DNA from: Pseudomonadota bacterium
GTDB taxonomy: Bacteria; Pseudomonadota; Gammaproteobacteria; Xanthomonadales; Xanthomonadaceae
Length of the DNA stretch: 48,464 nt
Direction: 5' to 3'
Assembly (NCBI GenBank): GCA_018241125.1
Contig: JAFEEL010000006.1
Coordinates: 1-48,464, forward strand
Shown piece after piece: positions 1-48,464 of the stretch (its first letter is position 1; the number at the start of each line of letters is the position of its first letter). The notes below the pieces were generated by a model. It did not search any database. It was given only the letters and a program-made list of their open reading frames with translations, and was not told where the DNA came from. A program made the position numbers and the translations under genes.

Positions 1-124
1 CGTGCTCACGCGGCTGCCGACCACCAAGAACCGCCACATCGACCAGCTGCTGCCGCATCGCTGGCAACCGGCGGGCTGACCGGGTTTGACGCCGGGCCGC
101 AAGGTGTCGTGGGCGGACGGTTAC
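1..124 (+). mobile_element. IS66-family element, right-end remnant
   Basis: The window opens inside an IS66-type insertion sequence. The end of its transposase reading frame (stop at 77-79) is followed by about 45 bases ending GCGGACGGTTAC at 113-124. IS66-family inverted repeats characteristically end in GTAA, which reads as TTAC at a right end, so 124 is the likely element boundary. The left part lies outside the window, so neither the element's completeness nor its 8-bp target duplication can be checked. Confidence 0.6.
2..79 (+). CDS. IS66 transposase TnpC, C-terminal end (partial)
   Basis: Only the last 25 codons are present, opening at the window edge and closing with TGA at 77-79. The peptide contains LPTTKNRHIDQLLPHRW. 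A leucine/proline-rich stretch followed by a 'LLPHRW'-type tail is typical of the C-terminal domain of IS66-family transposases. The catalytic DDE core is outside the window, so function cannot be judged. Confidence 0.6.
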   Translation: MLTRLPTTKNRHIDQLLPHRWQPAG

Positions 125-413
125 ACCATACCTGCAGCGCCGGCGCCTCGGTACGCGCCAGCGCGTGCCGCAGGCGTTCGAGCAGCGCGTGTGCGGGCAC
201 CGCTAAACATTGCAGGCACAGCAAGCGCGCCGCCAGGCACTCGGCGCTGGCCAGATCGAGGGTGCAGGCATGCGGGCTCTGCGGCAAGGCGATCACGGCA
301 GGCCAGCTGCGAAATCCGCGCACGGCAACGATCAGATCCAGCGCCTGATTGTGACGAAACCTACTCTACGACGCGTGAGCCTCTATTTAGCGCCCCAAAA
401 AGCAGCGCTCCCG
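125..413. other. Stretch without a supported gene
   Basis: Between the IS66 end and the stop codon of the defence operon's last gene there is no convincing gene. A minus-strand frame crosses the IS boundary (about 6-323), but it has no good start and no recognisable domain, so it may be a fragment of whatever the IS66 element interrupted. No clear terminator with a T-tract was found for the operon ending at 414. Confidence 0.4.
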
Positions 414-3400
414 TCAACTAATGCCGGTCTCGTCAGGATCGGCCTCGCCGACCAGACGCTCCACGTAGTGCTCGTCTTCGTCGAACAGGATGCCTCGGTC
501 GTTCATCTGCTGCTTCGTCACCTTCCAATGCAAGGCCATTTCTGCAGCGGACGTGCCGGAAACGATGAAGCTGCGCAGGCTGACCGAACCATCGCCGATG
601 CGTGACTCGACATCCCGGATGGTCCGGTGGAAGTCGAGTTTCGGCTCGTTGGCCCAGCTCAGCAGGCGGATGCCCTTTGGATCGACGAAGGTAATGCGCT
701 GCTTTGCTCCTGCGATGCGCCAGACGATGAAGTCAGGATAAAAGTTCCCGGCCTCGAAGAATCCGACGCCGCGGCCCCGGCTCATGTTGCGCAGGAGGAA
801 CAGCGGCTTGTCTTCGAGCCGCTCTGTATGCGCCCCGCACCAGGCCTTCAGCCGGTTCACGAAGCGCATCTCGCCCTCGTTCAACGCGACCGGCTTCACC
901 GAGATGCTGGCCCCGCTCGCCTTGATGAGCGGTTCGTACAGGTGATTCCGGAACGCGACGACTTCGAGCGCCGCCTTTGCGCCCCGCAGTTGCATGTCGT
1001 GCGTCGCCACGCGGCGGCGCAATTCCTCTCCCAGCTGGCGCAGCTGGATAATCAAAGCTTCTTCGGACTTCTCGACCGACACGCGATAGACACCATCTTC
1101 CTCCCCCGTGGCCGAGCCCGGTTCCGGGAAGTTGGGATCGTCCGCCGCCAGTTCCGCGTATTCCAGGTGCGGCTCTTCCCACGCCTTCTTGCGAAACACG
1201 TAGTACCGCTCCGCGTACTTCTTGAGCAGGACCTCGGCGACTTCCTGCCAGATAGCCACCTTGTCGTATCTGTCAAGCGCCAGCATGGAGCCGGGTATCA
1301 GCAGTTCGTACCAGTCGCGATCGCCCAGCAGCCGGTCGACGGCCGAGCGGGGTATGTTGAAGTTGTGCCATCCGCGTTCGTTCTTGAAGCGGATCAACTC
1401 GAACCAGGCGCGATCGAGGTCGAGCAGTGCGACGTGGCGTTCCGTGAGCTTTCCATGGTCCAGCGCCGTCACGCCATCGCCGCCTGCCAGACCCGACGCC
1501 TTCATGGCCTGGACTCTCGGATACCAGTTCAGCTGCACCTTGTTGCGCAGCAGCCACTGATCAGTTTCTCCTTGCGGCGGCGCGAGCTCCGGCACCGGCG
1601 CGAGCTGGCGGAACGCGGTCCCGAAATCGGTGCGTACGCCATTGATCTCGGGCTTGAGGCGGATGACCTTGAGCTTGTGCGTGCCCAGATTGCGCAGGAC
1701 CGGCAGCACGATTTCCTCGCTGTCCTGATCCGGAGGAAGGCCTTCGTCTTCCAGGAACTGCTTGAACTGGGCCATGTAGTCGGCATGGATGCCGAACACG
1801 TTCAATGTCTCGAGCAACTCGATGTGGCGAGGCTTTTCCACCCCCGCCGGCAGGCGCAGCGCCTTGCTGCGTTTCAGGCTGTGGGCATGGCCCTTGAGGC
1901 GAACGCCCCGTCCGAACAGTTGGATGATCTGCGCGCCCTCGCCCTGCCCGATCTTCATTAGGCCCAGCGTGCTCACGCGCCAGCTGTTCCAGCCTTCGGT
2001 GAACTTGCGCGAACCGATCAGCAGGCTGATATGGCTCTCGCGCCGGTTGATCTGGCGGAACAGCGAGCCGGCGAAGTCGCGTTCCTGAGCCACAAGGCCG
2101 GGCGTCTTGTCGCACAGGTCATACAGTTTGCGGGCATCGCCCACGTTGACCACGCCGAACGGTTCATTGTCACCCAGGCGCAGCGCCAGCTCACCGTCGG
2201 CGCCCTTCAGGTATTCGACGTGCAAGGCCCCGCCACCTGGCGCATTGAACAGGCGCGCGCAAATGTCGGTAAAAAAGGCTGCCGCGGCTTCGTTCAGTTC
2301 GACCAAATAATTGAAGCGGTTGGCGAAGGGGTTTTGGCCGGAGGCCGTTGGCAAGCCGCCGCGCAAGATCTCTTCAATGGCCGCGATCGACTGCGCCGCA
2401 TGGCCCACGAAACGCGACAGGAACAACAGGATCTCGGTGACGTCGGAAACGTCCCTCCCGTTCTGTTTGCGTACCGCATTCACGCTGCCGCCTACGAAGA
2501 TCCACAGCGGCCGCTCGATGTTGAATGGCTGCAGCGCTGCCTGCCTGTCATCGAACAGGCGACGCTGCTGGTAGGCAGCCAGCAGGCAGGCGGTCAGGTA
2601 GCGGTCCAGGCTTTGCTGCTGCGTAGAGTCGTCCAGATTGAGGATCTGGTAGTCCTTGCCATAGCCGTCGCCATAGAAATACCGGTACGAATAATCGAAC
2701 ACGATGCAGCGCGCGTAACGCCGCGACAGCGGCACGCTGCCCTTGACCGCCTGCTTGAACGTCGCCGAGTACTCGAAGGAAAAGCCCTTCTCGCACAACT
2801 GGTCGCGCCGGGCCAGCCACCTGCCCTCCTCGCCGCCGGACGCGCCGCGATGGCCCTCGTCCACCAGCACGAGGTTCCCGCTTTCGAAAGCGTCGACCGC
2901 GACGGTCTTGTCGCCCATCTCGTCGGCCAGCTTGTGGATGTCGATGATTTCCACCGCCTTGCCGGCGAACAGCCCGCGAGCGTCCTTGTCGAACAGCTCC
3001 GCTTCGATACTCGCTGCGGCGAACTCCCCGAGATGCTGCTGGCTGAGCCCCTCGTTGGGCGTCAGCAGCAGGATGCGATTGAGCGCGCCACTGCGGCCGG
3101 CCAGCGCGAGGTGATGCTGGTACTGGCGCAAGTTGACATGCATCAGCAGGGTCTTGCCGCTGCCGGTGGCGCACCACAGCGCCAGCTTGTTCAGGCCGAG
3201 CGCGGCGTCGCGCCCCTCGTCGAGCAGGGGCAGCCGCTGCCCCTCGTCCTTGTCGTCGTTGAACCGGGTGATGTGGGCATTGATGGCCCCGGCCAGCGCC
3301 TGCGGGTCACGGAAATAGCGGTCCAGGTAGATTTCGACGAACAACAGCGCCAGGTACTGGTAATACTTCCAGACCAACGGGCGCTCGCGACGCAATTCGC

Positions 3401-3796
3401 GCTGATCGTTGAGCGCCAGCGTATGGCGGACGATGTTCTGGTCGAAGGCCAGCAGTTCGTCCTTCGTGACGCCCGGAAGCTCGCCGGTGATCTGGTTCAC
3501 CAGTGCGTGGTGGAACCGGTGGACGTTGTTCTCGTCGAGGCCTTCCTCGCTGTTCTCGTTGAGCTGGAAGCGCTGCTTGAAGGCGTCCAGCAAGGACACC
3601 TTGCGGCCGCCTTCGATGGGGTAGTAGCCATCTGTGCTCTCCAGCCCGAAAAGGCCAAACAGCCATTGGTTGAGCACGAGCGACTGGGTGAATTCCAGCG
3701 GCTGCGCGGCGCGCACGCGCGGTGCGCCCGGTGCGCGCGCGGCGCGAGCGACAGCCGCGGTCGTGGTCGTGCTGCCGCGTGGGCGTCCTCGTGGCA

Positions 3797-3797
<1 letters not shown>
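414..3797 (-). CDS. Type III restriction (Res)-like DEAD/DEAH helicase with C-terminal nuclease
   Basis: This is a superfamily 2 helicase-nuclease of 1127 residues, the expected restriction partner of the methyltransferase upstream. Walker A (ATGSGKT) is at residues 210-216 and a Walker B variant DEGH at 313-316. An SAT motif follows, and the helicase VI region reads QLFGRGVRLKG. Near the C-terminus, PDF (about 1021) and DPK (about 1039) form a PD-(D/E)XK-type nuclease site like that of type III Res subunits. I chose the ATG at 3797: the open frame runs 61 codons further, but that stretch lies inside the upstream gene, and this ATG overlaps its TGA by one base (TGATG), indicating translational coupling. 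It is the last gene of the six-gene operon. ATP-dependent translocation and cleavage are inferred from the motifs. Confidence 0.85.
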
Positions 3798-5593
<1,796 letters not shown>

Positions 5594-5594
5594 C

Positions 5595-8867
<3,273 letters not shown>

Positions 8868-8911
8868 GTCGGTTCGCTTCGTTTTTCCGGGTTGCGCCTG
8901 TTGGCGCGAAA

Positions 8912-9784
8912 TCACAGCTGGTCGATCAAGTCCACCAAGCCGGCATGAGCTCGGCGGAAGGCCTCGAAGGTGGTGCCGTGCGGCGCCAGCACGCCGTTCA
9001 CGGCGATGGCGTGGGCATCGCGCAGGTAGTCGGTGACGCTGGCCAGTCCGCTGCGGGCTGATTCCTTCATGTTGTCCGGATGGAACACCGCGAGCGTCTC
9101 ACGCCAGGCGACAAGCCATTGCTCGCCCGCCAGCGGGGACTGCTCCCGCGCGAGCCACCACAGGGCGATCGCCCGGCCGACATCCTTGGTGAAGCGCGGC
9201 GGCGTGCCGGGCAAGCCGGAGATCGGCGTACGGTCCGGATCGGCATGTTCCAGCAGGTGTGCGAGCGCCATCGGCGCCGGACGCGCGATGCGCAGGCCGA
9301 ATGCGGAGTCTTCGGCGCCATGCACCGCGACGCGGAGGTAGCGGAAGCTCGGAAGGCCGAAGTCGCCGCCTCGGGTATGAAAGCGACGCCAGCGTTTGCG
9401 GGTTTTCTGGTCAGCCGGGGCTTCCGACAGCAGTTCCACGAACCAGTGGTCGGCGTCTTCGGGTGGACTCAGGCGCAGCGCCGGAAGCTGATCGTCCGGA
9501 GTATCGGCGGCGCCGGCCTGGATTCCGTTCGGGTACTGAGGTTGCCAGCCTGCGTCCAGCAGTTGCTGCCCGAGTGTTTCCGCGGTGGCGACCGCGTCGA
9601 TGGAGGGACGCAGCAGCAGGTCGATGTCCTTGGTCGCGACCGTATCCGTGCCTGAAATGTCGCGAAATGCCCAGGCCGTCGCGATGCTGCCGATTACCAC
9701 GACGTTGGCACGCAGCGCCGGCGGCACCCGGTCGGCCACTTGGCGCAGCAGCGATTCGGCGTCGAGTTCCAGATAGGGCTTCAC
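8912..9784 (-). CDS. Nucleotidyltransferase, AbiEii/MNT-like
   Basis: A 290-residue protein with a polymerase-beta-type nucleotidyltransferase signature: [13 protein letters not shown] (the GS motif, about 29-41), then TKDIDLLL (the DxD motif, about 53-60). These residues bind the metal ions and nucleotide in the MNT/AbiEii superfamily. The start overlaps the stop of the winged-helix gene by four bases (ATGA), and its own stop overlaps a possible GTG start of the Mod gene. The pairing with an upstream winged-helix protein resembles the AbiE type IV toxin-antitoxin arrangement, where the NTase is the toxin. Assignment to AbiEii proper is inference; it could instead modify a tRNA or protein as part of the defence system. 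Confidence 0.65.
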
Positions 9785-10734
9785 TCGCGTACCGCCCTGG
9801 CGTACTGGAGGGCCTGGTCGCGCAGGCCGATGTCCAGCAGGGAAAGAAAGACATCACTCTTGAGCGCGGAGACCCTGTCATTGTCGTGCCGGGCGCGCAT
9901 GAGCTTGGCCCGGACGATGGTGATCACGACCGGGGCGGGAACGAGGACGCTGGGCTCGTATTCCAGTCCGTCGTCGAGCTGCCTGAGCAAGCCGGTTTCG
10001 AACCGGCTGATGCGATGGGAAAGCTGCGCGACCAGGTCCAGTCGGGGCAAACCGATGAGGTCCAGTGCCGGTACGTCCTCCCGCGCGGCCGCCACCCCGG
10101 AAAGGGCCATGCGGCCCCATCCACTGTTATCGGCCACCGGTTTCAGCAGGGGCAGGCAACGCTGCAGGAGATGGGCCGGCGGTTTGATCCGGGCCCCCTG
10201 CTCGAAGCGGAACCGCAACGTGGTCGGGACGGCACCGGCCTTGGCCAGCAACTCGGTCGTGACGTCCTCGGGCCGCACGTACAAGGTCGCCCCTTTTTCT
10301 TCGACCATCCCCGCCGATCGCAGGCCTTCGAGCGCCGTACGTACGGGGGTCTGCGAGGCTTCGATCGATCCGATCATCTGCTTGACGGACATCTTTTCGC
10401 CGCGGAGATCGGCCTCGATCAGCAGGCGCAGGATCTCGTAGCGGAAGTTCGGGCGTTCGAGCGGCACGGTGTCGGACGGAAGTCGCTCGTCTGACTTTCC
10501 GGATCGCTCGATGTCCAGATGCATGCGGGCGCGCACGCTCGGCGCGATGGCCGGCATCAGGCTGTCCCATTCCTTCCGGATGGTTGCCTCGTGGATGGCC
10601 GGGTCGATGACGATCATCCGCCCCTGTACCTCGCCGGCGGCGGCGAGCTGCGCGGCCAGGGACACGATTTCGGCCCTCAGGTCGCGGGTGTTGCGCAAGT
10701 TGCGCAAGGTCGATTGGTGAAGCGGAGCGGCCAC
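9781..10734 (-). CDS. Winged-helix protein, AbiEi-like partner of the NTase
   Basis: A 317-residue protein with a central helix-turn-helix at about 115-145 (VKQMIGSIEASQTPVRTALE followed by a GLRSAGMVEE wing), as in GntR/MarR-like winged helices. The C-terminal part is alpha-helical and matches nothing I can name. It starts at a GTG behind a CCGGGA sequence and overlaps the next gene by four bases. In AbiE systems the first gene is a winged-helix antitoxin that also represses its own promoter; position and overlap fit that role here. The 79-bp gap upstream contains spaced direct repeats that could be its operator. The antitoxin role is inferred, not shown. Confidence 0.5.
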   Translation of the reverse strand: MAAPLHQSTLRNLRNTRDLRAEIVSLAAQLAAAGEVQGRMIVIDPAIHEATIRKEWDSLMPAIAPSVRARMHLDIERSGKSDERLPSDTVPLERPNFRYEILRLLIEADLRGEKMSVKQMIGSIEASQTPVRTALEGLRSAGMVEEKGATLYVRPEDVTTELLAKAGAVPTTLRFRFEQGARIKPPAHLLQRCLPLLKPVADNSGWGRMALSGVAAAREDVPALDLIGLPRLDLVAQLSHRISRFETGLLRQLDDGLEYEPSVLVPAPVVITIVRAKLMRARHDNDRVSALKSDVFLSLLDIGLRDQALQYARAVRE

Positions 10735-10762
10735 GTTCGATTCCCGGAGCCCTGCCTACACG

Positions 10763-10809
10763 TATTCTGCATGTATTTACTTATTCTGCAAGTGAATGCG
10801 TGGTCTGCA
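10763..10809 (-). promoter_or_regulatory. Spaced TTCTGCA repeats, candidate operator/internal promoter
   Basis: The 79-bp gap between the SNF2 gene and the winged-helix gene is AT-rich and contains TATTCTGCA at 10763-10771 and again at 10782-10790. A degenerate third copy (GTCTGCA) is at 10803-10809. The copies lie about 19-20 bp apart, roughly two helical turns, so a dimeric regulator could bind them on one face. Read on the minus strand each copy gives TGCAGAATA, and TTGCAG could also serve as a -35 box. It is a likely binding site for the adjacent winged-helix protein. Confidence 0.4.
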
Positions 10810-10813
10810 AGAA

Positions 10814-13687
10814 TCAGCTGAGCTGCCACCGGATCCTGAACAGTGGCAGGCTCCGGCTGCGCTGGTTCAGGCGGCGCTCCAGCGCGGCGATCAAGGCGTC
10901 CCGCTTGCCCTCAATCTCGTCCTCCACATCGAAAATCTCCTGTCGCTGGCGACGCTGCTGGCGCTCGAGCACCTTGATCTCATCCTGGACAGCGGCTTGT
11001 TCTTCCACCGTGCTGGCGGAACGGGACCGGCGCTTGGCGTCCTTGAGCCGGGCCTTGGTGTCGTGCAGCGCCTGCTCGGCGGCCAGCAACTGGTCCTCGG
11101 CCCACGCATCGAGCTTGTCCCGCTCGGCCTGGAACCAGGTGTTGTTTTCTTCCAGGGCCTTAGCAAGCGCCGCGTCGATCTGGCGGCGGACATTGGCCTC
11201 GAAGTTTTGAGGCAGGCCGGCAGGATTCGGGGCCTGACCGGTGAGTCGACCGGGCAGCTCCATGAGACGCCGGCAGGCTTCACTGTCCAGCCAGCTGCCG
11301 TCGTCCGCCTGCGCGCTGAAGACGAGGTGTTCTTCGAGTTGAAAGCTCTCCAGCTCTAGCAGGTTCAATTCAAGCCAGCCGGATCGGCTGGGAAGCTGTT
11401 CGAGTGCAACGACGCGTTGCGTGGCGGACGTGAGATCGAAAGCGAGCTCGACCAGCGAGGTTTCCCGGCGCCGTGCGTTATCAAGGACGTACTCGCCCGA
11501 GGGGTGGCTCAGGCGGTATACGTGGCCCTCAGCCGGCGCTGGCTGGCCTTTCCGGATCAGGTGGTATCGGCCGATTGGTGTGCCCGCCGCGGGCGAACGC
11601 GTCAGCTCGAACGACAGCGACGGGTCGTCGAAGCTAGCAGAGCTGTCGAGTTCGTGATGGGTCAGACGCCAGAACAGGCGACTGATCCGGTCGAGCTGGA
11701 CGATGGCTTCGTCGCGGTGCAGGCGCAGGCGCTCGATCACCCCGGCGTCGAAGGTCGCCAGCAACGCTGCCTCGGTTTCCTGCATGCGTGCCTGGATCTG
11801 TTCTTCCAGCTCGCTGCGCAACCGCGCGAAAGCCGCATCGATCTCCGCCGATGTGCGGCATGTGTCGTAGATGCTCGCGATGCGACGCTCGATGTCGACG
11901 CCGGATTCGATGCGGCCCAGGATCTCGTCGGACGCGCCGAACACGCCCTCGAACAGATGGAACTTCTCGGATAGCAATTCCAGTACGCGCTGGTCGGCGG
12001 CGTTGCGCTGGTTGAGGAAATTCACCACGACGACATCGTGGCGCTGTCCGTAACGATGGCAACGGCCGATGCGTTGTTCGACGCGCTGCGGGTTCCAGGG
12101 CAAGTCGTAATTCACGACGAGAGCGCAGAACTGCAGGTTGATGCCTTCGGCGCCGGCCTCGGTGGCGATCAGGATTTCGGCCTGGTCACGGAAGTGGTCG
12201 ATGACAGCCGTGCGGCGGTCGATCGTGGCGCTGCCGGTCACGCGATCGGTGCCCTGATGGGCAACCAGCCAGCGCTGGTAGATTCCGCTCAGGCCCGGAT
12301 CAGACGCTCGCCCGCTGAACTTCACGACGCGGTTGGCATGACCGTGCGCTTCCAGGAAGCGCGCCAGATAGTCCTGCGTGCGCACCGATTCGGTGAAGAT
12401 CACCGCCTTGCGCGGGGCGCCGATGGCGGCCATGCGCGCGAAGCCGGCGTCGAGCGCTGTGAGCAAGGCGTGCGACTTGCGGTCCTCGCGGACGGCCCGG
12501 GCGAGCAGCACGTACTGTTCGAGTTCGACGATCTCGGCGCGCAGCTTCTCGCGGTCGATCGGGGGCTCCGCAACGGCAGTCGCCGCATCGGCCTGGTCGG
12601 CTTCGGCCTCTTCGTCGAGCGCGTCGGCATCGAGTTCTTCCTCGGCGATCAGGTCGGCGAGCCAGTCGCCCTGCTCTGCCTGGCTTTCTTCGAGCCGCCG
12701 CAGCCGGGCAAGGATCGCTTCCAGCGTCGCGACGACCGCTTCGGTGGAGGACGCCAGGAGTTTCCGGAGGATCACGCCGACCAGGTGCCGCTGCCGTGTC
12801 GGGATGCCGTAGGTGTCGTCGCGCAAGAGGTATCCCGAGACAAGGTCGTACACCCGTTGTTCGTCCTCCCCGGGCGTGAACGGGAAGGTCAACGGCTTGC
12901 GTTCGGTGTACTGCACGTACTCGAGCACATCGCGCCGCAAGGTCCGCTTTGAAAAGTCCTTCAGGCGGGCGCGCAAGCCGGGAATCGCAGTGTCACCACG
13001 CATGTATCGCGTACGGAAGCTGACGCGATCGCCGAACAGGTGTTCGTCGATGATCGTGGACAGCCCGTACAGTTCCAGCAGCGAGTTCTGCAGCGGCGTG
13101 GCCGTGAGCAGCAGCTTTCGGACGCCAGCAAGGGACCGCTTGATCGACTGGCCTGTGTGGTGGCTCTCCCGGTAGGCATTGCGCAGCTTGTGCGCCTCGT
13201 CGATGACCGCAAGGTCCCAGCGGATGGCGCCGATGACCTTTTCCATGCGCGCAGCGAAATGGATGGAGACGATGCTCACCAGATCCTGGTCAAGCGGGTT
13301 GTACACGCTAGCCTTGCGCGCCTGCGACCAGGTAGCGGCGTCGATCACCTGCGAAGGAAGATGAAACTTTTCGCTCAACTCTGTGGCCCACTGCTTGCGC
13401 AACGAAGCCGGGCAGATCACCAGCAACCGCCGGCGCCGTTCAGCCCAATACTGGCCCAGCACGAGAGCTGCTTCGATGGTCTTGCCCAGCCCGACTTCGT
13501 CGGCCAGCAGGACGCCCTTGGATAGGGGGTTCTGGAGCGCGAAAAGCGCCGCTTCGATCTGGTGCGGGTTGAGATCAACGGAGGCGTCGAAAAGGGCTTG
13601 CCCGATGCGGTCAACATCGCCGCCGCGACGGCGGTGGGTCAATTCCCATGCGAAGTATTTCGCCTGGATGTCGGTGGTCGCGATCAT
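10814..13687 (-). CDS. SNF2-family (RapA/HepA-like) helicase
   Basis: A 957-residue Swi2/Snf2 ATPase and the first gene of the defence operon. Walker A is DEVGLGKT (63-70), Walker B DEAH (163-166), motif III LTATPLQN, and motifs V-VI include ATEAGAEGINLQF and QRIGRCHRYGQ (about 540). After the two RecA domains there is a long coiled coil at roughly 810-930. I prefer the ATG at 13687, which has GGGAG five bases upstream, over an in-frame GTG at 13705. SNF2 helicases in defence operons usually translocate on or remodel DNA for a partner methylase or nuclease. The promoter must lie in the 191 bp between this start and the transposon end; no consensus sigma-70 boxes stand out there. Confidence 0.87.
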   Translation of the reverse strand: MIATTDIQAKYFAWELTHRRRGGDVDRIGQALFDASVDLNPHQIEAALFALQNPLSKGVLLADEVGLGKTIEAALVLGQYWAERRRRLLVICPASLRKQWATELSEKFHLPSQVIDAATWSQARKASVYNPLDQDLVSIVSIHFAARMEKVIGAIRWDLAVIDEAHKLRNAYRESHHTGQSIKRSLAGVRKLLLTATPLQNSLLELYGLSTIIDEHLFGDRVSFRTRYMRGDTAIPGLRARLKDFSKRTLRRDVLEYVQYTERKPLTFPFTPGEDEQRVYDLVSGYLLRDDTYGIPTRQRHLVGVILRKLLASSTEAVVATLEAILARLRRLEESQAEQGDWLADLIAEEELDADALDEEAEADQADAATAVAEPPIDREKLRAEIVELEQYVLLARAVREDRKSHALLTALDAGFARMAAIGAPRKAVIFTESVRTQDYLARFLEAHGHANRVVKFSGRASDPGLSGIYQRWLVAHQGTDRVTGSATIDRRTAVIDHFRDQAEILIATEAGAEGINLQFCALVVNYDLPWNPQRVEQRIGRCHRYGQRHDVVVVNFLNQRNAADQRVLELLSEKFHLFEGVFGASDEILGRIESGVDIERRIASIYDTCRTSAEIDAAFARLRSELEEQIQARMQETEAALLATFDAGVIERLRLHRDEAIVQLDRISRLFWRLTHHELDSSASFDDPSLSFELTRSPAAGTPIGRYHLIRKGQPAPAEGHVYRLSHPSGEYVLDNARRRETSLVELAFDLTSATQRVVALEQLPSRSGWLELNLLELESFQLEEHLVFSAQADDGSWLDSEACRRLMELPGRLTGQAPNPAGLPQNFEANVRRQIDAALAKALEENNTWFQAERDKLDAWAEDQLLAAEQALHDTKARLKDAKRRSRSASTVEEQAAVQDEIKVLERQQRRQRQEIFDVEDEIEGKRDALIAALERRLNQRSRSLPLFRIRWQLS

Positions 13688-13873
13688 TCGATCTCCCAGA
13701 GTCACCTCAGAATTGCCCGCTTTCCCACCGATCTGAATTTCCTTTGCAGGCTCGCCAACGCAACCCTGGGAAATTCAATAGTCCTGCTGGATGCGTCTTC
13801 GCACGTCCGTCGAGTATGGTCGCGCCTATTGGCGACCGACCTCCCCTCCGGGGTCGACAGGTGTGTTTGGGCT

Positions 13874-13878
13874 ACTGT
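13874..13878. repeat. Target-site duplication ACTGT, left
   Basis: ACTGT directly abuts the left inverted repeat and is identical to 46754-46758 beyond the right inverted repeat. Five bases is the standard duplication for Tn3-family elements. Confidence 0.85.
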
Positions 13879-13919
13879 GGGTGTTATTAAACAAACGACA
13901 CAAAAGTCCCATAGAAATT
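13879..13919 (+). repeat. Transposon left terminal inverted repeat
   Basis: It begins GGGTGTTATTAAACAAACGA and ends AGTCCCATAGAAATT. Against the reverse complement of 46713-46753 it differs at positions 3, 24 and 37 only. The GG start agrees with Tn3-family ends. Confidence 0.88.
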
Positions 13920-13989
13920 CGGCCCCGTAGGCCCGTCAAGTCCAGTTCGGCAGGACCAATTGCAACGAAATTCGCGTACGAGGCTCAGG

Positions 13990-15066
13990 TCACGCCGAGT
14001 CGGATCGGTTGGAAGTGTTCGGGGCAGTAACGGAATCGTGCTGGTGTCGCTTGCCCCGGGACGGCTTGACCGACGCTCCATCGGCGATCCGATCACCCAT
14101 TGCCGTTCTCACCCGTTGTTCCGCGGCCGCCGCGCGACCTTCCGCCGATCGCAACGATGCCTCGGTCGCTTCAAGCCGGCCGGTGGCTGACGCGAGTTCC
14201 GTGACAAGCCGCTCACGTTCGGTGATCGCCAGTCCCACGTCCCTCGACAAACGTTCCGCAGTGGCGACCTGGTTGGCCAGGTCGCGAGTCTGCAGCGCAT
14301 GCTGCATGCGCAGTTCAGCGGTCTCCGACTGCAACTGCTCCTGACGCTGCAACGCCTTGGCTAGTTCCCTTTCTGCCCGGCGCTGTCCCTCCCGCGCAAT
14401 ATCAATCTGCTGGAGCATGTGCGCCTGTGCAGCCTCAAGACGTTGTGTCGCCGTATCGAGTTCCACCCGGAAAGCCGCGTCGCGTTGCTGGATCGTGTCG
14501 TGGAACGCACGTGCTTGCTGCTCGTGCTCTACGCGCAGGGTCTCGAGTTGCTGTGCCGCTTCTTTTCGGGCGCCGGACAGTTCGAGATGTAGGGCCTGCG
14601 CCTGGCTTTGTGCTTCGCCTCGGGCGGTGGACTCGGCGGCCAACTGCTGCTGCAGGTCCGCAATGTGTGCCCGAAGTGACACACCCTCCTGAACCAGGCG
14701 GTCATTTGCGACCCGTGCAGCGTCCCGATCGGCACTGGCGACCGCTGTCTGTTCGGTAGCGCGTGCCAACTCAGCCTCCAGCTCACTTCGTTGCTGGGCG
14801 AACAGCTTTCCGCCGTGCTCAGCTGCGGTCACCCACAGAGATCGCATTGCATCAGCCACCGCCGGCGGGAGATCAGCTCCCAGGGTGTCAACTTTGGCCT
14901 TGTCGTCTTTCCAGGCCTTGAGTTCGTCATTAATGGTGGTGCGGCTGCCTTGCTGGATCGCGGCGTAGATCAGATCGACGGTGATGTCGTGCGGGCGCTT
15001 GCCGTCTGCGGCCAGCTGCGCGGCGGCTTCGCGGGTACGTTGGCGCGTATCGCTGCTGCGGCTCAT
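13990..15066 (-). CDS. tnpT: KfrA-like coiled-coil DNA-binding protein, TnpT-type resolution factor
   Basis: A 358-residue protein with an N-terminal KfrA_N-like helix-turn-helix region (about 15-90) and then an almost continuous Ala/Gln/Glu/Arg-rich coiled coil to about residue 310. The C-terminus is short, basic and probably disordered. KfrA-like proteins bind DNA through the N-terminal domain and oligomerise through the coil. It is transcribed away from the tyrosine recombinase gene, with a 181-bp AT-rich gap between them. In Tn4651 the same divergent pair flanks the resolution site, and TnpT stimulates recombination of cointegrates by TnpS. The symbol rests on that arrangement and on domain type. 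Confidence 0.7.
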   Translation of the reverse strand: MSRSSDTRQRTREAAAQLAADGKRPHDITVDLIYAAIQQGSRTTINDELKAWKDDKAKVDTLGADLPPAVADAMRSLWVTAAEHGGKLFAQQRSELEAELARATEQTAVASADRDAARVANDRLVQEGVSLRAHIADLQQQLAAESTARGEAQSQAQALHLELSGARKEAAQQLETLRVEHEQQARAFHDTIQQRDAAFRVELDTATQRLEAAQAHMLQQIDIAREGQRRAERELAKALQRQEQLQSETAELRMQHALQTRDLANQVATAERLSRDVGLAITERERLVTELASATGRLEATEASLRSAEGRAAAAEQRVRTAMGDRIADGASVKPSRGKRHQHDSVTAPNTSNRSDSA

Positions 15067-15247
15067 GGGCGGGTCCCGTCGCTCTGTATGCCCGAAATGG
15101 GCGAATTGCGAATAGTATACTACTGTATTACGTTATATATGTAATCATTACGGATAGATATTTATGATAACTCCCATAATCATAAGTAATTGCGGTGTAT
15201 GCTCTCGGCAACCGCGCTTTCCGGCGCGCTGACCCTGAAACACCGCC
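15067..15247. other. Putative cointegrate resolution site (rst-like) and divergent promoters
   Basis: The gap between tnpT and tnpS is strikingly AT-rich within a GC-rich element. It contains nested symmetry: AGTATACT near 15113-15120, ATTAC at 15127-15131 with GTAAT at 15141-15145, GTAAT-C-ATTAC at 15141-15151, and TTATGAT at 15162-15168 with ATCATAA at 15179-15185 (10-bp spacer). Paired arms around a short core are what a tyrosine recombinase needs. Location and content agree with the rst site of Tn4651-type transposons; both genes' promoters must also lie here. Confidence 0.55.
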
Positions 15248-16366
15248 ATGCCGACCGATCTGCTGCTGCTCAGCCCCGAATCCGCCCTTCTTCTGCCGTT
15301 GCCGCCGGAACTCGACGGCCGGTGCGGGACCAACCGCGCGCCGTCGTCGGTCCCGCGCCAGATCGCCGCCGACAGCGACATCGCGGCCATCGGCCTGTGG
15401 CTCGCGGAGTACCGCTCCTCGCCCCACACGATGCGCAGCTACCACAAGGAAGCCACGCGCCTGCTGCGTTGGGCCGTGCATGTCCGCGGCAAGGCGGTTT
15501 CGAGTCTGACGCGCGAGGATGTTCTTGCCTACGAGGCGTTCCTGGAAAGCCCAGCCGCGTCCGGCCGCGAAGGAAAGATTCTCTCGCTCCAAAGCCAGCG
15601 TCAGGCCATGGGCATCCTGTCCGGCCTGTTCGCCTACCTGGTCAACGCCGGCTACCTCGCCGCCAATCCCTGGGCGTTGCGCCGACGCAAGGCGAAGCAA
15701 CGCAAGCGCAGCGTCGAGCGGTTTCTGGATCGTGGGCTGTGGGACGAGGTCCTCGCCTCAGTCGACCGATGGCCACACGCGCATCAGCGTGACGCCCAGC
15801 ATCTTGAACGGGTTCGCTTCGTATTGCGGTTTCTCTACCACACCGCGCTGCGGGCCGCCGAGGCGGCCAACGCCCGAGTCAACGACTTCATTCTGCGTCG
15901 CGCGCGCTGGTGGCTGCAGGTGGTCGGCAAGGGTGGTGTCGAGGGTGAAGTGCCCGTCGGTAACGCGCTGCTGGAGGATTTCGCGCGCTACCGGGCCTTC
16001 CACCAGCTGCCGCCAATTCCGTCTCCTCTTGATGACGGCCCGATCATCCTCTCGATCGCGGGTCGTCGCGACCACGCGCTCACGCCGACATCCATCTACA
16101 ACATCGTCAAGGACGCTTTCGCTCGCACTGCCGAAGAACTCGCAGCGTCCGATCCAGCGCGATCGGCCCGGCTTCAGCGTGCTTCGACCCACTGGCTGCG
16201 TCACAGTGCGGCCACGCACCAGGCCGATGCCGGCACCGATCTGCGTCATGTCCAGAGGAACCTGCGCCACGCGTCCATCGAAACGACCGCCATCTATCTT
16301 CATGTCGAGGATGATGTCCGCCACCAGCAGACAACAGCCTCGCATGGTGCGAGCCATTCCGGCTAG
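15248..16366 (+). CDS. tnpS: Tyrosine recombinase, TnpS-type cointegrate resolvase
   Basis: A 372-residue phage-integrase-family recombinase. A SAM-like core-binding domain spans about 40-145, with the catalytic domain after about 155. Catalytic residues visible are Arg202 (in HTALR), Lys228 (in VVGKGG), His315 and Arg318 (in HWLRH), His341 and the nucleophile Tyr350 (in TTAIYLHV). All are present, so the enzyme should be active. It is divergent from the coiled-coil gene at the left end of the transposon. This fits resolution of cointegrates, not chromosomal integration, although an integrase role cannot be excluded from the protein alone. No strong Shine-Dalgarno precedes the ATG. Confidence 0.75.
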   Translation: MPTDLLLLSPESALLLPLPPELDGRCGTNRAPSSVPRQIAADSDIAAIGLWLAEYRSSPHTMRSYHKEATRLLRWAVHVRGKAVSSLTREDVLAYEAFLESPAASGREGKILSLQSQRQAMGILSGLFAYLVNAGYLAANPWALRRRKAKQRKRSVERFLDRGLWDEVLASVDRWPHAHQRDAQHLERVRFVLRFLYHTALRAAEAANARVNDFILRRARWWLQVVGKGGVEGEVPVGNALLEDFARYRAFHQLPPIPSPLDDGPIILSIAGRRDHALTPTSIYNIVKDAFARTAEELAASDPARSARLQRASTHWLRHSAATHQADAGTDLRHVQRNLRHASIETTAIYLHVEDDVRHQQTTASHGASHSG

Positions 16367-16430
16367 GCACGGCACGCCGTCTGCTATACGTTTCGATACG
16401 TTTTCCGATACTTCGAGGGGATCGACAGTC

Positions 16431-16727
16431 ATGTACATCACCGATGCGACGCACTTTCTTGACCCCAAGGGAGCCATCGGCCCCAAGCGTGGACCCGGGC
16501 GCAAGATGGCAGAATTTCTCGGCAGCGTGATCGTTGCGGCGACCCTCCCGAATGCAGGAACGGTGCAGCCCCAGTGCATCAAATGCTCAAGTCCCATCTA
16601 GGCCAGGGTGAGCGCGGCGAACGACATCCAGTGGGCATGCCCTGTGTGCTTCGAAGCAGGCCGAATTTCCAACTGGCGTCACACGCTGTGGGACATGACC
16701 ACGAGCGGCAGCGCGCATCCGTCCTGA
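16431..16727 (+). pseudogene. Small zinc-ribbon protein split by an in-frame TAG
   Basis: The frame starts at ATG 16431 behind GAGGGG and reads MYITDATHFLDPKGAIGPKR, then continues to CIKC before TAG at 16599-16601. Beyond the stop the same frame continues without interruption, with CPVC and then GRISNWRHTLWDM, to TGA at 16725-16727. Two CxxC pairs on either side of one stop make a single zinc ribbon. I believe small proteins of this kind occur near mobile elements, but I cannot name the family. The simplest reading is a nonsense mutation; stop-codon readthrough is the alternative. As read, only a 56-residue fragment with one CxxC pair would be made. Confidence 0.6.
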
Positions 16728-16877
16728 AGGCGGGGTGACCCTGGGGTCGCTGCCCTTGGGTTCCTGCAATTTTCGCTTTCGCATTCAACAGTTTCGCATT
16801 GCAAGCCGGCATACGGTCGGACGACACTACTTGGCTGCTGTGGTGATGCCCAGCAATGACCGTTGGCGATATGGCCT

Positions 16878-16885
16878 CAAATTGT
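16878..16885. repeat. ISL3 target-site duplication CAAATTGT, left copy
   Basis: CAAATTGT abuts the left inverted repeat of the nested IS and recurs exactly at 18268-18275 beyond the right one. Eight bases is the usual duplication for the ISL3 family. Confidence 0.9.
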
Positions 16886-18267
16886 GGGTCTTCGTGAAAT
16901 TGTGTGGGTGATTTGGGGCGATTTCAAAGCTCCGGCAGCATGCACGTGAGGATCTTGAGCCGCAGGTATTCCTCGTCACGCAGTCCGTAGGCTCGGCGCT
17001 GGATGACGCGGATCTTGTTGTTGAGTCCTTCGACGAATCCGAGCGAGACCTTGTTTGCTGGATCGCAGTAGGCGGCGATGCCGTCCCAGTGTCGCTCGAT
17101 CATCTCGGCGAATTTTTCGAATGGTTTCAGGCGCTGCCACTTGAGCGATGCACGCCACTGGTCGAAGAAGCGCCGCGCCCAGGTTTCGCTCTTGTAGTCC
17201 CACAACTGTCCGAAGCTTTCCTTGAGCAGGTAGGCGGTGTTGAGCCGCTTGTTGGCCACCAGCAGTTGCTTGAGTGCGGCGCGGCCATCGCTGGTCAGGT
17301 TTTCACGGTGCGACAGCAGCGTGTACTTCTGACCCTTGATGTAGCGGCGATCCTTGCCGCTCAGTCGCGCGTATTCGGACTTGCGCACCGTATCGAGCGC
17401 ATCGCCCAGGTGGCGCATGACATGGAACTTGTCGAACAGGATCGCGGCCTTGGGCGCATGCGCCTGGGTGGCGTTGCGGAACGGCTTCCACATGTCCATG
17501 ACTGCCAGCCGGATACCCGCGGTTTTCCTTGTTCCCAGCGCCTCGTAGAACTGCGCCATGCTGGCCTCGGAGCGGTCCTTTCCGCCAAACCAGATTGGCC
17601 GCCTGCGGATCAGGTCGCTCACCACGATGCGGTAGGTGTGACCCTTGCGGATCGAGATCTCGTCGATGCCGATCGCCTTGGGTCCGGGCATTCCGGCACG
17701 CCTGAGTTGTTCAGCCATGTACTGCTTGTCCAACTCCTTGACCGCATGCCAGTCGAGCTTGAACTCCTTGGCGACATCGCTGATCGAGGCGCCGCGACAG
17801 CGCCGGCCGATATGCCATGCAAACCGCTTCGTATAGAGCGGGTTGTCAGAAAGAAAGTCGATCCGCTCGGTCTTCACCTTGTTGCAGACTGTGCAACGGA
17901 CCCGGCGAACCTCGACCAGCAGATACACCCGGGTGTCGCCGCAGACAGATCTCGAACGCGTTGGACCTTGTGGTCGTACCAGGCACGATGTGCGCGGCCG
18001 CAACTGCCACAGGCCGTTTTTTTAAGCGCCTGACGAGCGTGATGACACGAGCTCCGGGGTCCCAACAAACGCCCTTGACGACCTCGGCGGGTCGGAAGCC
18101 GGGAAACCGATAGGCATCCTGAAGACGTCGCTTGCGACGAAGTGATCTGGTCATCGCCAAAGCATGCCAAAATTCAGCACGTGATCGCCCCCCCTCAACG
18201 CCAGCACTGGCGCGGGCTGCCGCCAGATCAAAGCGCCGAAATCACCCACACAAATCCACGAAGACCC
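16886..18267 (-). mobile_element. ISL3-family insertion sequence (1382 bp), nested
   Basis: The ends are near-perfect inverted repeats. Both start GGGTCTTCGTG and continue TTGTGTGGGTGATTT, with two mismatches in the first 29 bases (left 16886 onwards, right 18267 inwards). The flanking 8-bp duplication CAAATTGT is exact. Removing the element and one copy restores a continuous sequence upstream of merR. The length is within the ISL3 range. The single transposase gene is frameshifted, so this copy needs help to move. Confidence 0.9.
16924..18160 (-). pseudogene. ISL3 transposase, frameshifted twice near the N-terminus
   Basis: The long frame 16924-18003 encodes most of an ISL3 transposase. The DDE residues lie in GIDEIS, MDMWKPF and FVEGLNNK, and the zinc-finger part in VRRVRCTVCNK. 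The N-terminus lies in two other frames. One opens at 18160 with MAMTRSLRRKRRLQDAYRF and ends its homology at LKK over a run of seven A (18017-18023). The second carries CGSCGRAHRAW through VRDLS. The third resumes at CGDTRVYLL near 17955. The second shift looks like loss of one C (GTCTGC for GTCCTGC). The A7 run could support -1 slippage, but the other lesion should still inactivate the gene. Confidence 0.7.
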
Positions 18268-18275
18268 CAAATTGT
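18268..18275. repeat. ISL3 target-site duplication CAAATTGT, right copy
   Basis: Exact copy of 16878-16885, immediately outside the right inverted repeat of the nested IS. Confidence 0.9.
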
Positions 18276-18307
18276 AGCTACGCTCCCACTGGCCCAGACA
18301 ACGTGAA

Positions 18308-18760
18308 TCAGTCAGACATCGGCGCCAACATTGCACCGGTTTCGAGCAGTTCTCCCTCGCCTTGCAACGATGCGATCAGCGGGCAGGAAATATTTCCGGT
18401 CGTCGCATGGCAGGCGCACACCAGTCTGGACAGCGCTGCCTCCATGCGCTTGAGGTCCGTCAGTTTTCCGCGCACATCCGTGAGTTTGTGCTCGGCTAGC
18501 TTGCTGGCTTCCACACAGTGGGTGCCATCCTCCAGGCGCAGCAACTCGATGATCTCATCGAGGCTGAAGCCCAGTCGCTGGGCCGATTTCACGAACCGTA
18601 CCCGTATCACATCCGTCTCGCCATACCGGCGAATGCTGCCGGGAGGCTTGCCAGGCTCCGACAACAATCCCTTGCGTTGGTAAAACCGGATGGTCTCCAC
18701 GTTGACGCCTGCTGCCTTGGCGAAGGCGCCGATGGTCAGGTTCTCCAGGCTGTTTTTCAC
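18308..18760 (-). CDS. merR: Mercury-responsive transcriptional regulator MerR
   Basis: A 150-residue MerR-family regulator very close to those of Tn501/Tn21-type mer operons. The N-terminal winged helix contains [20 protein letters not shown]. The three Hg(II)-binding cysteines are visible in GTHCVEA (about 82), LVCACHA (about 117) and NISCPLI (about 126). It starts at a GTG and is transcribed divergently from merT. It binds the operator between the boxes of the mer promoter as a dimer; it represses without mercury and untwists the 19-bp spacer when Hg(II) binds. The ISL3 element sits just beyond its 3' end. Confidence 0.95.
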
Positions 18761-18765
18761 GCCAC

Positions 18766-18796
18766 TTGACTCCGTACAGAACTACGGAAGTAAGGT
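18766..18796 (+). promoter_or_regulatory. mer operon promoter and MerR operator
   Basis: The -35 TTGACT is at 18766-18771 and the -10 TAAGGT at 18791-18796, separated by exactly 19 bp, the over-long spacer of MerR-controlled promoters. Between them lies the dyad TCCGTAC and GTACGGA-like arms (CCGTACAGAACTACGG), the MerR operator. It drives merTPFA; the merR promoter overlaps on the other strand. Confidence 0.92.
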
Positions 18797-18831
18797 TACG
18801 ACATCAAGTCGTCACTCGAAAGGAAAACCTC

Positions 18832-19182
18832 ATGTCGGACACGCGGAATGGACGCGGCGCCCTGTTCGCCGGTGGCCTAGCCGCCATCCTTGCGTCGACC
18901 TGCTGTCTCGGTCCGCTGATCCTGATCTCGCTGGGTTTCACTGGGGCCTGGATCGGCAATCTGAGCCGGCTCGAACCGTACCGGCCGCTCTTCATCGGCG
19001 TGGCGTTGGTGGCCATGTTCTTCGCCTGGCGGCGCATCTATCGCCCGACACAAGCTTGTGAGCCCGGCGAGGTCTGCGCCGTTCCGCGGGTCCGCACCAC
19101 CTACAAGCTGATCTTCTGGATCGTGGCCGCACTGGTGCTGGTCGCGTTTGGCTTCCCCTACGTTGCACCCTTGTTCTACTGA
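18832..19182 (+). CDS. merT: Mercuric ion transporter MerT
   Basis: A 116-residue inner-membrane protein with three predicted hydrophobic segments. The first contains the vicinal cysteine pair in ASTCCLGPL, which takes Hg(II) from MerP. A second pair (ACEPGEVC) lies on the cytoplasmic loop and hands the ion towards MerA. It starts at the ATG after AAAGGAAAACCTC. It is the first gene of the mer operon under the MerR-controlled promoter. An in-frame ATG at 18766 would begin inside that promoter and is rejected. Confidence 0.93.
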   Translation: MSDTRNGRGALFAGGLAAILASTCCLGPLILISLGFTGAWIGNLSRLEPYRPLFIGVALVAMFFAWRRIYRPTQACEPGEVCAVPRVRTTYKLIFWIVAALVLVAFGFPYVAPLFY

Positions 19183-19195
19183 TCGGGAGATCCCC

Positions 19196-21404
<2,209 letters not shown>

Positions 21405-21607
21405 TCCGATCACCAGGATCGCCGCAGAAGGTGCGGCTCATGCACCTGCAGGGCCAGCGTTTCGCAGTCAGCGTGAGATTCACCATCCGCTCGAAAGAAA
21501 GCGCGGTCGGATATCGAATTCAGCTCACTGGATCGTGGCAGGCACAACTGCGATCGAGTGCCGGATCCTTGGCAAACCCACCGAATTGAAACGCGCAATT
21601 ACTCCAC

Positions 21608-21636
21608 GAATCCTTTCTGCCTCTCGCACCCTCATA
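21608..21636 (+). promoter_or_regulatory. ECF-type promoter upstream of grxC
   Basis: GAATCC at 21608-21613, 16 bases, then CCTCATA from 21630. The spacing is identical to that of five other intergenic copies in this transposon, although the -10 side is the weakest match. It lies about 75 bp before the glutaredoxin start in the 304-bp gap after merA; the rest of that gap (21405-21607) shows no gene. The inverted repeat 21625-21644 overlaps the -10 element. Confidence 0.5.
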
Positions 21637-21644
21637 TGGGTGCG
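21625..21644. repeat. Inverted repeat over the grxC promoter -10
   Basis: CGCACCC (21625-21631) and GGGTGCG (21638-21644) form a perfect 7-bp inverted repeat with the 6-base spacer TCATAT. It overlaps the -10 box and the probable transcription start, so it could be an operator or a 5' hairpin in the transcript. No T-tract follows, which argues against a terminator. Confidence 0.4.
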
Positions 21645-21708
21645 GATGACAAGCGCTGACCGCGCTGGTCTGTACGCATGCGCCATTGCCCAAGATCGGA
21701 GGCCTATG

Positions 21709-21987
21709 ATGTCGAACGTCTTGATGTACACCACGCAGACATGTGGGTTCTGTGTGCGTGCCGAGCAGCTCCTCCGACGCAAAGGGGTCAGGGACATCAA
21801 GAAGGTCCGCGTCGACCTGCTGAAAAGTGCGCGAGAAGAAATGATGGCGCGCACAGGTCGTCGAACCGTGCCGCAGATTTTCATCGGCGGTATTCATGCG
21901 GGTGGTTACGATGACTTGGCTGCTCTGGATCGTGCCGGGAAATTGGACGCTCTGCTGAGCGCGGCCGTGACGATGGACGATGCATGA
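21709..21987 (+). CDS. Glutaredoxin 3-type thiol oxidoreductase
   Basis: A 92-residue GrxC-like glutaredoxin. The active site CGFC (residues 12-15) replaces the more common CPYC; TVPQIFI supplies the cis-proline, and GGYDDL is the C-terminal glutathione-binding loop. It would reduce disulfides or mixed disulfides with glutathione in the cytoplasm. Two ATGs are adjacent (21706, 21709); the second is six bases from GGAGG and preferred. It follows the mer operon but has its own candidate ECF promoter, which links it to the bufferin/arsenic regulon. Confidence 0.85.
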   Translation: MSNVLMYTTQTCGFCVRAEQLLRRKGVRDIKKVRVDLLKSAREEMMARTGRRTVPQIFIGGIHAGGYDDLAALDRAGKLDALLSAAVTMDDA

Positions 21988-22209
21988 TGCTTGGATAGAT
22001 CGGTCGAAATGTGGCAGCCTTTCTCAGGCGCCAGACCCACATCCACAGAACTGACGCCTCCACGGTGCCTGAGCAGTTCCTCGCCTGCTGGCGCCGCGGC
22101 GACGTTGTCCAGCACCCGCATTCGCCAGAGGTTTTCTGCCAGCAGCGGCGCAAGATGTATGTCTCGTGAGCCCACCGCACTGCCGTTTCGTATTCCGTAC
22201 GGGATCGCC

Positions 22210-22677
22210 ATGAACTGGTACGTGCGCTCGGAATCTTGGATTTTCATTGTACGCAGCTATCTGCCGCGTCTGATGCTCTGCAGTCTGGTGTGGGAAATCG
22301 CTCAGATGCCGCTTTACACGATGCGGGCTGAACCGCGTCTGCGCTCCTTCGCTTTCGCGGTTGCGCATTGCACCGTGGGTGATGCCGTGATCGGGACCAG
22401 CGCATTGATCATGGCCCTGACCCTGAGCCGAGCCGGTGAACGCACAATCTGGCCGAGAAAAAGGATCGGATGGTTGATGATTCTTCTCGCCATTGCCTAC
22501 ACCTTACCGAGTGAGCGAATCAATCTCGCCGACGGGAACTGGGCCTATTCCACATGGATGCCGGTGGTGCCGTGGGTCGATGTGGGTCTGGCACCCGTGA
22601 TGCAATGGACCATCGTTCCACTCGTCACCTGGTGGTGGGCAAACCGGCAACCCTTCCGTGCGCATGGATTCAGATGA
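22210..22677 (+). CDS. Uncharacterised integral membrane protein
   Basis: A 155-residue protein starting MNWYVRSESWIFIVRSYLPR, with about four hydrophobic segments (for example PRLMLCSLVWEIAQMPLY, WLMILLAIAYTLP, MQWTIVPLVTWWW) and many tryptophans. It is not a family I can name with confidence. The frame is open upstream, and an ATG at 22159 would add 17 residues; I chose 22210 because GGGAT precedes it and hydrophobic sequence begins there. It lies between the glutaredoxin and the kelch lipoprotein on the same strand, so it is probably co-transcribed from the promoter at 21608. No metal-binding cluster is visible. Confidence 0.6.
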   Translation: MNWYVRSESWIFIVRSYLPRLMLCSLVWEIAQMPLYTMRAEPRLRSFAFAVAHCTVGDAVIGTSALIMALTLSRAGERTIWPRKRIGWLMILLAIAYTLPSERINLADGNWAYSTWMPVVPWVDVGLAPVMQWTIVPLVTWWWANRQPFRAHGFR

Positions 22678-22849
22678 GCCGACTCGGGCTCGTGAGGATT
22701 GACCGAGGGCGAGACATCAAACCGTCCCCAGCGCAATGCCTGGCATCGTCTTTGTTGCCATCGTGGGCACGTAATGGTTCGATCCGCATTGGAAGTGTTG
22801 TGTCCAGCGAGCCGAATGCGATGTCCACTTCGATCACGGGGTCTCAGTC

Positions 22850-23947
22850 ATGTTGAAACGCACGCGATTGTCAGCTGCTGCAGCACTTGCCATGCTGGCA
22901 TCCTGTGCAGAGCTGAGGCCAGGTTACGGGCCGCCCTCTGCGGTGCCGGCGCTCCCGGAAGCGGTCAGCAACAACGCGATCGCCGCGATCGAAGTGCCGG
23001 GTGGCTTTCGCCTCTATTCGTTCCTCGGCCTGGAGGCGGGCAAGACCTGGCGCGATATCAGCCGCCGCGCTTTCGAGTTCGATTCACACGCCGGTCGCTG
23101 GCACGAATTGCCGTCGGTGCCGGTGGCGTCGGGCCGGCTTGCCAGCGTAGCCGCGGCTGTCGGTCAACAGGTCTATCTGTTCGGCGGATACACCGTCGCC
23201 GAGAACGGCAAAGAGACCTCCACACCGGAGGTGCTGCGCTTCGAGCCTGCCACGCGCACCTACACCCGGGTGGCCGACATGCCGTTGCCAGTAGACGACA
23301 GCGTGGCACTGGTCTACCGCGATCGCTGGGTGATTCTGGTGAGCGGATGGCACAAGGATGCAAACGTCGCGGCAGTACAGGTCTATGACACCCAGCGCAA
23401 CGCCTGGTCACGTGCGACCGACTGGCCAGGTGCGCCCGTGTTCGGACACGCTGGTGCGATCGCTGGCGAGCAATTGCTCGTTTGCGACGGTGTCCGTCTC
23501 GACGTCGGTGACGACCACAAGCGGCACTTCTCCACCTCCAATCAGTGTTGGCGTGGCCGCATCGGTGCTGCGGACCCTACGCACATTCAATGGAACGCCG
23601 TTTCACCGCACCCTGGAGCACCGCGCTATCGCATGGGCGCAGCCGCACTGCCATCTGCAGACAGGGTGTTTCTTGTCGGCGGCAGCGCGAATCCCTACAA
23701 CTACAACGGCATCGGCTATGACGGCGTGCCATCAGAACCGTCGTCGCAGATCATTGTGTTCGACCTCGATGCCGGTACCTGGCTTGAAGGGCCTGCACCC
23801 GTCGAGGCGACCATGGATCATCGTGGTCTCGCGTGCATCGCGCAACGCTGCTACGCGATTGGCGGAATGCGCCACGGACAGCGGGTCGCCGCGTCGACCT
23901 TGAGCATCGATCTGAAATCGATGCGCGCGCCTTCCGCGACCCGATAG
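22850..23947 (+). CDS. Kelch-repeat (galactose-oxidase-like beta-propeller) lipoprotein
   Basis: A 365-residue protein with a lipoprotein signal: hydrophobic stretch then LASC, predicted lipidation at Cys19. The mature part contains several kelch motifs, seen as VYLFGGY, VFLVGGS and CYAIGGM, each followed by a Trp or Tyr block (GRWHELP, RTYTRV, NAWSRA, GTWLEGP). This gives a five- to seven-bladed propeller. Kelch propellers bind ligands or proteins; some, such as the N-acetylneuraminate epimerase NanM, are enzymes, but no catalytic assignment can be made here. It lies 172 bp behind the membrane-protein gene. No separate ECF-type promoter was found in that gap. Confidence 0.7.
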   Translation: MLKRTRLSAAAALAMLASCAELRPGYGPPSAVPALPEAVSNNAIAAIEVPGGFRLYSFLGLEAGKTWRDISRRAFEFDSHAGRWHELPSVPVASGRLASVAAAVGQQVYLFGGYTVAENGKETSTPEVLRFEPATRTYTRVADMPLPVDDSVALVYRDRWVILVSGWHKDANVAAVQVYDTQRNAWSRATDWPGAPVFGHAGAIAGEQLLVCDGVRLDVGDDHKRHFSTSNQCWRGRIGAADPTHIQWNAVSPHPGAPRYRMGAAALPSADRVFLVGGSANPYNYNGIGYDGVPSEPSSQIIVFDLDAGTWLEGPAPVEATMDHRGLACIAQRCYAIGGMRHGQRVAASTLSIDLKSMRAPSATR

Positions 23948-24026
23948 GCCAGCGTGGCTCCGCCCAGCATGGTGTCCATTCGTCGAGCATCCGTCGCTCC
24001 CCATTGGGTCATCGCGCGGGTGTCAT

Positions 24027-24055
24027 GAATCCATTTGACGAGTCGCCGCCTCTAC
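24027..24055 (+). promoter_or_regulatory. ECF-type promoter upstream of a small membrane-protein gene
   Basis: GAATCC at 24027-24032, 16 bases, then CCTCTAC at 24049-24055, the same -10 heptamer as the bufA promoter. It stands in the 322-bp stretch between the kelch gene and the next start (24270). Apart from this motif I see nothing else supported in that stretch. Confidence 0.55.
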
Positions 24056-24269
24056 TCATTGGCTGGCGTCGGGCAGTGCTTTCCCCGGAACACGGAACAC
24101 GCGCTCGCGGCATCCTGAAACGATGCCTTGCTGCGTGGGTACGGAGAGCGCGAAGGCTCGTTGGCACACAGCGGCATGTCGACAGTCGGGAGCCAGCCAC
24201 ATGGGCAGGTTGTCGTCCGGCGCAGACCCGCTTCCTGCCATCAACGACATTCATCGGAAGGTGGCCACG

Positions 24270-24761
24270 ATGCAGGATGGGGCAATCCAGGACAGCGCCT
24301 TCAAACTCCACAAGATCCTCAACGGGTCCGTCATCGCACTCGCGCTTTTGACCGTGTTGGAGGGGAGCGCGTTGACCGAATGGAGCGCGATGGCGACCAT
24401 TTTCGTGACGCTCGCTTCAAGTGCCGTTGCGGATGTCTTCTCCCAGAGCGTCGCCAATGCGATCGCCTGCAGGCGCCGGGCAACATTTTCAGAAGCTTGG
24501 GTGTCGCTCCGCAGGCACCTTATCATCATTGTGCCCGGCTTCTTGCCGGCGCTGGCATTCGCAGCGGTTTCCGCAGACTGGATGCCCCTCGATACGGCGT
24601 TCGCTATCGCATGCTGGGCCCTGGTGCTGGTCCTGTTCGTTGCCGGCTACACAGCGAGCAGGGTGGGCGGTGGCAGAGGCTGGCGCAATTTCCTCCATGG
24701 GCTGGTCATCAGCGCGTTTGGACTGGGAATCGTCGCTTTGCGCATGATCAAGCCGCATTGA
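24270..24761 (+). CDS. Uncharacterised membrane protein with three or four helices
   Basis: A 163-residue protein starting MQDGAIQDSAFKLHKILNGS, with hydrophobic segments around 20-60 (VIALALLTVLEG; MATIFVTLASSAVADVF), 90-110 (LIIIVPGFLPALAFAA) and 118-140 (FAIACWALVLVLFVAGY). The family is not recognised. The ATG at 24270 follows GGAAGG at a reasonable distance; the frame is open back to 24123 with weaker starts. It is the first gene after the ECF-type promoter at 24027 and is convergent with the EAL gene. No enzymatic motif is visible. Confidence 0.6.
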   Translation: MQDGAIQDSAFKLHKILNGSVIALALLTVLEGSALTEWSAMATIFVTLASSAVADVFSQSVANAIACRRRATFSEAWVSLRRHLIIIVPGFLPALAFAAVSADWMPLDTAFAIACWALVLVLFVAGYTASRVGGGRGWRNFLHGLVISAFGLGIVALRMIKPH

Positions 24762-24821
24762 TTCCGCGGACCCGCGGCGCATTGGGCGATCGGTGGTCCA
24801 GTGTTTGCTTGGTCGCCATGC

Positions 24822-26582
24822 TCAACTTGCGTGGGTCGGTCTCGCAAGGTGCTCCTGGAGCAATGCGCGCATTTCGGCAGCAGGTCTTGGCCTGCCGAAC
24901 ACGTAGCCCTGAACCTGTTTGCAGCCGAATTTGGTGAGCAAGCTGAGTTGGGCTTGCGTTTCAACGCCCTCGGCGATCACGCCCAGGTCGAGACTGTGTC
25001 CGAGAACGATGATGGAGCGGACAATGGCCGCATCCGTTGGCTCGTCGATCATGTGGCGAACGAATGATTGGTCGACTTTCAGCCTGTCGATTGGAAAACG
25101 CTTTAGATAGGACAGAGACGAATAGCCGGTGCCGAAGTCATCCATGGACAGGCCGATGCCGATCGCCTTGAAAGCGTGCAGCACGGTGATCGCGGCGTCG
25201 ACATCATGCATCGCCGCACCCTCGGTTATCTCCAGTTCCAGCCACTGCGGAGCAAGTCCGCTGCTCTCCAGGGCCTGCAGTACCGTTTGCGGTAATTGCG
25301 GATCGGCAAACTGGCGAGGTGAAATGTTGACGGCCATGACCAGGGGAGGCAGTCCGGCCTCCTGCCAGCGCCGATTCTCGGCGCAAGCCGTCGCCAGGAT
25401 CCAGATACCGATCTCGATAATGGCGCCGGTCTCCTCGGCGATCGGGATGAAATCGGCAGGCGAGACCATTCCCTTCATCGGGTGGCGCCAGCGCACCAGG
25501 GCCTCGACGCCTACGATCCGACCGCTCGCAAGATCCAGTTGCGGCTGGTAGTGCAGTTCCAACTCGTCCCGCTCCACGGCGCGACGAAGCGCATGCTCGA
25601 CCTCGAGCCGTTCGAGCGCTCGCGTGCTCATCGCTTCGATGTAGCGAACCGCTCCGCGACCTCCCCTGCGTTTCACCGATTGCAATGCGGTGTCGGCATT
25701 GCGCAGCAGTTCGCTTACATCGGCGCCATCCTGCGGAAAATGTGCGACACCGATGCTGAAGGAAAAGAACATCTCCCGGCCATGGATGACGAAAGGTGCC
25801 GCCATCTCACCTGCCACGCGGGAGGCAAAGCTCGCGAATTCGTTCGGGGCGTCGAATTGAGGCACCAATGCTGAAAACAATTCGCCGTCGAAACGATGGA
25901 TGCAGCAGGTCGATGGGTCACCGGCCGTCAGGAGCGCGAGCCGGTCGGCGATGTCGCACAGGACGCGGTCGGCGACTGCATATCCCAGCGTATCAACGAC
26001 CGCCTGAAAGCGATCCACGCTGAGCAGCAAGACCGCGCCTGTCCGCCGTTCCTCCAATGCCATCGCCACCGTTTTCTCGAAGGCTCGGCGGTTCGGCAGG
26101 TTGGTCAGGGCGTCATGGAAGGCCTGGAATTCCAGTTGCGCTTCCGCCTCTCTACGTTCGGTGACATCGGAAAGATAAATATGAAAACCGGCGGATTCCT
26201 CAAGGCGGTGGACGCTGATGTCGATGAGCCATGCTCCGACCCGATACTCCCAGCGTAGATTCGCCCCCTGGCTCTGGCGCAGTTTCTCCAGGCGCACGGT
26301 GAGATCGTTGGGCAACAGCGCCATTGGCGAGGCCGCTCCTAGGGCGGCGGCCATCGTGAAAGCACTTGGGTTGGCGTACGCGATGACGCCATCGGCGTTG
26401 AGTCGGATGACAGGAGTCGGATTGCGTTCTGGAAACAGGGCGAGTCGTTGGCGTTCTCCAATCTCCCGGACACGAGCCACAAGAAAAAAGCCGACGACGG
26501 CTATGGCGACGAACAGCACCGCGCTGGGCAGGACGACGAAAATGACGATGTCTCCTAGCCGTGCACGTGTGCCGACGCGCAC
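24822..26582 (-). CDS. PAS-GGDEF-EAL protein with degenerate GGDEF (c-di-GMP phosphodiesterase)
   Basis: A 586-residue inner-membrane protein: one N-terminal membrane helix (about 12-34), a PAS-like domain (about 47-150, NPTPVIRLNADGVIAYANPS), a GGDEF domain (about 150-310) and an EAL domain (about 320-575). The GGDEF signature reads FDGEL, so cyclase activity is unlikely. The EAL motifs are intact: EALVRW, NISPRQF, LEITEG, DDFGTGYSSL and EGVETQ, so c-di-GMP hydrolysis is expected. It overlaps the patatin gene upstream by 28 bp. It is the last gene of the operon that starts with an AhpD-like protein, which would place a second-messenger output inside the metal/oxidative-stress regulon. Confidence 0.85.
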   Translation of the reverse strand: MRVGTRARLGDIVIFVVLPSAVLFVAIAVVGFFLVARVREIGERQRLALFPERNPTPVIRLNADGVIAYANPSAFTMAAALGAASPMALLPNDLTVRLEKLRQSQGANLRWEYRVGAWLIDISVHRLEESAGFHIYLSDVTERREAEAQLEFQAFHDALTNLPNRRAFEKTVAMALEERRTGAVLLLSVDRFQAVVDTLGYAVADRVLCDIADRLALLTAGDPSTCCIHRFDGELFSALVPQFDAPNEFASFASRVAGEMAAPFVIHGREMFFSFSIGVAHFPQDGADVSELLRNADTALQSVKRRGGRGAVRYIEAMSTRALERLEVEHALRRAVERDELELHYQPQLDLASGRIVGVEALVRWRHPMKGMVSPADFIPIAEETGAIIEIGIWILATACAENRRWQEAGLPPLVMAVNISPRQFADPQLPQTVLQALESSGLAPQWLELEITEGAAMHDVDAAITVLHAFKAIGIGLSMDDFGTGYSSLSYLKRFPIDRLKVDQSFVRHMIDEPTDAAIVRSIIVLGHSLDLGVIAEGVETQAQLSLLTKFGCKQVQGYVFGRPRPAAEMRALLQEHLARPTHAS

Positions 26583-27736
26583 TGCGCCGGCTGAGTTGCC
26601 AGGATATCGAAGGTGCGCGCCCCAACCTCCGGAGGCATCGGTGCAAGCCAGGGTGCTGCCATTAGGGTTGCCTGGGCGTCCGCAAAGCCCTGCGCCCAGC
26701 GCGTCTGCATCGTCGAACGATCGAACTCGTAGTCCTTCGACTGGCCCTGCGGAGCGACAGGACGATAGATCAATTGGACGATATCCATCGTCGTCACACA
26801 GCGGAAGTCATCGAGCAGCTTCGCTTCGGGTCCACTTCGAAGATCATCGGAGAGTTTCTCCCACAGCTGGTTGATGCTGTGGCGAAGGTCATGCAGGCGT
26901 CGAAGCGAATCGGTGCCTGCGCGCGTCCGGCTGGAATAGCGTATGTCCTTGTCCCGTTCGCTGACCTGGCTTAGATTTTCGGGCAACGCGCCACGCGCGG
27001 GGAAAACATCGACCTGAATGACCAGGTGACTCCTGCGCGGAAAATACTCAATGACATATTGCAGCGGCGTGTTGGAGACGAGCCCGCCGTCCCAGTAGTG
27101 CTCGCCGTCGATTTCGACGGACGGGAATCCTGGCGGCAAGGCGCCGCTGGCCATGACATGCTCTGGTCTGATTTCGATCTGGGCGTTGTCGAAGTAGGCG
27201 AAGTTGCCGGTCCGGACATTCACCGCCCCGACGCTGAAGCGCGTTTCCCTGGCGTTGATGCGGTCGAAATCGACGAGCCGCTCGAGCGTGGATCTGAGCG
27301 CACCGGTGTTGTAGAAGCTCGTCGGTGCGCGGCCGAACCACCAGTCGGCAGGCATGCGAGGCGCAAAGAAGTTCGGCTGACCCAGAACAAGCGCGTGCAT
27401 GGCGCTCATCTGCTTGGTCATCGCGGACGCGATATCGCCGCCGGTGCCGAAGGCGAACGTCGTATCGGTCCAACCGGCGGGCGTTGTGATGCTTCGCCAG
27501 AACTCGCGCAACTTTCCGACCCGTTGTTCCGGAGCATTGCCTGCGATCAATGCAGCATTGATCGCGCCGATCGAAATGCCTGCCACCCAATCGGGTTGGT
27601 AGTCTGAACCTGCAAGCGCCTCGTACACGCCAGCTTGATAGCTACCGAGCGCACCGCCGCCCTGGAGCACGAGGGCTACTCTTTTCGTGTAGCTGGTTGG
27701 CCGTAGCGGCAACGCCTTTACTGTCTGGTCAATCAT
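26555..27736 (-). CDS. Patatin-like phospholipase with DUF3734-type C-terminus
   Basis: A 393-residue patatin-fold acyl hydrolase without a signal peptide. The oxyanion motif GGGALG is at about 26-31, the nucleophile serine at 55 in GISIG, and the catalytic Asp in DGGLVSNTPL near 215, a complete Ser-Asp dyad. The C-terminal part resembles DUF3734, often found on cytoplasmic bacterial patatins. It probably cleaves phospholipid acyl chains. It starts within the stop of the preceding patatin gene (four-base overlap) and overlaps the EAL gene downstream. Confidence 0.87.
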   Translation of the reverse strand: MIDQTVKALPLRPTSYTKRVALVLQGGGALGSYQAGVYEALAGSDYQPDWVAGISIGAINAALIAGNAPEQRVGKLREFWRSITTPAGWTDTTFAFGTGGDIASAMTKQMSAMHALVLGQPNFFAPRMPADWWFGRAPTSFYNTGALRSTLERLVDFDRINARETRFSVGAVNVRTGNFAYFDNAQIEIRPEHVMASGALPPGFPSVEIDGEHYWDGGLVSNTPLQYVIEYFPRRSHLVIQVDVFPARGALPENLSQVSERDKDIRYSSRTRAGTDSLRRLHDLRHSINQLWEKLSDDLRSGPEAKLLDDFRCVTTMDIVQLIYRPVAPQGQSKDYEFDRSTMQTRWAQGFADAQATLMAAPWLAPMPPEVGARTFDILATQPAQCASAHVHG

Positions 27737-29187
27737 CGTGACTTCCTCTTGGAGTTGTAGGCAACTGGCGCGTGATCGAGATCGCCAAGAAAGCTGTTGT
27801 AATCCGGAGACTTCGCCAGGAGTTCTCGCGCCTGTGCAATCAGTGCGTCCACATCCGCGCCACCCAGACGAAACGTGGTGGGCATCGCGTTGAAGCGCTC
27901 ACGCTCTCCGCGGTCCTGGATCTGGTTGAAGGTCAGAATGGCGAAGCGAACCTTCACTTTCGGCTCGTCGGGCGAGCGCAGGGAATTCACATGCGATTCC
28001 CACATCAGGAACCCCTGTTTGGCGAGCGCAATGGTTTCCGTATTGAGGATGCCGAGCGCCGCATCGAACGAGGAGTGCAGCATGTCGATCATGCCGGGTT
28101 CGTTACCGTTCACCGACCAACGGGCCTCCCGGTAGATATCGGCGTTGGCGACCACCACCAGCACATGGCGCACACGTCGCAACCGCTCAGGGGTGAAGGC
28201 GCCCGCCATGTCCGCCACATTTCCGTAGTGGGCGACCGGGCTCATCATCGAGCCGCGCACACCGAGGTTGTCGGTGACGCCTCCATCGACGAGCCGCAGG
28301 ATCGGCATGCGATCCGGATGCGAATAGCGCTCGAGCGCCAACGCGACGACGTGACGTCGGTCGAGGAAGTCGTCGTGTTCCAGCGAGTCCTGCATCCAGG
28401 AGCGATGGCGCTCGCCGCAATCCCCGTAGTTGCGCAGCGCCATCGTGGCGAACGGACCGGGCAGTGCCGACGAGGCCATGACCGCGTTCGCGACCGGATA
28501 GCTGGACAGATCGGAACACAGGAAGTCGAACTGCTGCTGGATGAAGGAAAAGGTGGTCGCGTTGTTGATGTCGCTGGCATTGAGGATGACGAAAGGCAAT
28601 TCGTTTCTGGACATGTCGGAGAACGTCTTGCCCTCGAAAAGCGTGCGATCGAGATAGGCGGCCACCAGGTCGCTGCGGTTGTAGTCCCTGGAGGCCATGG
28701 TGGTCAGGCTCCACGGACGGACAGCCAGGCGGATCAGCTCCCCCTGCCAGTCGCGATAGAGAAAGTCGCGGGTGAAGTCCCGGAAGATGCGATCGCCGAA
28801 CAGCCCGTAATAGGCAGCGGTGTAGCTGCCACCGGACACGGACGTGATCACGTCGACCTCGTCGAGCAACCTCCGCTGCTTTCCGTCGACCAGGATCGTC
28901 GTGTCGCGAAGCGATTCGAGCACGCCATAACTGAAGGCCGCGGCCCGGGTACCGCCTCCCGAGAAGGCGAGGACCACGAAGGTGTCGTCCGGATTGTTCG
29001 GCAGGCGATTGCGGAAGTCGTACCGCTGGTCTGCAGACAGATGCCCGATCGGCTCGTTCCAGACGCGGTGGGCGCACCCGGTGAGAGCGAGCCCGATCAG
29101 CGCAACCAGCAGTACCGGTATCAGGCTGCCGAAGCGCCCAACCCGGCGCGGCGCCGGCTCGACGGTTGGCGGTACGCCGGCGTTCAT
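27733..29187 (-). CDS. Patatin-like phospholipase lipoprotein
   Basis: A 484-residue protein with a membrane-anchoring N-terminus and lipobox LTGC (Cys38), so it is probably a periplasmic or outer-membrane lipoprotein. Patatin motifs are GGGTRA (about 77-82), the nucleophile Ser118 in SVSGGS, and the Asp motif in VDGGVTDNLG. The first Gly of the usual GxSxG is Ser here, a known variation in this branch. Its partner immediately downstream is a cytoplasmic patatin, giving one lipase on each side of the membrane. It lies one base after the AhpD-like gene, so it shares that gene's ECF-type promoter. Confidence 0.85.
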   Translation of the reverse strand: MNAGVPPTVEPAPRRVGRFGSLIPVLLVALIGLALTGCAHRVWNEPIGHLSADQRYDFRNRLPNNPDDTFVVLAFSGGGTRAAAFSYGVLESLRDTTILVDGKQRRLLDEVDVITSVSGGSYTAAYYGLFGDRIFRDFTRDFLYRDWQGELIRLAVRPWSLTTMASRDYNRSDLVAAYLDRTLFEGKTFSDMSRNELPFVILNASDINNATTFSFIQQQFDFLCSDLSSYPVANAVMASSALPGPFATMALRNYGDCGERHRSWMQDSLEHDDFLDRRHVVALALERYSHPDRMPILRLVDGGVTDNLGVRGSMMSPVAHYGNVADMAGAFTPERLRRVRHVLVVVANADIYREARWSVNGNEPGMIDMLHSSFDAALGILNTETIALAKQGFLMWESHVNSLRSPDEPKVKVRFAILTFNQIQDRGERERFNAMPTTFRLGGADVDALIAQARELLAKSPDYNSFLGDLDHAPVAYNSKRKSR

Positions 29188-29188
29188 C

Positions 29189-29746
29189 TCACGCCTTGCG
29201 TTTCCACGCGTACGCGGACAATTCCGGATTGGTTTCGGTGCGCGTCAAGTGGTTCGCATAGTTGCTGAGCGTTTTCATGGCGACGCCGAGCACGACTTCG
29301 AGCGCCTGCTGCGCACTGAATCGGGCGGCGAAGAACTCGGCCATCTCGGCATCCGTGACCCAGCCGCCTTTGGCGACCACGGCGCGGGTGAACCGCGCCA
29401 GGGCACCCAGTCGCGGATCGGGTGGATCGATGCCCGCACGCAGGGCATCGACCGATTCGGTGGGCATGCGCGCCATCCTGAGCGCGATCATGGAATGCGC
29501 GGCGACGCAGAAGTTGCAGCCATTCTCCACGCTGGTGGCGAGCAACACGACCTGGCGCTCGATCTCGGTCAGCGAGGTCTTCTGGAACTGCGCGGAAAGA
29601 CCGAAGTAGGCCTCCAATGCCGCAGGCGCCTCTGCCAGGTGCGCGTACAGGTTGGGGACGAAACCCATGGACTGCTCCGCGCTCACCAGCATGAGTCGGG
29701 AGGCTTCGGGAGCCGTCCGCGGGGTGTGCCGTGGAAAGCAGTTCAT
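29189..29746 (-). CDS. Carboxymuconolactone decarboxylase/AhpD-like protein
   Basis: A 185-residue AhpD-fold protein with the redox motif ENGCNFCVAAHSM (Cys-x-x-Cys then His), as in alkylhydroperoxidase-type proteins that reduce peroxides through a disulfide relay. The ATG at 29746 is five bases from GGAGG. An in-frame ATG at 29914, also behind a GGAGG, would add 56 residues lacking family similarity; because the promoter lies upstream of both, the longer form cannot be excluded. It leads the operon AhpD-like, patatin, patatin, EAL, and is driven by the ECF-type promoter at 29955. Confidence 0.8.
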   Translation of the reverse strand: MNCFPRHTPRTAPEASRLMLVSAEQSMGFVPNLYAHLAEAPAALEAYFGLSAQFQKTSLTEIERQVVLLATSVENGCNFCVAAHSMIALRMARMPTESVDALRAGIDPPDPRLGALARFTRAVVAKGGWVTDAEMAEFFAARFSAQQALEVVLGVAMKTLSNYANHLTRTETNPELSAYAWKRKA

Positions 29747-29954
29747 CGGAGCCTCCGATCGAAATGGACTATCCACGCGAGCACAAGGGACACGCCCGGC
29801 GTGTTCGGGAACATCGGCATAACGTCCCGTTTCGGCTTGACTGCCATGGGGCCCCGCACCGACATCAGGCCAGTCAGCTTGGCTGTCGCGCCGGAATTGC
29901 TTGTCCGTGTTCATCAGACCGACCTCCATCGACGTTGAGAACTTCCTCAACAAT

Positions 29955-29983
29955 GGAGAGGGGGCGATGAGGCAAAAGGATTC
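29955..29983 (-). promoter_or_regulatory. ECF-type promoter of the AhpD/patatin/EAL operon
   Basis: On the minus strand GAATCC (29983-29978) is followed by TTTT within a 16-base spacer and then CCTCTCC (29961-29955). A small inverted repeat, GTTGAG/CTCAAC (29934-29951), sits right after the -10 at the probable transcription start. It is one of six copies with identical spacing in the transposon. Confidence 0.65.
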
Positions 29984-29996
29984 GCCGTGCGACCGA

Positions 29997-30809
29997 TCAA
30001 GGAGTACGTATCGGAGGGCGGCGTTGTGCGTTTCGGATGGGGCGGCCGGCGGTCGGGAACGGATTGGCATAACGTAGCTTCTGGTCCAGATCGAAGGCCG
30101 CTTCGGACAGGACCTCCAGGCTCTGGTCGGCCAGCACGTCGCACGCCGGTTTGCTGGACAGGGAATCGTCACGCGCTGCCAACAACTGGTGAATCTCCTC
30201 ACGACACAATGCGATCACGCCTTCCAGAACCGCGTCGACTTCCGGATACCCCGTATCCAGCGTCATACGGGCGAGCAGCTCCTCAGTCAGGGTGGCACTG
30301 AGCATCAGGTCGCCCGTCACCCAGCTGTTGACGGTGAACAGGCTGGTCGGAACGCCTTTGGCATTCATGCCGATCGCCAGCAGGTGCCGGTTGTTGACCC
30401 GATCGACCGGATCGCCCGTCATGGCCGCGAACTCCTTTTCGGCCTTCGATTGCAACCGCCTGGACCAGAGCCGACGTCGGGCGAACAGGTGGAAATGACC
30501 GTGCTCGATCGCGCCGGGACGGTCTTCGGGCGAATGCGAGTGATAGAACCACTGGTAGCCACTCGCGTGGTCGATCGCATCGTCCTCCGGGTAATGGGCC
30601 CACTGCCGGGGCGGCTGACCACCGAGCAGGCCGTGCAGCAGGTGCTCCCTACGCGCTGCGAGCGCCGCGTAGGTTGCCAACAGGCGCTGGCCGGTGGCCC
30701 GCCGACGGCCATCCAGGTCCTTCGGCGTCCACCGACCGGACACGGGCGCCGTCAGTTCCTGGATGCGCACTTCGGCGCACACTTCGGCGCGCATTTCATC
30801 GCCCCGCAT
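29997..30809 (-). CDS. Conserved protein with EHGHFH motif (DUF6969-like, uncertain)
   Basis: A 270-residue soluble protein. The most telling stretch is YQWFYHSHSPEDRPGAIEHG followed by HFHLF, a His-rich region that could bind a metal. A second block reads LLAIGMNAKGVPTSLFTVN. It resembles the DUF6969 family from memory, which is not a firm assignment, and no function is known to me. The gene overlaps the end of the Cys/His-rich gene by 58 bp, so the two are surely co-transcribed from the promoter at 31130. The start at 30809 is uncertain; 30794 (MRAEV) is possible. The C-terminal 20 residues look poorly conserved. Confidence 0.6.
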   Translation of the reverse strand: MRGDEMRAEVCAEVRIQELTAPVSGRWTPKDLDGRRRATGQRLLATYAALAARREHLLHGLLGGQPPRQWAHYPEDDAIDHASGYQWFYHSHSPEDRPGAIEHGHFHLFARRRLWSRRLQSKAEKEFAAMTGDPVDRVNNRHLLAIGMNAKGVPTSLFTVNSWVTGDLMLSATLTEELLARMTLDTGYPEVDAVLEGVIALCREEIHQLLAARDDSLSSKPACDVLADQSLEVLSEAAFDLDQKLRYANPFPTAGRPIRNAQRRPPIRTP

Positions 30810-31075
30810 TTGGCTGCAGCATGGTGCTTTGCGTGGTGCTTCGCGTGGTGCCTAGCCCTTGCATGATGCGTGGAACCGCACTTGCCCATGCACTTGGCAC
30901 CGCACTGGGCGGCGCATTTGGTGGCGCACTTGGCCATGTCCGGCATGGCCTGGCACTTGGCCTGGGCGTCCTGCATGTCGGCTACGGATGCGGCGGCCGG
31001 GAGGGGCAACGTGGCGGCCGTCAGCGCGGCGACGGTCAGGGCGGTCATCGAGGCGATCTTCAGGTAGTTCTTCAT
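30752..31075 (-). CDS. Secreted Cys/His-rich protein, putative metal-binding peptide
   Basis: A 107-residue protein with a clear signal peptide (basic MKNYLK, hydrophobic core, cleavage near AAA-S about 30). The mature part has ten cysteines. Five are spaced exactly four apart (Cys50, 54, 58, 62, 66), then come four HH pairs (70-71, 76-77, 80-81, 84-85), then Cys90, 95, 99 and 103. CxxxC repeats would put thiols on one face of a helix and the His pairs on another, an obvious soft-metal binding design. GGAG precedes the ATG. It has its own ECF-type promoter. The MNIO enzyme BufB encoded nearby modifies cysteine-rich secreted precursors, so this could be a second substrate; that is inference. 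A metallothionein-like buffer is the alternative. Confidence 0.75.
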   Translation of the reverse strand: MKNYLKIASMTALTVAALTAATLPLPAAASVADMQDAQAKCQAMPDMAKCATKCAAQCGAKCMGKCGSTHHARARHHAKHHAKHHAAAKCGAMKCAPKCAPKCASRN

Positions 31076-31129
31076 GGGTTTCTCCAGTTGGGGTCGTTCG
31101 ACAAGGTTGTGAGGGGTCGCCTCGCTGAC

Positions 31130-31158
31130 TGGGAGGCGACTGGGAGGAAAAAGGATTC
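31130..31158 (-). promoter_or_regulatory. ECF-type promoter of the Cys/His-rich gene
   Basis: Minus strand: GAATCC (31158-31153), TTTTT within the 16-base spacer, CCTCCC beginning at 31136. The start codon of the Cys/His-rich gene is about 55 bases downstream. Confidence 0.65.
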
Positions 31159-31189
31159 ACGCGAGCTGAAAGTTTCTCGATCCAAGTCG

Positions 31190-31747
31190 CTACGCCTTGT
31201 AGCCCTTCACCTCGTCCTCGCTGCTGGCCACACCCAGCCCGAGCGCGATCCGGTTGACGAAGTTGAAGTAGGCGGCGATCAGGTTCGCCAGCAGGATGTC
31301 GGCATCCTCCAGACCGTGCTGACGAAGCGCACCGATGTCCTCCTCACCGATGGATGCCGGGGAGGTGGTCAGCTTGTGCGCGTAATCGGCGAGTGCCCTG
31401 TCCACCGGTCCGAGGTCTGTCTCCCGGTAATCGCCAGCGATGCGTCGCAACAGGTCGGGATCGCGGACGTAGCGCGCAAGCGCCTCCGCGTGATGGCCCA
31501 CGCAATACGCGCAACGATTGGCTCGGGATACCACCACCGCGATCAACTCGCGTTGCCTGCGACCCAGGCCACCGGGTCCGAACAGCAAACCCATGTAGAG
31601 ATCGAGGTGATGCACGAGCGCCGACGGACGCAGACTGTGCACCTTGAGAATGTGGGCGACACGTCCACGCTCCTCGCGAAGCCTTGCGTACACCTCGGCG
31701 ATCTCGCCGGTCGCATCCGATTCTTCGATTTCGGCAATCCAGCTCAT
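31190..31747 (-). CDS. Peroxidase-related AhpD/CMD-family protein
   Basis: A 185-residue AhpD-fold protein starting MSWIAEIEESDATGEIAEVY. The redox site is RCAYCVGHHAEA (Cys-x-x-Cys-x-x-His), with a helical C-terminal half (NLIAAYFNFVNRIALGLG) typical of uncharacterised peroxidase-related enzymes. The preferred ATG at 31747 is preceded by GAGGAC. It is 17 bases downstream of the DoxX gene and is the last gene of the bufferin operon. A thiol peroxidase of this type beside copper-handling genes suggests protection against copper-driven oxidation. Confidence 0.8.
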   Translation of the reverse strand: MSWIAEIEESDATGEIAEVYARLREERGRVAHILKVHSLRPSALVHHLDLYMGLLFGPGGLGRRQRELIAVVVSRANRCAYCVGHHAEALARYVRDPDLLRRIAGDYRETDLGPVDRALADYAHKLTTSPASIGEEDIGALRQHGLEDADILLANLIAAYFNFVNRIALGLGVASSEDEVKGYKA

Positions 31748-31764
31748 GTCCCGTGTCCTCGCTA

Positions 31765-32265
31765 TCAGGCCAGTGCCTGCGACCGCGGCCGGAGCCATCG
31801 ACCCGCCAGCGCGTCGACCGACAAGGCGCCGGGCCCCCAGGCAACCACCGCCAGCAGCATCAGCCCCCAGACCTTGTGATCGGCGAAGTCCTCCATGTTG
31901 AACAGCCCCGTCCAGAATCCATGCGGCCACAGGTCGGGATACGCGACGACGGCGACGATGTTGTAGACGAACAGGATCAGCGCCGTGGGTCGCGCAGCGA
32001 TGCCCACCGCCAGCAGCCAGGGCGTGATCAGTTCGGTCCAGGTGCCCAGAAACGCCGCCGCGTTTCCGGAGAGCAGCGGCACGTGGTACTCGTGGTTGAA
32101 CAGGAACTGGGTACCGGTCGGGTCGGCCAGCTTGACCACGCCCGCCTGCCAGAAGGCGATCGCGACCCAGGCGCGCATCAGCAGCAGGGTCAGCGGGCCC
32201 AGATGCGCGAGCATGACCGCTGCATGCGTGTACAAGGTGGCGGCGCGTTGGAACAGGCGTTTCAT
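31765..32265 (-). CDS. DoxX-family membrane protein
   Basis: A 166-residue inner-membrane protein with four hydrophobic segments (LLLMRAWVAIAFWQAGVVKL; TWTELITPWLLAVGIA; ALILFVYNIVAVVAY; WGLMLLAVVAWGPGAL), which is the DoxX fold. The start overlaps bufC's stop (ATGA, 32265-32262). DoxX proteins are regular members of DUF692/DUF2063 bufferin operons; their exact job is unknown, though a quinone-linked redox role has been proposed for relatives. Confidence 0.85.
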   Translation of the reverse strand: MKRLFQRAATLYTHAAVMLAHLGPLTLLLMRAWVAIAFWQAGVVKLADPTGTQFLFNHEYHVPLLSGNAAAFLGTWTELITPWLLAVGIAARPTALILFVYNIVAVVAYPDLWPHGFWTGLFNMEDFADHKVWGLMLLAVVAWGPGALSVDALAGRWLRPRSQALA

Positions 32266-33056
32266 GACGAGGTGTCCTCCGTGGCAGGATGAATGAAAAC
32301 AATCAGGGATTCTTCCATCAGGCTGCCGATGCAGGCAGCGACATCGAAGTCCGGATCGCTCGCGAGTGCCTGGCAGGTAGCTGCGTCGATGGATGCGCCC
32401 TGCGACAGCGCCGCGATGCAGACGAGACTCGCCGCATCGACCGCAGTCATGGCTACTTCCGCGCCGCTGCGCCAGAGAACGATGCGCTCGCCTTCGGCGG
32501 GGAGCTGCAACCGTTCGCTGTGGGCCCCCATCGCATAGCGCCAGAGCGTCAGCACCGCATGCCGGCTGGCAAACAGCCGCACGCTCGGATCCAGTTCCAG
32601 GCACAGCGCACCCCGCGAGGCGACAGGAACGTCCTGCAGGGCCGTCGCATGAAGCGGCGTGATGTCGGCCGCCAACACAACCTCTTGCCGCAGCCATTCA
32701 AGTCGTGCGACGTCGGCGAGGTACTCCAGTTGCTGCGCACCGGGCAGCGACTCCAGGAACGCCGCGAACTCCGATCCGAAGTCCTGCAGGTTGCCGGAGT
32801 GCGATGGATGGGCGCGTCGGTATCGCATCGCCGCGCTCTCGAAGAAGTCCTCGCCCACCAGCGCCAGCACGGCCGGATAGGTGGTGCGCAAGGTCTCGGT
32901 GTGGGTGAGCGTGCCGCTGTTGCGGTAGACCCGCACGCGCGCTTCGGCGTCGAGTCCGGCGCCCTCGACCAGCGCGGCCGCTGCGGCACGGTCGCCGTCG
33001 TAGAGTGCGGCAAGGAACCGATTCTGCAAGTCACGCAACGAGCTTGCGTCGGACAT
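32262..33056 (-). CDS. bufC: BufC-type DUF2063 protein, bufferin maturation partner
   Basis: A 264-residue protein with the N-terminal DUF2063 domain (about 8-100: RDLQNRFLAALYDGD, then RVRVYRNSGTLTHTETLR) and a second helical domain after about 150. In bufferin operons this protein pairs with the DUF692 enzyme and helps present the precursor peptide through its recognition domain. It overlaps bufB by 26 bp and doxX by four, showing tight coupling. Confidence 0.85.
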   Translation of the reverse strand: MSDASSLRDLQNRFLAALYDGDRAAAAALVEGAGLDAEARVRVYRNSGTLTHTETLRTTYPAVLALVGEDFFESAAMRYRRAHPSHSGNLQDFGSEFAAFLESLPGAQQLEYLADVARLEWLRQEVVLAADITPLHATALQDVPVASRGALCLELDPSVRLFASRHAVLTLWRYAMGAHSERLQLPAEGERIVLWRSGAEVAMTAVDAASLVCIAALSQGASIDAATCQALASDPDFDVAACIGSLMEESLIVFIHPATEDTSS

Positions 33057-33912
33057 CGAGCAACTCCTCGGCCCTCGTGGCTTCCGCCACGAGGACCTCC
33101 AGTTCGGGAATGTCCTGATCCCATTCGATCAGGGTGGGCAGTGGGCCGAAGCGACCGAGCGTGTGCGCATAGAGCGCCCACACCGCGGCATCCACCGGCC
33201 GGCTGTGGGTGTCGATCAGCAGCGGCACCGCCAACCCGTTCCTGCGGGTGAAGCCGGCCAGATGGATCTCGCGTAGTGCTGCCACCGGCATGGCATGCAG
33301 GTAGTCGTTCGGGTCGAAAACGTGATTGACGCTGTTGACGTAGAGGTTGTTGACATCCAGCAGCAGTCCGCAGCCACTGCGCCGCACGGCTTCGGCGACG
33401 AAATCCCACTCGTTGTAGTCCGCCTCGGCAAAGCGCAGGTAGGCCGAGACGTTTTCGACCAGCAGTTCGCGTCCCAGACGCTCCTGCACCTGCTGGATGT
33501 GCGCCACGGTGAGTACCAACGCCTCATGGGTCAGCGGCAGCGGCAGCAGGTCGTTGCTGTGCACGCCGTCCAGAGCGGACCAGCACAGGTGTTCGGACAC
33601 CAGCGCCGGCTGATAGCGGTGGACGAGCTCGGCCAGGCGCGTCAGGTGCCGCTCGTCGAGGACACCCGCCGAGCCCAGCGACAGACCGACACCGTGCAGG
33701 CTGATGGGATAGTCGGCGCGAATCTGTTCCATGCTCGCGTGCATTGCGCCGCCTGCCGCGAACAGGTTCTCGCTGTGCACCTCGAACCAGGGTATGCGCG
33801 GCCTTTCGGCCAGCACCCGTGCCAGATGCGGTGCACGCAGCCCGATCCCGGCCGAAGCCGGGATCGGGTGCAGCGCCGGGGCAGTGGGGAGGGAGGCTGC
33901 CACGGCCGACAC
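33031..33912 (-). CDS. bufB: BufB-type DUF692 multinuclear non-heme iron oxidative enzyme
   Basis: A 293-residue TIM-barrel enzyme of the MNIO (DUF692, MbnB-like) family. Metal-ligand and family motifs are visible in order: EVHSENLF, SLHGVGLSLGS, SEHLCW, LLVENVSAYL, LLLDVNNLYVNS, EIHLAGF, DTHS and IEWDQDIP. These supply His, Glu, Asp and Asn ligands for two or three irons. Family members oxidise cysteines in peptide substrates to copper-binding heterocycles. It starts at a GTG directly after bufA's stop (TGAGTG); the substrate is expected to be BufA. Confidence 0.92.
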   Translation of the reverse strand: MSAVAASLPTAPALHPIPASAGIGLRAPHLARVLAERPRIPWFEVHSENLFAAGGAMHASMEQIRADYPISLHGVGLSLGSAGVLDERHLTRLAELVHRYQPALVSEHLCWSALDGVHSNDLLPLPLTHEALVLTVAHIQQVQERLGRELLVENVSAYLRFAEADYNEWDFVAEAVRRSGCGLLLDVNNLYVNSVNHVFDPNDYLHAMPVAALREIHLAGFTRRNGLAVPLLIDTHSRPVDAAVWALYAHTLGRFGPLPTLIEWDQDIPELEVLVAEATRAEELLDVRRKLVA

Positions 33913-34197
33913 TCAGGGCTTGGCGGGCTTGGTGCTGCCGCCGTCGATCTTCTCGCACAGGCCAGCCGGGGTGGCCACGAACGCATTCGGATCGCGGGCC
34001 CTGGTGTCCTGTCCCGCGCACGAGTGGCCCGGCGACTTGCAGTCGTTCTTGTGTGCGGCGTTGATGCCGTAGCACTTGACCATGTCGCCCATCGGTGCCG
34101 CCTGTCCCTGCTGCATGTCGGCGGCCGAGGCGATAGAGCCCAGGCCAAGGACCATGGCACTGGCCAGAGCGGACTTGAGGATCATGCTGGTGTTCAT
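33913..34197 (-). CDS. bufA: Bufferin precursor BufA (DUF2282-like)
   Basis: A 94-residue secreted peptide precursor. The signal peptide ends near SIASA-AD (residue 25). The core has four cysteines, Cys42 in KCYGI, Cys53 in KNDCKS, Cys60 in HSCAG and Cys81 in GLCEKI, the conserved pattern of DUF2282/bufferin precursors. After modification by BufB the cysteines are expected to become copper ligands exported to the periplasm to buffer copper. AGGAGAG lies before the ATG, and an ECF-type promoter lies 44 bp upstream. It is the first gene of bufABC-doxX-AhpD. Confidence 0.9.
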
Positions 34198-34240
34198 TGA
34201 AAGACTCTCCTGGTTGGACCGGAAATGCTTCCGGTACCCA

Positions 34241-34269
34241 GTAGAGGCAGCACGGGTCGAAAAGGATTC
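34241..34269 (-). promoter_or_regulatory. ECF-type promoter of the bufferin operon
   Basis: Minus strand: GAATCCTTTT starting at 34269, 16 bases between the boxes, CCTCTAC at 34247-34241. It lies between the sigma-gene terminator and bufA. Confidence 0.72.
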
Positions 34270-34282
34270 AGGCGCTATCGGA

Positions 34283-34314
34283 AAAATTTCGGCGGCGCGC
34301 TCAAGGCCGCCGAA
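34283..34314 (-). terminator. Rho-independent terminator of the ECF sigma gene
   Basis: TTCGGCGGC (34288-34296) pairs with GCCGCCGAA (34306-34314), a perfect 9-bp stem with a 9-base loop. Read on the minus strand it is followed by ATTTTT. It lies just after the sigma gene's stop (34323), and insulates that gene from the bufA promoter. Confidence 0.75.
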
Positions 34315-34322
34315 TGACCCGG

Positions 34323-34874
34323 TCAGGAGAAATCGCTGAGGTCGACGGGCTCGCCGGGCGAGGCGAGCAGCTCGCGCGCCAGCAGCCGCGCCCGGTGCAG
34401 GCGCGACTTCGTCGCCGGCAAGCTCAGATCCAGCTTCTGGGCCATTTCCTCCAGCGCCAGTCCCTCGATATCCCTCAGCAGCAGGATCGTTCGGAAGGCG
34501 GGCGGCATCGCGGCCATCATCCTGGCCACCTGCATGCGCCAATCCAGAGGCGCCGGCGTGGCGACCGGCTGTATCCGTTCGTCGATCTCCTGGTTGGTCA
34601 CCATCCGCCAGCCGCGTCGCATGCGATTGCACTCGCGCTTGACGATGCGGAACATCCAGGAGGTAAAGCTCTCCACCGAGCGCAGGTCGCGCAGGCGCCG
34701 CGAGGCCATGAACAGGGTTTCCTGGACGGCATCCTCGACGTCGTTCACCTCGCAGTGGTACTCGGCGTAGCGCCGCAGGTCCTGGCGGGAACACGCCAGC
34801 ACCTCATTCAGGGCCGAGACGTCGCCGGCCTGCGCGGCCTGGATCAGCGCCGGATCGGGCGGCATCGAACTCAT
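34323..34874 (-). CDS. ECF sigma factor (sigma-70 family)
   Basis: A 183-residue group IV sigma factor. Region 2 is visible at about 20-90 ([19 protein letters not shown] and [16 protein letters not shown]). Region 4 is at about 115-175 ([20 protein letters not shown] and [20 protein letters not shown]). The start is ATG 34874; upstream in-frame codons lack a good start. It lies next to bufA, on the same strand, with its own terminator, and is divergent from the arsenosugar operon. It is the only sigma gene in the window, so it is the natural reader of the six GAATCC-N16-CCTC promoters. I see no adjacent anti-sigma factor. No copy of that promoter was found before the sigma gene itself. Confidence 0.92.
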
Positions 34875-34913
34875 TGCGTCCTGTCGTCTTGCAAATTCAA
34901 TTGCATCGATCGC

Positions 34914-34942
34914 GAATCCTTTTGCGGCGTGAGTGCCTCTTG
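34914..34942 (+). promoter_or_regulatory. ECF-type promoter of the arsenosugar operon
   Basis: Plus strand: GAATCCTTTT from 34914, 16 bases between boxes, CCTCTTG at 34936-34942. The first gene starts at 34998. It lies in the divergent region opposite the ECF sigma gene. Confidence 0.7.
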
Positions 34943-34997
34943 AAGGGTAACGGATGATCTTGTCCTGGCGGCGATCATCCAATTACCGGAGGTGCTT

Positions 34998-37148
34998 GTG
35001 GGTCGTTCCATTTCACGGCGAGGCGGCTGGTTGTTGCTCTTGCTGCTGGCCAGTCTCGTGGTGGCGTCATGGTACTCCGGCTATCTGGAGCAACTGAATC
35101 TCACCAACCTCAAGACGCATCAGGTCGCGTTGAACGGCTGGGTGGCGGCGCACCCGTGGCTGGCCGCGGTCGCCTATCTCGTCGTCTACATCCTGGCCGC
35201 AGGCGCATCGCTCCCCGATGCCGCCATCCTGACGCTGGCGGGCGGCGCGCTGTTCGGTCTGGTCGAAGGCACGCTGCTGGTGTCGTTCGCCAGCTCGGTG
35301 GGCGCGACGCTGGCCTTTCTCGCTTCGCGCTACCTGTTCCGCGACAGCCTGCGCCAGCGGTATGGCGAGCGCCTGAGAGGCTTTGATGCCGGGATCGCGC
35401 GCGACGGTGCGTTCTACCTGTTCAGCCTGCGCCTGGTGCCGGCGGTGCCGTTCGTGCTGGTGAACCTGATTTCGGGCCTCACCGCGTTGCCTGTGCGCAC
35501 GTTCTACTGGGTGAGCCAGATCGGCATGTTGCCTGGCACGGTCGTCTTTGTGTACGCGGGAACCCAGCTCGCGCAGGTCCGTTCGCCGAGCGATGTGCTG
35601 TCGCCGGGCCTGATTGGCGCGTTCGTTCTGCTTGGAATCCTTCCCTGGCTCATGCGCTGGGTCACCCGGTGGCTGGCGGCGCGGCGCGTGTACTCCGGGC
35701 ATCGCAAGCCGCGCCATTTCGACTACAACCTGATCGTGATCGGTGCCGGTTCGGCTGGCCTGGTGTCCGCCTACATCGCCTCCGCAGTGAAGGCGAAAGT
35801 CGCACTGATCGAACGGCACCGGATGGGCGGCGACTGCCTCAACACCGGTTGCGTCCCATCGAAAGCACTTATCCGTTCTGCACGCGCGTTGGCCGATGCC
35901 AGGGACAGCCGGGCGTTCGGGATTGCGAACATGCCCGCGACGTTCGAGTTCGCCGAGATCATGGAGCGCGTGCAGACGATCGTGCGCAAGGTCGCGCCGC
36001 ACGATTCGATCGAGCGCTACACCGGCCTTGGCGTCGAGGTGATCACCGGCGACGCGCGGATCGTCTCGCCGTGGGAAGTCGCGGTCGAAGGTCGCCGGCT
36101 CACCGCCCGCAGCCTCATCATCGCGACCGGTGCGCGACCGCTGGTGCCGCTGATTCCGGGACTGGACGACATCGACTACCTGACGTCGGACAACGTCTGG
36201 AACCTGCGCGTGTTGCCGCGACGTCTGGTCGTTCTGGGCGCCGGTCCGATCGGCTGTGAGCTGAGCCAGTGCTTTGCGCGTTTCGGCAGCCACGTCACCC
36301 TCGTCGAGATGGCGCCGCGCCTGTTGCCGCGTGAGGACGCCGATGCAGCCGCCGAGGTGGAAACCCGTTTCCGTGCCGAGGGCATCACGCTCGCGACCGC
36401 GCACAAGGCGCTGCGTGTCGAGATGGCCGCTGATGGCGAGCGTCTGGTCTGCGAGTTCGAGGGACGTGAAGTGGCGTTTGCATTCGATCGCCTGCTGCTG
36501 GCGCTGGGACGGCAGGCCAACGTTGGAGGCTTCGGCTTGAGGGAGCTTGGCGTCGAGCTGACGCCGCGACGCACTGTTGCGGCCGATGGCCTGATGCGCA
36601 CAAATTTTCCCAACATCCACGTCTGTGGCGATGTGACGGGTCCGTGGCAGTTCACCCATGTCGCCGCGTACCAGGCGTGGTACGCGAGCGTCAATGCCCT
36701 GCTGGCGCCATTCTGGAGCTTCGGCGTCGACTACCGGGTGATCCCCTGGGCCACCTTTACCAGCCCGGAGGTTGCTCGGGTCGGCGTGTCGGAAGACGAG
36801 GCGAAGGCGCAAGGCATCGACTTCGAGGTCACGAAGTTGGGTCTCGACGATCTCGATCGGGCCATCGCCGACTCGGCTGAAAGTGGCTTCGTCAAGGTCC
36901 TCACCGTGCCGGGCAAGGACACGATCCTGGGTGCGTGCATCGTCGGCGACCACGCCGGCGACCTGCTGGCCGAGTTCGTGCTCGCCATGAAGCACGGCAT
37001 TGGCCTGAACCAGCTGCTCGGCACGATCCACATCTACCCGACGATGGCCGAGGCGAACAAGGCTGTCGCTGGCGTCTGGAAGCGCGCGCATGCGCCGCAG
37101 GCCGCGCTGCGCTGGGCGGAACGGTTCTTTGTCTGGCGGAGAAGCTGA
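34998..37148 (+). CDS. TVP38/TMEM64 membrane domain fused to a MerA-like FAD oxidoreductase
   Basis: A 716-residue fusion. Residues about 1-230 form a TVP38/TMEM64 (VTT) membrane domain (helices such as GWLLLLLLASLVVASW; ASLPDAAILTLAGGALFG). Residues about 245-716 form a pyridine-nucleotide-disulfide oxidoreductase: FAD motif VIGAGSAGLVSA, redox pair in GGDCLNTGCVPSK (about 277-289), NAD(P) motif VLGAGPIGCELSQ and a dimerisation domain ending HIYPTMAEANK. I chose GTG 34998 because GGAGG is five bases upstream; GTG 34992 overlaps that site. The substrate is unknown: it lacks MerA's N-terminal metal domain and C-terminal CC pair. It leads the arsenosugar operon, where a membrane-tethered reductase for arsenic or thiols is plausible. 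Confidence 0.87.
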   Translation: MGRSISRRGGWLLLLLLASLVVASWYSGYLEQLNLTNLKTHQVALNGWVAAHPWLAAVAYLVVYILAAGASLPDAAILTLAGGALFGLVEGTLLVSFASSVGATLAFLASRYLFRDSLRQRYGERLRGFDAGIARDGAFYLFSLRLVPAVPFVLVNLISGLTALPVRTFYWVSQIGMLPGTVVFVYAGTQLAQVRSPSDVLSPGLIGAFVLLGILPWLMRWVTRWLAARRVYSGHRKPRHFDYNLIVIGAGSAGLVSAYIASAVKAKVALIERHRMGGDCLNTGCVPSKALIRSARALADARDSRAFGIANMPATFEFAEIMERVQTIVRKVAPHDSIERYTGLGVEVITGDARIVSPWEVAVEGRRLTARSLIIATGARPLVPLIPGLDDIDYLTSDNVWNLRVLPRRLVVLGAGPIGCELSQCFARFGSHVTLVEMAPRLLPREDADAAAEVETRFRAEGITLATAHKALRVEMAADGERLVCEFEGREVAFAFDRLLLALGRQANVGGFGLRELGVELTPRRTVAADGLMRTNFPNIHVCGDVTGPWQFTHVAAYQAWYASVNALLAPFWSFGVDYRVIPWATFTSPEVARVGVSEDEAKAQGIDFEVTKLGLDDLDRAIADSAESGFVKVLTVPGKDTILGACIVGDHAGDLLAEFVLAMKHGIGLNQLLGTIHIYPTMAEANKAVAGVWKRAHAPQAALRWAERFFVWRRS

Positions 37149-37149
37149 C

Positions 37150-37959
37150 ATGGCGCGGCTACGATGGTTTCTGTTGGTCCTCGCGCTGGCTCTGAGCTTG
37201 CCCGTGATGGCGGACGCACCGGTGTTCGATCGCGGGCACGCGGCCTGGACTGCTTTGCTCAGCAAACACGTGCATTGGAATGCCGAACGGACCGCGACGC
37301 GCGTCGATTACGACGGTTTCCAGCACGACCGTCGGGAACCCGATGCCTATCTGGCAAGCCTGGCGAGCGTCACGCCTGCGCAATACCAGTCCTGGCCGTG
37401 GCCCGACCGCGAAGCCTTGCTGATCAACGCCTACAACGCCGCGACGGTGCAACTGATCCTGACGAAGTATCCCGACCTGGCCTCGATCAAGGATCTGGGC
37501 GGGTGGTTTTCCTCGCCGTGGAGACAGCCCTTCGTGATCCTGCTCGGCCAGACCCGCAGCCTGGATGACATCGAGCAGGTCCTGTTGCGTGGAGCGCCCG
37601 AGTACAGGGATCCAAGGGCGCACTTCGCCGTGAACTGCGCCTCGCTCGGTTGCCCTGCTCTGCGCGACGAAGCCTACGTCGGTTCCCGGCTCGACGGGCA
37701 ACTCGAAGACCAGGCGCGTCGGTTCCTGCGCGATCGCAACCGCAACCGGTTCGACCGTGCAGACCGCCGCATGCTGGTGTCCTACATCTTCGATTGGTAT
37801 GCCGTGGACTTTCACCGGGTCGGCGGCGTGGGCGGTTTCCTCGCCGGCTACGCCGACGCACTCGGCATGACCACAGCCGAAACGGCCGACCTGCGCGCCG
37901 GCCGCATCGGCATCGACTACCTGCCGTACGACTGGTCGTTGAACCGGAGTCGGCCATGA
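37150..37959 (+). CDS. Secreted DUF547 protein
   Basis: A 269-residue protein with an N-terminal signal peptide (FLLVLALALSLPVMA-D, about 22 residues) and a DUF547 domain: VDYDGFQHD, WPDREALLINAYNAATV, HFAVNCASLGCPALR and an ending with IDYLPYDWSLN. DUF547 proteins are distantly transglutaminase/peptidase-like, with a Cys and His arrangement; the NCASLGCP segment holds the candidate cysteine. Function is unknown. It starts two bases after the preceding stop and often accompanies TVP38/oxidoreductase genes in arsenic clusters. Confidence 0.8.
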   Translation: MARLRWFLLVLALALSLPVMADAPVFDRGHAAWTALLSKHVHWNAERTATRVDYDGFQHDRREPDAYLASLASVTPAQYQSWPWPDREALLINAYNAATVQLILTKYPDLASIKDLGGWFSSPWRQPFVILLGQTRSLDDIEQVLLRGAPEYRDPRAHFAVNCASLGCPALRDEAYVGSRLDGQLEDQARRFLRDRNRNRFDRADRRMLVSYIFDWYAVDFHRVGGVGGFLAGYADALGMTTAETADLRAGRIGIDYLPYDWSLNRSRP

Positions 37960-38071
37960 TCCCGTGCTGGCGCGATCGCACCCCATCGTTCGTCGCACTT
38001 TCGCAATGGATGCGGCTGTCCTCAGTGGGGTTGTTGCTCCCTCGCCGCATCGCCTCCTGGAGATCCACACC

Positions 38072-39166
38072 ATGCTGACTTTCCTGCTGTTCGTCACCCT
38101 CGTGCTCGCCGCCGCCAACGGCGCCAACGACAACATCAAGGGCGCTGCCACGCTGCTCGGTTCGGGTCTGGTGCGCTATCGCAGCGCCATTGCGTTGGCG
38201 ACCATTGCCACCGCGCTCGGCGGCGTGGTGTCGATCTATCTAGCCCACGGCTTGCTCGTGGCCTTTAGCGGCAAAGGTATCGTTCCCGACGGCACCACGA
38301 CTTCATTGCCGTTCCTGCTGTCGGTCGGATTGGCAGCGGGCGCCACGATCTGGGCCGCGACCCGTCTGGGTCTTCCGGTCTCGACCACCCACGCCCTGCT
38401 CGGGGGGCTGGTCGGCGCCGGGTTCGCGGCGGTGCCCGGAGCGGTGCATCTGGATGGCGCGTTGCAGTCCATCCTGATGCCGCTGTTGCTCTCGCCGGCG
38501 GTCGCGCTGGTCCTGTCGATGGGCCTCATCCCCTTGCTGCGTCGCGCCCGCTCACGCGCGGCGACCGAAGCACCGTGCATCTGCGTTGAATCCACCGCGT
38601 CCATTGCCACGGATGGGAGCGCTGCGATAGCCCAACCCGCGCTGACGCTGGGGCGCGCCGGCGACGTAGCCTGCCAGCCGGCACCGACACGTGCGGTCCA
38701 CGCTGTCGACGGCGTGGCATGGGTCGATCGCCTGCACTTCGTCAGCGCAGCGGCGGTGAGCTTTGCGCGTGGCCTCAACGACACGCCCAAGATCGCCGCC
38801 CTGATGGTCGCCGGTGGCGCACTCGGCGCGGGCGGTTCGTCGCTGGCGGTGGTACTGGCCATGTCGATCGGCGGTTGGCTGGCGGCCTCGCGGGTCGCCG
38901 AGACGCTGGGCTATCGGGTCTCCCGGATGGACGCCAGCGAAGGACTGGCCGGCAACCTGGTGACCTCGTTCCTCGTGATCGTCGCGTCGCGCTTCGGCAT
39001 GCCGGTATCGACCACGCACGTGAGCACCGGTGCGATCTTCGGGATCGCCCTGCGCAACGGCAGCGGCCACGCTGCCGTCATTCGCAACATCGTGCTGGCC
39101 TGGGTCGCGACATTGCCGCTTGCGGCCCTGCTCGCCTACGGACTGCGCGCCCTCCTGTTTTCCTGA
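38072..39166 (+). CDS. PiT-family inorganic phosphate transporter
   Basis: A 364-residue inner-membrane permease with the duplicated PiT signature: first copy AAANGANDNIKGAATLLGSG near the N-terminus, second copy FARGLNDTPKIAALM in the C-terminal half. The paired motifs PVSTTHALLGG and PVSTTHVSTGA are also present. About ten hydrophobic segments flank a hydrophilic central loop (about 155-225). PiT proteins carry metal-phosphate with H+; arsenate enters by the same route, so in an arsenosugar operon it may handle phosphate/arsenate or arsenic intermediates. The ATG at 38072 follows GGAG; the 112-bp gap upstream contains no other supported feature. Confidence 0.88.
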   Translation: MLTFLLFVTLVLAAANGANDNIKGAATLLGSGLVRYRSAIALATIATALGGVVSIYLAHGLLVAFSGKGIVPDGTTTSLPFLLSVGLAAGATIWAATRLGLPVSTTHALLGGLVGAGFAAVPGAVHLDGALQSILMPLLLSPAVALVLSMGLIPLLRRARSRAATEAPCICVESTASIATDGSAAIAQPALTLGRAGDVACQPAPTRAVHAVDGVAWVDRLHFVSAAAVSFARGLNDTPKIAALMVAGGALGAGGSSLAVVLAMSIGGWLAASRVAETLGYRVSRMDASEGLAGNLVTSFLVIVASRFGMPVSTTHVSTGAIFGIALRNGSGHAAVIRNIVLAWVATLPLAALLAYGLRALLFS

Positions 39167-39184
39167 GCTTCGGAGAAGAAAACG

Positions 39185-40234
39185 ATGAATCCGCACCAGA
39201 CAATCGAAGATGTCCGCCGTTACTACGGCAAGGTCCTCAATTCCAGCAGCGACCTCAAGACCGGCGCCTGCTGCCCGGCCGAGTCGATGCCACTGGCGCT
39301 GCGTGTTCTGCTCGAGGACGTCCATCCGGAGGTCAAGGCGCGCTTCTACGGTTGCGGCTCGCCGCTGCCGCCGGCGCTCGCAGGAATGACCGTGCTGGAT
39401 CTGGGCTGCGGCAGCGGTCGCGATGTCTATCTGCTCTCGCGACTGGTCGGTCCGAGTGGTCGCGTGATCGGGGTAGACATGACCGCCGAGCAACTGGACG
39501 TGGCGCGACGTCACCGCGGCTGGCACGCCGAGCGTTACGGGTACGCTGCGTCGAACGTTGCCTTCGTCGAAGGCTATATCGAGGATCTCGCCGCGTGCGG
39601 CATTGCCGATGCGAGCATCGACGTGGTGGTGTCCAACTGCGTGTTGAATCTCTCTCCCGAGAAAGAACGCGTCTTCGCGGAAATCCTGCGCGTGCTCAAG
39701 CCCGGTGGCGAGCTGTATTTCTCCGACGTGTTCGCGGACCGACGCATTCCCGAGGCGCTTCGTCACGACCCACTGCTGCTTGGCGAGTGCCTGGGAGGAG
39801 CACTGTATGCGGAGGATTTCCGGCGCCTGATGCAAGGCATGGGTTGTCTGGATGTGCGCATGGTCAGGCAAAGCCCAATCCCGCTGCTCGACCCGGAGAT
39901 CGAAGCGAAAATCGGCATGGTCGGCTTCCGCTCGATCACGATGCGGGCATTCCGGCTGGCAATGGAAGATCGCTGCGAGGACTACGGCCAGGTCGCGACC
40001 TACCGCGGCACCATTCCCGATCATCCGCACGCCTTCGTGCTCGACGACCACCACCGCTTCGAGACCGGCAAACCGCTGCGCGTGTGCGGCAACACCTTCG
40101 ACATGCTCGCCAGGAGCCGCTATGCCGCGCATTTCGTCCTGGTCGGGGACACGACGACCCATTTCGGCCTGTTCGATTGTGCCCCGGCTGCGACGGCGGC
40201 AGGGACGAACGACTGCACCACCGGATGCTGTTGA
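39185..40234 (+). CDS. arsM: Arsenite S-adenosylmethionine methyltransferase ArsM
   Basis: A 349-residue methyltransferase. Family marks are RRYYGKVLNSSSDLKTGACC at the N-terminus, YGCGSPLP, SAM motif I DLGCGSGRD (about 72-80), SNCVLNLSPEKERVF and ECLGGALY. The As(III)-binding cysteines are represented by Cys29/Cys30, Cys152 and Cys202. ArsM methylates trivalent arsenic to mono- and dimethyl forms, the first step of arsenosugar synthesis. It is followed six bases later by the first glycosyltransferase, in the order seen in arsM/arsS clusters. The C-terminus adds a Cys-rich tail ending TTGCC. Confidence 0.9.
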   Translation: MNPHQTIEDVRRYYGKVLNSSSDLKTGACCPAESMPLALRVLLEDVHPEVKARFYGCGSPLPPALAGMTVLDLGCGSGRDVYLLSRLVGPSGRVIGVDMTAEQLDVARRHRGWHAERYGYAASNVAFVEGYIEDLAACGIADASIDVVVSNCVLNLSPEKERVFAEILRVLKPGGELYFSDVFADRRIPEALRHDPLLLGECLGGALYAEDFRRLMQGMGCLDVRMVRQSPIPLLDPEIEAKIGMVGFRSITMRAFRLAMEDRCEDYGQVATYRGTIPDHPHAFVLDDHHRFETGKPLRVCGNTFDMLARSRYAAHFVLVGDTTTHFGLFDCAPAATAAGTNDCTTGCC

Positions 40235-40240
40235 GCGGCC

Positions 40241-40915
40241 ATGCGCGGCACGCTGTCCATCGTCATCCCGGTAGGCCCTGGCGACACGGCATGGCAGGGT
40301 CTGTTGCCGGAGCTGGCGTGCGTCGACGCGGCGGACATCGCACTGGTGTTCCCCAGCGAGCCTCCGCCCGAGCCGGTACCACTCACCGATCCGCGACTGC
40401 TGCTCGCGATCGCGCCGACCGGTCGCGCCCGCCAGATGAATGCCGGAGTGGCCGCAACCACAGCATCGTGGCTCTGGTTCCTGCACGCCGATTCGCGCCT
40501 CACGCCGGAGACGCTGCCGGGATTGCATGCGTTCATCGCCCGCAACGAGCCGGTGCTGGGTTACTTCGATCTGCAATTCCAGGACGACGGGCCGCGCTGG
40601 ATGCAGCTCAATGCCCTCGGCGCCCGGCTGCGCAGCCGCTGGCTCGGGCTGCCTTTCGGCGATCAGGGACTGGTCATTCCTCGACGCGTGTTCGAGACAC
40701 TGGGAGGCTTCGATGATTCGCTCGGCAGCGCGGAGGATCATGCGTTGATCTGGAGAGCCAGACGCGCTCGTATCCCGATTCGACCGGTGAACGCGCCGCT
40801 GCTCACCAGCGCTCGCAAATATGCACAGCAAGGCTGGTGGCTTACCACCCGCAGTCACCTGCGCCTGACCTGCGAGCAGGCATGGGCCTTTTCGCGGCTG
40901 GAGCGCGTGCGATGA
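40241..40915 (+). CDS. Family 2 glycosyltransferase, TIGR04283-type
   Basis: A 224-residue GT-A-fold protein starting MRGTLSIVIPV. Motifs: GRARQMNAG (about 62-70), the metal-binding FLHADSR (about 80-86), PFGDQGLVIPR, and a GGFDDSLGSAEDH segment near 165. This small group recurs with TIGR04282 proteins and ArsS. Its acceptor is unknown, but a step assembling the sugar part of an arsenosugar or a related glycolipid is likely. It overlaps the next gene by four bases. Confidence 0.82.
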   Translation: MRGTLSIVIPVGPGDTAWQGLLPELACVDAADIALVFPSEPPPEPVPLTDPRLLLAIAPTGRARQMNAGVAATTASWLWFLHADSRLTPETLPGLHAFIARNEPVLGYFDLQFQDDGPRWMQLNALGARLRSRWLGLPFGDQGLVIPRRVFETLGGFDDSLGSAEDHALIWRARRARIPIRPVNAPLLTSARKYAQQGWWLTTRSHLRLTCEQAWAFSRLERVR

Positions 40916-41601
40916 CCGGCGGCCTGGCCATTTTCGTCAAGACACCCTCGCTGTCGCCGATCAAGACGCGTCTGGCGAGCGGTGTCGGACAGTTGCGCGC
41001 GGAAGCCTTCTATCTGTCCTCGGCCGAGGCGGTCGCATCCGTGGCGATGGACGCGCAGGCGCAGGGCGGAGCCGTCGCCTACTGGGCAGTGGCCGAGTCG
41101 ACCGCGACCCGGGGCGATGCATGGCTCGATCTGCCCAGGATCGCCCAGGGTCGCGGAACCCTGGGCGAGCGCATGGATCGGGTGTATCGGCTGCTGTTGT
41201 CACGGCATCGCTTCACGTTGCTGGTGGGCGCCGACACCCCGCAACTCACTTCCGGCAGCCTGCTGCAGGCCGCTCGGTGGCTGTCCACCAGCGAGCCCCG
41301 GCTCGCCCTTGGGCGCGCTGCCGACGGAGGATTCTGGTTGTTCGGAGGCAATACGCCGATTCCCGGATCGGCATGGTGCAGGCCTACCTACAGCAGCGCT
41401 CACACGGCAGACGAATTCGTCGCCGCGATGAGCCCATTCGGCAGATGGCTGGAACTTGAGCGCTTGACCGACGTCGACCACGCGCACGATCTGCCTACGG
41501 TGCAAGCCGCCCTGGCTTGCCTTGCGCAACCGACGTCGGCGCAGCAGCGACTGGCGCAATGGCTGGAGGATTCATCCATACTGGCGGGGATGCGCGCATG
41601 A
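40912..41601 (+). CDS. TIGR04282/DUF2064 glycosyltransferase-like protein
   Basis: A 229-residue protein with the N-terminal signature AIFVKTPSLSPIKTRLA (nucleotide-binding, as in MobA/CofC-like nucleotidyltransferases). Further motifs are LVGADTPQLT (about 106-115) and LGRAADGGFWLFGG. It acts with the TIGR04283 glycosyltransferase in most clusters where either occurs. A nucleotide-sugar transferase role is inferred. Four-base overlaps on both sides (ATGA) show tight translational coupling. Confidence 0.82.
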   Translation: MTGGLAIFVKTPSLSPIKTRLASGVGQLRAEAFYLSSAEAVASVAMDAQAQGGAVAYWAVAESTATRGDAWLDLPRIAQGRGTLGERMDRVYRLLLSRHRFTLLVGADTPQLTSGSLLQAARWLSTSEPRLALGRAADGGFWLFGGNTPIPGSAWCRPTYSSAHTADEFVAAMSPFGRWLELERLTDVDHAHDLPTVQAALACLAQPTSAQQRLAQWLEDSSILAGMRA

Positions 41602-42422
41602 CCGCCTTCCTCCTCGCGCACGCGGCACTGATCAAGCTGGCGGTTGCGGTTTCGCTGCTGGCCGGCCTGGCCGGACTCCAGTCGGCATTGCCCGCACGCG
41701 GGGATGCCCGTCTCATCAGGTGGCGGGTCAATCTGGGCGTGATCGCGGTCTCCACCCTGGTGACGCGCCTGCTGTTGCCGGTCAGCGCGACGGCAGTGGC
41801 GATCTGGGCACACACCCGTGGTCTGGGTCTGTTCAACCAAGTCTCTATTCCATTGGCATGGAGCTTCGGGATCGCTGTGGTCGCCCTGGATGGAGCGATC
41901 TATTGGCAGCACCGCGCCTTTCATGCCTTTGCCGTGCTGTGGCGGATCCATCGTGTCCACCACACCGACATCGGCTTCGATGTCAGTCTGGGACTGCGCT
42001 TTCATCCGTTCGAAATCCTGCTCTCGACGCTGTTCAAACTCGGCGTGGTGGTAGCGCTCGGGTCTGCGCCCATCGCCGTCGTGGTTTACGAGTTGGTGCT
42101 CCTGTCGATGTCGCTGTTCACCCACGCCGATGTCGCGCTGCCGCTTCGGCTCGATGCGTTCCTGCGCTGGCTGATCGTCACCCCCGACTGGCACCGCGTC
42201 CACCACTCGGTCCATCCCGCAGAAACCAACAGCAACTACGGCAACTGGCTGTCGGTCTGGGACCGGATCTTCGGGACGTACATTGCGCGACCGCGCGATG
42301 GTCATCGCGGTATGCGCATCGGCTTGCAAGACCATCGCGAGCCGCGGCAGCAAACGCTGCTGGCTGCGCTCGTGCTTCCGCTGCTGGACGAACCGGTTGC
42401 CCTGGAGAATCACGATGCATGA
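41598..42422 (+). CDS. Sterol desaturase/fatty acid hydroxylase-family protein
   Basis: A 274-residue membrane di-iron oxygenase. The three His clusters are complete: HRAFH (HxxxH), HRVHH (HxxHH, about 122) and DWHRVHHS (HxxHH, about 199). Hydrophobic segments precede and separate them. Enzymes of this superfamily hydroxylate or desaturate lipids. In the arsenosugar operon it could act on an arsenolipid or a membrane lipid; that is speculation. It starts inside the previous stop (ATGA) and overlaps arsS by eight bases. Confidence 0.87.
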   Translation: MTAFLLAHAALIKLAVAVSLLAGLAGLQSALPARGDARLIRWRVNLGVIAVSTLVTRLLLPVSATAVAIWAHTRGLGLFNQVSIPLAWSFGIAVVALDGAIYWQHRAFHAFAVLWRIHRVHHTDIGFDVSLGLRFHPFEILLSTLFKLGVVVALGSAPIAVVVYELVLLSMSLFTHADVALPLRLDAFLRWLIVTPDWHRVHHSVHPAETNSNYGNWLSVWDRIFGTYIARPRDGHRGMRIGLQDHREPRQQTLLAALVLPLLDEPVALENHDA

Positions 42423-43371
42423 CACCTGGCCCCTGCTGAAGATCAGCGCCTTTCCGGAACTCCGTCGCGAGCGTGTCGAGACACTGCAGCTCAACCTCGG
42501 CTACTTGTGCAACCTCAGTTGCATCCATTGCCATGTCAACGCCGGGCCGCGGCGCAAGGAGCTGATGGAACGCGACACGATGCAGTTGGCGCTCACCGTG
42601 GCCGAGCGTCTGCGCGTGAAGACCCTCGACCTGACCGGCGGCACGCCGGAAATGAACCCGCACTTCAGCTGGCTGGTCAGCGAAGCGCGCACCCGCGGAC
42701 TCCACGTGATGGATCGGCTGAATCCGACCATCATCGAGGAACCAGGATACGAATGGGTGGCGGAATTCCTCGCCGGTCACCGGGTCGAGGCCATCGCTTC
42801 GCTGCCGTGCTACAGCCAGGCCAACGTCGACGAGCAGCGCGGCGACGGCGTGTTCGACCGTTCGATCCGCGCCCTGCGCAGGCTCAACGCGCTGGGCTAC
42901 GGAAAGCCGGAATCGAGTCTTGTGCTCAACCTGGTGTACAACCCGAACGGTGCCTTCCTGCCTCCGAACCAGGACCAGCTCGAAGCCGACTACAGGCGCC
43001 TGCTGGGCGAAAACTTCGGCATCGTCTTCAATCGGCTGTTCGCGATCGCCAACATGCCGATCCAGCGTTACGGATCCTGGCTCGTCTCGAAGGGGCACTT
43101 CGAAAGCTATATGGCGACCCTGCGATCCGCCCATCGTGACGCGAACCTGGGCACGGTGATGTGCCGCAGCCTGCTGAGCGTGGACTACCGCGGCTATCTT
43201 TTCGACTGCGACTTCAACCAGATGCTCAAGCTCAACCTGGGCGGCAGAAGCGTCAGGTCGCACCTGAAGGATCTTCTCGATGGAACTATTCCGCGACGCA
43301 TCGCGGTCGCCGGACATTGCTACGGCTGCACCGCCGGCCAGGGATCGAGTTGTAGTGGTGCCTTGAACTGA
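42415..43371 (+). CDS. arsS: Arsenosugar biosynthesis radical SAM protein ArsS
   Basis: A 318-residue radical SAM enzyme. The [4Fe-4S] motif is Cys32-x3-Cys36-x2-Cys39 in LCNLSCIHCHVNAGP, followed by the GGE-like DLTGGTPEMN (about 80) and PPNQDQLEADY. The C-terminal cysteine-rich end (HCYGCTAGQGSSCSGA) is characteristic of ArsS, which in some bacteria is a selenoprotein; this copy uses Cys codons and has no in-frame TGA. ArsS is proposed to attach the SAM-derived 5'-deoxyadenosyl group to dimethylated arsenic produced by ArsM. It is the last gene of the operon. The 223 bp between it and tnpA show no further gene. Confidence 0.9.
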   Translation: MHDTWPLLKISAFPELRRERVETLQLNLGYLCNLSCIHCHVNAGPRRKELMERDTMQLALTVAERLRVKTLDLTGGTPEMNPHFSWLVSEARTRGLHVMDRLNPTIIEEPGYEWVAEFLAGHRVEAIASLPCYSQANVDEQRGDGVFDRSIRALRRLNALGYGKPESSLVLNLVYNPNGAFLPPNQDQLEADYRRLLGENFGIVFNRLFAIANMPIQRYGSWLVSKGHFESYMATLRSAHRDANLGTVMCRSLLSVDYRGYLFDCDFNQMLKLNLGGRSVRSHLKDLLDGTIPRRIAVAGHCYGCTAGQGSSCSGALN

Positions 43372-43594
43372 ACTCTGCTCCATTCGCGCGAAGGCGTTCG
43401 GTGTGGATGCAGATGGCGGGAGTCGTGGGCTGCTGATGCCGGAGAGCCCGGTCGTGATCGCGGTGCACGGATCGAGGGGCCGCGCCGGCGAGTCAGCGGT
43501 CTCCCGATCCGGGACGCCGACATCCCATGGGGGGCAAGCGATTGTCTCGAAATTCAATGCACCAACACACGTTCCGATCTTGTGAGTCGGCTCC

Positions 43595-46500
43595 ATGGCG
43601 AGAATGAAAATCTTCAACACCCTGGAGGAAGAGGCTTTCGAGTCCCCACCAGTGTTCAACAGCGCCGAGCGCAAACGGTTCTTTTCCGCGCCCCTGGCGC
43701 TCGCCGACACCATAGCGAGCCTGCGCACGCCGACCAACAAGGTGTGCTTCCTGGCCGCGGCTGGCTATTTCAAGGCGCGACGCAGGTTTTTCAGCCGAGT
43801 GTTCCGACCCGCAGACATTTCGTATGTTGCACGCCAGCTCGACGTCGATCCGCTCCAGGTCGACGTGGAGGCCTACAGCAAGGAAACAAATGCCCGACAT
43901 CAGCGCCTGATCCTCGACTATTTCGGCTTTTCCCCGTTCGACGAAGCTGCAAGAGCCTTTGCCATCCGCGAGATCGCAAACCTGGTCCGCGTGCAGTTCC
44001 GACCCAAGCTGGTCCTCCTGGAAATCATCCAGTCCCTGACGCGAAAGAAAATCGAGTTGCCCAGCTACAACGAACTTGCCAAGCTCATTGTCGAAGGACT
44101 CAACCACGATCAGGAGATCCTCACCGGAATCATTGAGGAATGCCTGACTGCGGAACAGCGCGGCACGCTCGACGAGTTGCTGACCAAGGAGCCGGGTACC
44201 GGTGCCGACGAGCGCTGGCGCTACCGCCTAACCTTCCTGAAGAAACCGTACCAGTCCACCCAGCCATCAAAGATCCGCTCCAATCTGACAGACCTGCAGA
44301 CCCTGCAGCAGTGCTATCTCGATCTGCTCCCGGTGGTCACGCGGCTGGACTTGAGCTACGAGTGCATTCGGTACTACGCCTATTCGGTGATCAAGGCGCA
44401 GATTCCACAGGTCTCCCGACGGGCAGACGAAGACCGCTACCTGCATCTGATCACCTTTGTCGCCTTCCAGACCTTCAGACTGAACGATACGCTGATTGAC
44501 ACGTTGCTCAGCGCTGTGCAGGCAGCGACGAATGCGGCTCAGAAGGAACACAAGGAAGCGTATTACCAGGAACGCGAAGAGCGCAACGAATCCGTCACCG
44601 CGCTCGTCGACAGACTCGGGAAGAGCATCCGCGCGACATTGGGCGAAATCAGACAGATCATCGCCGACCCGCATTTGAGCGACCGCAAGAAAGTCGCACA
44701 AATCGACGCCGTGTTGGCTGCGCAAGCGTCTAAGCCGAACGTCGTCGAGCAGCAGATCGACCAGTTCAAGCAGAGCGTGAAAACCCTGCAGCAGGGACGT
44801 GACTATTTCGCGCTGCTCGAGGAGCGGTCATTGAAGCTGCAGCACCGCGTGGCAGACATCGTTTGCCACGTGCGGTTCGCGCCAAACTGCAGCAAGCCGG
44901 CGCTGTGGGAAGCACTGCGGCACTACCAGGCGCGGGAAGGCTCCATCGAAAAGAACGCGCCGAACGCGTTTCTGTCCGGCGATCAGCGCGCTGCACTGAC
45001 CACCCCCGAGGGGAAGTTTCGCGTGTCGCTCTACAAGGCATTGCTTTTCGTCGAGATCGCTGCGGCGATCAAGTCCGGTGCCTTGAACCTGATTCATTCG
45101 GAAAAGTATCGCTCGCTCGAGGACTACCTGATCCCAAAGGCTGACTGGAAAGCCAACCGCGCCGAGTACCTGCAACGCGCGCAACTGGAACAGTTCGCTG
45201 ACTGCCGGGCGACGCTGGACCGGCTCGATGCGGCTCTTGATGCGCAATACAGGAAGGTCAACGAACGCCTCGAAGCGAAAGAGAACCCCCATCTCACGGT
45301 GCGCACCAACGGGTCATTCCATATCGGCACGCCCAAGGTCGAAGAGACAGACGGCGTGTCACTTGGAACATTTTTTCCGGACCGCAAGTACATCCCATTG
45401 GTCGAGGCGTTGGCAACAGTGGACCATGTCACGGAGTTTCTCAGCGAACTCGATCATTGGCAGGCCAGGTATCAGCGTGCCAAGCCGGCGAAAAAGGTCT
45501 TTTTCGCCGCCATCATCGGCTACGGCTGCGAGATCGGCCATCGCAAGCTGGCGCAAATCTCCAAACAGATCGACGAGAACGAACTGGACAACGTGGTGAA
45601 CTGGTACTTCTCGCTGCAGAACGTTCAAGGTGCGAATGATCGCATTCTGCAATACATGGACCGGATGAACCTGCCCAATATCCACCGGCCGAAAGGCGGG
45701 ACCTTGCATACCTCCAGCGACGGGCAGAAATTCGAGGTGGCCGTGGATTCGCTGAACGCCAACTTCTCCTTCAAGTACCTGGGCAAGGACAAGGGCGTCA
45801 GCGTGGTGACCTTCATCGACATGCGAGACCTGATGTGGCATTCCACCGTGATCAGCTCATCCGAACGCGAGGCAGCCTACGTGATCGACGGACTGATGCA
45901 CAACGACGTGGTCAAGAGCGATGTGCATTCGACCGACACGCATGGGTACTCGGAAATCATCTTTGCGGGAACGCATCTGCTGGGATTCGAATTCGCGCCG
46001 CGGATCAAGGGAGTGGGGCGACAACAGCTCTATGCCTTCAAGCCTCGCAAGCATTACGAGGCATTGAACTATCGACTGCTGCCCAGGAGCACGATCCGGG
46101 AGCCGCTCATCGAGGATCAATGGGAGGATGTGTTGCGGTTCATTGCCACCATCCGCCTCAAAAAGACATCGGCCTCGCAACTATTCAAGCGTCTCAACTC
46201 CTATTCGAACCAACACCCGCTGTACCAGGCGCTGAAGGAATTCGGCAAGGCGCCAAAAACCCTGTTCATTCTCAAGTATTGCGACGACCTGGACTTCAGG
46301 CAGGCGATCGAAAAGCAGCTCAACAAGATCGAGGGTTCGAACAAGTTCTCCAAGGCAATCTCGTTCGGCCACAACTCCGAATTCGTCCAGAGCGAAAAGG
46401 AAGACCAGGAGGTCGCTGAGGGTTGCCGCCGGCTGATCAAGAATGCGATTGTCTGCTGGAACTACCTGTTCCTATCGCGGGAGCTGGACCGGCAGAAGGA

Positions 46501-46660
46501 CGCTATGCAACGGGCGGAGCTGCTCGAGGCGATCCGCAATGGATCGGTCTCGACCTGGCGGCATTTCAACCTTCACGGGGAGTTTGATTTCTCGGACGAA
46601 CGCATGGTCGATTCGATCGGCTTGGGCAATCCCAAGAATCCGCCCCTGGAAGACGACTAA
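43595..46660 (+). CDS. tnpA: Tn3-family transposase TnpA
   Basis: A 1021-residue Tn3 transposase, full length for the family (about 950-1020). The N-terminal part recognises the inverted repeat; the DDE_Tnp_Tn3 catalytic half covers about 590-980. The first acidic residue lies in HTSSDGQKFEV (about 708), the second in STDTHGYSEI (about 780), and the Glu in EDQEVAEGCRR (about 940). All motifs are intact and no frameshift is seen, so the element may be active. The ATG at 43595 is used; another lies at 43604 (MKIFNTLEE). The gene ends 52 bases before the right inverted repeat. Confidence 0.93.
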   Translation: MARMKIFNTLEEEAFESPPVFNSAERKRFFSAPLALADTIASLRTPTNKVCFLAAAGYFKARRRFFSRVFRPADISYVARQLDVDPLQVDVEAYSKETNARHQRLILDYFGFSPFDEAARAFAIREIANLVRVQFRPKLVLLEIIQSLTRKKIELPSYNELAKLIVEGLNHDQEILTGIIEECLTAEQRGTLDELLTKEPGTGADERWRYRLTFLKKPYQSTQPSKIRSNLTDLQTLQQCYLDLLPVVTRLDLSYECIRYYAYSVIKAQIPQVSRRADEDRYLHLITFVAFQTFRLNDTLIDTLLSAVQAATNAAQKEHKEAYYQEREERNESVTALVDRLGKSIRATLGEIRQIIADPHLSDRKKVAQIDAVLAAQASKPNVVEQQIDQFKQSVKTLQQGRDYFALLEERSLKLQHRVADIVCHVRFAPNCSKPALWEALRHYQAREGSIEKNAPNAFLSGDQRAALTTPEGKFRVSLYKALLFVEIAAAIKSGALNLIHSEKYRSLEDYLIPKADWKANRAEYLQRAQLEQFADCRATLDRLDAALDAQYRKVNERLEAKENPHLTVRTNGSFHIGTPKVEETDGVSLGTFFPDRKYIPLVEALATVDHVTEFLSELDHWQARYQRAKPAKKVFFAAIIGYGCEIGHRKLAQISKQIDENELDNVVNWYFSLQNVQGANDRILQYMDRMNLPNIHRPKGGTLHTSSDGQKFEVAVDSLNANFSFKYLGKDKGVSVVTFIDMRDLMWHSTVISSSEREAAYVIDGLMHNDVVKSDVHSTDTHGYSEIIFAGTHLLGFEFAPRIKGVGRQQLYAFKPRKHYEALNYRLLPRSTIREPLIEDQWEDVLRFIATIRLKKTSASQLFKRLNSYSNQHPLYQALKEFGKAPKTLFILKYCDDLDFRQAIEKQLNKIEGSNKFSKAISFGHNSEFVQSEKEDQEVAEGCRRLIKNAIVCWNYLFLSRELDRQKDAMQRAELLEAIRNGSVSTWRHFNLHGEFDFSDERMVDSIGLGNPKNPPLEDD

Positions 46661-46712
46661 ACTTGGGAGGTCCAAGATTGCATCGGAGCCTTGCCAGTGC
46701 TGGACTTGCGAA

Positions 46713-46753
46713 AATTCCTATGGGACTTTCGTGTCGTTTGTTTAATAACATCC
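46713..46753 (-). repeat. Transposon right terminal inverted repeat
   Basis: Read inward from 46753 it begins GGATGTTATTAAACAAACGA and matches the left repeat at 38 of 41 positions. Confidence 0.88.
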
Positions 46754-46758
46754 ACTGT
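46754..46758. repeat. Target-site duplication ACTGT, right
   Basis: Second copy of the 5-bp direct repeat abutting the transposon; identical to 13874-13878. Confidence 0.85.
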
Positions 46759-46815
46759 ATCCGAAGCATCGATGAACGTGCTTGTCAAAGCGTGCATTAC
46801 CAGACACGACGTAAA

Positions 46816-47697
46816 CTATGTGGGCGCTCCACCATCGACCTCACGCGAATAAAGATGCTCGCGGCACTTCGGACACGTTCGGGATTGTGCGTTGCCGGTC
46901 CATCGCTCGCTACATAGCACGCATTCGTAGCGGATATTGCCGCATCGGGCCACCGGCGCAGGGGGCGCCGCATGCGCCAAGATGACGTGCTGCATATGCC
47001 TGTCCACGTCCTCCAGCAACGCCGCCTCGGCCTGCGCCCGCATCTGTTTGTTCCTGGGATGGTAGAGCCACTTCTTGTGCTGCACGTCTGTTGTCAGGAA
47101 CGCACGCAGGACGTCCAGAAAAGACTCCGCGCTGCTTCGTTGGCGCAACAGAAACTGTTCCTGCAAGATCGACAAGTCGATCAGCACTACGCCGCAGCGA
47201 CCGGTCATCTGCGCGGTGGCCATGAGGGCGACTGGCAAAGGCCGGCCCGGGTGGAGGAAATACAGCACCAGCGGCACATCGCCCACGAGACCAATCACGT
47301 CCACGATTACATCACCGAAAGCCTGCTCTACTCTGGCGTCAACCAGATGCACGGTGCGCTCTTGGGTCACCGTGTACGGCCGCTGGAACGGCCGCCAGCC
47401 TGGACGATTCACCGTCACCAGCCCTTCCATGCTCGGCAGCACCAAGTGGATCGATTGGTCGATGACTTGACGGGCCATCATGCGCACGGAAACGAAGAAC
47501 GAGTAGTCGCACCCATTCTGTGTGGTGGTATAGGTCGCGCGGGTGGCGTGGGCGAAGTGCCAAACCTTTACATCGCCGCGCCGGGCGATCAGTGGCATGC
47601 GGCACGAGGGGCAGATGCAATTGGCGGCCAGGCCACTGGGAACCTCGGACACCTCGACAAACGCGTGATCACTCGCACGCAGCGCAAAAGGGATCAT
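46816..47697 (-). CDS. CoiA-like (competence/nuclease-type) protein with C-terminal zinc ribbon
   Basis: A 293-residue protein. The N-terminal CoiA-type segment ICPSCRMPLIARRGDVKVWH, ending FAHA, carries a CxxC pair and the WHFAH box. A central block (AFGDVIVDVIGLVGDVPLVL) looks like the PD-(D/E)XK-like core of CoiA-family nucleases. The C-terminus is a second zinc ribbon (YECVLCSERW, then CPKCREHL). I chose the ATG at 47697 because GGAAG is five bases upstream; ATG 47709 is four codons earlier. CoiA-like proteins are common on plasmids and ICEs. Its exact role is unknown; association with DNA processing is inferred. Confidence 0.65.
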   Translation of the reverse strand: MIPFALRASDHAFVEVSEVPSGLAANCICPSCRMPLIARRGDVKVWHFAHATRATYTTTQNGCDYSFFVSVRMMARQVIDQSIHLVLPSMEGLVTVNRPGWRPFQRPYTVTQERTVHLVDARVEQAFGDVIVDVIGLVGDVPLVLYFLHPGRPLPVALMATAQMTGRCGVVLIDLSILQEQFLLRQRSSAESFLDVLRAFLTTDVQHKKWLYHPRNKQMRAQAEAALLEDVDRHMQHVILAHAAPPAPVARCGNIRYECVLCSERWTGNAQSRTCPKCREHLYSREVDGGAPT

Positions 47698-47862
47698 GGT
47701 CACTTCCATGTGGCCAAGCCTACCGGAACTGCAACCGCGTGCCTCGATGAGATGGCCGAAGATCTTTGCCGTGGCAAGAACCAGTCCTGTCGCCGTCTTT
47801 CCTGCCCAATAGACTTCGATCAATCAGCCAGTCGCTGCTTCCGGCGAATCTGGGCGCACTCG

Positions 47863-48366
47863 CTACGTAGTCGAGTTCGCAGGCTGCGCCTCTATGGATA
47901 AGCTGGTGATCTCCGTGATCTGCTGAAACTCAGCAAGAAAGTCTGGCTGATTCTTCTTCAGCCATCGCACCACGTTTGCCTTGTTCAAGAGCCGAGTGAG
48001 ATAGGTCTTTGCGACCGTGAACTGGAGGTTGTCTACGCCATAGGTCTCTTCGACAAATTGCGTACGTCCCTGCACTGCTGCAAGTTCGCGTTCGAGGCGG
48101 GCAATCTGCTCGCGAGACACGTCGCCAATGCGGACCGCCTTCGCCTTGACGAGCTGGTCGTCAGCAGTCGCAGCAAGAAGAGCACGCACAAAAGGTGTCG
48201 AATAGTTGTGCTGCCCAACCATTAGCTCCGCAGCCTCAATTTGCCTCATAGGCTTCATCCGCTTGAGCGAACCGAACACGACCATAGGGCATGGTTTGTC
48301 CGCCAATATGGCCGCCACTTCGGGGCAAATTCCGTCCAACTGGATATTCCGGTCATGTGAAGCCAC
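47863..48366 (-). CDS. RepB/ParB-type partition protein C-terminal domain
   Basis: A 167-residue protein matching the C-terminal domain of plasmid partitioning protein RepB: ICPEVAAILADKPCPMVVFG, then RQIEAAELMVGQHNYS, FVRALLAAT, a helical EREL block, and the ending VVRWLKKNQPDFLAEFQQI. The N-terminal ParB nuclease/DNA-binding domain of full-length relatives (about 290-330 residues) is absent: the frame closes upstream at a TAA about 60 codon-less bases before it could be reached, and the start is a GTG at 48366 with a weak Shine-Dalgarno. It may be a truncated relic or a stand-alone domain. It indicates plasmid- or ICE-derived DNA on this flank. Confidence 0.65.
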   Translation of the reverse strand: MASHDRNIQLDGICPEVAAILADKPCPMVVFGSLKRMKPMRQIEAAELMVGQHNYSTPFVRALLAATADDQLVKAKAVRIGDVSREQIARLERELAAVQGRTQFVEETYGVDNLQFTVAKTYLTRLLNKANVVRWLKKNQPDFLAEFQQITEITSLSIEAQPANSTT

Positions 48367-48464
48367 CGTTCCGGACCATGGGAAGCCAGTGGCGGGTGGT
48401 CGGTTGAAGGTGGTGGTTGCAGTTTAGGTTTTTGGTCCGGATTTGTCCTCGTCGGTGGTTGGGC

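Follow-up and report, generated by a model that had tools for sequence, protein, structure and literature searches.

ECF-controlled bufferin regulons are a known kind of system, of which the locus described here is a variant with a different promoter and different genes. In Caulobacter, SigF governs bufferin-type operons (DUF2282-DUF692-DUF2063-DoxX) during metal stress, through promoters with a 16-nucleotide (N16) spacing (PMC3511200), and Sinorhizobium meliloti RpoE7, assigned to ECF16, controls a DUF692/DUF2063 operon as well as itself (PMC6180224). The Cupriavidus metallidurans gigPABT-rpoQ-rsqA genes are induced by copper and gold, the dependence of gig on RpoQ being assumed (PMC10304878). 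The Legionella GIG operon, carried on ICE-beta-ox, responds to copper and gold, and RpoS and LetA were tested there (PMC5413113). Sigma factor and NrsF genes have been described in Buf1 gene clusters (PMC12452194), and a review names the control of ECF sigma factors that lack an obvious anti-sigma factor as an open question (PMC8103513).

In the window (the whole stretch of 48,464 nucleotides analyzed here), GAATCC-N16-CCTC occurs exactly six times, at 21608(+), 24027(+), 29983(-), 31158(-), 34269(-), and 34914(+). Judging from the sequence, we consider it likely, with a probability of about 0.87, that these sites are promoters (-35 GAATCC, N16, -10 CCTC) of a single ECF sigma regulon borne by a Tn3-type transposon of 32.9 kb. 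Only 0.19 matches are expected by chance, and six were reached in none of 100 dinucleotide shuffles. A scan of spacings returned six matches at N16, none at each of N12 to N15 and N17 to N30, and 0 to 2 at N4 to N11. GAATCC itself is found 31 times on the two strands, with CCTC at N16 in just these six cases. Four of the sites have GAATCCTTTT in common, and two (24027 and 34269) have CCTCTAC. All six are intergenic and oriented toward the first gene of a unit. The initial annotation, which had reported the six sites, their shared letters, and their placement and orientation, was reproduced throughout.

Candidate promoter 1 (21608..21633, +) lies 5' of a glutaredoxin gene, the first of its unit (grx, 21706..21987, +; PF00462, 2.9e-19; ATG at 21706 or 21709), with its CCTC ending 73 nucleotides from the ATG at 21706. 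Candidate promoter 2 (24027..24052, +) precedes a small VIT-like membrane protein (24123..24761, +), whose VIT1 match is weak and under the cut-off and whose open reading frame runs from 24123, the true start being there or later. Candidate promoter 3 (29958..29983, -) faces a unit of overlapping or abutting genes (24822..29914, -) encoding an AhpD-like protein (29189-29914, start at 29914), a patatin (27733-29187), a patatin with DUF3734 (26555-27736), and a GGDEF-EAL protein (24822-26582). Candidate promoter 4 (31133..31158, -) precedes a unit (29997..31075, -) made up of a Cys/His-rich, secreted-looking protein (30752-31075, start at 31075) and DUF6969 (29997-30803).

Candidate promoter 5 (34244..34269, -) stands 5' of bufABCD, in a bufferin operon of five genes recognized by profile matches (31190..34197, -). 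These are bufA (33913-34197, start at 34197; DUF2282 over its cut-off, the BufA2 model under its own), the MNIO gene bufB (33031-33912; BufB over the NCBIfam cut-off), bufC (32262-33056; DUF2063 over cut-off), a bufD/HvfX-like gene (31765-32265; HvfX model under cut-off), and, last, a CMD gene (31190-31747). The gene set of a Buf1 operon (DUF2282 precursor, MNIO BufB, DUF2063 BufC, DoxX-like) is therefore present, and its product is predicted to be modified and to bind copper. Candidate promoter 6 (34914..34939, +) precedes a long unit (34992..43371, +) that opens at a GTG at 34992 with a TVP38/pyridine-nucleotide-disulphide (MerA-like) reductase, followed by DUF547, a PiT transporter, an ArsM-like protein, TIGR04283 and TIGR04282 glycosyltransferases, and an ArsS radical SAM protein. 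ArsS, which together with ArsM marks an arsenosugar operon, scores 435 bits against TIGR04167 (cut-off, 300); the ArsM-like and both glycosyltransferase models match under their cut-offs.

All six sites fall within a 32.9-kb segment bounded by 56-nucleotide terminal inverted repeats (left, 13864..13919, +; right, 46713..46768, -; 88% complementary) and containing a Tn3-family transposase gene (43595..46660, +; PF01526, 1.7e-113). The 32-nucleotide core of the repeats has only two matches in the genome. Canonical Tn3 ends read GGGG...TAAG; such ends were not seen at either inverted repeat, and by eye no clear 5-bp target duplication was found at the segment ends, which are not exact. The repeat pair and the transposase support the proposal that the regulon is transposon borne. 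Given such an element, and two related islands in the genome, the motif might recur because transposition duplicated upstream DNA rather than through selection on promoters. We regard this as hardly credible: by eye, the six sites look unrelated outside the boxes, in their spacers as well as in the flanking DNA, and the first genes downstream come from different families.

Between candidate promoters 5 and 6 lies a gene for a sigma factor of 183 amino acids (34323-34874, -). Its protein has the sigma2 and sigma4 domains (Pfam Sigma70_r2 and Sigma70_r4_2) without sigma3, as is the case for ECF sigma factors, and it was the sole sigma factor recognized among the 28 ORFs scanned against Pfam, a part of the window's total, in line with the earlier claim of a single sigma gene. 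Among the 25 NCBIfam models listed, only the general superfamily model scored over its cut-off, and an AlphaFold model reached a pLDDT of 72 and a pTM of 0.46. No anti-sigma factor was recognized next to the gene. Two cysteines of region 2 are conserved across the family, Cys41 in 78 of 80 homologues and Cys82 in 79, which suggests that the sigma factor may itself be the sensor.

Of 80 loci with a homologue of the window sigma, 42 have the element GAA[TC]CN-N16-[CA]CTC upstream of the sigma gene (about 0.5 expected), and in the other 38 it was not found there; spacings from 10 to 22 other than N16 gave 0 to 3 loci each. With the spacing peaking at N16 both here and in the window, the sites have the bipartite, fixed-spacing form of ECF target promoters, and information content over 43 sites is concentrated in two ECF-like boxes. 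Scores obtained upstream of 33 sigma genes took the best of many sites and are biased by that selection, so our argument rests on the spacing count in the 80 loci. Members of the family were found in Proteobacteria and, among the actinobacteria, in genera such as Streptomyces and Nocardia; the sites before sigma genes span Proteobacteria and Actinobacteria, and the neighboring genes differ among 20 loci inspected. Positive autoregulation is usual, not universal, among ECF sigma factors. The upstream sites at 42 loci would fit it; the window sigma gene has no site of this type facing it, nor do the sigma genes of L092 and G011, its two closest relatives.

We also asked how often homologues of the window's genes have a site within 300 bp upstream, with the 300 bp downstream as control, in 44 loci (edge artefacts at L010 and L122 were removed and a separate G011 gene piece was kept). 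Upstream sites were present at four of four other loci for the Cys/His gene and four of six for bufA (controls, 0), at three of eight other copies of the TVP38-reductase gene (C2, L092, and G011; control, 1), and at 24 of 43 sigma genes (control, 2). DUF6969 showed no excess (2/6 upstream and downstream alike), and no upstream site was found at homologues of grx (0/2), ahpD (0/6), or pat2 (0/1), so that candidate promoters 1 to 3 are supported by the motif match itself. The proposed linkage of copper, arsenic, lipid, and c-di-GMP functions in one mobile regulon is largely supported, the six sites and the Tn3 element favoring it; for candidate promoters 1 to 3, no conserved counterpart was found elsewhere.

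Among 30 bufferin loci taken from 153 genomes with a bufB match, the motif is present in two of five from sigma-plus relatives and in none of 25 from sigma-minus relatives. A somewhat looser SigF-like pattern occurs in 10 of those 25. We rejected SigF-type control of the window buf operon; GTAACC-N16-CGAA (the ECF16/SigF type) is missing upstream of bufB, and an NrsF search gave 0 matches in this genome, with matches in Caulobacter as a control. Another regulator, a repressor or activator binding two half-sites, could also use two boxes at a fixed spacing, with the sigma gene as a passenger. This is very improbable given the ECF-type boxes and spacing, the recurrence of the element before sigma genes among varied neighbors, and its absence from the 25 sigma-minus bufferin loci. 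Together with the sites before some of the same targets elsewhere, these results largely bear out the claim that the sites are promoters read by a local ECF sigma factor.

Genome-wide, the strict motif has 13 matches, six in the window, one on contig C2, and six elsewhere, the latter number being within chance (about 12 expected genome-wide, scaled from the window shuffles). With 6 of 13 matches outside both bufferin islands, the prediction that the plain motif would be nearly confined to this cargo failed, and we discarded it as a genome-wide signature. The strict C2 site, a real one, overlies a long stop-free frame; genic placement of matches thus does not discriminate. A TTT-extended form, GAATCNTTT-N13-CCTC, chosen after viewing the sites and missing 24027 (ATTT), has nine matches in this genome, all on bufferin contigs C64 (five) and C2 (four). 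The reversed pattern gave 0 in both genome searches, a weak control, as it contains CTAAG, which is expected to be rare. Outside this genome, the extended form is mildly enriched (12 matches in 8 of 51 sigma-plus genomes versus 13 in 12 of 146 sigma-minus genomes; reversed control over all 198 genomes, 4); a strict match is absent from 43 of 52 sigma-plus genomes, whose sites are often GAACC or ACTC variants.

Contig C2 carries a paralogous bufferin island with four such sites and its own sigma factor, 41% identical to that of the window, so that either sigma might read the window sites. It is quite possible, if not what we favor, that the C2 paralogue is their main reader, or that both serve equally, the window sigma being redundant or recently swapped in. 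The KSRLHRAR stretch of region 4, the region that reads the -35 box, is identical in the two proteins. In our trees, the window bufB clusters with those of C2, G001, Rhodanobacter L115, and Natronospirales L120 (98/95), and the sigma factors of this cluster fall on three separate branches (100/98, 99/99, and 99/95), as if promoters had been retained while the sigma was exchanged. However, three of the four C2 sites read GAATCG, versus GAATCC at each of the six sites in the window and at all three in L092, whose sigma is 76% identical to the window's, and the window sigma gene lies inside the regulon with an intact frame. The C2 sigma probably shares the DNA specificity of the window sigma, and the predicted loss of transcription starts without the latter may therefore fail. 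The regulon thus reaches beyond the window, to C2.

Under our preferred reading, the window sigma, probably together with its C2 paralogue, would recruit RNA polymerase to the six units: glutaredoxin, the small membrane protein, AhpD-patatin-patatin-GGDEF/EAL, the Cys/His-rich protein with DUF6969, the bufferin operon, and the TVP38-reductase/PiT/arsenosugar operon. Sites, spacing, orientation, conservation, and co-occurrence with the sigma family are observed directly; we infer sigma binding, the inducing signal, and the means of holding the sigma inactive. The common logic would most likely be to protect the cell from soft metals and from thiol or oxidative stress, by copper chelation, thiol repair, arsenic reduction and methylation, and envelope remodeling. 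The sigma might be kept inactive via its two conserved cysteines or, in the C2 branch, by a CPxC membrane partner. Much more tentatively, this widespread family may lack a classical anti-sigma factor, Cys41 and Cys82 serving as direct sensors of metal or thiol stress, at times along with the CPxC partner; a conserved GAAYC-N16-CTC specificity would let mobile metal islands swap sigma genes while promoters stay, and one transposon-borne sigma would couple copper, arsenic, lipid, and c-di-GMP genes.

If the regulon is as proposed, the transposon brings its own sigma factor and matching promoters, and a coordinated metal-stress program moves as one unit, in contrast to separate operons each dependent on a host regulator. 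Copper buffering and arsenic chemistry would then be packaged together with thiol repair and with lipid genes, in a form able to pass between bacteria, and bufferin operons would gain a second control system besides SigF/NrsF. The promoter would also offer a searchable signature for unknown metal-stress genes, such as the Cys/His-rich protein with DUF6969, and control of an ECF sigma factor without an obvious anti-sigma would become directly testable through the two cysteines.

We found no publication linking ECF sigma factors to GAATCC, papers on GAATC, DUF2892, and YgaP appearing unrelated from their titles and the start of their abstracts. The main text of the bufferin cluster study does not contain the word promoter, and we met no such motif or transposon there (PMC12452194). 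The Legionella system shares a gig-type operon on a mobile element, but that element is an ICE instead of a Tn3 transposon, and among its tests we saw no dedicated ECF sigma (PMC5413113). In C. metallidurans, a bufferin-related operon adjoins an ECF sigma gene, there with a predicted membrane anti-sigma factor, RsqA (PMC10304878), and S. meliloti RpoE7 differs in its GTAAC/CGAA-type promoters and its anti-sigma factor, EcfR7 (PMC6180224). A Citrobacter amalonaticus plasmid (NZ_CP083652.1) has a nearby Tn3 transposase, a sigma factor of the same family with both cysteines, bufABCD, the TVP38-reductase, and GAATCCTTTT-N12-CCTCTT before the buf-containing unit; its sigma, however, belongs to another branch (37% identical to the window's), and the 33 kb examined hold one full GAATCC-N16-CCTC site and no listed arsenosugar genes. 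Caulobacter SigF/NrsF resembles the window in its ECF sigma factor, N16 spacing, and bufferin-type operon, but pairs GTAACC-N16-CGAA with NrsF and a small gene set (PMC3511200), whereas the window combines GAATCC-N16-CCTC, without a recognized NrsF, with six units that include arsenosugar, patatin, and GGDEF/EAL genes.

The motif GAATCC-N16-CCTC occurs at six places in the window, at 21608, 24027 and 34914 on the plus strand and at 29983, 31158 and 34269 on the minus strand, as the initial annotation had claimed. No other copy is present in the window, where 0.19 matches would be expected and 0 of 100 shuffles reached six. The spacing is specific: a scan of the window gave six matches at N16, none at each of N12 to N15 and N17 to N30, and zero to two at N4 to N11. 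ORF and sequence listings confirmed that every site is intergenic and points at the first gene of a unit, and that four sites have GAATCCTTTT in common and two CCTCTAC. The interpretation of these sites as promoters of an ECF sigma regulon is largely supported by our sequence comparisons.

Gene families were assigned with Pfam and NCBIfam profile searches. Candidate promoter 1 precedes a glutaredoxin gene (family match), promoter 2 the gene of a small membrane protein that matches VIT1 below threshold, and promoter 3 a unit in which the frames for AhpD-like, patatin, patatin-DUF3734 and GGDEF-EAL proteins abut or overlap. Promoter 4 faces the gene for a Cys/His-rich protein (30752-31075) without a Pfam or NCBIfam match, followed by DUF6969 (29997-30803). 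The bufferin operon behind promoter 5 matches the families of bufA (DUF2282), bufB (MNIO; 378 bits against a cut-off of 310), bufC (DUF2063) and a CMD protein, and includes an HvfX-like gene scoring under the cut-off. The unit behind promoter 6 encodes a TVP38 domain and MerA-like reductase fused in one protein, a DUF547 protein and a PiT transporter (all family matches), an ArsM-like methyltransferase and two arsenosugar-type glycosyltransferases (all three under cut-off) and ArsS (435 bits against 300). The ECF sigma gene of the window (family match) lies at 34323-34874 on the minus strand. The Cys/His-rich protein is secreted-looking, with many Lys-Cys pairs, and its gene recurs with DUF6969 beside sigmas of the window's family in both beta- and gammaproteobacteria, where the promoter stands ahead of the Cys/His gene; the two might be another modified metal-binding peptide with its partner.

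The description of the regulon as transposon-borne is also supported. A Tn3-family transposase (43595-46660; profile match) accompanies 56-nt inverted repeats (13864-13919 and 46713-46768; 88% complementary), and between the repeats lie all six candidate promoters and the sigma gene. The 32-nt core of the repeats occurs only at those two places genome-wide, allowing up to 3 mismatches. The ends of the element are placed approximately, and inspection by eye showed no clear target duplication. Immediately inside the left repeat is a KfrA-like plasmid-type DNA-binding protein (13990-15066, minus strand). An ISL3-family transposase (16880-18273) between 38-nt inverted repeats (87% complementary) marks an insertion within the larger transposon, adjoining mer-like genes. 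Outside the repeats, a restriction/defence-like block (414-8915, minus strand) encodes a ResIII helicase, a GmrSD N-terminal domain protein and an N6/N4 DNA methylase.

The expectation that the strict motif would occur almost only in this cargo failed: of 13 matches in the 3.07-Mb genome, six are in the window, one is on contig C2, and six lie elsewhere, a count that agrees with chance. The pattern GAATCNTTT-N13-CCTC has nine matches genome-wide, five in the window and four in C2. This contig carries a second, diverged bufferin/arsenosugar island (L009 6900-16000 and L010) with the Cys/His gene, DUF6969, bufABCD, CMD, merT, TVP38-reductase, PiT, ArsM, one glycosyltransferase and its own sigma. 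Three of its sites lie ahead of the Cys/His gene, bufA and TVP38-reductase; the fourth is C2:21777. The island is a replicate of the predicted regulon inside the same cell. Read by eye, a YgaP-like membrane protein with CPMC precedes the C2 sigma.

A homologue of the window sigma (E <= 1e-25) was found in 52 of 198 genomes of the host's family, its own included, and 24 plasmid records carry homologues at E <= 1e-20. In a scan of named genomes, the best 80 sigma loci among the matches listed span Lysobacter, Pseudoxanthomonas, Variovorax, Mesorhizobium, Streptomyces, Nocardia, Myxococcales and others. In 42 of these 80, GAA[TC]CN-N16-[CA]CTC occurs in the 400 bp ahead of the sigma match, versus about 0.5 by background, although the 42 are not independent events because the loci are related. 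Other spacings from 10 to 22 gave 0 to 3 of 80, and the reversed control 0. In a logo of 43 sites, the information sits in GAA[TC]C[CG]TTT and CCTCT. No site faces the sigma gene in the window or in L092 and G011, which hold the nearest relatives of the window sigma. Beyond the host genome, the strict extended motif is only mildly enriched, with 12 matches in 8 of 51 genomes with a sigma homologue versus 13 in 12 of 146 without; its reversed control gave 4 matches in all 198.

Conserved targets were sought in 44 loci (38 of the 80 named loci, two overlapping stretches of C2, three relatives' loci and a Citrobacter plasmid). A gene was counted if a site lay in the 300 bp upstream of it, with 300 bp downstream as control; one match each for sigma (L122), EAL (L109) and reductase (L010) was dropped at a contig or stretch edge. 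Sites precede the Cys/His gene in 4/4 cases (C2, G001, G002, L160), bufA in 4/6 (C2, G001, L115, L120), TVP38-reductase in 3/8 (C2, L092 and G011, whose copy seems truncated) and sigma in 24/43, with lower counts for arsM (1/4), DUF6969 (2/6) and bufD (1/7). The downstream control gave sigma 2, DUF6969 2, reductase 1, PiT 1 and 0 for the remaining genes. No upstream site was found at grx (0/2), ahpD (0/6) or pat2 (0/1) in these loci, and promoters 1 to 3 had no conserved counterpart ahead of homologous genes in other loci. The Citrobacter conjugative plasmid (L182; NZ_CP083652.1 13000-46000) combines a Tn3 transposase, a window-family sigma, TVP38-reductase and bufABCD, with GAATCCTTTT-N12-CCTCTT ahead of the buf-containing unit.

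Trees were built from 27 sigma and 19 bufB rows. A single clade (98/95) unites the bufB sequences from five loci, each with the promoter at bufA: the window, C2, G001, Rhodanobacter L115 and Natronospirales L120. The sigmas of these five are spread over three supported branches of the sigma family (100/98, 99/99, 99/95). This pattern suggests that the promoter was likely retained while the sigma gene was exchanged, so the C2 sigma may read the window promoters too. In two Lysobacter-type loci (L029 and L076), the closest sigma branch sits ahead of an EGKCG-repeat precursor, accompanied in L029 by an MNIO gene, and not of a DUF2282 operon. The window therefore seems to join the sigma of one bufferin type to the operon of another.

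No anti-sigma was recognised beside the window sigma. Of two region 2 cysteines, Cys41 is found in 78 and Cys82 in 79 of the best 80 homologues, which were collected with patterns that did not include them; Cys82 is missing from the four generic ECF rows in the alignment. The sigma gene is preceded in some loci by that of a small YgaP-like membrane protein bearing a CPxC motif (5/5 submitted match PF11127), and in others a small RGCPxCW protein follows it (four submitted, no Pfam match). We infer that the sigma may sense metal or thiol directly.

Among the best 30 of 153 host-family genomes with a bufB match, the motif lies upstream of bufB in 2/5 with the sigma (the host's own and G001) and in 0/25 without it. 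The Caulobacter SigF promoter is given as GTAACC-N16-CGAA (PMC3511200); with a slightly looser search pattern, a SigF-like GTAACC-N16 pattern was found upstream of bufB in 10 of the 25 sigma-minus genomes (L186, L187, L191, L197, L198, L201, L202, L205, L208 and L209). At least two different ECF systems therefore appear to control bufferin operons in the host's family. A search of the host genome for NrsF found none.

No description of the motif or partner was found in the literature searched, a search made without the full ECF classification. Judged from its sequence, the putative regulon is an ECF-controlled bufferin regulon, itself a known kind, in a new variant. It differs from known examples in its sigma family and motif and in that NrsF was not found, and also in its wider set of units and its carriage on a Tn3-type transposon.
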